IMG/VR virus record: IMGVR_UViG_3300010160_002247
Coordinates: 1-38,581 of that record
Reading direction: 5' to 3' (one strand)
DNA from: a virus
Length of the DNA stretch: 38,581 bases
A model generated the notes under the pieces. The model was not told where the DNA came from and searched no databases. It saw only the letters and a list, made by a program, of their open reading frames with translations. The stretch's first letter is position 1. Each line of letters opens with the position of its first letter. Positions 1-38,581 of this stretch are shown one piece after another. The translations under genes were made by a program, and so were the position numbers.

Positions 1-15
1 CTAGATAATCAAACT

Positions 16-23
16 TATAAATA
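16..23 (+). promoter_or_regulatory. T4-type late promoter before gp22
   Basis: The octamer TATAAATA is an exact match to the T4 late promoter -10 element recognised by RNA polymerase carrying gp55. It lies 29 bases before the gp22 start, where a late capsid promoter is expected. No sigma70-like -35 box is visible upstream in the window. In DNA this AT-rich the octamer also occurs by chance several times per window, so position carries most of the weight. Confidence 0.75.
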
Positions 24-52
24 ATTTGAAACAATCCATTTAGGAGACACTA

Positions 53-1195
53 ATGTCAGTAGAAAGCAAAATTAAACAATTGCTAGAGCGTGTAGATGCG
101 AAATCTAGCCTAGAAGAAGCAGACGCTATGGGTGCAGCTAAAGGTAAAGATACCTCTATCAAAGCAGCTAATGGCGGTGATGCTTCCCAACCAAAACAAG
201 GTAGTTCTGAAGACGCAAGTTACGAAGAGCGCCATGAAGATGATGAAAACCAAGGCGCTATTGCAGCCAAAGGTATTAATCAAAATACCATTAAGATGAA
301 GGGTCCTGTTGGTGCCGCCCCTAACTTCCAAACAGTTGGTGACCCTACTTCCGCAGTAAATCAACCCAACTCTTCAGGTAATGTTCCTGTTGGTGAAGAA
401 GAAGAAGTTGACGGCGAAGTAATTGTAGAGGAAGATGAAGAAATTCAAGCTTCTACAGCAATTGACTTATCCCCAATTTTTGGCGATGATCTCTCAGAAG
501 ATTTCAAAGCTAAAGCAACATCTATTTTTGAAGCAGCAGTTATTGCTCGCGTAAATTCAGAAATGGATAAAGTCGCATCATCTCTAGAAGAGAAGTATGC
601 CGATGATGTTGCAGAATACAAAGACGGTATCGTCGAAAAGATTGATTCATATCTCAACTATGTTGTTGAGAATTGGATGAAAGAAAATGAATTGGCCTTG
701 GAAAATGGTCTTCGCACTGAGATTGCTGAAGACTTTATGTCTGGCCTAAAAGTACTATTCAAAGAGCACTACATCGAAGTGCCTGAAGAGAAATACGATG
801 TAATCGGTGAACTACAAGCCAAAGCTGCAGAACTCGAAGCAAAACTCGACGAAGCGATTGGCAGCAATGTAGACCTTAACAAAGAAGTCACTTCTTTAAA
901 GCGTCAAGCAGTTGTAGAAGAATTGTCCAAGGATTTGGCTGATACAGAAGCTGCAAAATTGGGCAAGCTATTAGAGGGTGTTGATTATGAAAATGAAGAT
1001 CTTTACAGAGAGAAAGTTTCTGTAATTAAAGATAATTATTTTCCAAAGAATGCAGTAACAGAAAGCGTATCGCAATCTGTTCAAGCACAACAGACTTTAA
1101 CAGAAGAGACAGATGTTCCAACTAACTTTACAGATGGTTCATCAGTAGTTTCTGCATATGCTAAAGCACTTTCAAGATCAATTAAAAGAGCGTAA
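53..1195 (+). CDS. 22: Prohead core scaffolding protein, gp22-like
   Basis: Probable internal scaffold on which the gp23 capsid assembles, degraded by the prohead protease during maturation. The 380-residue protein is very acidic. Residues 1-135 are low-complexity, rich in Glu, Ala and Gly. From about 136 there is a long helical, charged segment with heptad-like runs and a coiled-coil stretch near 255-300, as expected for gp22. The central part (SYLNYVVENWMKEN, then a GLRTEIAEDF block) is the pattern I associate with gp22 of marine T4-like phages. It is longer than T4 gp22 (about 270 residues), mostly through the acidic N-terminus. Its position directly before gp23 matches T4 synteny. The start follows an AGGAG ribosome site. 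Confidence 0.85.
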   Translation: MSVESKIKQLLERVDAKSSLEEADAMGAAKGKDTSIKAANGGDASQPKQGSSEDASYEERHEDDENQGAIAAKGINQNTIKMKGPVGAAPNFQTVGDPTSAVNQPNSSGNVPVGEEEEVDGEVIVEEDEEIQASTAIDLSPIFGDDLSEDFKAKATSIFEAAVIARVNSEMDKVASSLEEKYADDVAEYKDGIVEKIDSYLNYVVENWMKENELALENGLRTEIAEDFMSGLKVLFKEHYIEVPEEKYDVIGELQAKAAELEAKLDEAIGSNVDLNKEVTSLKRQAVVEELSKDLADTEAAKLGKLLEGVDYENEDLYREKVSVIKDNYFPKNAVTESVSQSVQAQQTLTEETDVPTNFTDGSSVVSAYAKALSRSIKRA

Positions 1196-1224
1196 TTTTA
1201 CGACATTCCATCAAGGAGAAAAAA

Positions 1225-2538
1225 ATGTTTTTATCTGAAAACTTACAACAAAAATGGCAAGCCATTTTAGAGCACCCTGATCTTCCAGAGATCAAGGATT
1301 CATACAAGCGTGCAGTTACATCTGTATTGTTAGAGAACCAAGAGCGTTCACTACGTGAAGAGCGTAGCGCAATGTTTGAGGCAGCTCCAGCAAACAACAT
1401 TAGCGCAACAAGCGGTATTGACAAGTATGACCCGATCATGATCGGCCTAGTACGTCGTGCAATGCCTAACCTAATGGCTTATGACATCTGCGGCGTTCAA
1501 CCAATGACTGGCCCAACAGGCTTGATCTTCGCAATGCGTTCTACATATGCAGGTGCTCGTACACCTTCAACAAGAGCAGAAGCATTGTTTAATGAAGCTA
1601 ATACAGCATTCTCCGGTACAGGCGTTGCACAAACACCAGCACCAGGAACTACTTTAGATCCTACAGGTACATTCACTTCCACAACTGCTGGCGGTGTAGC
1701 AACAGCAGACGCTGAAGCATTGGGTACTTCTGGTAGCCCAGCATTTAACGAAATGTCTTTCTCAATTGACAAGACAACAGTTACTGCAAAATCACGTGCA
1801 TTGAAGGCTGAGTACACAGTTGAATTGGCACAAGACTTGAAGGCTATTCATGGTCTTGACGCTGAAGCAGAATTATCAAACATCTTGTCACAAGAATTTA
1901 TGTTTGAAATTAATCGCGAAGTTGTTCGTACAATTTACAAAGTTGCTAAGCCAGGTTCACCAGCTACAGCAACTGCAGGCACATTTGACTTAGACGTTGA
2001 CTCTAATGGACGTTGGTCTGTTGAGCGTTTCAAAGGTCTATTGTTTAACATTGAACGTGATGCTAACCACATTGCTCAAGACACACGTCGTGGTAAAGGT
2101 AACTTCATCGTTTGCTCTGCAGACGTTGCAAGCGCATTAGCTATGTCAGGTGTTCTAGACTACACTCCAGCTTTAAGCACAAACTTAAATGTTGATGACA
2201 CAGGCAACACTTTCGCAGGTGTATTGAATGGCCGTTATAGAGTTTACATTGATCCGTATTCCAGCAACCTAGGTGCAGCAAATCAGTTCTACATGGTTGG
2301 TTATAAGGGTTCTTCTCCTTATGACGCAGGTATGTTCTATTGCCCATATGTTCCTCTACAAATGGTTCGCGCAGTTGATCCTAACAGCTTCCAACCAAAG
2401 ATTGGTTTCAAGACACGTTATGGTTTAATTGCTAACCCATATGTTGTACAATCAGACGGTTATACAAATGATGCTGACACATTTACAGCTAACCGTAATC
2501 AGTACTATCGTCGTACACGCGTAGTGAACTTAATGTAA
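1225..2538 (+). CDS. 23: Major capsid protein gp23
   Basis: Forms the hexamers of the prolate T4-type head. The 437-residue product carries the conserved gp23 N-terminal pattern: a short scaffold-binding leader (FLSENLQQKW), then IMIGLVRRAMPNLMAYDICG and an HK97-fold core ending in RTRVVNLM. It is shorter than T4 gp23 (521 residues). Prohead-protease maturation is likely after Glu52 in AMFEAAPAN, since gp21-type proteases cut after a Glu in an L/I-x-E-like context; this site is inferred. An AAGGAG ribosome site precedes the ATG, a strong terminator follows the gene, and gp22 lies just upstream. Codons look biased for high expression compared with the AT-richer genes downstream. Confidence 0.97.
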   Translation: MFLSENLQQKWQAILEHPDLPEIKDSYKRAVTSVLLENQERSLREERSAMFEAAPANNISATSGIDKYDPIMIGLVRRAMPNLMAYDICGVQPMTGPTGLIFAMRSTYAGARTPSTRAEALFNEANTAFSGTGVAQTPAPGTTLDPTGTFTSTTAGGVATADAEALGTSGSPAFNEMSFSIDKTTVTAKSRALKAEYTVELAQDLKAIHGLDAEAELSNILSQEFMFEINREVVRTIYKVAKPGSPATATAGTFDLDVDSNGRWSVERFKGLLFNIERDANHIAQDTRRGKGNFIVCSADVASALAMSGVLDYTPALSTNLNVDDTGNTFAGVLNGRYRVYIDPYSSNLGAANQFYMVGYKGSSPYDAGMFYCPYVPLQMVRAVDPNSFQPKIGFKTRYGLIANPYVVQSDGYTNDADTFTANRNQYYRRTRVVNLM

Positions 2539-2589
2539 TTTTTATATTAGATAAGTCGGCATTAAGATCGGCACAGTCATAGACTGTTT

Positions 2590-2618
2590 AAAAGGGGGAA
2601 GAAATTCCCCCTTTTTTT
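2590..2618 (+). terminator. Rho-independent terminator after gp23
   Basis: An 11-bp perfect stem (AAAAGGGGGAA paired with TTCCCCCTTTT) closes on a GAAA tetraloop and is followed by further T residues. It lies 52 bases after the gp23 stop and just before the next late promoter, so it separates the capsid transcript from the tail gene. Confidence 0.92.
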
Positions 2619-2622
2619 GCCT

Positions 2623-2630
2623 TATAAATA
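2623..2630 (+). promoter_or_regulatory. T4-type late promoter before tail gene
   Basis: Exact TATAAATA in the intergenic space, 4 bases past the gp23 terminator and 23 bases before the next start codon. The terminator followed by a late promoter allows independent late transcription of the tail protein. Confidence 0.8.
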
Positions 2631-2653
2631 TTAATGTTAGCAAAGGATGTTAA

Positions 2654-3238
2654 ATGTATACCTCAAACATAGATGTATTAGCAAACAATTATTCAGATTC
2701 TCTTCCAAAGACTTATAATTTTTTAAGACCGAACGCCTTTAAGTTCTCGGTTAAAGATTTGCCAAATACTTCTTTTACTTGTCAATCGGCAAATTTGCCA
2801 CAATTGGCATTGGGATTTGCATCACAACCTACACCCTTTGTTGACGTTCCTCGTATTGGTGATAAATTGGAATTCGGAGAATTCACTATTAGATTCATTA
2901 TAGCCGAAGATATGTCAAATTATTTAGAATTATATAGATGGTTGGTAGCACTTGGATTTCCTAAAGATTATTCGCAGTTTGGACAATTTGTTAATAGTCG
3001 ACCAAGTGCATTTCCAATGATCATGAATTCTAGAGGAGAGCAAGAGCTTTTGGCATACTCGGATGGTACTTTAACGATTTTAGACTCGACAAATACCCCT
3101 AAAGTAAATATAATATATAAAGACATATTCCCAGTGTCTTTAGAAGCTTTGGATTTTGATATAGCTTCGGCAAGCGTTGAATATTTTACAGCAATTGCTT
3201 CATTTAAATATACCCTGTTTGAGGTGGAGCAACTTTAA
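2654..3238 (+). CDS. Tail tube / tail terminator-like structural protein (gp19 or gp3 type)
   Basis: Probable tail structural protein of 194 residues. The pattern FKFSVKDLPNTSF, SANLP, PTPFVDVPRIGDKLEF, FTIRFIIAED and a C-terminal block ending FKYTLFEV is a beta-rich tail-tube-like fold that I know from marine T4-like phages. In several of these phages the gene directly after gp23 is annotated gp3 (tail completion), whereas the fold and length suit gp19 tail tube, so the T4 equivalent is uncertain. It has its own late promoter and an AAAGGA ribosome site, which supports a virion role. I see no membrane segment or enzyme motif. Confidence 0.65.
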   Translation: MYTSNIDVLANNYSDSLPKTYNFLRPNAFKFSVKDLPNTSFTCQSANLPQLALGFASQPTPFVDVPRIGDKLEFGEFTIRFIIAEDMSNYLELYRWLVALGFPKDYSQFGQFVNSRPSAFPMIMNSRGEQELLAYSDGTLTILDSTNTPKVNIIYKDIFPVSLEALDFDIASASVEYFTAIASFKYTLFEVEQL

Positions 3239-3255
3239 TTAACTATGGAGATTTT

Positions 3256-4170
3256 ATGGCAAATAATAAAACTGGATTGAAAAACATTCCAAAAATTCCG
3301 GTACCAAAATTTAACAAACCGGTATCAACCTCAGCTGCCCCAGCAGCACCAGAAGGCGCACAACCCCAACCAGGTCAATTGCAAATTAATATTGATGAAT
3401 TGCGTAAAGAAAAAATCTTTGTTGCAACACCATGTTATGGTGGTATGTTAACAGAGGCATATTTTAGATCAATGGTTCGTACATTGACATTCTTTAATCA
3501 ACACCAAATCCCAATCGCATTTGGTACGATTGCAAATGAGTCTTTAGTTACTCGTGCTCGCAATGTGTTAGTTGCTTATTTTCTACAAAGTAATTATTCT
3601 CGTTTACTCTTTATTGATGCAGACATTGAATTCCAAGTTGAAGATGTATTGAAGTTGATTGCGCACAATAAAGAAGTTTGCGTTGGTGCATATCCTAAGA
3701 AGGGTGTTAACTGGCAACGTATTAAAGAACACGTTATACGCAAAACTGGCGAAGAAATCTCTGATAGAGATATTGCAGCAGCAGGTTCAGATTATGCGAT
3801 TAACTTTAAATTTGTTAATCGTGATATGAAACAAATTGCTATTGAAAATGGCGTAATTAAATTGCATGATGGCGCTACAGGCTTTATGATGATTAAACGT
3901 GAAGCAATTGATAAGATGATTGCTGCATATCCAGAGTTGAAGTATAACAATGATTTAAATACCCCTCCAGATTTGCAAGACTTCTTCTATGCATTCTTTG
4001 ACACAATGATTGATCCTGTAGATCGTCGTTATTTGTCAGAAGATTATACATTCAGCAGACGCTGGCAAAGCATCGGCGGCGACATTTGGCTCGACCCAAC
4101 AATCTCATTGAACCACTTTGGAGCATTTAACTTCCAAGGTAATCCATCACAAATTATTCAAATTGGATAA
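3256..4170 (+). CDS. GT-A-like glycosyltransferase in the structural module
   Basis: Probable nucleotide-sugar-dependent glycosyltransferase of 304 residues. Residues 1-50 are a Pro/Ala/Gln-rich, probably disordered tail. The GT-A-like domain starts at IFVATPCYGG (about 54-63), carries a DAD metal-binding motif at 121-123 (LLFIDADIEF) and has a C-terminal half with SEDYTFSRRW and LNHFGAF. The acidic SED and late His resemble catalytic and metal-binding positions of GT-A enzymes, but that assignment is inference. It sits 17 bases after a tail gene behind a late promoter, with a GGAG ribosome site, so it would be made late. Acceptor unknown: virion protein or host glycan are the simplest options. 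Confidence 0.7.
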   Translation: MANNKTGLKNIPKIPVPKFNKPVSTSAAPAAPEGAQPQPGQLQINIDELRKEKIFVATPCYGGMLTEAYFRSMVRTLTFFNQHQIPIAFGTIANESLVTRARNVLVAYFLQSNYSRLLFIDADIEFQVEDVLKLIAHNKEVCVGAYPKKGVNWQRIKEHVIRKTGEEISDRDIAAAGSDYAINFKFVNRDMKQIAIENGVIKLHDGATGFMMIKREAIDKMIAAYPELKYNNDLNTPPDLQDFFYAFFDTMIDPVDRRYLSEDYTFSRRWQSIGGDIWLDPTISLNHFGAFNFQGNPSQIIQIG

Positions 4171-4173
4171 TCA

Positions 4174-4614
4174 ATGAAATTATCTGACCTGCAGGAACTG
4201 TGGGCAGATGATTGTAAGATTGACGAAACAAATCTTGGACATGAATCTGCTCGCACCCCTACTTTACATTCTAAGTATTTAAATTTTTTAACATCTACTC
4301 GGCTTAATTTACGTAAGGCTGAGTCTGACTACTTAAACCTTCGCCGCAAAAAGTACAAATATTTCAGAGGAGAAATGACTCAACTGGAATTAACTGACGA
4401 AGGCTGGAATCAATGGCAAGGTAACAAACCATTAAAGAATGAAATGGATGAATTTCTTCAGGTGGATCCAGACTTAATTATCCTACAAGATAAAATTGAG
4501 TATTTTAAAACTGTCATGTATCAGCTTGAACAAATTATTAGATCATTGAATAGTAGAACATGGGATATTAAAAATAGTATTGAATGGACTAAATTCACAA
4601 ACGGTTTAATGTAA
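4174..4614 (+). CDS. uvsY: UvsY recombination mediator
   Basis: Loads the UvsX recombinase onto gp32-coated single-stranded DNA in T4 recombination-dependent replication. The 146-residue protein is close to T4 UvsY in length (137) and has the same mainly helical, basic-then-acidic layout: LSDLQELWADDCKID at the start, a basic LRRKKYKYFRGEM segment near 50-65, then EMDEFLQVDPDL and a C-terminal helix ending RTWDIKNSIEWTKFTNG. It begins 3 bases after the preceding gene and its stop overlaps the uvsW start (TAATG), so uvsY and uvsW are probably translationally coupled, as in T4. Confidence 0.93.
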   Translation: MKLSDLQELWADDCKIDETNLGHESARTPTLHSKYLNFLTSTRLNLRKAESDYLNLRRKKYKYFRGEMTQLELTDEGWNQWQGNKPLKNEMDEFLQVDPDLIILQDKIEYFKTVMYQLEQIIRSLNSRTWDIKNSIEWTKFTNGLM

Positions 4615-6098
4615 TGTCTGATATAAGAATAAGAAAAAAGAACGAAGTATACTTAAATGTTGATGCTGAACCTTCAATTGCTCAAGAATTGAACGATCAC
4701 TTTTCATTTGAGGTTCCTGGTGCAAAATTTCACCCTCTTTATAGATCAAAGATGTGGGATGGTCGCGTGAGACTTTTTTCGATGTTCTCAAAAGAGTTAT
4801 ATGTTGGGTTAAAAGACTACGTAGAACATTTTGCCAAAGAGCGTGATTATACTGTAGATTATTCTGAATATGTTCATACTGCTGACCCATGCACTCTTGA
4901 AGAAATAAAAGAGTTTGTAAAAGAACTTAACATTGGGTCAAAGGGCGAACCTCTCGAAATGAGAGATTATCAGATTGATGCTGTTTACAAAGCAATTAGT
5001 GACGGCAGACGTTTGTTATTATCCCCTACTGGTTCGGGAAAATCATACATCATTTATTGCGTAATGCGTTGGCATGAAAAATATAGTAGACGTCAATTAA
5101 TTTTAGTCCCTACTACTTCGCTTGTTGAACAAATGTATTCTGATTTTCAAGATTACTCTTGTTTAAATGGTTGGAAAACATCTAATCATTGTCATCGCAT
5201 CTACGGCGGCCATGAAAAATCTAATGAGTATGATGTTGTTATTAGTACTTGGCAATCGTTATATAAGTTACCTAAAAAATTCTTTGATGATTTTCAGGCA
5301 ATTTATGGAGATGAAGCGCATTTGTTTAAAGCCAAATCACTAACAGGTATTCTAAATAAATGCCCCGGTGCTCCTTATCGTATAGGTACTACTGGAACAT
5401 TAGATGGAACGCAGACACATAAGTTAGTTCTTGAAGGATTATTTGGTCCCGTTTATAAAGTTACTACAACTAAGAAACTTATTGCGAATAAAACTTTAGC
5501 TGACCTGCAAATATATAATTTAATATTAGATTATTCGGATGAGATTAAAAAGGCACTTAAAGGAAAGACATATCAAGAAGAAATGGATTTTCTAGTACAG
5601 CATGAACCTCGGAATAAATTTATTCGTAATTTGACTCTAAAGCAAGAAGGCAATAGTCTTGTCCTATTTCAGTATGTGGAAAAACACGGTAAAAATCTAT
5701 ATCAAATGATTAATGATAAAGCTGAAAATCGAAAGGTGTTTTTTGTTTATGGCGGGACAGATACGGAACAAAGAGAACAAATTCGAGCATTGACAGAGAA
5801 GGAGAATAATGCTATAATAGTAGCATCATATGGAACTTTCTCAACAGGTATAAATATTAAAAACCTACATAATATTATTTTTGCATCTCCTTCTAAATCT
5901 CGAATTAGAAATTTACAATCGATTGGCAGGGGATTGAGAACAAGTGAAACTAAAAGTAGTTGTACCTTATATGATATAGGCGATGATTTGACTTGGAAGT
6001 CTAAAAAGAATTATACTTTATTACACATGATAGAACGAATCAAAATCTATAACGATGAACATTTTGAATATAAACTAATAAAAGTAACCCTACAATGA
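4614..6098 (+). CDS. uvsW: UvsW RNA/DNA helicase
   Basis: Superfamily 2 helicase that unwinds R-loops and branched DNA and helps switch T4 from origin- to recombination-dependent replication. In the 494 residues I see a UvsW-type N-terminal domain (about 1-110), the Q-type MRDYQIDAV at 116-124, Walker A SPTGSGKS (137-144), motif Ia VPTTSLVEQ, the DEAH box at 233-236, a GTTGTLDG motif near 258-265 and motif VI QSIGRGLR (435-442). All catalytic motifs are intact. The length matches the classical T4 UvsW (about 500). The start overlaps the uvsY stop. An exact sigma70-like promoter lies inside this gene (see 5790). Confidence 0.96.
   Translation: MSDIRIRKKNEVYLNVDAEPSIAQELNDHFSFEVPGAKFHPLYRSKMWDGRVRLFSMFSKELYVGLKDYVEHFAKERDYTVDYSEYVHTADPCTLEEIKEFVKELNIGSKGEPLEMRDYQIDAVYKAISDGRRLLLSPTGSGKSYIIYCVMRWHEKYSRRQLILVPTTSLVEQMYSDFQDYSCLNGWKTSNHCHRIYGGHEKSNEYDVVISTWQSLYKLPKKFFDDFQAIYGDEAHLFKAKSLTGILNKCPGAPYRIGTTGTLDGTQTHKLVLEGLFGPVYKVTTTKKLIANKTLADLQIYNLILDYSDEIKKALKGKTYQEEMDFLVQHEPRNKFIRNLTLKQEGNSLVLFQYVEKHGKNLYQMINDKAENRKVFFVYGGTDTEQREQIRALTEKENNAIIVASYGTFSTGINIKNLHNIIFASPSKSRIRNLQSIGRGLRTSETKSSCTLYDIGDDLTWKSKKNYTLLHMIERIKIYNDEHFEYKLIKVTLQ
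5790..5818 (+). promoter_or_regulatory. Perfect sigma70-type promoter inside uvsW
   Basis: TTGACA (5790-5795), a 17-base spacer and TATAAT (5813-5818) match the bacterial consensus at all 12 positions. The promoter lies in the last third of uvsW and points towards the 138-residue gene and gp55, about 640 bases downstream. It could express the late sigma factor independently of uvsY/uvsW. It has not been tested. Confidence 0.65.
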
Positions 6099-6511
6099 AC
6101 CAATCATATAAACTATTAAAACTTAATACAGGTGACGATATAGTTTGTAAAACTGAAGAAAATTTATCATTAAAAGATAAGGAAAGTATTTTCGTACAGG
6201 ACCCCATGGTGCTTGATCAAATTAGAGTACCTTATGGATCTGGTATAATGGAATCTTATACTTTATCTCCTTGGATGGCAATGACCGAAGATACTTTTTA
6301 TGAAATACCTGTACGTTATATTATTGTAGCTGCGGATATTAAAGAAAATCTTAAAGATAATTATATAAAGTATGTACAAAATCGCAAAGAAGCAGAACTA
6401 AATGCAGAATGCGAAGATAAAGAAGAATCTGATAACTCTGAAATTGAAAAAGACCCTAACTATGAAAACAGCCAAAGCACCATTAAACGTCGCGGAAAAC
6501 TTGTCCACTAA
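6095..6511 (+). CDS. Small acidic protein between uvsW and gp55, function unknown
   Basis: The 138-residue protein starts on an ATGA overlap with the uvsW stop. Residues 1-95 look like a compact beta-rich domain (YKLLKLNTGDDIVCKTEE, then IFVQDPMVLDQI and LSPWMAMTEDTFYEIPVRYII). This LSm/Sm-like pattern recurs in small proteins of T4-like phages next to gp55. Residues about 100-138 are charged and probably disordered (EDKEESDNSEIEKD) with a basic end (KRRGK). No catalytic motif is evident. The gene overlaps the chosen gp55 start by 50 bases. A role in RNA or transcription is only suggested by the fold impression and position. Confidence 0.75.
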   Translation: MNQSYKLLKLNTGDDIVCKTEENLSLKDKESIFVQDPMVLDQIRVPYGSGIMESYTLSPWMAMTEDTFYEIPVRYIIVAADIKENLKDNYIKYVQNRKEAELNAECEDKEESDNSEIEKDPNYENSQSTIKRRGKLVH

Positions 6512-7061
6512 ACCTAAGATGCAGGTGTCATCCCATTATGTTGACAACAAAAAATTCTTACAAGCATTAATAGACTATCGACAAAGTGTAGTTGACGCAG
6601 CCGCAAAAGGTGAAGAACCTCCGATTGTTTCAAAATACATAGGAGAATGCTTTATTAAGATTTCAACCCATCTTTCATACAAATCTAATTTTATTAATTA
6701 TACCTTTAAAGATGATATGATATCCGATGGTATTGAAAATTGTTTAACGGCGGTTGTTAAATTTGATCCTGCAAAATCTTCAAACCCGTTTGCTTATTAT
6801 ACACAAGTTATCTATTTTGCATTCATTAGACGTATCCAAAAAGAAAAGAAACAACAAGCAACCAAATACAAGCTAATTGAGAATATGGATATTGATGCTT
6901 TAATTTCTCAAGAACAAGATGGTGAATTTGGTTCGCAATTCTTAGATTATCTAAAACGACAAATGGATACTATTGATATTGAAAAACGGGTAATGAATAT
7001 TCCGAAAAAGGCTAAAAAAGTTCGAGATGATATCGAAAATCCGCTTGACCTTGATGACTAA
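6462..7061 (+). CDS. 55: Late-transcription sigma factor gp55
   Basis: Divergent sigma70-family factor that directs host RNA polymerase to TATAAATA late promoters. The 199 residues match T4 gp55 in the YVDNKKFLQALIDYRQ block near the N-terminus, the DDMISDGIENCLTAVVKFDP region (sigma region 2-like) and YYTQVIYFAFIRRIQKEKKQ (-10 recognition). I chose ATG 6462; the frame stays open to an ATG at 6402, and ATG 6519 (MQVSSHYV) is also possible because homology begins there. T4 gp55 ends with a hydrophobic clamp-binding peptide (SLDFLYE), whereas this protein ends NPLDLDD, which lacks the aromatic residue. The coding sequence also contains the -35 box of the next promoter. Confidence 0.93.
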   Translation: MKTAKAPLNVAENLSTKPKMQVSSHYVDNKKFLQALIDYRQSVVDAAAKGEEPPIVSKYIGECFIKISTHLSYKSNFINYTFKDDMISDGIENCLTAVVKFDPAKSSNPFAYYTQVIYFAFIRRIQKEKKQQATKYKLIENMDIDALISQEQDGEFGSQFLDYLKRQMDTIDIEKRVMNIPKKAKKVRDDIENPLDLDD

Positions 7062-7073
7062 ACACTATATAAT
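7045..7073 (+). promoter_or_regulatory. Sigma70-type promoter for the deazaguanine module
   Basis: TTGACC (7045-7050), a 17-base spacer and TATAAT (7068-7073), straddling the gp55 stop codon. The queE start follows about 27 bases after the -10 box. The -35 region reads GCTTGACC, identical to that of the promoter at 19885. It probably drives queE and the overlapping genes after it. A near-late octamer TATAAATT at 7080-7087 overlaps the likely start region; it has one mismatch and may be chance. Confidence 0.8.
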
Positions 7074-7099
7074 ATGTAGTATAAATTCTCGGAGATATG

Positions 7100-7969
7100 A
7101 TGGCAAAATTGAAAATATCAGAACTATTTTATAGTATTCAGGGCGAAGGTAGATACATGGGAGTTCCTTCTGTGTTCTTAAGAACATTTGGTTGCAACTT
7201 TACTTGCGACGGATTTGGAATGACAAAGGGTGAAAAGAGTAATGAAAGAAATGTTATTGCAATTAAAGCTGATAGTTTTACTACCTATAAAGATCTTCCT
7301 CTTGTTCATACAGGTTGCGACTCTTATGCTTCTTGGGATCCTCGGTTTAAGCATCTTAGCCCTGTACTCTCTACTGATAGCATTACCGATACAATTATGG
7401 ATATACTACCGCACAAGAGGTGGGAAGACGAACATCTTGTAATCACAGGCGGTGAACCTTTATTAGGTTGGCAAAAACAATATCCTGAATTATTAGATAA
7501 TGAAAAGATGTTAGGGTTAAAAGAACTAACATTTGAGACAAATGGCACCCAACCGCTAACGCCTGAGTTTAAACAATATCTCCTAAATTGGACATTGAGT
7601 AATAAAAATAGATCAAATAAAAGAGGTCGTGATACTTTAACATTTTCAGTCTCTCCTAAATTATCTGTATCCGGTGAAAAATGGGAAGATGCAATTTGTC
7701 CTGAAATTGTTGCAGGATATGAATGGTGCGGATATACTTATCTTAAATTTGTAATTGCTTCACCCCAAGATGCGGAAGAAGCAGAGGAAGCAGTAAATGC
7801 ATATCGTAAAGCTGGTTTTACGGGTCCTGTTTATCTTATGCCTCTTGGTGGCACTGAGCAGTTGTACTCTATTAATAATAGGAATGTTGCAGAACTCGCA
7901 ATGCGAAAAGGTTGGAGATACTCAGATAGACTCCAAATTCCATTGTTTAAAAACGCATGGGGAACATAA
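7100..7969 (+). CDS. queE: QueE-like 7-carboxy-7-deazaguanine synthase (radical SAM)
   Basis: Converts 6-carboxytetrahydropterin to 7-carboxy-7-deazaguanine (CDG), the committed deazaguanine step. Hallmarks are SIQGEGRYMG near the N-terminus, the radical-SAM cysteines in FGCNFTC and the later TGCDSYASWDP, and the glycine-rich ITGGEPLLGW. Counting from the upstream Met the cysteines are C33, C37 and C74: the second and third are separated by 36 residues, a long insertion compared with the usual CxxxCxxC or the CX14CX2C of some QueE proteins. ATG 7097 is also in frame, but GGAG at 7091-7094 spaces better from ATG 7100. With folE, queD and a DpdA-like gene nearby, a role in DNA modification is more likely than tRNA queuosine. 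Confidence 0.9.
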   Translation: MAKLKISELFYSIQGEGRYMGVPSVFLRTFGCNFTCDGFGMTKGEKSNERNVIAIKADSFTTYKDLPLVHTGCDSYASWDPRFKHLSPVLSTDSITDTIMDILPHKRWEDEHLVITGGEPLLGWQKQYPELLDNEKMLGLKELTFETNGTQPLTPEFKQYLLNWTLSNKNRSNKRGRDTLTFSVSPKLSVSGEKWEDAICPEIVAGYEWCGYTYLKFVIASPQDAEEAEEAVNAYRKAGFTGPVYLMPLGGTEQLYSINNRNVAELAMRKGWRYSDRLQIPLFKNAWGT

Positions 7970-8166
7970 TGTCAAATAGTGCTTTAAATCAAGTTACCAC
8001 ATATGGCATCAATGCTACTGATAAACATATGGATGGGTTTTATCAATTTTCATATAAACAAAAATTGTATGAAGTAATGTGGGAAGCACAACGGCAATTA
8101 AGTCGATGTGACACATTCGTAGGTGAGGAAGAATGGGTTGCTGAAAGTCTCCCAAAATATAAATAA
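7969..8166 (+). CDS. Small protein between queE and folE, unknown
   Basis: A 65-residue protein starting on a TAATG overlap with the queE stop; ATG 7957 is in frame but lies inside queE, and GGGGAA at 7959-7964 favours 7969. The sequence is polar with an aromatic, possibly helical centre (MDGFYQFSYKQKLYEVMWEAQRQL) and an acidic end (VGEEEWVAESLPKYK). I see no zinc, membrane or enzyme motif and do not recognise the family. Tight linkage suggests co-translation with queE. Confidence 0.65.
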   Translation: MSNSALNQVTTYGINATDKHMDGFYQFSYKQKLYEVMWEAQRQLSRCDTFVGEEEWVAESLPKYK

Positions 8167-8187
8167 TAATGTTACACAACGGTAACA
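8158..8187 (+). promoter_or_regulatory. Late-promoter octamer and small hairpin upstream of folE
   Basis: TATAAATA at 8158-8165 overlaps the stop of the small upstream gene. It is followed by an inverted repeat at 8170-8187 (TGTTAC, loop ACAACG, GTAACA) in the 60-base gap before folE. The octamer could give late folE expression and the hairpin would sit near the 5' end of that RNA. The stem is only 6 bp and the octamer is common by chance here, so both are tentative. I see no preQ1 riboswitch-like structure. Confidence 0.35.
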
Positions 8188-8226
8188 AATTTCAATTATC
8201 ATATCCGAGTTAGGAAGGATTCTAAA

Positions 8227-8913
8227 ATGTCATATAACAAAACAAAATGCGACCCCGAGTTGGGTCTTAAAGTTCACGAACATCTAGTTAAAGTAGGAGT
8301 TGAAACTCCTATTAAAGAGACTGGGCAAGTGATTGATCGTAAGGGCAAGATCGATGTAATCGAATCTTTATTTACAGATATCATGAAAACACTTGGGCTT
8401 GATCTTACAGATGATAGTCTAATTGACACGCCTAAGCGTGTTGCTAAGATGTATGTGAATGAAATCTTTTGGGGACTCGATTATGAGGCTTTCCCTAAAT
8501 GCACAACTGTTAATAACAAAATGCATTATAATGAAATGGTTGTAGAACGTAATGTTAATGTACAATCTAATTGTGAGCATCACTTCGTTGTAATTGATGG
8601 ATTGGCAACTGTAGCATATGTTCCTAAGCAACGAGTGTTGGGTCTAAGTAAAATTAATCGTATTGTTGAATATTTCAGCAAACGACCACAGATTCAAGAA
8701 CGCCTAACAGAACAAATTTTCCATACACTACAGTTTATTCTTGATACTGAAGATGTTGCTGTATTGATTGATGCACAACACTATTGTGTTAAATCTAGAG
8801 GTGTTGAAGATACAGGAAGTTCTACAGTCACCGTTCGCTTAGGTGGCGGATTTAAAAATCACCCAGAAGTAAGAAACGAGTTTTATCAGATTGCAAGACA
8901 AGGATGTAAATGA
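8227..8913 (+). CDS. folE: GTP cyclohydrolase I
   Basis: Makes dihydroneopterin triphosphate from GTP, the shared first step of folate and 7-deazaguanine synthesis. The 228-residue protein has a variable N-terminus (1-45), then IDTPKRVAKMYVNEIFWGL, the zinc-site CEHHF (C116, H119), LGLSKINRIVEYFSKRPQIQERLTEQI and HYCVKSRGV, whose C187 is the third zinc ligand. The catalytic set looks complete. AAGGA lies upstream of the ATG. The stop overlaps the next start (ATGA). Next to queE, queD and the DpdA-like gene it supplies precursor for a modified base. Confidence 0.96.
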   Translation: MSYNKTKCDPELGLKVHEHLVKVGVETPIKETGQVIDRKGKIDVIESLFTDIMKTLGLDLTDDSLIDTPKRVAKMYVNEIFWGLDYEAFPKCTTVNNKMHYNEMVVERNVNVQSNCEHHFVVIDGLATVAYVPKQRVLGLSKINRIVEYFSKRPQIQERLTEQIFHTLQFILDTEDVAVLIDAQHYCVKSRGVEDTGSSTVTVRLGGGFKNHPEVRNEFYQIARQGCK

Positions 8914-9419
8914 CAGTTAATGTAATGGTTGACTTGGAAACAATGTCAACAAGATCGCATGCAGCTATTTGTTCAATCGGTGCAGTAAAATTTGAAGGCA
9001 GTAAAATTATAGATACATTTTACTGCACCGTTGACCTTGCTAGCTGTAAAGAAGCCGGGTTACATATTTCCAAGGATACTGTTGAATGGTGGTCTAAACA
9101 AAATAAAGAAGCATTGCGAGAATTAACTAAAAATAATATCTCATTACAAGAAGCTCTTGATAAATTTGAGTTATGGTTTGGCCCTAAGAGTTTACCTATT
9201 TGGGGCAACGGTGCAGTATTTGACAATACTATTTTAGGCAATGCGTATTTTATTACAGGCAGAGAACCGCCTTGGAAATGCTGGGATGATAGATGTTATC
9301 GTACCGCTAAAGCAATGTTTAATTGGATTCCGACAGACGATCGCCAAGGCACCTACCATAACGCATTAGATGATGCTATGCATCAGACAAAACACCTAAT
9401 TAAAATTCTTGGGGATTAA
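8910..9419 (+). CDS. DnaQ-like (DEDD) 3'-5' exonuclease
   Basis: The 169 residues form a single RNase-H-fold exonuclease domain. D8 and E10 (MVDLETM) are ExoI, D105 (GNGAVFDNTIL) is ExoII, and H150 with D154/D155 (YHNALDDA) give a DEDDh-type ExoIII. The SIGAVKFEG strand after ExoI and the EWWSKQNKEA segment resemble the exodeoxyribonuclease VIII-like group common in phages. It overlaps the folE stop by 4 bases and is followed without a gap by a small gene. It could act on RNA or single-stranded DNA. Its place inside the base-modification operon may be only positional. Confidence 0.88.
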   Translation: MTVNVMVDLETMSTRSHAAICSIGAVKFEGSKIIDTFYCTVDLASCKEAGLHISKDTVEWWSKQNKEALRELTKNNISLQEALDKFELWFGPKSLPIWGNGAVFDNTILGNAYFITGREPPWKCWDDRCYRTAKAMFNWIPTDDRQGTYHNALDDAMHQTKHLIKILGD

Positions 9420-9602
9420 ATGACAAATGTCCAGCAACGAATGGAAGAATTGATTAGACCAATCGATCAACAAATTTATATGTGCGACGATAGGCGAGAT
9501 TTATTAATGTTTAATTGCGCAATGTTACAACGAGTTAAAGAAGTATTTGATTTGTTAGTGGGTGAAGAAGGTCGCAAGAATATGTTTAAAGATTTAGTAT
9601 GA
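9420..9602 (+). CDS. Small helical protein, unknown
   Basis: A 60-residue, probably all-helical protein (MEELIRPIDQQIYMCDDRRD, then LMFNCAMLQRVKEVFDLLVG). It starts directly after the exonuclease stop and overlaps the next gene by 4 bases. Small helical proteins of this kind are frequent in T4-like phages. No function can be assigned, and coding status rests on tight packing and ordinary codon use. Confidence 0.65.
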   Translation: MTNVQQRMEELIRPIDQQIYMCDDRRDLLMFNCAMLQRVKEVFDLLVGEEGRKNMFKDLV

Positions 9603-10960
9603 AAACTTATAAAAAGAGAATTGCATTTTGTATTAGTGATCAGCATCTAGTGCCTCACGGTGGTATTGGGCAATTTGCCAAAGGGTTTGTTGAGATGGCA
9701 AATAAAATTAACTGGAAGGTTGATATTATTACAGACAAACCCACAACAAATGACTTTGCCAAATTAGTTGAATCATTAGGTGCAAATTTAATTGCACCCA
9801 AAAATGCTTTGTCATATAAAAATCATACCGGCACCTTTGCATTTACTGATTCAATTAACTTTGAAAAGATGATTAACTTTCGTGATGCTGTTATGAATGC
9901 GTTTCATACTAACATTTATGACATGGTTGTCTGCAACTCTTTAGAAGCAATGCCTGCAGTATTAAGTTTTGATCTTAATAATTACATCCCCGTAGTTCTT
10001 TACACGCATGAAGAAAGTATGGTATTCCGTGATACGAGAAAATTTAAAGGTGTGTTTTTAGAGAGTTGTAATGAATTCTTTAATAATTTAATGACAGTTG
10101 AAAGTTGTCATATTGGCACACAATCTGCACGAAATGTTTCTGAAATTAAGAACAATGGCGGAGTAAATGTAGAGCATTTGAGTATGCCTATGTCTGAAAG
10201 AGAATTACTCACAAGCAATTATGCAGAACGAAAAGGTGTCTTGTATATTGGTCGTTGGGAAGATCGCAAAAATCCAGAAGCATTTTTAAAAGTAATTAAA
10301 GAGACTGGATTGCCTGCAAAGATTATGACGAATGTAAACGGCAAAAAGAAATTTGAAGCTCGTCTTGCAGAACTCGGCATAACAGATTATGAGATTAAAG
10401 CTAGCATTGTTGGCAAAGAAAAAGTTGACTTTATTAAATCTGCAAAGGTACACTTTAATCCGTCTCTAAGAGAAAATTACCCGTTCACATTTTTTGAATG
10501 TCTTGGACATATGCCTTGTATTGTTATTGACAAATCTGAATGGGTAACTAATTTTGATAACAAATATTATATTCGTTTGCCCCTAAATGAGGTTGCTGAA
10601 GTATTAAAAAATGAATATAATGCTGATCGAAAACAACGCAACCATGATGCGTTACAGTATGTAAAACATTTGGATTTTCAAACATCTGATAGATGGAAAA
10701 AGTTCCTTTCAGGATACAAACAAACATCTTTAGCAAGATCAGACTCCGCAAAAATTAATGATTATTCTGAAATCAAATATGCAGACTTTATTAAAATCCT
10801 AAATAGGACACAATTAGCTATAGATGATGTCAAAAGTATATTGACAAATAAGTCTAAATATAATATAATCTATACAGACAACGACACATATTTATCTAAA
10901 GATCCAAATTTTATACCAAAAGAAGAAGCAACTTCTTCATTAGAAAGCCTGTTTGCATGA
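9599..10960 (+). CDS. GT-B glycosyltransferase with clamp-binding-like C-terminus
   Basis: Retaining GT-B glycosyltransferase of the GT4 type, 453 residues. The N-terminal Rossmann half has GGIGQFAKGF at 21-30. The C-terminal half has VLYIGRWEDRKNPEAFLKV (about 217-235) and the donor-site region FNPSLRENYPFTFFECLG (about 286-303), where a Glu pair is expected in GT4 enzymes. After residue 370 comes an extension ending in EEATSSLESLFA. The last residues, SLESLFA, match the end of the adjacent DpdA-like protein (SLEDLFA) and resemble the clamp-binding C-terminus of T4 gp43 (SLDFLFG). T4 alpha-glucosyltransferase is reported to interact with the gp45 clamp, so this enzyme may glycosylate DNA at the fork (inference). 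A surface-glycan role is the alternative. Confidence 0.87.
   Translation: MKTYKKRIAFCISDQHLVPHGGIGQFAKGFVEMANKINWKVDIITDKPTTNDFAKLVESLGANLIAPKNALSYKNHTGTFAFTDSINFEKMINFRDAVMNAFHTNIYDMVVCNSLEAMPAVLSFDLNNYIPVVLYTHEESMVFRDTRKFKGVFLESCNEFFNNLMTVESCHIGTQSARNVSEIKNNGGVNVEHLSMPMSERELLTSNYAERKGVLYIGRWEDRKNPEAFLKVIKETGLPAKIMTNVNGKKKFEARLAELGITDYEIKASIVGKEKVDFIKSAKVHFNPSLRENYPFTFFECLGHMPCIVIDKSEWVTNFDNKYYIRLPLNEVAEVLKNEYNADRKQRNHDALQYVKHLDFQTSDRWKKFLSGYKQTSLARSDSAKINDYSEIKYADFIKILNRTQLAIDDVKSILTNKSKYNIIYTDNDTYLSKDPNFIPKEEATSSLESLFA
10841..10869 (+). promoter_or_regulatory. Perfect sigma70-type promoter before the dpdA-like gene
   Basis: TTGACA (10841-10846), a 17-base spacer and TATAAT (10864-10869), inside the 3' end of the glycosyltransferase gene and 87 bases before the dpdA-like start. 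A second overlapping TATAAT begins at 10859. The location suits separate transcription of the transglycosylase. Confidence 0.7.
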
Positions 10961-12243
10961 GAACATATGAATACGTAATTTCTGGCCCAGCATATTTACG
11001 CTTGGGCGCAGAACAATGTAATGACCCTATAGTATTAGAAATGATGCTCGACATGATTGCTCGAGTTTGCCACAATCAAAATAACCATACATTCTCACTA
11101 TTGTATAATGGGTTTACTGAAAAGAACTTTGGCTCTAAATTACAAAAGTTTCGCCCTTCAATTAATAACATTCATGCTGACTCTGGTGGTTTGCAGATTA
11201 TTACTCGTGGGTTGAAAAATACTTCAGATGTAAGAGAAAAAGTTTATTTGAATCAGGCCACATATGCCGATATTGGCATGTCTTTTGACGAGATTCCTGT
11301 TAAGACAACTTCTACAAGCGGTGTATCATCTAAGATTGATACTAAGCGTAGATATGCAGATATGGATAATTTTGACGATTATGCAAGACAAACGGGTCGA
11401 AATGTAAAAGCGCAAATTGAAACATTCGATAAGATGGGTAGCAAATGTAGACCATTTGTTATTATGCAAGGATCGTCTCAAGAATCATATTCACGCTGGG
11501 CAAAATTAGCACTTGAAGAAATTACTCCGGCATTGCATCATCGTATTGGTGGTCTTGCTATGGGATCAGCTGCTCTAGGTATGGGTCAGCTTGAAGACGT
11601 TAAACGAGCATTCTATGTTACACAGATGCCATACACAAGACCATTTCATTTACACGTATTGGGTGTAGGCGCACTACGTCGTATTCTTCCTTATATTTGT
11701 TTCAGTCAATCTGGTTTGTATGAAGGCATTGATATCTCATATGACTCGACAACACATTCTATGTCATTGGATAATGGATTGTTTTATTTTTCATTCGCTA
11801 AAAAAGCTGCAGGCTCACCATATGGCGGAACCTCTGTAAAAATGGGTAGAGAATATTCTAACATTTATAGAACAGTTACTAAAGAAATTAATACAGTGTG
11901 TGGAACAAATTATACCCCTGAAGAATATCATATCTTAATGAATAGAGGTGTAGGTGTTCATTTAGACGCAGGTGGACAATTTGTAGATATTATGCGAGCA
12001 CGTCTTGCTTTTATTTTAACAAACGTACACAATTTTACTCACGATGTAAATGCTTTAACAGAATCTAAAGAATTGTTTTTAAAGTTCTGCAGAGAAAAAG
12101 ATTGCGAGAATGAATATGCTACATTATTTGATGTTAAGACGCTTGCTGATTTTGAGCATTGGGAAAAAGATGTAGGCAAACATATGGATTCCGAACCAGT
12201 TAACACACAACCACCAGTTTCACTTGAGGATTTATTTGCATGA
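10957..12243 (+). CDS. dpdA: DpdA-like 7-deazaguanine DNA transglycosylase (TGT paralogue)
   Basis: A 428-residue member of the tRNA-guanine transglycosylase superfamily. In phages with queE/folE/queD, such DpdA proteins swap guanine in DNA for a 7-deazaguanine. Visible TGT features are HADSGGLQ (73-80, with D75 matching the TGT catalytic Asp), IGGLAMGS (197-204), HVLGVG (233-238) and GIDISYDSTTH (257-267), where D263 is the likely nucleophile. The CxCxxC..H zinc site of bacterial TGT is absent, which argues against ordinary Tgt. The C-terminus is a short flexible linker (NTQPP) followed by SLEDLFA, a probable sliding-clamp peptide. It overlaps the upstream glycosyltransferase by 4 bases. The inserted base cannot be read from sequence; no queC or gat-queC is in this window. 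Confidence 0.85.
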   Translation: MRTYEYVISGPAYLRLGAEQCNDPIVLEMMLDMIARVCHNQNNHTFSLLYNGFTEKNFGSKLQKFRPSINNIHADSGGLQIITRGLKNTSDVREKVYLNQATYADIGMSFDEIPVKTTSTSGVSSKIDTKRRYADMDNFDDYARQTGRNVKAQIETFDKMGSKCRPFVIMQGSSQESYSRWAKLALEEITPALHHRIGGLAMGSAALGMGQLEDVKRAFYVTQMPYTRPFHLHVLGVGALRRILPYICFSQSGLYEGIDISYDSTTHSMSLDNGLFYFSFAKKAAGSPYGGTSVKMGREYSNIYRTVTKEINTVCGTNYTPEEYHILMNRGVGVHLDAGGQFVDIMRARLAFILTNVHNFTHDVNALTESKELFLKFCREKDCENEYATLFDVKTLADFEHWEKDVGKHMDSEPVNTQPPVSLEDLFA

Positions 12244-12692
12244 CCGATATTATTTCAGACGATCCAGTATTTTTTACAGACACAATTATACACAGTAAAT
12301 TAATTAAAAAGAAAAGTTCTATTTGGGTTACCTTTCGTAAAGAAGGTATTCATAAATATCCCCAAGCTGCAACTGATCCTAAATTAGCAACAGGCGATTG
12401 GCTAGATGTTTCATTCTTAGGAACACCGCATAGACACATTTTTCATTTCCGAGTAGAGATGGAAGTATTTCATGATGATCGAGATGTAGAATTTATTCAG
12501 GCAAAACGCATTATGGAAAAGTGGTATTCAGATGGCACTTTACATTTAGATTATAAGTCATGCGAAATGATGGCATGCGATCTTTATGATAAATGCGCGC
12601 AAAAATGGCCTGATAGAGATTATACTATTGAAGTATCAGAAGATGGTGAAAACGGTTGTAGAATTAGTTTTGAGAGGATAGCAGGTGAGTAA
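12240..12692 (+). CDS. Unknown 150-residue protein after dpdA
   Basis: Starts on an ATGA overlap with dpdA. It has a SSIWVTFRKEGIHKYPQA segment, then FLGTPHRHIFHFRVEMEVFHDDRDVEFI near 60-88, with closely spaced His residues (HRHIFHF) and an HDDRD acidic patch. The C-terminal half is helical with three Cys (CEMMACDLYDKC). The pattern looks conserved and globular. I recall similar phage proteins but no function, and the His/Asp cluster hints at metal binding without matching a known site. The tight link to dpdA makes a role in modification or in reading modified DNA possible but unproven. Confidence 0.75.
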   Translation: MTDIISDDPVFFTDTIIHSKLIKKKSSIWVTFRKEGIHKYPQAATDPKLATGDWLDVSFLGTPHRHIFHFRVEMEVFHDDRDVEFIQAKRIMEKWYSDGTLHLDYKSCEMMACDLYDKCAQKWPDRDYTIEVSEDGENGCRISFERIAGE

Positions 12693-13854
12693 ATTATATT
12701 ATATGGGTTTAGAACCCTATGAAGGTCGTTATACTTTACAATTACAACAATGGAGCGAAGCTGCATTTAAACGCAGAGGCATTGATTATGAAGTAATTCA
12801 TGGCAATATTTTAGATGACTCTAAGGCAATTGTTACAGGTCAAGTACTTGATGCGCATGGGCGTAGTTATTATTCTCTGACACAAATGGCTAATCTTATT
12901 AAGAAGATGAAAGCTGGTGAAATTACTTGGCAAGATACAATCTTTTTTGAAGATATGTTTACTCCCGGAATTGAGGCATTGCCCTATATTATGGATCAAG
13001 TAAGTTTTGAGTATCAACCTCGAATCTTTGTACGTTGTCTTGCACAGACAATTGACCCGGATGATTTTGTTCATGTATGGGATATGCAAAAGTGGATGGG
13101 GTTGTATGAGAAGATGACAGATCAATTTGTTACGGGTGTACTTGCATCTAACGAAGAGATGGTTGCTCATATGAAAATTGCAGGATGGGAAGCACCAACC
13201 TTTAATATCTCTGGGCTTGCATTTGATAAAGATGAAGTTCGTGGTCGTGTAGCAACTCGTATTCCATTTAATGAGCGTAAACTTCGTGTAGTATTTGCTG
13301 CAAGATTCGATCAAGAAAAACAACCTGATTTCTTTATGGATTTAATTGAAAGATATCATACAATTAATCCCAATGTGGAATTTGCTGTTTTATCGGGCGG
13401 CCCTTTACGTAGTAATAACGAAAAGTATTTGACTCGCGCACGCGCATTGGAAAAGACTCATAATTTTAAAATATATGAGAATCTTAAGAAGAATGAATAC
13501 TATGAATTGCTAGGTGATTCCCGAGTATTGTTTAATTGTGCATTGCAGGATTGGGTAAGTAATACTGCATCAGAAGCAGATGCACTTGGTACAAATTGTT
13601 TGTATCCTGCATATAGATCATTCCCAGAAACATTTGCCAATGATCGTGAATGTCTCTATATCCCATGGTCACAAGATGATGCAGTATTTAAATTAAATAC
13701 ATTGTTGTTTCAAGAGCGAGCAAATTTAGGTAAATTGTCTGATTGGACAGCTGGTACTATTGATCGTTGCTTAGATATTATGTTTGAAGATAATTCTAAA
13801 TGGTATCGTAGCGGTAAGGATTACAGAGATTATGTTCCAGCAGCCAAGTACTAA
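12685..13854 (+). CDS. Second GT-B-type glycosyltransferase of the modification module
   Basis: The 389-residue product begins at GTG 12685, supported by GAGAGG 7 bases upstream; the next ATG is 12703. N-terminal half: YYMGLEPYEGRYTLQLQQW, then EDMFTPGIEALPYIMDQ. C-terminal half: a classic GT-B segment RKLRVVFAARFDQEKQPDFF, then NVEFAVLSGGPLRSN and NCALQDWVSNTASEADALGTN, equivalent to the donor-binding E-x7-E region. There is no signal peptide or membrane segment, so it is cytosolic. It lies between the DpdA-associated gene and a GalE-like epimerase that could supply its UDP-sugar. DNA, tRNA or a soluble acceptor are all possible. Unlike the other GT here, it lacks the SLExLFA tail (ends VPAAKY). 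Confidence 0.8.
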   Translation: MSKLYYMGLEPYEGRYTLQLQQWSEAAFKRRGIDYEVIHGNILDDSKAIVTGQVLDAHGRSYYSLTQMANLIKKMKAGEITWQDTIFFEDMFTPGIEALPYIMDQVSFEYQPRIFVRCLAQTIDPDDFVHVWDMQKWMGLYEKMTDQFVTGVLASNEEMVAHMKIAGWEAPTFNISGLAFDKDEVRGRVATRIPFNERKLRVVFAARFDQEKQPDFFMDLIERYHTINPNVEFAVLSGGPLRSNNEKYLTRARALEKTHNFKIYENLKKNEYYELLGDSRVLFNCALQDWVSNTASEADALGTNCLYPAYRSFPETFANDRECLYIPWSQDDAVFKLNTLLFQERANLGKLSDWTAGTIDRCLDIMFEDNSKWYRSGKDYRDYVPAAKY

Positions 13855-14854
13855 ATTAGTTGTAGTCACAGGTTCTGCCGGATATATTGGCGGCCAGACA
13901 TGCATTGAATTAAAGAAAAAAGGTTATGAAGTTATTGGTATTGATAACAGACATAACGAACATCTTGATGCATTTCAAGATGAATATCTTCAGTGCGATT
14001 TTACAGATATGGAAGCATTTAGTCTGTATAAAAAGGTTTATCCTATAGCAATTATTCATTGTGCAGGAACAAGTCTTGTTGGTCCTAGTATGAAAAATCC
14101 TGGACAATATTTTCATAATAATGTATCTAAAACAAATTTACTTTTAGATTTTGTAGCAAAGCATATTCCAAAAACTAAAATTATTTTTAGTAGTAGCGCA
14201 TCTGTATATGGTGAACCCAGGAACAAAACTCCTTTGAGAGAAAACGATAAAGTTGATCCTATCTCTCCATACGGCGAATCAAAATTAATGGTTGAACATT
14301 TGTTAGAATGGTATCATAGATGCCATAATATAAATTATACAGCATTTAGATATTTTAATGCTTGCGGCGCGGATGAAGATGGACATCACGGCCAAGAACC
14401 CGGTGCAACTCATATCTTTGCTAAACTATTTGAAGCAGTTAAAAACAAAACTGAATTCACTTTAAATGGTGCAGACTATAACACACCCGACGGAACTTGT
14501 ATTAGAGATTATATTCATGTTCAAGATATTGCACTTGCACACATAAAAGCTATTGACAAATCTAATCAAGGCATATATAATTTAGGGATGCTTCAGGGCC
14601 ATTCTAATCTTCAAATTCAGTTATTAGTTGAAAAACTTACTAATACTGAAATTGTTACATTTATTAACAGACGACGCGAAGGTGATCCTCCATCGTTAGT
14701 TGCTGATAGTACAATGTTTAAACGCATTGCTGGTTGGACACCCAATTATAATATGGATGATATTTTAGAATCATTAAATAAATGGTACAACTCCCAGACA
14801 TATGATGCTTTAACAAAACAGCGGTCTTACTCGAACATTCACCCCGCTTTATAA
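13832..14854 (+). CDS. galE: UDP-glucose 4-epimerase-like (GalE) sugar epimerase
   Basis: Extended short-chain dehydrogenase of 340 residues. It has the NAD-binding VVTGSAGYIGG (12-21), FSSSASVYGEP with the catalytic Ser near 122, and SPYGESK with Y147 and K151. The order of blocks (RYFNACGAD, then GTCIRDYIHVQDIALAH and YNLG) is that of bacterial GalE, which interconverts UDP-glucose and UDP-galactose or their N-acetyl forms. The frame is open upstream to 13784, but ATG 13832 matches the family start and overlaps the previous gene by 23 bases. Its place before queD, amid modification genes, suggests donor supply for the two nearby GTs. An internal consensus promoter lies at 14553. Confidence 0.9.
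   Translation: MFQQPSTKLVVVTGSAGYIGGQTCIELKKKGYEVIGIDNRHNEHLDAFQDEYLQCDFTDMEAFSLYKKVYPIAIIHCAGTSLVGPSMKNPGQYFHNNVSKTNLLLDFVAKHIPKTKIIFSSSASVYGEPRNKTPLRENDKVDPISPYGESKLMVEHLLEWYHRCHNINYTAFRYFNACGADEDGHHGQEPGATHIFAKLFEAVKNKTEFTLNGADYNTPDGTCIRDYIHVQDIALAHIKAIDKSNQGIYNLGMLQGHSNLQIQLLVEKLTNTEIVTFINRRREGDPPSLVADSTMFKRIAGWTPNYNMDDILESLNKWYNSQTYDALTKQRSYSNIHPAL
14553..14581 (+). promoter_or_regulatory. Perfect sigma70-type promoter inside galE
   Basis: TTGACA (14553-14558), a 17-base spacer and TATAAT (14576-14581). It reads in frame over Ile-Asp-Lys ... Tyr-Asn codons and lies 311 bases upstream of queD, towards queD-47-46. Exact 12-of-12 match; untested. Confidence 0.6.
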
Positions 14855-14892
14855 ATTCTGCATGTCGTCAAACTTACTTAAAGAGGCAAGAG

Positions 14893-15375
14893 ATGGCAAA
14901 TAAAAAATTCTTCTCAACAAAAACATATAGACAAATAGGTCCCGTAGCTTATAGACAATGGCGTGCGGATTCTCATTGTAATTTAATTCATGGTTATGCT
15001 ATGAGTTTTCACTTTGAATTTGAAGCAGATACATTGGATGCCCGTAATTGGGTAACTGATTTCGGTGGGTTACGACCACTTAAAGACAAGCTAGAAGAAT
15101 GGTTTGACCACACTCTACTAGTTGCACAAGATGATCCAATGCGCGAACATCTATTGGAATTGGGTAGATTAAAACTAGCTAAGATTACAGAAGTAGAACG
15201 TACAGGATGTGAGGGGTTATCCGACTTCTTATATGAATATATTAACACAATCTTTTTACCTAATTGCGGTAGCGAAGAAGCTAAGCGAGTTTGGTGCTGC
15301 CGAGTAGAAGTTCGCGAGACTGATTCTAATATGGCAGGCCGTTCTGGTCATAGAGAAGACAACGAATTTAATTAA
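14893..15375 (+). CDS. queD: QueD-like 6-carboxytetrahydropterin synthase
   Basis: Turns dihydroneopterin triphosphate (the FolE product) into 6-carboxytetrahydropterin, the QueE substrate. The 160-residue protein fits the 6-pyruvoyl-tetrahydropterin synthase fold: ADSHCNLIHGYAMSFHFEF at 25-43, then WVTDFGGLRPLKDKLEEWFDH and VEVRETD near the end with the expected Glu. In canonical QueD the motif is C-x3-HGH, giving zinc ligands. Here the second His of HGH is Tyr35 and the upstream His (H28) is directly next to C29. I recall this HCxxxHGYA variant from other phages and marine bacteria. Preceded by AGAGG. It completes a folE-queD-queE route to CDG. Confidence 0.87.
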   Translation: MANKKFFSTKTYRQIGPVAYRQWRADSHCNLIHGYAMSFHFEFEADTLDARNWVTDFGGLRPLKDKLEEWFDHTLLVAQDDPMREHLLELGRLKLAKITEVERTGCEGLSDFLYEYINTIFLPNCGSEEAKRVWCCRVEVRETDSNMAGRSGHREDNEFN

Positions 15376-15378
15376 TAC

Positions 15379-16434
15379 ATGAAACTTTGTTTATTAGGTG
15401 ATACTCATTTTGGTGTTAGGAATGACTCTAAAGCATTTCACGCATACTATGAGAAATTCTATAGTGAGGTATTTATGCCTTATTTGTTAGAACACAAGAT
15501 AGATACTGTAATTCAGTTGGGTGATCTATTTGATCGTAGAAAATATATTAACTTTAATTCTCTTGCAGAAGCAAGACGGTACTTCTTTGATCCATTAGAA
15601 GCAAACGGTATTAAACTTCTAACACTAATCGGCAATCATGATATTTTCTGGAAAGAAAGTCTTGATGTTAATTCGCCTGATCTATTATTAAAAGACTACG
15701 GTAATATTACAATCTATCAAGAGCCAGGTAAATTTGTATATGATAACATTACCTTTGACATTGTCCCGTGGATTTGTAAACAAAATGAATCAGATATTGC
15801 AACATTTATAGATCAAAGTTCTGCAGATTACTGTATTGGTCATTTTGAGATTGCAGGATTTCAAATGATGAAAGGTATCGACAATCATGAAGGCGTTGAC
15901 CGTAGTTACTTTAAACAATATAAACAAGTAATAAGTGGACATTTTCATACCAAATCATCTGAAGGCAATATCACATACTTAGGTACTCCTTATGAGTTAA
16001 CCTGGAATGATGAAAGTGATCCTAAAGGATTCTTTATATTTGACACTGAAACACATGGTATAGAATTTATACAAAATCCATATACAATTTTTACTAAGTT
16101 CTATTATGACGATGATAAATTTGATTCTGACACAATTGATGTATCTATTTTTGCCAGTCAACACGTTAAATTAGTTGTTGTTAAAAAGAAAGATTTTGTT
16201 AAATTTGAGAAGTTCATAGAACGAATCTATAAACAAGACCCATTAGAATTAAAAATTATTGAAGACTTTTCCGAATTTGAATCTGAAGCATTAGATGATT
16301 CTATTGATTTAGAAGATACTATGACTCTGTTATCTAATTATGTAGATAGCGTTGAGACTGATGTAGATAAAGAAAGACTCAAAACATTGCTAAAAACATT
16401 ATACGTTGAAGCACAACATTACGAACAAGCATGA
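15379..16434 (+). CDS. 47: Recombination nuclease subunit gp47 (SbcD/Mre11-like)
   Basis: Nuclease partner of gp46 that resects DNA ends for T4 recombination-dependent replication. The calcineurin-type phosphoesterase motifs are intact: GDTHFG (D8, H10), GDLFDRR (48-54), IGNHD (84-88), a GHFEIAG His near 155 and SGHFHTK near 191. The 351 residues compare with T4 gp47 at 339. It overlaps the gp46 start by 4 bases, as expected for a stoichiometric complex. A TTGACC, 17-base spacer, TATAAA sequence at 15896-15924 could be an internal promoter for gp46. Confidence 0.96.
   Translation: MKLCLLGDTHFGVRNDSKAFHAYYEKFYSEVFMPYLLEHKIDTVIQLGDLFDRRKYINFNSLAEARRYFFDPLEANGIKLLTLIGNHDIFWKESLDVNSPDLLLKDYGNITIYQEPGKFVYDNITFDIVPWICKQNESDIATFIDQSSADYCIGHFEIAGFQMMKGIDNHEGVDRSYFKQYKQVISGHFHTKSSEGNITYLGTPYELTWNDESDPKGFFIFDTETHGIEFIQNPYTIFTKFYYDDDKFDSDTIDVSIFASQHVKLVVVKKKDFVKFEKFIERIYKQDPLELKIIEDFSEFESEALDDSIDLEDTMTLLSNYVDSVETDVDKERLKTLLKTLYVEAQHYEQA
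15896..15924 (+). promoter_or_regulatory. Possible internal promoter in gene 47
   Basis: TTGACC, 17-base spacer, TATAAA: 10 of 12 consensus positions with the same spacing as the better promoters in the window. It lies about 500 bases upstream of gene 46. Weaker than the perfect copies and may be chance. Confidence 0.35.
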
Positions 16435-18143
16435 TTAGATTTACAAAGATCAGATGGAAAAACTTTCTTTCAACCGGCGGCCAATTTACGGAAATTGATT
16501 TTGAGAGTTCGCCATCAACTTTAATTGTCGGTGAAAACGGTGCAGGTAAAAGTACTATTCTCGATGCTATTTGTTTTGTATTGTTTAATAAACCTTTCAG
16601 GAATATTAACAAACCGCAATTAATGAATACAATCAATGGTAAAAATCTTATTGTTGAGGTTGAATTTAGTATTGGCAAGAAAGACTACAAAATTATTCGT
16701 GGAATGAAACCGGGTGTATTTGAAATATACTGCGATGGTGACATTCTTAATCAAGATGCAGCCGCAAAAGACTATCAGAAATATCTTGAAGAAGCAATTT
16801 TAAAATTAAATTATAAATCATTTACACAGATTGTTATACTTGGATCTGCTTCATTTACGCCTTTTATGCAATTGGCATTGGGTGTTAGACGTGAAATTAT
16901 TGAAGACATTTTGGATATACAAGTCTTTTCGGTAATGAATTCCGTGTTAAAGGATAAGTCTTCTGATTTAAAATCTAGAATAACTGACATTGAAACTGTT
17001 ATTGAAATAGGTAAAAACAAGGTTAAATTACAACAACAATATATTGCAACACTCGAAAGTGATAAGCAAAAGAAAGTAGACGATGTACAAAAGCGAATAT
17101 CTGAAACGAATGCAGAGATATCACAACTTAATGCAGGAATGTTGGAACAGCAAGAAAAAGAAACGGGTTGTAAATCCTCTATATCTGACGCCGATGAGAA
17201 GCGCAACAAGCGTACGGAAATGGGAGCTTTGCTTAGAAAGCTTTCCGAAAGAATTACTACTCAAGAAACAAGCATACAATTTTACCACGACAATGATGTT
17301 TGTCCAACGTGTAGCCAGAATCTTGACGAACATCTCAAAGGATCCGCAATCGAACTTCATACACATAAACGTGAAGAAGTCCAATCTGCGATTGAATCCC
17401 TTACCTCGCAACTTGAAGGTATTGAAACTAGACTTAATGAGATTGATGCGGTCGAAAAGAAAATCTCTGAACATAAAAGCAACATCATTACCTACAGTTC
17501 AAAAATCATTGCGGCGCAAAATTATATTCAAAAGTTACAAGCGGACCTGGCAGGCAACACTAATGATACGGCAAACATTGAGGATGAAACGGGTAAACTT
17601 AAAACCCTGGCCAAAGAAGTTGTAGGCGCAGCCGGAGAAAAGAGCAAATTATCGGAAGATAAACATTATTTAGATATTGCTGCAATATTATTAAAAGACA
17701 CAGGTATTAAAACAAAGATCATTAGACAATACTTACCTGTTATAAATAAATTAGTAAACAAGTATTTAACGGCAATGGATTTCTTTGTTCATTTTGAACT
17801 AGATGAATCCTTTAATGAAGTAATTAAATCTAGACACAGAGATGAGTTTAGTTATGCTTCATTTAGTGAAGGCGAAAAGCAAAGAATTGATTTAGCATTA
17901 TTGTTTACATGGCGTACTATTGCGAAGATGAAAAACAGTGCAAGTACAAACTTGTTATTGTTAGATGAAGTGTTTGATTCTTCATTGGATGCAAACGGTA
18001 CAGACTATGTTATGAATTTGTTAAATACTATAGGTGACGATACAAATGTATTTGTTATATCGCATAAAGGCGATCAATTAATAGATAAATTTAAGTCGGT
18101 TATTAAATTTCAAAAGTATCAAAATTTTAGTAGAATAGTATGA
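16431..18143 (+). CDS. 46: Recombination nuclease subunit gp46 (SbcC/Rad50-like ATPase)
   Basis: SMC-like ATPase that works with gp47. Residues 1-170 hold the N-lobe with Walker A GENGAGKS (34-41). Coiled-coil arms follow, split by the zinc hook CPTC (291-294). The C-lobe has the ABC signature FSEGEKQRIDLALL and Walker B LLLLDEVFDSSLD, then an H-loop VISHKGD. The 570-residue length is almost that of T4 gp46 (560). Start and stop both overlap neighbours by 4 bases. The exact TATAAATA at 17751 inside this gene is probably chance. Confidence 0.97.
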   Translation: MIRFTKIRWKNFLSTGGQFTEIDFESSPSTLIVGENGAGKSTILDAICFVLFNKPFRNINKPQLMNTINGKNLIVEVEFSIGKKDYKIIRGMKPGVFEIYCDGDILNQDAAAKDYQKYLEEAILKLNYKSFTQIVILGSASFTPFMQLALGVRREIIEDILDIQVFSVMNSVLKDKSSDLKSRITDIETVIEIGKNKVKLQQQYIATLESDKQKKVDDVQKRISETNAEISQLNAGMLEQQEKETGCKSSISDADEKRNKRTEMGALLRKLSERITTQETSIQFYHDNDVCPTCSQNLDEHLKGSAIELHTHKREEVQSAIESLTSQLEGIETRLNEIDAVEKKISEHKSNIITYSSKIIAAQNYIQKLQADLAGNTNDTANIEDETGKLKTLAKEVVGAAGEKSKLSEDKHYLDIAAILLKDTGIKTKIIRQYLPVINKLVNKYLTAMDFFVHFELDESFNEVIKSRHRDEFSYASFSEGEKQRIDLALLFTWRTIAKMKNSASTNLLLLDEVFDSSLDANGTDYVMNLLNTIGDDTNVFVISHKGDQLIDKFKSVIKFQKYQNFSRIV

Positions 18144-18715
18144 TAGTATTAAGAAAAGACAAATTAGATTTGGTAGAACCATCTGCCAAGATAATGCATA
18201 CCGCACCGCAACCTTTTAATTTTGAAGCAGATGGTGATAGTGCGCAAAGTGTTACAAATGTTTTATTTGAAAGAATGAAACAATTGGGGGGCGTGGGTCT
18301 AAGTGCAAATCAAGTAGGGTTAGACATGCGAGTATTTGTAATGGGTTTAGGCGAACTTAAAATTGCAGTATTCAATCCTATTATAATTAAATATAGTAAA
18401 GAAGAAGAAGTATTCAACGAAGGTTGTTTATCTTATCCCGGTATTATGTTGGCTATTAATAGACCAACTAAAATTACAGCCACCTATCAAGATGAAACTG
18501 GCAAATTTGTTGAACAAGATTTTAATGGATTAACTGCTAGAATATTTCAACATGAATATGACCATATGAATGGTACTGATTACACACAGCGAGTATCTAA
18601 ATTTAAATTGGATTTTGCTAAAAAGAAATTCGAAAATAAGCGTAAAAAGATTATTAAAAAATACGCAGTAAAAACAATGATAGAGGCATTAAATGACAGT
18701 AAAGATTCCAACTGA
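18140..18715 (+). CDS. def: Peptide deformylase with basic C-terminal extension
   Basis: Removes the N-formyl group from nascent proteins, using Fe2+ or Zn2+. All three motifs are present: GVGLSANQ (51-58), EGCLS with metal ligand C96, and HEYDH (138-142). Deformylases are known in many marine T4-like phages. The 191 residues exceed the compact phage forms. After about residue 150 there is a strongly basic helical tail (KFKLDFAKKKFENKRKK) of about 40 residues that could bind ribosomal RNA, an inference from charge and from the ribosome-binding C-terminal helix of bacterial deformylases. It overlaps gene 46 by 4 bases and the next gene by 23. Confidence 0.94.
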   Translation: MIVLRKDKLDLVEPSAKIMHTAPQPFNFEADGDSAQSVTNVLFERMKQLGGVGLSANQVGLDMRVFVMGLGELKIAVFNPIIIKYSKEEEVFNEGCLSYPGIMLAINRPTKITATYQDETGKFVEQDFNGLTARIFQHEYDHMNGTDYTQRVSKFKLDFAKKKFENKRKKIIKKYAVKTMIEALNDSKDSN

Positions 18716-19100
18716 ATATAATGATACATTTGATTTTGGTTTTACAGCAGTAGAATCAGAAGAATCTATAGTTGAAAAACCGGTAGTTAATACCGCACCA
18801 ATGATAGATGGATTATCCGCGGTTGAAGATAAAGTATCTATTATATTAAATAAAATCGATTATCTAGAAGAGATAATTAAAGCTGGTGGTGGAATTAATA
18901 ATTTTGATATTGATACATATAAATCATTAGTTGAAAAAGATGTTAATGATAAATTAAAAAAGGTTGAAGCATTAATAATGCCATTGTTAGCTAATTTATT
19001 AAAAAATCCAGATAAAGATTTTATTAAATGGCCTAATAGAAAACCAATTATTGAAGCACAAATATCCAAAATATTGGCTATAACTAGACCATCTGAATAA
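18693..19100 (+). CDS. Conserved-looking coiled-coil protein, unknown
   Basis: A 135-residue protein with an AGAGG ribosome site 6 bases before its ATG, overlapping def by 23 bases. The N-terminus is acidic and possibly disordered (NDTFDFGFTAVESEESIVEK). A predicted coiled coil follows (VEDKVSIILNKIDYLEEIIK), and a conserved-looking C-terminal block reads LLKNPDKDFIKWPNRKPIIE. I recall this C-terminal pattern from hypothetical proteins of T4-like cyanophages. No enzymatic motif; oligomerisation through the coil is likely. Confidence 0.75.
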   Translation: MTVKIPTEYNDTFDFGFTAVESEESIVEKPVVNTAPMIDGLSAVEDKVSIILNKIDYLEEIIKAGGGINNFDIDTYKSLVEKDVNDKLKKVEALIMPLLANLLKNPDKDFIKWPNRKPIIEAQISKILAITRPSE

Positions 19101-19104
19101 TATA

Positions 19105-19872
19105 ATGTTTTTATTTAAAAGGAAAAAAGTAGTATTAGACTGTTTCACATCTGATTCATTTGCGTATGAATATACACCAATATCTCGTGCAATAGATTTT
19201 TATCCAGAATGGTGGAATAATATAGATAATACGTATACTATAAATAGTACTAATGTATCTACAATGAAACATTGTAGAGGATTTATTGATCTATATAAAG
19301 ATTCAATTATTATACCGTTTTGGGGAAAATTAAAAATTGATGTTTCTAATAATATTAAAAAACAAATAAACTGGGAATCTAATTATGATATTTATACTAA
19401 ACAACCAATACTGATACATAATGAATTAGAATATAAAGGTTTTACTGATAATTCTTATCAGCATATGAAAATTATTAGTCCGTGGAGATGTAGAACAAAT
19501 AAATATGTAAAATTTATATTAACAGATCCTCTTTATAATAGAACGGACTTAACTGAATATAATGTTTTACCCGGTGTCTTAGATTTTAAGTATCAAAACT
19601 CTACTAATATTAATATAATGACTGAATATAAAAATGTTGATAGAGTTATTAGATTTGATCCATTAAATCCTGTGGCAATATTAACACCAATTACTGAAGA
19701 AACTATTGTAATTAAAACACATTTAATTAGTTCTACTGAATTTGAAAATTTTGGGTTATCTAGATTAATTTCAAACTTTGATAATTTGAAGAAGTATTCA
19801 AAAACTAAATTATTTTTAAATGAGCATGATAATCGAACCAAATCAAGATGTCCGTTTGGTTTTGGAAAATAG
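19105..19872 (+). CDS. Unknown AT-rich 255-residue protein
   Basis: Starts 4 bases after the previous gene without a clear ribosome site. Codons are markedly A/T-ending, more so than in neighbours, which may indicate separate acquisition. Visible segments: PEWWNNID near 34-41, STMKHCRGFIDLYKDSIIIPFWGKLKI (about 51-77) and SPWRCRTNKYVKF; the C-terminus reads RCPFGFGK. Proteins with a similar 'WW ... KxCxGfiD ... iPfW' layout are common in marine phages and have no established function. No signal peptide, membrane segment or catalytic motif is seen. The gene ends just before the promoter at 19885. Confidence 0.7.
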   Translation: MFLFKRKKVVLDCFTSDSFAYEYTPISRAIDFYPEWWNNIDNTYTINSTNVSTMKHCRGFIDLYKDSIIIPFWGKLKIDVSNNIKKQINWESNYDIYTKQPILIHNELEYKGFTDNSYQHMKIISPWRCRTNKYVKFILTDPLYNRTDLTEYNVLPGVLDFKYQNSTNINIMTEYKNVDRVIRFDPLNPVAILTPITEETIVIKTHLISSTEFENFGLSRLISNFDNLKKYSKTKLFLNEHDNRTKSRCPFGFGK

Positions 19873-19884
19873 GCAAAAAAGTGC

Positions 19885-19913
19885 TTGACCTTTGTTCCTA
19901 AAGGTGTTATAAT
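19885..19913 (+). promoter_or_regulatory. Sigma70-type promoter, extended -10, before the CobT-like gene
   Basis: TTGACC (19885-19890), a 17-base spacer and TATAAT (19908-19913), with the extended -10 TG at 19905-19906. The 11-mer GGTGTTATAAT also occurs at the promoters of the CobS-like gene and gp45. It is intergenic, 22 bases before the start codon. Confidence 0.9.
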
Positions 19914-19934
19914 ATAGCATCAGCAAGGAAATTT

Positions 19935-22064
19935 ATGGCACTAGCAAACTCAAAATCAGTACTCGCAAAGTTACTCGCACAAGAGAACATCACTGTCGAG
20001 CATCGCAAAACACAAACCGCATACTTTGATCCCAAGAATCGTGTTCTTGTTCTTCCAATCTGGAAAGACATGAGCACTGATCTTTATGACTTACTTGTAG
20101 GTCACGAAGTAGGTCATGCTTGGGAAACCCCTGCCGAGGGCTGGCACAATGCCCTTCAAGCACACAAGCGAGGTTTTAAATCTTATCTTAATGTAGTAGA
20201 AGATGCTCGTATTGAACGATGTATTAAGACCCGCTATCCTGGTCTGCGTTCATGTTTTTATAAAGCATATAGCGAATTAGCAGACAAAGATTTCTTTGGT
20301 ATTGCAGAACGTGAAATCTCAACACTTAATTTAATTGATCGTATCAATCTTCACTTCAAGATTGGTCCTTTCCTTGCGGTTCCTTTTAATACAGAAGAAC
20401 AATTCTATGTTAAACAAATAGAGAACCTTTCAAATTGGGATGATGTAGTCCGTGTTGCTACAGAATTGTATAATCGTCGCAAAGAAGAACTGGAAGAAGA
20501 ATACGAAGACAACAGACGTCGAGGTGGTCTCGGTGAGATTCAAGACTATGAAGAAGGCGATGAGTATAATGAATATGATTCTGAGTATAATCGTGAAGAA
20601 GATACAATGGCAGACGATGATGCTGGAGGTGTCGGTGCAGGTGGGGAACCAATCTTTGATCCGAAGTCATTGACGGATGAAGAATTCCGCAAGCGTGAAT
20701 CTGAATTAGTATCCGATGAAATCAAACCATATCGTTATGCTACATTGCCTTTAATTAATACTAAAGATTTTATTATACCTCACAAGAAACTTTATGCTGA
20801 AACAGATTGGCAAATTATTGATGACGACTACGGCGCAGCTGATCCAATGTTTGTTGAATATAATGTTCCTGCAGGTGACATATTATATTCGGAATACAAA
20901 CAGACAAACTCTAAATTTATTCAATATCTTGTAAAAGAATTTGAATTAAAACGTAATGCGGCACAATTTGCCAGAGCGCACGTTGCTAAAACAGGTGAGC
21001 TTGATATTGATAAAGTATTTGCTTACAAATTTAAGACAGATTTATTCAAGCGTGTTACTGTTGTTCCTGGTGGTAAGAATCATGGCATGGTAATGTTTAT
21101 TGATTGGTCTGGTTCAATGACTGATATTATCAAACAAACAATTGAACAGACTTTGGTACTTGCAGATTTCTGCAAGAAAGTAAATATCCCATTCCGAGTA
21201 TTTGCTTTTTCAGACTCAGACCAAAACAATAAGAATAAAGATATTCTTGCTATTAGAAAAACTAAATACTCACAACGCATTGGTGATTTATCATTAGAAA
21301 ATTATAGTACATATATGATGGAATTGTTATCTAATACTATGACAAGTTCGCAATATCATTATGCGCAGAAACGATTATTACAAGTTGGTCATGTATTTGG
21401 TCGTATTCATCGTAGACATTATGTCCCACATGGATGGAATTTAAGCGGCACTCCTTTAAATGAGGCATTGGTATTTGCCAATTATTATATTCCAGAATTT
21501 AAAGAAATGCATCGATTAGATATTGTAAATACAATTGTATTGACTGACGGTGAAGCAAATGAGACTGAAGAAATTATTGCGTCTGATGGTCGTCGTAGAC
21601 ATATGAATTCTGTATATTCAATTGGTTGGAAAGGTAAAGCAAATACTGTTATTACAGATAAACAAACTGGCAAAACCGGATTTGCTAAACCAGGTCAACC
21701 GTTAACAGCTGCTCTTTTAGACTTATTAAAGAATAGAACTGGAACTAATTTAATTGGATATTATATTCTAAGCGGTGTTTCTAAATATCGGATTAATGGA
21801 TTTATTCAGGGTCAAGGTATTATTAATGAAGATACTCAAAATATTATTCATAAAATAAAGAAAGAAAAGTTTTATGCGATTAACTCTTATGTTTATGATA
21901 AATATTTTCTGGTCAAATCAGACGATTTAAATATTAATGACGAAGAATTAAAGGTAAAATCAGATTCTTCTAAAAAGGATATTTTAAAATCATTTATGCA
22001 AAGTCAAAAATCAAAGATCGTGAACCGCGTACTTTTGAACAAGTTTATTGCAGAAATTGCTTGA
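19935..22064 (+). CDS. cobT: CobT-like protein: HExxH metalloprotease-like region plus VWA domain
   Basis: A 709-residue protein. The N-terminal region has a zincin-type HEVGH (57-61) followed by NVVEDARIERC (86-96), whose E/D could give the third metal ligand. A long acidic linker (about 175-245, Glu/Asp/Tyr/Gly-rich) precedes a C-terminal von Willebrand A domain with the MIDAS DWSGS (390-394) and a later LTDGEANE. This is the layout of CobT-like partners of MoxR/CobS ATPases. The next gene encodes that ATPase under a sister promoter. True CobT acts in cobalt chelation, but phage pairs lack CobN in this window, so a MoxR-VWA remodelling or proteolytic role is more likely (inference). Confidence 0.87.
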   Translation: MALANSKSVLAKLLAQENITVEHRKTQTAYFDPKNRVLVLPIWKDMSTDLYDLLVGHEVGHAWETPAEGWHNALQAHKRGFKSYLNVVEDARIERCIKTRYPGLRSCFYKAYSELADKDFFGIAEREISTLNLIDRINLHFKIGPFLAVPFNTEEQFYVKQIENLSNWDDVVRVATELYNRRKEELEEEYEDNRRRGGLGEIQDYEEGDEYNEYDSEYNREEDTMADDDAGGVGAGGEPIFDPKSLTDEEFRKRESELVSDEIKPYRYATLPLINTKDFIIPHKKLYAETDWQIIDDDYGAADPMFVEYNVPAGDILYSEYKQTNSKFIQYLVKEFELKRNAAQFARAHVAKTGELDIDKVFAYKFKTDLFKRVTVVPGGKNHGMVMFIDWSGSMTDIIKQTIEQTLVLADFCKKVNIPFRVFAFSDSDQNNKNKDILAIRKTKYSQRIGDLSLENYSTYMMELLSNTMTSSQYHYAQKRLLQVGHVFGRIHRRHYVPHGWNLSGTPLNEALVFANYYIPEFKEMHRLDIVNTIVLTDGEANETEEIIASDGRRRHMNSVYSIGWKGKANTVITDKQTGKTGFAKPGQPLTAALLDLLKNRTGTNLIGYYILSGVSKYRINGFIQGQGIINEDTQNIIHKIKKEKFYAINSYVYDKYFLVKSDDLNINDEELKVKSDSSKKDILKSFMQSQKSKIVNRVLLNKFIAEIA

Positions 22065-22089
22065 CATCAAACGAAAACGGTGTTATAAT
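22061..22089 (+). promoter_or_regulatory. Perfect sigma70-type promoter before the CobS-like gene
   Basis: TTGACA (22061-22066, overlapping the upstream stop codon), a 17-base spacer, extended TG and TATAAT (22084-22089). It shares GGTGTTATAAT with 19903-19913 and 37487-37497, and GCTTGAC with 7043 and 19883. It is 34 bases before the start codon. Confidence 0.93.
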
Positions 22090-22122
22090 TAATTGTTGAA
22101 CAAACATTTTTAGGACTATATT

Positions 22123-23301
22123 ATGAATTCTACTGACCTCCAGAAAAAACAGCTTGTATCTGATCTGATTCAAGCATTCGGCAAAACAGCATCCCGCAAA
22201 GATGTAATTGCATTCGTCAAGCAAAAAGACGTTAAGATGCCCAATTGGTTAATTAATGGCGCAACATATCGAGCAGCTCGTGGCCTAATTAATCTTGACG
22301 CATTTGGTAGTGATAAAGTGAACAACATCCCAGCAACCCCTGCTCCTGAGATTGAGGCATTGCCTGCATTACAAGCTCAGGTTGTACAACTCCGACAAAA
22401 ACGTATGGTATCAGAAGTAGAAGATTTGGTTCCTATTAAAGACACAAATTATGTACCATTTGGTTTTTATAAAGATCTAGAGTCAATTATTAAATCTAAA
22501 GTGTTTTATCCTGTATTCATTACTGGTCTTACTGGTAATGGTAAGACTACAATGGTCGAACAGGTTTGTTCTAAATTAAAGCGTGAGTGTGTTCGTGTTA
22601 ACGTATCAATCGAGACTGATGAGGATGATCTTGTAGGTGGTTCTACATTGATTGACGGTAACGTAACATTCCGAGAAGGTCCTGTTATTCTAGCTATGCG
22701 CCGTGGTGCTGTTTTGTTGATTGACGAAATTGATCGTGGTTCAAATAAATTGATGTGTATTCAGGGTATTCTTGAAGGCAAGCCATACTTCAATAAAAAG
22801 AATGGCGATGTAATTCATCCTGCTTCTGGGTTTACGGTTATTGCTACAGCAAATACTAAAGGTCAAGGTTCAGATAGCGGCAAGTATATTGCAGCACAGA
22901 TTCTTGACGAAGCATTTTTAGAGCGTTTCCCAATTACAGTAGAACAAGAATATCCTTCTGCTAAGGTTGAGCGTACTATTATTATGAACAACATGGAACA
23001 GCATAGTTGTGTGGATGAAGAATTTGCTGACAAACTTGTAACATGGGCTGAGGTTATTCGTAAAACATATCTTGAAGATGCGGTTGACGAATTGATTTCT
23101 ACTCGACGTCTTGTTCATATTGTAAAGGCATTCTCGATGTTCCGAGATCGTCAAAAGGCAATTGAACTTTGTGTTAACCGTTTTGATGCAGATACAAAGA
23201 ATGCGTTCTTGGATTTGTATAAGAAGATGGAAGCACCTGCAGAAGAACAAACAGTTGCACCGATTCAAGAAAACAATATGGATGAAGATATCCCATTCTA
23301 A
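22123..23301 (+). CDS. cobS: CobS/MoxR-type AAA+ ATPase with an SSB-like C-terminal tail
   Basis: A 392-residue AAA+ ATPase with Walker A GLTGNGKTT (135-143), Walker B VLLIDEID (197-204), sensor-1 VIATANT and an arginine-finger region EAFLERFP. Family members annotated cobS are common in T4-like marine phages and resemble MoxR ATPases that act with VWA proteins, such as its upstream neighbour. The N-terminal 100 residues include a small helical domain (FVKQKDVKMPNWLINGATYR). After residue 365 comes a flexible linker (APAEEQTVAPIQ) and the last residues are NNMDEDIPF, which closely match the end of bacterial SSB (MDFDDDIPF), a docking peptide for DNA-repair proteins. That makes a DNA-related role plausible and a cobalamin role less so. 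Confidence 0.92.
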   Translation: MNSTDLQKKQLVSDLIQAFGKTASRKDVIAFVKQKDVKMPNWLINGATYRAARGLINLDAFGSDKVNNIPATPAPEIEALPALQAQVVQLRQKRMVSEVEDLVPIKDTNYVPFGFYKDLESIIKSKVFYPVFITGLTGNGKTTMVEQVCSKLKRECVRVNVSIETDEDDLVGGSTLIDGNVTFREGPVILAMRRGAVLLIDEIDRGSNKLMCIQGILEGKPYFNKKNGDVIHPASGFTVIATANTKGQGSDSGKYIAAQILDEAFLERFPITVEQEYPSAKVERTIIMNNMEQHSCVDEEFADKLVTWAEVIRKTYLEDAVDELISTRRLVHIVKAFSMFRDRQKAIELCVNRFDADTKNAFLDLYKKMEAPAEEQTVAPIQENNMDEDIPF

Positions 23302-23318
23302 CATAAATTAATTTAACC

Positions 23319-23342
23319 GAAGGGCACAGTAATGTGCCCTTC
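23319..23342 (+). terminator. Terminator after the CobS-like gene
   Basis: A 10-bp perfect stem GAAGGGCACA / TGTGCCCTTC with a GTAA tetraloop, 18 bases after the stop. The 3' flank (TACCTTTATC) is only moderately T-rich. Followed directly by a late promoter, so it marks a transcription-unit boundary. Confidence 0.85.
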
Positions 23343-23356
23343 TACCTTTATCAGCA

Positions 23357-23364
23357 TATAAATA
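23357..23364 (+). promoter_or_regulatory. T4-type late promoter of the glycan cluster
   Basis: Exact TATAAATA, 34 bases before gmd and 15 bases after a terminator, the same arrangement as at 2590-2630. It implies that the long sugar cluster is transcribed late. Confidence 0.8.
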
Positions 23365-23397
23365 ATATAATATTATTAATTCATTATAGGGATTGAA

Positions 23398-24405
23398 ATG
23401 AAGACAGCATTAATTACTGGCATCACAGGCCAAGACGGATCCTATCTTGCAGAACTATTACTCGAAAAGGGTTATATGGTTCATGGCATTATTAGACGTA
23501 GTTCGTCAATCAACACAGGTCGCATCGACCACATCTATAGTCATCCCAATTTAAAATTGCACTACGGTGACGTAACAGATTCATTGTCTATTATGAACAT
23601 ACTTAAGAAGTATGAGCCAGATGAAATCTATAATTTAGCAGCACAAAGTCATGTTAAAGTTTCTTTTGAAACACCTGAATATACTGCACAAGTTGATGCA
23701 TTGGGCACATTAAAGATCCTCGAATCAGTTAGATTGTTGAATTTAGAAAAGAAAACTAAAATCTATCAAGCATCCACATCAGAGCTTTATGGTCTAGTAC
23801 AAGAAATACCGCAAAAAGAAACAACCCCGTTTTACCCGCGCTCACCCTATGGCGTAGCTAAACTTTATGGATATTGGATTGTTAAAAATTATCGCGAGTC
23901 TTATAATATGTTTGCTTGTTCTGGCATCTTATTTAATCACGAATCTCCTCGTCGTGGACATAATTTTGTTACAAAGAAAATTGTAAATGGGATTGAAGCA
24001 GTAAGTGCAGGACGTCAAGAATGTTTATATTTGGGCAATATACATGCTAAACGAGATTGGGGTCATGCAAAAGACTATGTGAAGGCAATGTGGTTAATGT
24101 TGCAACAAGATATCCCCGACGATTTTGTTATTGCTACAGGTGAACAATATTCAGTAAAAGAATTTGTCGAACGATGCGCACCATTTTTTGGATTAAAAAT
24201 TCGATGGGAAGGCGCAGGCCTTAACGAAGTAGGTATTGACACTATAACCAATAAAATTGTTGTTCGTGTGGATGAAAAATATTTCCGCCCTGCAGAAGTT
24301 GAAACTTTATTAGGAGATTCTACAAAAGCTAGAAGTGTGCTGGGTTGGGTTCCTGAGCATTCTTTCGATGATCTTGTTCACGACATGTGTATGAATTTTA
24401 GTTGA
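23398..24405 (+). CDS. gmd: GDP-mannose 4,6-dehydratase
   Basis: Makes GDP-4-keto-6-deoxy-D-mannose from GDP-mannose using NADP. The 335-residue protein has [17 protein letters not shown] at 6-22, [15 protein letters not shown] (33-47), ASTSELYG (125-132), catalytic Y151-x3-K155 in SPYGVAKLY, and the [16 protein letters not shown] block. All are diagnostic for GMD, with the catalytic Thr/Glu/Tyr/Lys in place. It is first in the cluster behind the late promoter. The next two enzymes use its product. Confidence 0.98.
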
Positions 24406-24412
24406 GGATAAT

Positions 24413-25348
24413 ATGGAAAAAAATAGTAAAATATTTGTTGCGGGTCATAATGGATTGGTAGGTTCAGCAATTGTACGAAAATTAAAATCCGAGGGATATA
24501 ATGATTTAATTCTTAGATCTAAAGCAGAATTGGATTTGAGAGATCAACTGGCAGTTAAAAAATTCTTTAGTTTAGCAAAACCAGATTATGTTTTTTTAGC
24601 TGCAGCAAAGGTTGGCGGCATTAATTGGAACTGGACTAATCCTGGTGAATTTATTTATGATAATCTGCAAATACAAACTAATGTTATTGATGCAGCATAT
24701 CGCAATGCCTGCAAAAAATTATTATTTTTAGGTTCTGCTTGTATATATCCTAAGGTTGTTCCTCAACCTATTAAAGAAGAATATTTGTTAACAGCACCAC
24801 TTGAACCTACAAATGAAGGATATGCTTTAGCAAAAATTACAGGTTTGCGTATGTGTGAATATTATAGACGCCAATATGGGTTTAATGCTATCAGTTTAAT
24901 GCCTGCTAATCTATATGGACCTAATGATAATTTTATTCCAGAACACGGCCATGTAATTCCTGGTATTATAACTAAGTTATATAATGCTATGCAAAAGGGT
25001 GAAAAGAGTATTGAATGCTGGGGCGATGGCACACCTACAAGGGAATTCTTATATGTAGATGATCTTGCGGATGCTTGCTTCTGGACAATGCAAAATTATG
25101 ATAAAGCCGAATTTATTAATGTGGGTAGCAATGAAGAACTTACAATTAGAGATCTTGCTGAAAAATTAAAAGACGCAATGGGTTTTAAAGGTGATATTAT
25201 TTGGAATACAGATAAACCAAATGGCACACCTAGACGCAAAATGGATAACAGCAAATTAAAAGCACTTGGCTGGTCTGCAGATGTAACCTTTGATGAGGGT
25301 CTAAAGCGGACTATTGAATGGTATAAAAAGCAAAAAGGTATGATATGA
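24413..25348 (+). CDS. fcl: GDP-L-fucose synthase-like epimerase/reductase (Fcl or ColC role)
   Basis: Epimerises and reduces GDP-4-keto-6-deoxymannose to GDP-L-fucose. The 311 residues carry the Fcl blocks: VAGHNGLVGSAIVRKL (9-24), AAAKVGGI, FLGSACIYPK with S108 and C110, EPTNEGYALAK with Y137 and K141, and GHVIPG with H180, so the triad and the Cys/His acid-base pair are kept. The usual GSSC is GSAC here, a mild change. Because the next gene is ColD-like, this enzyme might act on the 3-deoxy product as ColC does to give GDP-colitose, but the sequence looks closer to Fcl. GAGGA ribosome site; overlaps the next gene by 4 bases. Confidence 0.95.
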   Translation: MEKNSKIFVAGHNGLVGSAIVRKLKSEGYNDLILRSKAELDLRDQLAVKKFFSLAKPDYVFLAAAKVGGINWNWTNPGEFIYDNLQIQTNVIDAAYRNACKKLLFLGSACIYPKVVPQPIKEEYLLTAPLEPTNEGYALAKITGLRMCEYYRRQYGFNAISLMPANLYGPNDNFIPEHGHVIPGIITKLYNAMQKGEKSIECWGDGTPTREFLYVDDLADACFWTMQNYDKAEFINVGSNEELTIRDLAEKLKDAMGFKGDIIWNTDKPNGTPRRKMDNSKLKALGWSADVTFDEGLKRTIEWYKKQKGMI

Positions 25349-26514
25349 GATGGCCTTTAATGGGTGAGACAATCACCTTTACTGATAGATTAAAAATGGC
25401 ACACTTTGCTTTAACAGCAAAGAAATTTACCTTTGGCGAAAAAGTAAAACAATTTGAAAACGAATGGAGCGACTGGCTAGGTGCAAAACATTCGTTATAT
25501 GTATCCAGCGGAAGTACCGCAAACTTCTTGTTGGTTGCTGCTATTAAAGAATTATATAAGTTAAAAGAAGGCGACAAAGTATTGTTACCTGCCTGTACCT
25601 GGATGACCAATGTGGCACCTATTATGCAACTTGGCCTTACTCCTGTATTCTGCGATATCAATTTAGATAATTTTAGTTTCGATGTAGAAGAAGCCAAATT
25701 AATCGCAATTAAACACGAAATTAAAGCAGTGTTTATTACACACCTATTAGGGTTTTCTGCAGACAATGAAGCGATTAAACGCATATTTCCTCGAGCATTA
25801 ATTATAGATGATGTATGCGAATCACATGGATGCCAATCACCATACGGTGAAAGGCGCGGCGCAAATAGTTTAGGTGCAACATTCAGTTTCTATTTTGGAC
25901 ATCATATGTCTACAGTTGAGGGCGGTATGGTTTCTACTAATAATACTAAACTATATGACCTAATGAAGATGAAGCGCAGTCATGGAATGGCAAGAGAATC
26001 TCTTAATTTTGCAGATTACGCCAATAAGAATCCAAACATTGATAAACAATTTCTATTTGTTACTGATGGATATAATTTTAGAAACCATGAAATTTGTGCA
26101 GTGCTTGGTATATCGCAATTAAAGCGATTGGATAAAATGATTGAAATTAGAAACAACAATCATAAATTATTTGTAGATATTATTGACAAATATCCCAATC
26201 TGTTTTATAATATTAAAAATCCCAAAACAATTAGTAGTTTCTGTTTACCATTCATTTGTAAATCTAATGAGATTATGTTAGCAATGAAAGATACCTTTAC
26301 CCAACACGGTATTGAATACAGACCAATTGTTGCGGGTAATCTATTAGCACAACCGTTCCTTAAAGATTATACTATTGAATCTAATAAGAAGCGAACCAAT
26401 GCAGATATTCTTCATACCCAAGGTGTGTACGTTGGTAATAACCATTTTGTTACAGACAAAGATATGAACTTTTTAAACAAAGTAGTCGGAGAAATTAATG
26501 AAAAATTTAGGTGA
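25345..26514 (+). CDS. colD: ColD-like GDP-4-keto-6-deoxymannose 3-dehydratase (PLP, His in place of Lys)
   Basis: A DegT/DnrJ-fold PLP enzyme of 389 residues. Ordinary family members are sugar aminotransferases with a PLP-binding Lys. Here that site reads FYFGHHMSTVEGG, with H186/H187 and no Lys, as in ColD (active-site His188) and the RfbH/E1 3-dehydratases. The N-terminal block FTFGEKVKQFENEW ... VSSGSTANFLLVAA (28-65) and the C-terminal GIEYRPIVAGN also match my memory of E. coli ColD, and the length is nearly equal (388). ColD removes the 3-hydroxyl of GDP-4-keto-6-deoxymannose, the Gmd product encoded two genes upstream. The RfbH-type iron-sulphur cysteines are not apparent. The likely product route is GDP-colitose (3,6-dideoxy-L-galactose). 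Confidence 0.85.
   Translation: MRWPLMGETITFTDRLKMAHFALTAKKFTFGEKVKQFENEWSDWLGAKHSLYVSSGSTANFLLVAAIKELYKLKEGDKVLLPACTWMTNVAPIMQLGLTPVFCDINLDNFSFDVEEAKLIAIKHEIKAVFITHLLGFSADNEAIKRIFPRALIIDDVCESHGCQSPYGERRGANSLGATFSFYFGHHMSTVEGGMVSTNNTKLYDLMKMKRSHGMARESLNFADYANKNPNIDKQFLFVTDGYNFRNHEICAVLGISQLKRLDKMIEIRNNNHKLFVDIIDKYPNLFYNIKNPKTISSFCLPFICKSNEIMLAMKDTFTQHGIEYRPIVAGNLLAQPFLKDYTIESNKKRTNADILHTQGVYVGNNHFVTDKDMNFLNKVVGEINEKFR
26183..26211 (+). promoter_or_regulatory. Perfect sigma70-type promoter inside colD
   Basis: TTGACA (26183-26188), a 17-base spacer and TATAAT (26206-26211). It reads in frame as Ile-Asp-Lys ... Tyr-Asn, the same phase as the copy in galE. It would transcribe the genes from 26498 onward independently of the late promoter. 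Confidence 0.55.
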
Positions 26515-26857
26515 GAGTATTGAGGATATTATAAAAAGAACAGTCGACGATGTTTTAGACAACACTCGAGATTATGGTCTACCAGATTCTAATTATATTG
26601 CAACAGATAACCTCGGTGAAGTAATTGAAAAATTAGCAATCATCCATATTAGAATGTGGATGTTAGAGGATGCGATACAAGCAGCAACTTCTGATACAGA
26701 GATTGCAGAACTAAAACGTAAATGTGATATTTGCTTTAAAGTCAAACGTCCAAAATATGTTCAAGCAATTAACGCATTGGTTGACGATGCAATTGTGAAT
26801 AACAAGTCTTTGAGAGAAGATTCAGTAAAATTATACAAAGGTGTTAATAATGAATAA
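26498..26857 (+). CDS. Small helical protein of the glycan cluster (DUF4254-like impression)
   Basis: A 119-residue, mainly helical protein that overlaps the ColD-like gene by 17 bases, with GGAG in the upstream gene as its ribosome site. The segment LGEVIEKLAIIHIRMWMLEDAI (about 40-60) has a His/Trp/Glu-Asp spacing reminiscent of DUF4254 proteins found in lipopolysaccharide clusters. Residues KRKCDICFKVKRPKY contain a CxxC pair but no second pair, so a zinc finger is unlikely. Function unknown. Confidence 0.7.
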   Translation: MKNLGESIEDIIKRTVDDVLDNTRDYGLPDSNYIATDNLGEVIEKLAIIHIRMWMLEDAIQAATSDTEIAELKRKCDICFKVKRPKYVQAINALVDDAIVNNKSLREDSVKLYKGVNNE

Positions 26858-27767
26858 AATTGTTTTCTTTAATCACTTCCATAAAGGCGATCTTCATACG
26901 CATAAGGAATTTATTCGTCATATTCAATCTGAACTACCCAATGTAGCATTTGAATATCTGCATAATAATGCAGCAAAATTGACCGCTGAACTTGATATTC
27001 CTTTGATAGGCGCACCGTCTGATTTAGATAATAAAACTCCTTTTTACTTAGATGAAGATGCGTTGTATATTAATACGTGGGTTGGATGCAATTGGGATAT
27101 ATTCTGTAAGTATGGTGGTATCAATATGAATACGTTATACGAGCAATGGGAAAAAATCGTAGAACAAATCAATGAAGTATTTGAAACAAGTATTAAATTA
27201 CATAAAGAAAAAGAACAATACTTACCAAGAATTGCTTATAATGCTTTAAGCACTGCGGGTGTAGATAATTATGTTAATTCTACAATAGGCGTTAAAAAAA
27301 TATTGTTATGTAATAATGTGCCTCAATCAAATCAATCTTTTAGTTCTGAGATGAGAGAATATATTTTGCCTTTTGCAGAAATGTATCCAGATACACATTT
27401 TATTTGTACCAATAAATTTGATACCGATGGAAATAATAATATCTTTTTTACTGGCGATATAATTGGTCCTGTTCAAGATGGAGATTTACAAGAAATTTCT
27501 TATTTAAGTACTTACTGTGATGTTATTGTAGGAAAGAACTCGGGTCCATATGTATTCTGTGAGACTTATGATAATTATATGGATGATAATAAAACATTCT
27601 TATCATTTAATACTAAGCATTTAGACTATGAAGATATACACGAAACTATGTCACGTGATTTAAAAATCAACTGTAATTATATGGCAATACCTATTTTCAA
27701 TAATAAAGAATTGACGGACAAAGATCACGAGAATATCATGGCAGCTCTTAATGAGGCGCTTGCATGA
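26850..27767 (+). CDS. Putative GT-B-like glycan enzyme, unknown specificity
   Basis: A 305-residue protein; ATG 26850 is chosen because AAAGGTG lies 6 bases upstream, although the frame is open 9 bases earlier. It starts MNKIVFFNHFHKGDLHTHKEF. It later has GVKKILLCNNVPQSNQSF and a C-terminal part with TYCDVIVGKNSGPYVFCETYDN, which resembles the nucleotide-sugar-binding end of heptosyltransferase-like GT-B proteins (VGxxSGP). No signal peptide. It overlaps the previous and next genes by 8 and 4 bases. The GT call rests on fold impression and context only. Confidence 0.6.
   Translation: MNKIVFFNHFHKGDLHTHKEFIRHIQSELPNVAFEYLHNNAAKLTAELDIPLIGAPSDLDNKTPFYLDEDALYINTWVGCNWDIFCKYGGINMNTLYEQWEKIVEQINEVFETSIKLHKEKEQYLPRIAYNALSTAGVDNYVNSTIGVKKILLCNNVPQSNQSFSSEMREYILPFAEMYPDTHFICTNKFDTDGNNNIFFTGDIIGPVQDGDLQEISYLSTYCDVIVGKNSGPYVFCETYDNYMDDNKTFLSFNTKHLDYEDIHETMSRDLKINCNYMAIPIFNNKELTDKDHENIMAALNEALA
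27711..27739 (+). promoter_or_regulatory. Possible promoter before the GT10 gene
   Basis: TTGACG, 17-base spacer, TATCAT (10 of 12), ending 24 bases before the GT10 start. The spacing equals that of the other promoters, but the match is weaker. Confidence 0.35.
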
Positions 27768-28642
27768 AAAAGTTGTCTATTGGATTTACCGATACGCACG
27801 AGCATCTAGCTGCGTTTTTTATATACCTGCTAGGTACTCGGTATGAGGTAGAGATTATCGACATTAGAAAAGGAACACCTGATATTCTTTTATTCGGTGA
27901 CGATAATTTTGGTAAACGCAATTTAGATTTCTCCAGAAAAGATTGTATCAAGTTATTCTATACTGGAGAAAATCGTAGACCAGAAAACTTTGATTGTGAT
28001 TATGCTATCAGTTTCGATCACAACTTTGAACCTTGGCATTATAGATTGCCCCTGTATGTAGTCTATATGTGGGCATTAGAACATATACATGAAACAAAAT
28101 TTGATTACAATTATATCTTTAATCCCGAGATTAAAGAGAAAACAGACTTTTGTTCTTTTGTAGTATCTAATCCTAATTGTTCTGAGCGCAATGAATTCTT
28201 TAAACAGCTACACGCAGAAAAGCATGTTGATAGTGCAGGAAAATTATATAATAACACATCTGCAAATTTAGTAGGTGAAGCAGCTAAGATTGAATTTCTT
28301 TCTACACGAAAATTCAATATTTGTTTTGAACCTTATTCACATCCCGGGTATGTAACGGAGAAAATTCTACACGCATTTTATGCAGGTACAGTTCCTATTT
28401 ACTGGGGAAGTGAAACAATAAGTTCTGATTTTAATCCCGACGCATTTGTTAATGTGCATGACTTTGATAGCTATTATGATGTAATTAAACATCTCGCATA
28501 TTTAGATAGTAACAAAGAAGCATACGATGCAATGGTAAATGCTCCTAAGTTTAGAAACGGAATTCCTCCTTCATACATAATGCTCGACAATTTCCTAAAT
28601 TGGTTTGATGCTGTTGTTTATAATAAAATCCTTAAACGATGA
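27764..28642 (+). CDS. GT10 family fucosyltransferase
   Basis: Alpha-1,3/4-fucosyltransferase family enzyme that transfers fucose (or a related GDP-sugar) to a glycan. The 292 residues show the two GT10 signatures: LFYTGENRRPENFDCDYAIS at about 64-83, and KFNICFEPYSHPGYVTEK (183-200) running into IYWGSETISSDFNPDAFVN (212-230). The acceptor-side Glu and the GDP-binding Arg/Lys/Tyr/Glu cluster appear present. There is no membrane anchor, so it is a cytosolic, bacterial-type enzyme. gmd, fcl and the ColD-like gene upstream provide the GDP-sugar, making a complete synthesis-and-transfer set. Confidence 0.93.
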   Translation: MKKLSIGFTDTHEHLAAFFIYLLGTRYEVEIIDIRKGTPDILLFGDDNFGKRNLDFSRKDCIKLFYTGENRRPENFDCDYAISFDHNFEPWHYRLPLYVVYMWALEHIHETKFDYNYIFNPEIKEKTDFCSFVVSNPNCSERNEFFKQLHAEKHVDSAGKLYNNTSANLVGEAAKIEFLSTRKFNICFEPYSHPGYVTEKILHAFYAGTVPIYWGSETISSDFNPDAFVNVHDFDSYYDVIKHLAYLDSNKEAYDAMVNAPKFRNGIPPSYIMLDNFLNWFDAVVYNKILKR

Positions 28643-29352
28643 AAATACAGACATTTATTTTCAACTGGCGCGGCCAGTATGAAAAGACAAAAGAAAAGCA
28701 AAAGCAACTGAGTGCCATTGGGGTTGTTCCTGTCGTTATTAATAGTGACGACAATCACCGTGAGGAAGATCCCAATTGGCACAACATTGGCGAGGAAAGT
28801 TATTTTACCGCACAATTTTTAAAAGCATTAGAATTGTTTGATAGCGATGCTATGTTCCATATTCAGGCCGATGCTTCATATAGTAATTGGGCTGAAATTT
28901 ATTCTGGTGCTGAAGAATGTTTCGATACTTATAATTGGGGCATTTATGCGCCGAATGTAGATTATACTTGGTATAGTGCTGAAAGAACTAATCTTACATC
29001 TTTTGATTTAGATGAACCTCATTTTAAAATGGTTGCTAATACAGACTGTACTTGTTGGTTCATTCATAAAGATATAATCAATGAAGCAAATAACAGAGGT
29101 GTAGATTTTGCACCGTACAAGATGGGGTGGAGCTTTGATATCGTTTATACTGCTTTAGGATATCTTAATAAAAGACCAGTTATCCGAGATTACCGGTATA
29201 CTATTGACCATCCGCCCGGAACTAATTATAATAAGGATCAAGCTGAAAAAGAAATGTATACGTTATATGCATCATTACCCACCGATATTCAGCACGCATT
29301 CCGAGCAATAAAACAAGACAAAGAACAATTAGCAACATATTATGCAGATTGA
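28639..29352 (+). CDS. Putative GT-A glycosyltransferase
   Basis: A 237-residue protein on an ATGA overlap with the GT10 gene. It begins IQTFIFNWRGQYEKTKEKQKQL and continues to DSDAMFHIQADASYSNW, where QADA (about 76-79) is a DxD-like metal site. It then has NTDCTCWFIHKDII and MGWSFDIVYTALGYLN, the usual position of the catalytic acidic residue. It resembles short GT2-like enzymes in phage glycan clusters. A sigma70-type promoter overlaps its 3' end. Confidence 0.7.
   Translation: MKIQTFIFNWRGQYEKTKEKQKQLSAIGVVPVVINSDDNHREEDPNWHNIGEESYFTAQFLKALELFDSDAMFHIQADASYSNWAEIYSGAEECFDTYNWGIYAPNVDYTWYSAERTNLTSFDLDEPHFKMVANTDCTCWFIHKDIINEANNRGVDFAPYKMGWSFDIVYTALGYLNKRPVIRDYRYTIDHPPGTNYNKDQAEKEMYTLYASLPTDIQHAFRAIKQDKEQLATYYAD
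29204..29232 (+). promoter_or_regulatory. Sigma70-type promoter inside the GT-A gene
   Basis: TTGACC (29204-29209), a 17-base spacer and TATAAT (29227-29232), the same hexamers and spacing as the intergenic promoters at 7045 and 19885. It lies 136 bases before the next gene, which has no good ribosome site or upstream overlap. Confidence 0.6.
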
Positions 29353-29368
29353 TTTTGTGCAGTGACCT

Positions 29369-30109
29369 ATGCCTTTGATACATTCTAATAGATCAACAAT
29401 TGATCCAAATAAAAAATTAATTGTATATACTCATATCGGTATAGGGGATATTATATGTACTTACGCTATAGTTAAAACAATTATAGAAGAATCTTATGGG
29501 GATATAATTATACCTTGCAGACAAATATTTTTAGATTCTATAAATTATCTTTATAAAGATGAACCTCGTTTATCAATTTTACCTATAACAGATACAAACA
29601 TTATAAATATTGAGATGGGAGAAGTTTATTCCTACGCAGAACAAAACAATTTAGAAATACTTCAAATTGGTTTTGGCAATCTTAAACAACCATTTCATTA
29701 TAACCAATTTTTTGATCAAGTAAATATCCCTTACAGACGAAGCTGGGAAATATTCCCAGATTTTAAATCGTCGGATCATTCCAAACAATTATACAATTCT
29801 CTTTCTTTGGACGATAAAGACTACATACTTGAGATTAGTACTAACACAAATGGAACATTTGATTTAAAAATTGATTCTGATTTGCCTAAAGTTAAGGTGT
29901 TCAAATCTAATTTTGGGTCTGGTATATTTGATTGGATAGATGTTATTATAAATGCTAAAGAAATACATACTGTAGGAACAGGCGTATTTCATTTAATAGA
30001 TAGAATTGAAAATTTTAATAAAGATTGTAAATTATACTTTCATAATGTACGACACGACTTTCATACTATAGATACAAATTGGAATTGGAACTTAATTGAT
30101 TATGAATAA
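29369..30109 (+). CDS. Putative GT9/heptosyltransferase-like protein
   Basis: A 246-residue protein whose N-terminus LIVYTHIGIGDIICTYAIVK (18-37) is the glycine-loop strand-helix of heptosyltransferase-type GT-B enzymes. The C-terminal half has DWIDVIINAKEIHTVGTGVFHLIDRI, matching the donor site. It is shorter than complete GT9 enzymes (about 350 residues), so it may be a reduced form. No convincing ribosome site is visible before ATG 29369. It follows a 16-base gap and overlaps the kinase gene by 8 bases. A-ending codons dominate. Confidence 0.6.
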   Translation: MPLIHSNRSTIDPNKKLIVYTHIGIGDIICTYAIVKTIIEESYGDIIIPCRQIFLDSINYLYKDEPRLSILPITDTNIINIEMGEVYSYAEQNNLEILQIGFGNLKQPFHYNQFFDQVNIPYRRSWEIFPDFKSSDHSKQLYNSLSLDDKDYILEISTNTNGTFDLKIDSDLPKVKVFKSNFGSGIFDWIDVIINAKEIHTVGTGVFHLIDRIENFNKDCKLYFHNVRHDFHTIDTNWNWNLIDYE

Positions 30110-31028
30110 AAACCATGTGGTTATCGGTGATCTAATATTCGACAAATTCATCTACGGCAATGCTAATAGAATATCAGCGGAGGCACCTACTTTAGTATTA
30201 GATGTAGAAAAAGAAATACATATGATTGGCGGCGCGTATAATGTTGCTGCACATCTAGCATCATTGGACCACAATTGTGTATTTTTATCCACAGTAGGTC
30301 AAGATTTTAACAAAGTAATAATTGGATTTCAAGATAAATTTGATCCAGCAATCACAGGAAATATTATAACAGAAGATAATAGAGCAACATCTGTTAAAAC
30401 TAGATTAATATCTGAGTATAAAAATACACATCTATTAAGATATGATATAGAAACAACTAGAGATATTACTGAAGAAACAGTAACCTCAATTGTTTCGTAT
30501 GTTGAAAGTATTGAACACATCGATGACATACTATTAATAGATTATAAAAAGGGTGTTATCACTAAAGATCTAGCAACTAGAATTATAGACATTGCTAATA
30601 AAAGAAATATCCCTGTTTATGTAGATACTAAAAAAGATGATCTACAAATTTTTAGAGGATGTACTGTAATTAAGCCAAACAAATTTGAGTTTGAAAAAAT
30701 TAAATTAAGATATGCGCCCGATTCTAATATAGAAGATGCGTGTAAAATAATCTGTGATACTTTAAATATTCACCAAATTGTTATTACTGCAGGCGATGAA
30801 GGAATATATGCGTATAATAACGATGATGGGTTGACGCATACCGCCGCTGAAATAGTTGAGATTAAAGAGCTCAGTGGTGCGGGTGATTCGGTATTAGCGG
30901 TATTAAGTTATTGTGTGTCTGAAGGACATTCATTTATAAACAGTATTAAATGGGCAAATAGATTGGCCGCAAAATTTGTATCATCCGGAATACAATATAG
31001 AGCAAAAAAAGAAGATTTATTTAAATAA
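30102..31028 (+). CDS. PfkB/ribokinase-family sugar kinase, HldE kinase domain-like
   Basis: A 308-residue PfkB-fold kinase. MIGGAYNVAAHLASL near 40-54 is the substrate-binding glycine motif. The block YVDTKKDDLQIFRGCTVIKPN resembles the heptose-7-phosphate kinase domain of HldE/RfaE. SGAGDSVLA (about 258-266) is the anion hole with catalytic D262. It lacks the C-terminal nucleotidyltransferase domain of HldE, so it would only phosphorylate. ATG 30102 is preferred over an upstream TTG at 30096. With the dehydrogenase and thiamine enzyme that follow, it may build an unusual sugar. Confidence 0.85.
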   Translation: MNKNHVVIGDLIFDKFIYGNANRISAEAPTLVLDVEKEIHMIGGAYNVAAHLASLDHNCVFLSTVGQDFNKVIIGFQDKFDPAITGNIITEDNRATSVKTRLISEYKNTHLLRYDIETTRDITEETVTSIVSYVESIEHIDDILLIDYKKGVITKDLATRIIDIANKRNIPVYVDTKKDDLQIFRGCTVIKPNKFEFEKIKLRYAPDSNIEDACKIICDTLNIHQIVITAGDEGIYAYNNDDGLTHTAAEIVEIKELSGAGDSVLAVLSYCVSEGHSFINSIKWANRLAAKFVSSGIQYRAKKEDLFK

Positions 31029-31036
31029 GAGGAAAT

Positions 31037-32050
31037 ATGGAAAATTTTTTAGCAGCAGTTCTAACAGAACATTATAAGCCATTAACATTAGAATCATTTA
31101 AAGCAGAGGTTCCGACTGACGGTCAAGTGCTTGTTGAAATGATTTCTGCTGGATTATGTGGCGCACAAATAAATGAAATTGATGCTGTTAAAGGCCAAGA
31201 CAATTATATGCCTCATTTTATGGGACACGAAGGATTTGGATTTGTTACAGGCGTGGGTGACCGTGTAACTAAAGTTAAAAAGGGCGACTATGTAGTATTA
31301 CACTGGAGAAAAGGAAGCGGGTGCGATTGCTTTGGTGCCAAATATTTTTCTAAGTTAGGTATTGTGGGTTCGGGTCCTGTTACTACATTTGCAGAACAAA
31401 CAATTGTATCTGAAAATCGAGTAACCAAAGTAGATTATAAACCTAGTTTGGATAACCTATATCCGTTAATGGGATGCGCATTATCTACAGCATACGGTAT
31501 TGTTAAAAATATTAAGAAAAATTCTACTGTAACCATTTCAGGCGCAGGCGGATTAGGATTAACTATAGCTTTCTGGCTAAAAGTGTTTTATAATATAACA
31601 CCCGTGATGATAGATAAGTTCGAGAATAAACGAGAATTTGCTGAAACATTTGGTGCTAAATTCTATACGTTAGATGATTTTAAGAATTTGGATAAGACTG
31701 ATTATTGTATTGATACTACAGGAAAAGTAGATGTAATATCTAAGATGTTTTCCCAAGTTAAAAAAGGTGGTTCTTTAATACTTGTAGGCCAACCTAGAGT
31801 AGGTGAGAGCTTAGTATTAGAAAATGCATTATCAATTTTTGATGGCATTAAAATTTTCAGTTCAGATGGTGGTGATTTTGATCCCGATAGAGATTTATCG
31901 GATATAGTGTTTCATGTAGATAAAAATAAAGAACTTGCAACAAAACTTATCACACACGTAATTAAATTGGAAGAAATCAACGAGGGCTTTACTAAAATGA
32001 GAAACGGTGAAGCCGGTAGAGTTATTATTAATTTTAAGGAGAACAAATAA
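31037..32050 (+). CDS. Medium-chain (zinc-type) alcohol/sugar dehydrogenase
   Basis: A 337-residue MDR-family oxidoreductase. The GroES-like half has GLCGAQINEI with the catalytic-zinc Cys, FMGHEGFGFV (His-Glu) and GDYVVLHW. The Rossmann half has TISGAGGLGLTIAFWL (NAD(P) binding) followed by PVMIDKFENKREFAETFGAKF. The four-Cys structural-zinc loop is reduced to GSGCDCFG. It is close to the sugar/polyol dehydrogenases found in polysaccharide clusters. AGAGGAAA ribosome site. The stop overlaps the next start (TAATG), so it is coupled to the thiamine enzyme. Confidence 0.87.
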   Translation: MENFLAAVLTEHYKPLTLESFKAEVPTDGQVLVEMISAGLCGAQINEIDAVKGQDNYMPHFMGHEGFGFVTGVGDRVTKVKKGDYVVLHWRKGSGCDCFGAKYFSKLGIVGSGPVTTFAEQTIVSENRVTKVDYKPSLDNLYPLMGCALSTAYGIVKNIKKNSTVTISGAGGLGLTIAFWLKVFYNITPVMIDKFENKREFAETFGAKFYTLDDFKNLDKTDYCIDTTGKVDVISKMFSQVKKGGSLILVGQPRVGESLVLENALSIFDGIKIFSSDGGDFDPDRDLSDIVFHVDKNKELATKLITHVIKLEEINEGFTKMRNGEAGRVIINFKENK

Positions 32051-33270
32051 TGAGAAAAGAATGGACAGCGCAAGAGCTTATAGCGTTTGAAGATAGAATT
32101 GGTGAATTATATTTAGATAATCAATTACCATTCCTTTTTCATTTATCCGGCGGCAATGAGCAACAACTAATTGATATCTTTAAAGATATTAAAGAAGGTG
32201 ATTATGTTATCTCTAATCATAGAAGTCATTATCATGCATTGTTACACGGAATTCCTCCAGATGTAATTGAGGATAGAATTTTAAATGGTCGTAGTATGTT
32301 TATCTATGATCGGGGTCGTAACTTCTTCTGTTCTGCTATTATTGGCGGAACACCCGCAATTGCTGCAGGCATTGCATGGGCATTAAAGAAAAAAGGATCT
32401 GATAAAAAAGTATGGTGCTTTATTGGAGATGGCACAGAAGATAATGGACACACGTATGAAGCAGTTCGGTATGTGGATGGATTCGATCTGCCTTGTACTT
32501 TTATTGTTGAGAACAATGATAGATCAGTCGAAACAACTAACGTACAACGATGGGGCACTAAAGCTGATTACGAATGGAACTCACCTTCAGTAATGAAATA
32601 CAAATATGATATTACATATCCTCATGCCCGCAAACCTGGTATGATTGATTTATCTAAAGCAGTTAAAAAGACTGATGACGAATACTTTCCCCGTTTGGCA
32701 GAAGTTTTATACCCAGAAAATTTAAAGGGTGTTACTAATTATGTACCTGGGTTGAGTTATAAAGATGCCGCTAATCAGGTAATGACTGAGTTAGGCCAAG
32801 ATGGTGCAGTGTTCATTGGCTACAACGTACATAATTCACCCGGCGGTAACGCAATGGGCACACTTAAAAATGTTCCCGACGATCAAAAATTGGAAACACC
32901 TGTAGCAGAAAATCTAATGGCAGGTCTTGCAATTGGCATGGGATTTGAAGGATTTAAACCCGTTCTATATTTTGAACGGCATGACTTTATATTAGTTGCA
33001 ATGGATGCTATTGTTAACCATATTGATAAGATTGAAAGAATCTCCCACGGCGAATATACAGTTCCTGTTATTATTAGAGCAGTTACTGCAGATGCCGGCC
33101 CGTTCTACTCAGGAATTACACATTCGCAAGACTTTACAGATATGTTACGCACAGCTGTTAGCTTCCCTGTATACGATCCTGTAACCGGAGAAGATCTAGT
33201 ACTGGCATTTAAGAAAGCACAACATAGTAGTCGCCCTGCAATTATTATTGAGAGAAAATCTAGATATTAA
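32050..33270 (+). CDS. Compact thiamine-diphosphate enzyme (transketolase / E1-like, both domains fused)
   Basis: A 406-residue protein that carries both halves of the thiamine-diphosphate fold. The PP domain has HYHALLHGI (60-68), RGRNFFCSAIIGGTPAIAAG and the classic GDG (126-128)-X26-NN (155-156) metal/cofactor motif. The Pyr domain has LETPVAENLMAGLAIGMG with E287 as cofactor-activating Glu and VAMDAIVNHIDKI. Transketolase and E1 alpha-beta pairs total 600-700 residues, so this is a reduced fused form without the C-terminal domain. Likely role: making or extending a keto-sugar precursor for the glycan cluster, rather than central metabolism (inference). GGAG ribosome site. Confidence 0.87.
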   Translation: MRKEWTAQELIAFEDRIGELYLDNQLPFLFHLSGGNEQQLIDIFKDIKEGDYVISNHRSHYHALLHGIPPDVIEDRILNGRSMFIYDRGRNFFCSAIIGGTPAIAAGIAWALKKKGSDKKVWCFIGDGTEDNGHTYEAVRYVDGFDLPCTFIVENNDRSVETTNVQRWGTKADYEWNSPSVMKYKYDITYPHARKPGMIDLSKAVKKTDDEYFPRLAEVLYPENLKGVTNYVPGLSYKDAANQVMTELGQDGAVFIGYNVHNSPGGNAMGTLKNVPDDQKLETPVAENLMAGLAIGMGFEGFKPVLYFERHDFILVAMDAIVNHIDKIERISHGEYTVPVIIRAVTADAGPFYSGITHSQDFTDMLRTAVSFPVYDPVTGEDLVLAFKKAQHSSRPAIIIERKSRY

Positions 33271-33271
33271 T

Positions 33272-33979
33272 ATGACAAAAATCGTAGCAACTTCGGTGTA
33301 CGGGAATAGCCCTCGGTATATTACTGGGGCCATTCGACAATTTGAATTAACAAAGAAATTTTATCCTGGTTGGGAATATAGAATATATACCGACGATAAA
33401 ACAAAGTTTAATTCTATTGCAGACGAGGCAAACATTATTGAAATGGATAAGGGTCACGGAGTATTCTGGAGATTCTTACCTATGTTTGAAGATGAAAATA
33501 ATATTGTTATTGTTCGTGATTCCGATGGAAGAATTACATTAAGAGAACAAATGGCAGTGGATGAGTGGGTTAAATCTGATTTTAAGTTCCACACATTTCG
33601 AGATCACGAGGCGCATTATCAATTTCCTGTAATAGCATGTGCATTTGGCTACAAAGGAAAATTATCAGATAAACTATTAGACGTAATGAATAATTATATG
33701 CTCAATACTAATTATTATACTAACGATCAAGTTTATTTAAGAGATGATATATTCCCGGTTGTAAAGGATAGCGCATTAATTCATTCTATGAATGATGGAT
33801 GGTTTGGGGAAACTCGCAATCAGTTAATCAATCCATTCGATTTTTGCGGCAATGGATATGATGAATATGATATGCCGTTATACCCCTCAACACTTGCGGA
33901 ATGCACGGGATTTGATCCCAAGACAGTATCCGACAAATATAAATTTAACTACGGTTATTTAACAGGAAACGTAACATGA
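33272..33979 (+). CDS. GT-A glycosyltransferase with DSD motif
   Basis: A 235-residue enzyme starting at ATG 33272, one base after the previous stop; a TTG at 33248 is in frame but unlikely. Pattern: IVATSVYGNSPRYITGAIRQF at 4-24 would be the nucleotide-binding strand, GVFWRFLPMFED, then IVIVRDSDGRITLRE with D83-S-D85 as metal-binding DxD, and NDQVYLRDDIFP near the catalytic end. This layout is common for small mannosyltransferase-like GTs in polysaccharide loci. It overlaps the FkbM gene by 4 bases. Confidence 0.75.
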   Translation: MTKIVATSVYGNSPRYITGAIRQFELTKKFYPGWEYRIYTDDKTKFNSIADEANIIEMDKGHGVFWRFLPMFEDENNIVIVRDSDGRITLREQMAVDEWVKSDFKFHTFRDHEAHYQFPVIACAFGYKGKLSDKLLDVMNNYMLNTNYYTNDQVYLRDDIFPVVKDSALIHSMNDGWFGETRNQLINPFDFCGNGYDEYDMPLYPSTLAECTGFDPKTVSDKYKFNYGYLTGNVT

Positions 33980-34629
33980 CACAATACTATGGTTCATCCG
34001 AAGAAGATAAATTCATTAAAGAATATTTCCCTGAGGGATATGTGGGAAGGTGTATTGAGGTTGGAGGATCTGATGGCATTACACATTCTAACACATATTA
34101 CTTTGAAAAATCATTGGGGTGGGATTGTTTGGTAATTGAACCTCAACCTGGTCCTAGATTTTTTGATTCTTGTAAAGAGAAAAGAAAGAATGCTTTACAA
34201 TGTGCTGTTGCATCTGAGAATAAAGATGATGTAGAATTTACAGTAGTATTTTGTAATTATCAAAATAGCGGGCATCAAGCATGGGGCGGAATGAGTGGTT
34301 TGCAAGTAGATCAAAAATTAGTTGAAGCACATAAAGAACTTGGTCTAGATCCTCAAGAAGTTACAATTCCTGTTCCTACTCGCCGGCTAGATTGGATTAT
34401 TGAGGAAGTATATGATGAAAAATATCCTACAATTGATTTTATTACAATTGATACTGAAGGAACTGAATTAGATGTTCTTAAATCTTTCGATACTACAAAG
34501 TATAACACAAAATTAATTGTTATAGAAAACAATTGGAAAGATCCTGCAATCGGAGAATATCTTGCACAGTTCGGTTGGACACGAGATAGAGTTATAGAAC
34601 AGAATGAGTTTTTTGTGAGGAACGTATGA
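33976..34629 (+). CDS. FkbM-family methyltransferase
   Basis: A 217-residue SAM-dependent methyltransferase. Motif I is CIEVGGSDGITHSNT (26-40), the acidic ribose-binding strand is CLVIEPQPG, and the FkbM signature is IDFITIDTEGTELDVLKSF with D159. Such enzymes O-methylate sugars in phage and bacterial glycan clusters. It overlaps both neighbours by 4 bases. The substrate is unknown. Confidence 0.92.
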   Translation: MTQYYGSSEEDKFIKEYFPEGYVGRCIEVGGSDGITHSNTYYFEKSLGWDCLVIEPQPGPRFFDSCKEKRKNALQCAVASENKDDVEFTVVFCNYQNSGHQAWGGMSGLQVDQKLVEAHKELGLDPQEVTIPVPTRRLDWIIEEVYDEKYPTIDFITIDTEGTELDVLKSFDTTKYNTKLIVIENNWKDPAIGEYLAQFGWTRDRVIEQNEFFVRNV

Positions 34630-35351
34630 GCAAAGTTACAATTATTACAGCAACAACTGGTTCTGAATATTTGAGACAAAATATTAGATCAGTTCAATCC
34701 CAGACACACGATGATGTTCAACATCTTGTTGTGGTTGATGGGGAAGAACATTTAGATAAAGTTGCTACTATATTAAGCGAAGAAGAATTTCCAAATGTGG
34801 ATTTAGTTATTTTGCCTTATGCTACAGGCAAAGAACAATATAATGGTCACCGAATATATGGCGGATTTACTCATATTGCAAAAGGTGATTACATTGGTTA
34901 CCTTGATGAGGATAACTGGCTAGAACCAGAACATGTGGAGTCATTACTTGATACTGTAAAAGATAATCAATGGGCGGCGACCTTAAGAAAGATTGTGAAT
35001 AGTGAAGGCAAATTCATTTGTAACGATGATTGTGAAAGTCTGTGTAATTGGGAATCGGTTATCAGAGATTACTTTGTAGACGTTAATTGTTTCTTTTTCT
35101 CTAAACCATTGGCTCTCCAATTAAGTCCTATTTGGTATAGACGTGCAAGACATCCAGAAGATCAACCTGAAGTCGATAGAGCATTGACATATACACTAAA
35201 AGATAATAAAATAGCATGTGAGGTTACAGGAAAGTACACAGTAAATTATAGAGCAGGAAATAGATCCGATTCGGTTCAAGGCCAGTTCTTTTTACAAGGT
35301 AATGAAATACTGAGACAAAAATATAATGGAGTTTTCCCATGGAGAAAATAA
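34626..35351 (+). CDS. GT2-family glycosyltransferase
   Basis: A 241-residue GT-A/GT2 enzyme. VTIITATTGSEYLRQNIRSV at 4-23 is the nucleotide-binding strand. QTHDDVQHLVVVDGEE follows, and GDYIGYLDEDNWLEP holds the DxD-type DED at 94-96. The helix RHPEDQPEVDRALT could hold the catalytic base. The soluble, compact single domain fits chain-building transferases. GAGG ribosome site. A possible promoter for the next gene lies in its 3' third. Confidence 0.9.
   Translation: MSKVTIITATTGSEYLRQNIRSVQSQTHDDVQHLVVVDGEEHLDKVATILSEEEFPNVDLVILPYATGKEQYNGHRIYGGFTHIAKGDYIGYLDEDNWLEPEHVESLLDTVKDNQWAATLRKIVNSEGKFICNDDCESLCNWESVIRDYFVDVNCFFFSKPLALQLSPIWYRRARHPEDQPEVDRALTYTLKDNKIACEVTGKYTVNYRAGNRSDSVQGQFFLQGNEILRQKYNGVFPWRK
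35184..35212 (+). promoter_or_regulatory. Sigma70-type promoter inside the GT2 gene
   Basis: TTGACA (35184-35189), a 17-base spacer and TAAAAT (35207-35212): 11 of 12 consensus positions. It lies 140 bases before the exostosin-like gene. Confidence 0.5.
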
Positions 35352-35352
35352 A

Positions 35353-36177
35353 ATGGATTTGATTAGATATAATAGTTTATGTAGATTTGCAGATTATGTT
35401 TGCGAATTTCCAAAACACTATTACGATGAGATGGGTATAGATAATATTCATGGTAAGGAAAATGTTAATAGTTTTCATAACATTGCCCCTTATAGTAAAA
35501 TTTTTATCAAGACAGATCTCATCCAGGGAATGATTGGCCAATTGTTGAATATAACTGTTCCGTTTCATCTATTAACTGGAAACGCTGATATTACAATTCC
35601 TGCCCATACAGTAGATCATATACAAAAAAATAAAAATATGATTACTTGGACAGGTAACAATCTTATAAAATTTGATGAAAGATTTTTACAAGTTCCTATC
35701 GGGTTTGATGCAGTAGGCTCCGGCAGGCCAAATAGTTATTTTAAATTTCCTGAACCATATAAACAAAAATCAATTCCTATAGTTTTAACACCAATCGGCA
35801 AGACTATTGAAACTAGGAATAATGTTGTTAATATCAGTGGCCACAATATTTTAAACATTCAATCCAGATTGAATTACTCAGATTACATTAATTTATTAAA
35901 TTTATCTAAATATAGTATTTGTCCTGATGGAAATGGCGTAGACACCCATCGACTCATGGAATCTATAAAGATGAAAAGTAAACCTATTGTACTCAGTTCT
36001 ATATTAAATAGTATGTATGAAGAAATCGGATGTGAGATCATACACAGTTGGGATGATCTGCACAACATAGATTTGGATACACCGGTGGATGTGGATCAAA
36101 AATTCGCATCATTTGCTTATTGGGAAAATAGAATAAAGGATCATCATGAAATTTTTAAATTTAAGAATGGAACATAA
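35353..36177 (+). CDS. Exostosin-like glycosyltransferase
   Basis: A 274-residue protein starting at ATG 35353, with GGAG 8 bases upstream. The C-terminal half has YSICPDGNGVDTHRLMESI (about 187-205) followed by MKSKPIVL, the pattern of exostosin/GT47-like proteins (CPxGxGxDTHRxWE ... PIV). The N-terminal half shows VPFHLLTGNADITIPA and ITWTGNNL. There is no transmembrane anchor, unlike eukaryotic exostosins. Specificity is unknown. It adjoins the DUF3310-like gene without a gap. Confidence 0.72.
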   Translation: MDLIRYNSLCRFADYVCEFPKHYYDEMGIDNIHGKENVNSFHNIAPYSKIFIKTDLIQGMIGQLLNITVPFHLLTGNADITIPAHTVDHIQKNKNMITWTGNNLIKFDERFLQVPIGFDAVGSGRPNSYFKFPEPYKQKSIPIVLTPIGKTIETRNNVVNISGHNILNIQSRLNYSDYINLLNLSKYSICPDGNGVDTHRLMESIKMKSKPIVLSSILNSMYEEIGCEIIHSWDDLHNIDLDTPVDVDQKFASFAYWENRIKDHHEIFKFKNGT

Positions 36178-36495
36178 ATGAAATATGTGAAAAAAGTCAA
36201 TATTGAAAAAATAGACTATAAGTATGATGAAGCCCGTCTACTCAATGAATTGCAAACTTATGTAGATTCAACATATACTCAACACTATTCAATGAATAAG
36301 TTTCAATCTACTGAATTTATTATTGATAATGGACACGGAGTCGGCTTCACCGCTGGCAACGTGATGAAATATGTCCAACGATATGGCAAAAAAGAAGGGC
36401 GTAATAGACAAGATCTACTAAAGGTATTACATTATGCACTAATGCTTTTATATGTGCATGATATAGAAACAAACAATAATTTAAATGATAATTGA
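36178..36495 (+). CDS. DUF3310-like small phage protein
   Basis: A 105-residue protein whose second half, GFTAGNVMKYVQRYGKKEGR (about 58-77) followed by RQDLLKVLHYALML, is the DUF3310 signature seen in many phages (sometimes annotated nucleotide kinase, without good proof). The preceding HYSMNKFQSTEFIIDNGHG is typical of the T4-like marine phage version. It sits between glycan genes but is a widespread phage accessory gene, so its location may be incidental. Confidence 0.87.
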   Translation: MKYVKKVNIEKIDYKYDEARLLNELQTYVDSTYTQHYSMNKFQSTEFIIDNGHGVGFTAGNVMKYVQRYGKKEGRNRQDLLKVLHYALMLLYVHDIETNNNLNDN

Positions 36496-36507
36496 GAATT
36501 TTATATA

Positions 36508-37452
36508 ATGAAAAAAATTTTAGTTACAGGGGGTGCTGGATTTTTAGGAAGCCATTTATGCGAAAGATTGGTGAATGAGGGTAACCATGTTCTTTGTGTG
36601 GATAACTATTTTACAGGTAGTAAAAAAAATATAGAACATCTTTTACAAAAACCAAATTTTGAGGTTATCCGACAGGATATATGTTTTCCTCTATATGTTG
36701 AAGTTGATGAAATCTATAATTTAGCGTGCCCTGCCAGCCCGCCTGCATATCAGCAAGATCCAATACAAACATTAAAAACGTGTATAATTGGTTCTTATAA
36801 TTTATTAGGGTTGGCCAAAAGAACAAACGCAAAAATTTTACAGGCAAGCACAAGTGAAATATACGGCGATCCAAAAGAACATCCTCAAAGTGAAGAATAT
36901 TGGGGCAATGTTAATCCAATAGGTATTCGTAGTTGTTATGACGAAGGCAAGCGCGCGGCCGAAACGCTATTTATGGATTATCATAGAATGCATAATGTTC
37001 AATCTAAAATAGTTCGTATTTTTAATACGTATGGGCCAAAAATGGCACTTACAGATGGTCGAGTAGTTAGTAACTTTATTATTCAAGCGTTGCAAGGAAA
37101 AGATATAACAATTTACGGAGACGGCATGCAAACTAGAAGTTTTTGTTATGTAGACGATTTAATTGAGGGTCTTTATATGACGATGAATAATACAAGTAAT
37201 GATTTTGTTGGACCAGTAAATATCGGCAATCCTGTAGAATTTACAATGATTGAATTGGCAAAAAAGGTAATGAATTTGACAAAGTCTAAAAGTAAAATAA
37301 TTCATACATCTTTACCGAAAGACGATCCCACTCAAAGAAAACCCAATATACAAGCTGCCAATGAAATTTTAAATTGGCAACCAACTATAGATTTAGAAAC
37401 AGGGTTAAAGAAAACTATAAAATATTTTAGAACAGCCTGTAAAAACTCGTAA
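36508..37452 (+). CDS. UDP-glucuronate decarboxylase (UDP-xylose synthase) family enzyme
   Basis: Probable UDP-glucuronate to UDP-xylose decarboxylase. The 314 residues carry [17 protein letters not shown] (5-21), [14 protein letters not shown], the diagnostic [17 protein letters not shown] (70-86), [18 protein letters not shown] and [12 protein letters not shown] with Y144 and K148, then [15 protein letters not shown]. This is a near-complete UXS signature set, with no membrane anchor. It closes the glycan cluster. UDP-glucuronate would have to come from the host, since no UDP-glucose dehydrogenase is in the window. Confidence 0.94.
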
Positions 37453-37468
37453 GATACAAAAAATAGTA

Positions 37469-37497
37469 TAGACTTTTTAATGTATCGGTGTTATAAT
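37469..37497 (+). promoter_or_regulatory. Sigma70-type promoter of gp45, extended -10
   Basis: TAGACT (37469-37474), a 17-base spacer, extended TG (37489-37490) and TATAAT (37492-37497). It shares the core GGTGTTATAAT with the promoters of the CobT- and CobS-like genes. Intergenic, 41 bases before the gp45 start. The weaker -35 is offset by the extended -10. Confidence 0.85.
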
Positions 37498-37538
37498 ATA
37501 TTTTTACGTGAACAAAATTGCAATTTAGGAGATATATA

Positions 37539-38195
37539 ATGCAAATTAGTAATGAAACAATCCAAATTTTGAAGAACTTTGCTACGGTAAACAGTAATAT
37601 TCTTATTCGAAAAGGCAAGACTTTGTCTACAATTAGCACAGCAAAGAACATCTTTGCAAAGGCAACAGTAGCAGAAGACTTCCCAGTTGAGGTTGCGGTG
37701 TATGATTTAAACTCTTTGTTGGCATTGTTGACATTGATGGAGAATCAAGATGTTGAGTTTGGCGAGAAGTCATTGACTATCTCTAAGAACAATGGTAAGT
37801 TTGAGTACTTCTATTCTAACGCAAACGTAATTGTTGCGGCGCCTGATAAATCTATTGAGATTGATAATCACTTTCAATTCCAATTGTCAGCAGAGGATGT
37901 TAATATGATTATGAAGGCAGCTAATATTACAGCGGCGCCAACAATCTCTGTTACTGCTAAAGACGGTACAGTTGTATTGACTATCGGTGATAAGAAAAAC
38001 GATACTGCAAATACTTATAAGAAAACAATTGGTGCAAGCGATGAGTCTTTCGAGTGCCATATGTCTGTAGACAATTTTAAAATTGTACCAGATGCTTATA
38101 CAGTAACAGTATCTAAAAAGAAATTGTTCCACTTCCAACATTCTACAAAAGTAATTGAATATTTTATAGCAATGGAACCCGATTCGGTGGTATAA
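37539..38195 (+). CDS. 45: Sliding clamp gp45
   Basis: Trimeric DNA polymerase processivity clamp and, in T4, the activator of late transcription. The 218-residue protein starts at ATG 37539 after TTAGGAGAT; the frame is open upstream to 37518. It is close to T4 gp45 (228) in length. Characteristic parts are the N-terminal MQISNETIQILKNFATVNSN, FAKATVAEDFPVEVAVYDLN, LLALLTLMEN and the two-domain repeat of beta-alpha-beta motifs ending KVIEYFIAMEPDS. In this phage it is the likely docking partner for proteins with SLExLFA tails at 10960 and 12243. The stop overlaps the next start (TAATG). Confidence 0.95.
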   Translation: MQISNETIQILKNFATVNSNILIRKGKTLSTISTAKNIFAKATVAEDFPVEVAVYDLNSLLALLTLMENQDVEFGEKSLTISKNNGKFEYFYSNANVIVAAPDKSIEIDNHFQFQLSAEDVNMIMKAANITAAPTISVTAKDGTVVLTIGDKKNDTANTYKKTIGASDESFECHMSVDNFKIVPDAYTVTVSKKKLFHFQHSTKVIEYFIAMEPDSVV

Positions 38196-38548
38196 TGAAT
38201 CCCGTAGGTCGTAGATCATTTGCACAAGGCCTAGGTTTAATAGGCCTAATCGGAGTAGGTATTGCGGGGTATAAAGAAGCCAAAGAGCGACTTATGCCTG
38301 CACCTGATGAATTAGCGTCTAAAGAGTTATCTGACAAATTAGACGAACAAGCGTTGCTTACGTTGAATGCAACATATGGTGAAAGGATACCGCCCCCGGC
38401 TACTATCCCCCACAACCTGTATACAGTTATTAATATCAGCCCTAATTATTATAAACCTGGGACTGAAGTACGTGTGCAAGCTAAGATGCAGGTTGGACCT
38501 GACGGAAAGCTGTACGTCAAAGAGAATCACATTTGGCGTAAAATTTAA
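38195..38548 (+). CDS. Small protein with twin-arginine-like N-terminal membrane segment
   Basis: A 117-residue protein overlapping the gp45 stop by 1 base. The N-terminus has Arg-Arg at 6-7 (GRRSFAQGLGLIG) and a hydrophobic stretch to about 26, resembling a Tat signal or a simple membrane anchor. The centre (PAPDELASKELSDKLDEQ) is helical. The C-terminus (YKPGTEVRVQAKM, then GPDGKLYVKEN and WRKI) looks like a small beta unit. Unknown function. Its place between clamp and the next replication gene is surprising for an exported protein. Confidence 0.7.
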   Translation: MNPVGRRSFAQGLGLIGLIGVGIAGYKEAKERLMPAPDELASKELSDKLDEQALLTLNATYGERIPPPATIPHNLYTVINISPNYYKPGTEVRVQAKMQVGPDGKLYVKENHIWRKI

Positions 38549-38563
38549 TATTATGGAGTTATT

Positions 38564-38581
38564 ATGGATATTCGTGAACAA
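38564..38581 (+). CDS. Start of the next gene (truncated by window end)
   Basis: ATG 38564 follows GGAG with a 5-base gap, and six codons (MDIREQ) are visible before the window ends. In T4-like genomes the clamp-loader gene 44 lies after gp45, so that is a candidate, but six residues cannot identify it. Confidence 0.5.

Follow-up and report, generated by a model that had tools for sequence, protein, structure and literature searches.

A T4-type clamp-binding tail proposed for a viral DNA-guanine transglycosylase, a glycosyltransferase and other DNA-modifying enzymes

Clamp peptides and a base-modification locus

In T4 a clamp-interacting peptide (CIP) forms the C-terminus of the polymerase gp43. 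Passages of PMC12746103 describe residues 892-SLDFLF-897 of T4 gp43 as a one-turn helix in the pocket of the clamp, and report that a six-residue loss from this peptide blocks clamp association. T4 gp43 ends SLDFLFG and T4 gp55 ends SLDFLYEAND, as the original prediction had stated, and passages of PMC2988020 state that the tails of gp43, gp55 and gp33 can replace one another. Among enzymes that modify DNA, T4 alpha-glucosyltransferase binds gp45 (Sommer 2004, as cited in passages of PMC13216743 and PMC6024577). The original prediction drew on this parallel. In the proposal made here it would hold for the link between a DNA-modifying enzyme and gp45, but not for the tail, since the T4 enzyme (AGT) lacks a C-terminal CIP.

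The DNA analysed here (the window: 38,581 nucleotides, the full IMG/VR record IMGVR_UViG_3300010160_002247) encodes a glycosyltransferase (GT) of 453 aa at 9599..10960 (+) and, overlapping it by 4 bases, a predicted DpdA2-like DNA-guanine transglycosylase of 428 aa at 10957..12243 (+). Re-reading of the ORFs and the DNA bears out that the first ends ATSSLESLFA-TGA and the second PPVSLEDLFA-TGA. The two seven-residue tails (10937..10957 and 12220..12240, both +) resemble the PIP-box-like CIP of T4 and RB69 gp43 and the C-termini of gp55 and gp33 in lying at the extreme C-terminus, in their S/T-L-acidic-x-L/F-F core, and in following a linker, here of variable sequence and length in GT (residues 434-446; 10898..10936, +) and mostly variable in DpdA (residues 412-421; 12190..12219, +). 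As in T4 and RB69, a T4-type gp45 clamp is encoded by the same virus. We consider it very probable that SLE[S/D]LFA is a T4-type CIP that tethers DpdA2 and GT to gp45 on replicating DNA. Unlike the T4 and RB69 carriers, those in the window are base-modification enzymes, and the window's late sigma (6402-7061, phrog_234) ends ENPLDLDD, without the motif. Eukaryotic DNMT1 binds PCNA via a PIP box, which is likewise clamp-recruited DNA modification of the kind proposed here, but with another clamp, motif position and enzyme.

The clamp that had been placed at about 37539 is real: the product of 37539..38195 (+), the proposed docking partner, matches phrog_223 (6.2e-65), PF09116 and the RB69/T4 gp45 structures (1b77/1b8h, 1czd) at about 1e-21. 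Its published pocket positions 39, 107 and 109 are F, I and I; pocket residues Arg32 and Trp199 were not conserved in the clamp comparison. No gp43 was found within the window, so polymerase comparisons were made with relatives.

Genes for 7-deazaguanine synthesis lie near dpdA. They encode a QueE-like radical SAM enzyme (7097..7969, +; phrog_2076, 1.1e-51), a FolE-like GTP cyclohydrolase (8227..8913, +; phrog_2197, 3.9e-74) and a QueD-like enzyme (14893..15375, +; phrog_2389, 3.8e-41; PF01242). Vibrio phage nt-1 DpdA2 (Hutinet 2019, in passages of PMC6884629) and its KVP40 relative are homologous transglycosylases likewise found beside FolE, QueD and QueE genes, whereas QueC (PF06508) had no match in the window or its nearest large relatives. 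A second glycosyltransferase gene (group 1; 12685..13854, +; PF00534, 1.9e-6) adjoins dpdA; its product ends DYVPAAKY, without the tail.

One tail on two unrelated enzymes

The predicted folds, TGT-like for DpdA and GT-B for GT, agree with the earlier statement that the two proteins are otherwise unrelated. By its AlphaFold2 (AF2) model (pLDDT 88.8) GT is a GT-B fold enzyme that probably adds a sugar; its Foldseek matches are HepE, MshA, WaaG and other GT-B enzymes, and a profile search returned no Pfam match, including PF11440 (the T4 alpha-glucosyltransferase family), and no PHROG match. The 10957-12243 product (phrog_10773; AF2 pLDDT 89.1) is DpdA2-like, as judged by its modelled TGT fold and its homology to phage DpdA2 (30% identity to the KVP40 homologue). 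Its best Foldseek matches are tRNA-guanine transglycosylases (TM 0.43-0.50 on the query, 5e-6 to 2e-5), and a PDB sequence search gave no match. In the models the tails form short terminal helices, at low confidence in GT (residues 448-452, pLDDT about 47-56) and at pLDDT 74 in DpdA (423-427). The linker block of DpdA is modelled at pLDDT 81, and GT residues 441-450 at a mean of 56.

A likeness spanning seven residues could be due to chance, or to recent copying of a stretch of DNA. However, the tails use partly different codons for shared residues (TCA TTA GAA AGC CTG TTT GCA in GT; TCA CTT GAG GAT TTA TTT GCA in DpdA), so that a recent copy looks unlikely, and carriers of the tail come from different families. 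Across 12 genomes or contigs, a C-terminal regex, [STND][LM][EDGS]x[LF]F(0-3), matched 23 of 2,678 ORFs, where the rate at internal positions of these proteins predicts 0.36; this regex was composed after the tails had been seen, and several of the 12 were picked for their tailed enzymes. These 23 are eight polymerases, seven DpdAs, four GTs, three TETs and one Dam methylase, a count that misses the DLP6 polymerase (tail ATLDSFFA) because ORF choice favoured an opposite-strand frame. Within the window the regex matches two of 45 ORFs, GT and the DpdA-like gene only. Viral contigs were also scanned three times for the strict form [ST]LE[DE][LF]F[AG]-stop, with counts given as matches listed, and a control scan with scrambled motif order gave one match, where the unscrambled motif gave at least 120. 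We therefore reject chance and copied DNA, which the excess counts, the scrambled control and the differing codons make exceedingly improbable. A looser regex also catches unrelated C-termini, which [STND][LM][EDGS]x[LF]F(0-3) drops.

Conservation and covariation with the polymerase tail

If the tail works as a CIP, homologues would be expected to keep it, and most do. Behind its variable linker it is retained, though not in all, down to 39% identity for GT and 27% for DpdA. Full-length GT homologues carry it in 40 of 48 cases, ending LE[SD]LF. For DpdA, the tail is present at all 22 close loci and in 20 of 21 additional full-length sequences. In an alignment of 13 DpdA homologues L423 and E424 are invariant and S422 and F427 are at 92%, and in the alignments of both enzymes few C-terminal columns are less conserved than those of the linker. 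Among TETs, 62 of the 78 full-length relatives end in the strict tail; the Cr30 TET ends GATLF, the tails in two records (G003 and G004) take other forms, and the TETs of three phages that lack a PF00136 polymerase have none. No tail was found on a distant GT homologue in X1, on T4 AGT, on one Acinetobacter-phage TAGT, or on the C5 methylases of S-TIM5, XG4 and S-B43. The last of these is CmoX, described in the literature as a DNA cytosine carboxymethyltransferase; it was considered as a named tailed example and rejected for its tailless C-terminus; the S-B43 polymerase frame that was found stops early, at 760 aa. In KVP40 and pf16, gp43 has the motif and DpdA2, unlike that of the window, does not, so DpdA2 is not always in need of the tail.

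Short hydrophobic C-termini with a final Ala can be protease signals, and the tail might accordingly be a C-terminal degron or protease tag. The inner SLxx[LF]F core is retained, however, whereas the tail may close with A, G, E, D, S, K, V, ND or nothing further, and the same tail occurs on the replicative polymerase. The variable last residue led us to reject this explanation, which we regard as very improbable.

In related phages, gp43 and the enzymes share this C-terminal motif. In a 222-kb relative the polymerase ends ATLEGLFG, DpdA SSLEELFG and GT DTLESLFA; the gp43 and enzyme tails of BUCT-ZZ01, a completely sequenced phage of Synechococcus elongatus PCC 7942, are STLDDFFS, ASLDSFFD and GSLEDFFND. 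The gp43/enzyme pairs are PSLDDLFE/TTLDELFE in ACP17, SSLESLFG/QSLEELFG in X1 and SSLEDLFGW/NSLDDLFG in Ps15. In an initial set of 26 records with a polymerase, in part picked for their tails, the form of the enzyme tail, LF or FF, followed the local polymerase in 20, and strict enzyme-polymerase pairs were concordant in 23 of 23 cases, from 18 records. With a second sample added, a lineage-collapsed table compiled by hand held 5 LL, 14 FF and 1 discordant (Fisher p=0.0004, or p=0.001 if G047 is counted against). The second-sample exceptions are G043/G044, which are LF/FF discordant, and G047, whose TET ends ALDSLWD beside an FF polymerase. The original reading of the tail as clamp-binding thus gains from its conservation and its presence on gp43 of relatives, and in relatives its match to the gp43 form is extensive in the initial set and mixed in the second sample.

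Since the clamp is not the sole protein near the fork, and clamp binding is here a prediction, the tail might instead bind another shared partner, such as a replisome or repair protein, or serve a DpdA-GT assembly. We consider this improbable. The enzymes carry the gp43 motif, and gp43 pairs with gp45 in T4 and RB69; on T4 gp55 and gp33 the motif also binds gp45, as far as passages of the literature describe. When 228 clamp columns are ranked by the association of aromaticity with LF/FF state, 217 and 39 take the top two places, and each is a pocket residue in the literature, although by mutual information on residue size position 39 ranks only 24th. Homologues of gp55, gp33, gp44, gp62, gp32, ligase, gp46, gp47, UvsX and gp41 found by phmmer in six relatives had no tail. 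The CIP reading would have the tail dock in the hydrophobic pocket of the gp45 that the phage itself encodes, as SLDFLF of T4 gp43 does.

Carriers of the tail and a possible coupling of modification to replication

Both enzymes named in the original prediction carry the tail, but its scope proved too narrow, as other DNA-modifying enzymes are tailed too. At least 360 tail-plus-stop matches comprise at least 297 B-family polymerases, at least 46 members of DNA-modification families, at least one window-type GT, at least eight GT-like proteins and at least eight of no assigned family. Families were assigned by Pfam of representatives, and the DNA-modification carriers among the matches listed are DpdA, TET/JBP, C5, N4/N6 and Dam methylases, TAGT, AGT and Mom.

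It is likely, in our view, that the tail has been added repeatedly, in viruses encoding a T4-type clamp, to enzymes of at least nine DNA-modifying families. On this reading, bases would be exchanged, oxidised, methylated, acylated and glycosylated in an assembly line tethered to clamps behind the fork, with the tail tuned to the clamp pocket. The nine families, of several folds, are DpdA2, the window GT, TET/JBP, C5 methylase, N4/N6 methylase, Dam, TAGT, AGT and Mom. We read the tail as one that base-modifying enzymes may have borrowed from the polymerase, and its recurrence on them suggests that phages disguise DNA where it is copied. In the window, the linkers would tether DpdA2 and GT to clamps on replicating DNA, and tethering would raise the local enzyme concentration on new duplex. 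Guanine exchange would then follow the fork, with an incoming base that is probably a 7-deazaguanine from FolE, QueD and QueE; if GT acts on DNA, later sugar addition would follow the fork as well.

The tails could also bind the clamp for another purpose, such as plain retention on DNA, or the substrate of GT could be a pterin or glycan and not DNA. The GT-B fold alone is silent on substrate, and a tetrahydrobiopterin glucosyltransferase is among the structural matches of GT; moreover, passages of a 2026 study (PMC13216743) indicate that the share of modification by T4 alpha-glucosyltransferase is not mainly set by clamp binding, which has little effect on it. Against this, 46 of 63 non-polymerase carriers among the matches listed belong to DNA-modification families, and the reading frames of GT and dpdA share 4 bases in the window and 8 in BUCT-ZZ01. 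We judge such other roles unlikely.

If true, replication-coupled modification through gp45 by a portable clamp tail would be a general, testable rule for how phage DNA is modified in time to escape restriction, and it suggests a simple laboratory route for steering modifying enzymes to replicating DNA. The tail would also be a tag for finding new DNA-modification enzymes, as non-polymerase proteins of clamp-bearing phages that end [ST]L[ED]x[LF]F. Candidates by this tag are phrog_13881-type proteins (in L600 and L673) and a GT-like family (in L597). Among the enzymes already assigned to a family, two IMG/VR AGTs (L311 and L675) carry the tail.

Two adjacent enzymes with a common C-terminus

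The glycosyltransferase (GT) gene at 9599-10960 (+) and the DpdA2-like gene at 10957-12243 (+) overlap by 4 bases, and their products end in SLESLFA and SLEDLFA, just as the original prediction held for these neighbours. The GT has zero Pfam and zero PHROG matches, and as judged by its AF2 model (pLDDT 88.8) it is a GT-B glycosyltransferase; 408 PDB chains match the model with E no greater than 0.001, the best including HepE, sucrose-phosphate synthase, MshA, BshA and WaaG. The DpdA matches phrog_10773, and its model (pLDDT 89.1) first retrieves tRNA-guanine transglycosylases, at modest TM-scores of 0.43-0.50. It has a relative in phage KVP40 (30% identity); phage nt-1 is the source from which the DpdA2 group was described (PMC6884629). 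Both models finish in a short helix of low to moderate confidence; the T4 peptide, once bound, is a one-turn helix (PMC12746103).

Most homologues keep the tail, the check originally proposed. Among IMG/VR loci, many of them near-identical, close DpdAs end in SLE[DE]LFA in 22/22 cases, further full-length DpdAs on other contigs end in SLE[DEN]LF in 20/21 (the exception, L070, ends SLELEF), and 40 of the 48 GT loci left after removing 5 cut ones from 53 end in LE[SD]LF. The GTs of L070 and L071 finish in SFDDIF or CEDIFG, and those of L072 and L073 have no tail. Four others (L054, L055, L056, L066) show an SLFE/LFEG form (NLFEGL, SLFEWV or ALFEGL), possibly a differently tuned clamp peptide. 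The tail is kept in the DpdAs of BUCT-ZZ01 (38%), ACP17 (34%), X1 (28%) and Ps15 (27%) and in the GT of BUCT-ZZ01 (39%); it is absent from the DpdA2s of pf16 and KVP40 and from a 25% GT homologue in X1. In an alignment of 13 DpdAs, L423 and E424 never vary, S422 and F427 are kept at 92%, and the linker ahead of them is poorly conserved.

Proteins that carry the tail

Across a set of 12 genomes or contigs, the tail occurs on 23 of 2,678 ORFs against 0.36 expected: 8 polymerases, 7 DpdAs, 4 GTs, 3 TETs and 1 Dam-type methylase (C48C1 33480-34364, PF02086). We also scanned IMG/VR viral contigs for [ST]LE[DE][LF]F[AG]-stop in three sets with at least 120 matches each; families were assigned by clustering and by BLAST against known members, and representatives were also run against Pfam or PHROGs. 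Polymerases make up 297/360 of the matches listed, and 46 of the 63 non-polymerases among them fall in DNA-modification families; the matches are not independent, several DpdAs being closely related to that of the window. Those listed comprise 20 DpdAs, 12 TET/JBPs, 4 C5 methylases, 3 N4/N6 methylases, 2 TAGTs, 2 AGTs, 2 Moms (one strong PF25680 match and one fragment in its cluster), 1 Dam, 1 window-type GT, 8 GT-like proteins (7 in one cluster, 1 PF00534) and 8 outside assigned families (L275, L342, L361, L195, L606, L644 and the pair L600/L673). A control that used the same codon pattern in scrambled order, in the TGA form of the S-first pattern, matched once in all.

Among full-length TET relatives, 62/78 have the strict tail and the other 16 mostly near-variants (SLVDFF, SLQDFF, TLDAFL, ALDSLW). 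TETs of S-CBWM1, HTVC112P and P12024L lack it, and a PF00136 polymerase is absent from those records. C5 methylases of S-TIM5, XG4 and S-B43 also lack it, which makes the device common yet not universal.

L600 (367 aa, phrog_13881) and L673 (328 aa), which are related and both tailed, are candidates for new DNA-modifying enzymes. The seven clustered GT-like proteins (L576, L597, L607, L630, L641, L665, L682; about 415 aa where complete) end in ATLEDFF[AG], and their representative matches PF13524 below cut-off. Small tailed ORFs at L195:4601-5047 and L606 about 3371-4000 overlap the polymerase gene at its end and extend past it; the former weakly resembles the SinI restriction endonuclease (0.0011, below cut-off). 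The TAGT at L339:1913-3957 (NSLEEFFG) has a C5 methylase with the C-terminus NSLEAFL immediately downstream, a further pair of neighbouring modification enzymes whose tails are clamp-like.

Comparison with the polymerase and the clamp

A PF00136 polymerase was looked for in the 38,581 bases of the window and is absent. DNA polymerase B (gp43) was located in 26 distinct records, which comprise pattern matches and relatives either of the two window proteins or of tailed proteins, and were thus partly selected for tails. In 20/26, a DNA-modifying protein has a comparable tail agreeing with gp43 at the L-or-F position (LF or FF form), counting a weakly restriction-endonuclease-like carrier (G028) and a 17-residue DpdA-like fragment (G029). 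Strict tail pairs agree in 23/23 cases from 18 tabulated records, plus G010 and G029. The six that depart from this pattern or allow no comparison are KVP40 and pf16 (DpdA2 without tail), Cr30 (TET ending GATLF), an Acinetobacter phage (TAGT without tail), and G003 and G004 (other tail forms). In a second sample, 20 long contigs from 80 TET relatives, 11 had a polymerase, and its C-terminus could be read in 10. The strict tails match in four of these (G037, G038, G039, G049) but not in G043 and G044, a single lineage; among near-variants, those of G046, G048 and G050 match and that of G047 does not. Collapsed to lineages by hand (G028, G048 and G050 in, G046 out), the table holds 5 LL, 14 FF and 1 mixed (Fisher p=0.0004, or 0.001 if G047 is counted against).

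The sliding clamp proposed at 37539 (37539-38195) does match gp45 of RB69 and T4. At the RB69 pocket residues given in PMC3012046, the window clamp is hydrophobic at 39, 107 and 109 (F, I, I), has I and S for Arg32 and Trp199, and has 204 in a gap; at position 217 the larger alignment shows F but the first, smaller one E. For 29 clamps whose gp43 form is known, reduced to 20 lineages, we tested each of 228 columns for an aromatic residue against LF/FF. The top two, 217 (p=0.0002) and 39 (p=0.022; both uncorrected for 228 columns or kinship), lie within the published pocket; ranked by size-class mutual information, 217 comes second and 39 only 24th. Aromatic 39 pairs with LF and non-aromatic 39 with FF, except in Cr30, G022, G047 and G048.

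Likeness to the polymerase tail, conservation, selectivity and covariation are all observed, and taken together they are best explained if SLE[S/D]LFA is a T4-type clamp-interacting peptide. Tailed DpdA and GT would bind the clamp and thereby be tethered at forks, where base exchange would come first and sugar addition after. The suggested parallel with T4 alpha-glucosyltransferase stands as a precedent for a clamp-binding modifying enzyme; that enzyme, however, lacks this tail, and clamp binding has a small effect on its share of modification (PMC13216743). A literature search made mostly among open-access papers turned up no description of a clamp tail on DpdA, TET, Mom, Dam or TAGT, which does not prove that none exists. 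The late sigma gp55 (6402-7061, phrog_234) ends ENPLDLDD, without the LF tail of T4 gp55, which is also absent from its homologues in G001, G002, G004, BUCT-ZZ01 and ACP17; the coupling of late transcription to the clamp may take another form.

The inserted base and neighbouring genes

Homologues of QueE, FolE and QueD are present in the window; a QueC match is absent from it, from its 222-kb and 202-kb relatives (G001, G002), BUCT-ZZ01 and ACP17, and present in KVP40 and Ps15. With FolE, QueD and QueE present and a QueC match lacking, the inserted base may be either preQ0, made with help from the host, or 7-carboxy-7-deazaguanine, which could serve as a chemical handle for later modification. 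After DpdA come a phrog_17812 protein and a second, untailed GT (12240-13854). Proteins with a similar start sequence adjoin DpdA in BUCT-ZZ01 and ACP17, which suggests a conserved hypermodification cassette.

Follow-up and report, generated by a model that had tools for sequence, protein, structure and literature searches.

A putative SSB-type C-terminal docking peptide on the MoxR-family AAA+ ATPase annotated as CobS in a T4-like phage

Results

The ATPase lies beside a zincin-VWA gene in the replication cluster

The window, as we call the whole stretch of DNA analysed here, comprises 38,581 nucleotides (IMG/VR record IMGVR_UViG_3300010160_002247). It belongs to a T4-like myovirus, and PHROGs matches confirm the SbcD-like recombination nuclease subunit gp47 (15379..16434, + strand; phrog_100), the SbcC-like subunit gp46 (16431..18143, +; phrog_77) and the sliding clamp gp45 (37518..38195, +; phrog_223). 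The gene under study is an open reading frame of 392 codons on the + strand (22123..23301), starting with ATG and closed by a TAA stop at 23299..23301. Its translation, together with Pfam, PHROGs and Foldseek, identifies a MoxR/CbbQ-NorQ-type AAA+ ATPase of phrog_249, which is called CobS in annotated relatives. Just upstream, at 19935..22064 (+), PHROGs, alignment and Foldseek place a 709-residue zincin-VWA protein, the phrog_459 “peptidase”, which we refer to as the partner. A sister contig whose CobS is identical to that of the window encodes gp32.

Annotated cyanophages share the order gp47, gp46, peptidase, cobS, gp45, gp44, gp62, regA with few insertions. The window keeps this order from gp47 to gp45, but with an island before gp45. 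The island is long (23398-37452, +), carries many sugar-nucleotide and glycosyltransferase-like genes and separates cobS from gp45, which adjoin closely in cyanophages. The cobS/zincin-VWA pair is thus located in the gp47-gp46-...-gp45 replication cluster, and this setting points to DNA processing rather than to vitamin B12. A distant CobS-like ATPase of an unrelated phage, Salmonella phage SSU5, stands beside a second “porphyrin” biosynthetic gene and just upstream of the DNA polymerase III alpha gene, which again ties such ATPases to replication.

The protein is a MoxR-type ATPase rather than a CobS by family score

Phage cobS is commonly interpreted as an auxiliary gene for vitamin B12. It has been reported in the cyanomyovirus core genome (PMC3037559). 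We looked at the domains of the window protein in turn. Residues 1-62 (22123..22308, +) were modelled by AlphaFold2 with pLDDT values mostly of 80-95, and their predicted topology H-E-H-H-E-E (DSSP) suggests a winged-helix-like domain; the Pfam search of this domain returned nothing over the cut-off. A disordered linker (residues 63-100; 22309..22422, +; pLDDT mostly <50) leads to the AAA+ module with its C-terminal lid (residues 101-370; 22423..23232, +), which is delimited by invariant columns, the AlphaFold2 model and Foldseek. In the alignment of 32 relatives, Walker A (GLTGNGKT), Walker B (LLIDE) and the arginine motifs of this module are invariant. A Pro/Gln/Glu-rich linker (23233..23277, +) follows, with a pLDDT of about 50 and high entropy across relatives; in most tail-bearing relatives 17-32 residues separate the last lid motif from the C-terminus.

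Pfam matched AAA_5 with 59.5 bits (cut-off 22) and CbbQ_C with 29.3 bits (cut-off 20.6), and the match to phrog_249 had an E-value of 2.4e-111. With the AlphaFold2 model as query, the top Foldseek match was CbbQ2 (6l1q; E 1e-19, 25% identity), followed by NorQ chains (9qh*), both of NorQ alone and of NorQ complexed with the VWA domain of NorD. Against the NCBIfam CobS equivalog TIGR01650 the protein scored only 82 bits, far below the cut-off of 558.55, yet PD_CobS was its best NCBIfam match. Judged by family score and predicted fold, the window protein is not a CobS but a MoxR AAA+ ATPase of the CbbQ/NorQ type, a designation that should replace the misleading name CobS. We retain “CobS” below as a label for the family. 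Assignment to an anti-phage defence family was considered and rejected, as the matches were weak and partial.

The partner carries both a zincin site and a complete MIDAS. HExxH is present in 68 of its 70 relatives, and in a 22-member alignment the invariant residues include H57, E58, H61 and E89 of the zincin site and D390, S392, S394, T506 and D538 of the MIDAS; the C-terminus (..FIxxIA) is conserved as well. Searches against Pfam and NCBIfam, CobT models included, matched no family, while the top Foldseek match of the predicted fold was the NorD VWA domain (9qhe_G), a weak one (E 1.5e-4). The partner looks like a NorD/CbbO-type adaptor carrying a protease site. By analogy, the two phage proteins, if they do pair, resemble the NorQ/NorD AAA+/VWA machine, extended by a zincin module.

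The ATPase ends in an SSB-Ct-like peptide

At its C-terminus the ATPase reads ...YKKMEAPAEEQTVAPIQENNMDEDIPF*, i.e. ENNMDEDIPF followed by TAA. The last seven residues, MDEDIPF (23278..23298, +), form a putative SSB-Ct-like docking peptide, identified by translation and conservation. The original prediction had described a Pro/Gln/Glu-rich linker and an NNMDEDIPF end of SSB type; the translated open reading frame bears out both residues and coordinates, and the tip matches the C-terminal peptide of SSB residue by residue. A terminal Phe with its free carboxylate is preceded by Pro, and the acidic and aliphatic residues DEDI occupy -6 to -3. The last 20 residues have a pLDDT of about 50, that is, they are disordered, and a disordered linker thus leads up to the tip. 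Moreover, the tips seen across the family (DEDIPF, DDEIPF, EEVPF, EEMPF and DDAPF) are paralleled by those of genuine SSBs (DDEIPF, EEVPF, SEEMPF, EEAPF and EDIPF).

SSB-Ct pockets recognise the carboxylate of the C-terminal Phe together with acidic residues (PMC5872125), and for binding to four E. coli SSB partners the SSB tip peptide suffices, with no need for the linker (PMC7145534). The literature searched, which is not the whole literature, yielded no report of a tail of this kind on a phage protein other than an SSB.

The tail is conserved in close relatives and patchy across the family

An IMG/VR scan yielded 35 CobS relatives and a wider scan 80 more, with homologues counted by BLASTP; removing near-copies at 97% identity in the core left 95 non-redundant members. 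All 20 closest relatives (62-100% identical) end in PF, with the tips DEDIPF, DDEIPF, EDEIPF, NEEIPF, SDEIPF or VDDAPF, whereas the linker before them varies in length and sequence. The tail was likewise found in 11 of the 12 rows of the supported clade to which the window belongs.

A terminal F was found in 49 of the 95 members, a terminal PF in 33 and [DE][IVLMA]PF in 28. The PF positions are fixed by the way the set of 33 was selected, and the independent evidence comes from -3 to -5: I or V stands at -3 in 25 of the 33, and an acidic residue (D or E) occupies -4 in 91% and -5 in 73% of them. Beyond -5 there is a sharp increase in variability, which from -6 on is near the level of the linker. 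By comparison, none of 812 other distinct open reading frames of at least 150 aa on the same contigs ends in PF; the scan gave 817 with five PF endings, all five of which proved to lie in CobS homologues. The difference is highly significant (Fisher p ~1e-30, shared ancestry ignored), and in three sister contigs (~580 open reading frames) CobS is the sole one with a PF ending.

Synonymous variation is seen in the I, P and F codons (CCA, CCT and CCG; TTC and TTT under PF). On the tree, the PF state changes about 12 times, 10 of these changes being forced by supported branches, compared with 24.6 times when labels are shuffled. Two relatives, L119 and L114, carry about 80-100 extra C-terminal residues. 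L119 keeps DKEDIPF after this different, longer C-terminal region, and its sister L114 ends in NNAPF.

Judged from these comparisons, the tail is more than chance and is kept by selection in close relatives. Its distribution over the family is patchy, with PF missing in 62 of the 95 non-redundant members, so that conservation does not extend to the family as a whole. Since about two thirds of the wider family lack it, the tail is a lineage-specific add-on, and the core function of the machine does not need it.

Tail absence does not track the SSBs of cyanobacterial hosts

Of 14 cyanophage or marine single-cell records, 11 have no PF tail. The three that end in PF, S-WAM2 and S-H9-1 (NADAPF) and S-RIM32 (DNDNSPF), do so without the canonical [DE][IV], and the CobS of the SAR11 phage HTVC008M ends tail-less in EEETPSV. 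We then compared these with the 32 cyanobacterial main SSBs recovered by our filter. All 27 picocyanobacterial ones, which represent the Cyanobium family plus one similar genome, end in PF, mostly as [DE][DE][IV]PF, and those of five other cyanobacteria end in EF. Cyanobacterial genomes (L252-L314) were seen to hold two SSB paralogues, the short main SSB and a longer, divergent one whose C-terminus reads DEIPF or DDIPF; the second ends in IPF in 12 of 12 cases. Our search for literature on cyanobacterial SSB tails found none.

A match to the host SSB was considered as the reason why some phages carry the tail, and found no support: picocyanobacterial SSBs end in [DE][DE][IV]PF, yet most cyanophage CobS proteins are tail-less, so absence of the tail does not track absence of host targets. 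psbA was absent from all tail-bearing uncultured contigs tested, which hints at non-cyanobacterial hosts for these phages.

The tail differs from the gp32 and clamp-docking tails of the same phages

We next asked which proteins such a tail might address. In these phages gp32 ends in ..SLSYFAKLASDD, and the gp32-type pattern ..DDDDxSLSYFxxLAxxD does not occur in CobS; gp32 was accordingly set aside as a model for the CobS tail. A search of 13 sister contigs for an SSB-fold protein (PF00436) found none, and hence no phage-encoded SSB fold with DIPF there. The homologues of gp43, assigned by length and by eye from their sequence, end in ATLEGLFS and STLEDFFG. CobS, ending in DEDIPF, departs from the clamp-type pattern [ST]LE.[LF]F. 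read from gp43, and docking of its tail on the sliding clamp was rejected on this ground. Given that the gp32 tail differs, that the clamp tails differ and that no SSB fold was found, host SSB-interacting proteins are the likeliest candidate partners of the CobS tail.

The gp43-type C-terminal motif recurs on two other proteins of the window: a glycosyltransferase-like protein (9599-10960, +) ending in SSLESLFA, and a phrog_10773 protein, TGT/DpdA-like by eye (10957-12243, +), ending in VSLEDLFA. To judge by sequence, these tails probably dock DNA- or base-modifying enzymes on the sliding clamp. The T4 glucosyltransferase and gp45 offer a comparable case of clamp docking by a modifying enzyme.

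Discussion

A possible role for the tail

Starting from what is directly observed (the motif and its conservation, the class of AAA+ ATPase, the active-site and MIDAS residues of the partner and the replication-cluster setting), we consider it slightly favoured that an SSB-Ct-type tail docks host SSB-interacting proteins on an AAA+/VWA/zincin machine, which would recruit or remove them. The tail would be a genuine SSB-Ct-type short linear docking peptide, borne C-terminally by a ring-forming phage ATPase of the MoxR AAA+ family. This ring would act with the neighbouring zincin-VWA protein, as NorQ does with NorD and CbbQ with CbbO. If it is a hexamer, six tails would presumably lie on the lid side, the face that holds the VWA partner in NorQD, and each could fit the SSB-Ct pocket of host RecO, PriA, RecQ, ExoI, DnaG, chi and the like. 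A host protein brought to the ring in this way might be remodelled, stripped, or passed to the metallopeptidase site of the partner; alternatively, the tail-bound host protein might hold the machine at ssDNA and forks. Against all this, T4-like phages supply replication proteins of their own, and it is not obvious why they should need host SSB partners.

A stronger version, which we regard as doubtful, is that the ring mimics the host SSB hub: several DIPF tails would serve as bait to capture host repair and restart enzymes, which the ring would unfold, cleave or re-assign to phage DNA.

Alternative explanations

The tail could instead dock the phage's own zincin-VWA partner, at the MIDAS or the N-terminal domain. 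The MIDAS of the partner is complete, MIDAS sites bind acidic ligands in other systems, and the partner gene is next door to cobS in most loci and elsewhere in the genome in others. Presence of the partner is nevertheless not coupled to the tail (it was found in 34 of the 48 loci with a tail and in 49 of the 64 without one), and a dependence of the tail on the partner is not supported for this reason. In NorQD, moreover, docking uses a VWA finger and the partner's own C-terminus rather than an AAA+ tail (PMC13036017), and the phage partner has a conserved C-terminus of its own. MIDAS binding would account for the acidic residues but not for the fixed PF. On balance, we think docking on the partner unlikely.

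Two further explanations strike us as more improbable still, and to a similar degree. The tail may merely fill host SSB-Ct pockets and so weaken SSB-dependent repair and restart of the host, the AAA+ activity being unrelated. The same motif evidence speaks for this, and a multi-tail ring would be expected to bind avidly; a small free peptide protein would do for the purpose, however, and the tail sits on an ATPase with conserved catalytic residues and a conserved partner. Or the tail may bind another phage protein with an SSB-Ct-like pocket, or the nearby-encoded clamp gp45. cobS adjoins gp45 in cyanophages, and some non-PF tails of the family (..EDLF, ..DIF, ..DLDF) lean this way, whereas the tails of gp43 and of the two window proteins (SLESLFA and SLEDLFA) differ from that of CobS.

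That the tail is a chance or neutral feature inherited in one clade seems very improbable. Many relatives lack it and the family often has acidic tails of low complexity, but the contrast of 28 of 95 with 0 of 812 in the background, the restriction of conservation to the last five residues, the synonymous turnover and the occurrence in many separate branches all argue otherwise. Least credible of all is the annotated role, in which a true CobS would enhance B12 synthesis and the tail would be irrelevant: PD_CobS is the best NCBIfam match, the name is used in annotated cyanophages and the suggestion is reported in PMC2984593, but 82 bits stand against a cut-off of 558.6, the partner matches no CobT model of Pfam or NCBIfam, the gene lies in the replication cluster and the closest solved folds are CbbQ and NorQ.

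Scope and significance

For the original prediction, this means partial support. Its view that the ATPase is unrelated to vitamin B12 agrees with the family score, and the terminal DIPF, whose conservation it proposed to check, is kept in close relatives; it fails in about two thirds of the wider family, in HTVC008M and in most cyanophages. In the proposed comparison with phage and host SSB tails, phage gp32 showed a different tail, and picocyanobacterial SSBs a matching one that does not track the tail-bearing phages. Borrowing of SSB-binding host proteins is therefore a reasonable inference for the lineage of the window, and falls short as a general explanation of phage CobS.

The sequence evidence recasts phage “cobS” as a NorQ-like remodelling ATPase that stands with a VWA-zincin protein in the replication cluster. 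Where a lineage bears the tail, this provides a testable handle on the clients of the ATPase, namely whatever binds SSB-Ct. Should docking of host SSB-interacting proteins prove true, the phage would have mounted a copy of the host's SSB hub on a machine driven by ATP, and a DNA-processing story would replace the metabolic one.

Comparison with known systems

The aerobic cobaltochelatase subunit CobS is likewise a MoxR-type AAA+ protein, and the family score to it is weak; the phage ATPase falls below the equivalog cut-off and has a neighbour without a CobT match. The Rubisco activase CbbQ/CbbO supplies the best single PDB match (6l1q), and its CbbQ_C domain is found in the phage ATPase, which differs in having no Rubisco link and in its extra N-terminal domain and C-terminal tail. 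NorQ/NorD, a MoxR AAA+/VWA pair, inserts iron into nitric oxide reductase. The phage proteins share with it the fold of the AAA+ module (TM ~0.85 on the target), a partner whose best Foldseek match is the NorD VWA domain, the MIDAS and a conserved partner C-terminus. In contrast, identity is only about 24%, the winged-helix-like N-terminus and the SSB-Ct-like tail belong to the phage ATPase alone, and the phage partner has an N-terminal zincin site. The cyanomyovirus “CobS” (phrog_249, T4-GC 150) is of the same family, with the same phrog_459 neighbour (T4-GC 146) and the same gp46-to-gp45 position, but the PF tail is missing in most cyanophage members. With the C-terminal tip of bacterial SSB (DDDIPF), finally, the tail shares its residues, their distance from the C-terminus and a disordered linker before them, although its carrier is an AAA+ ATPase without an OB fold and not a DNA-binding tetramer.
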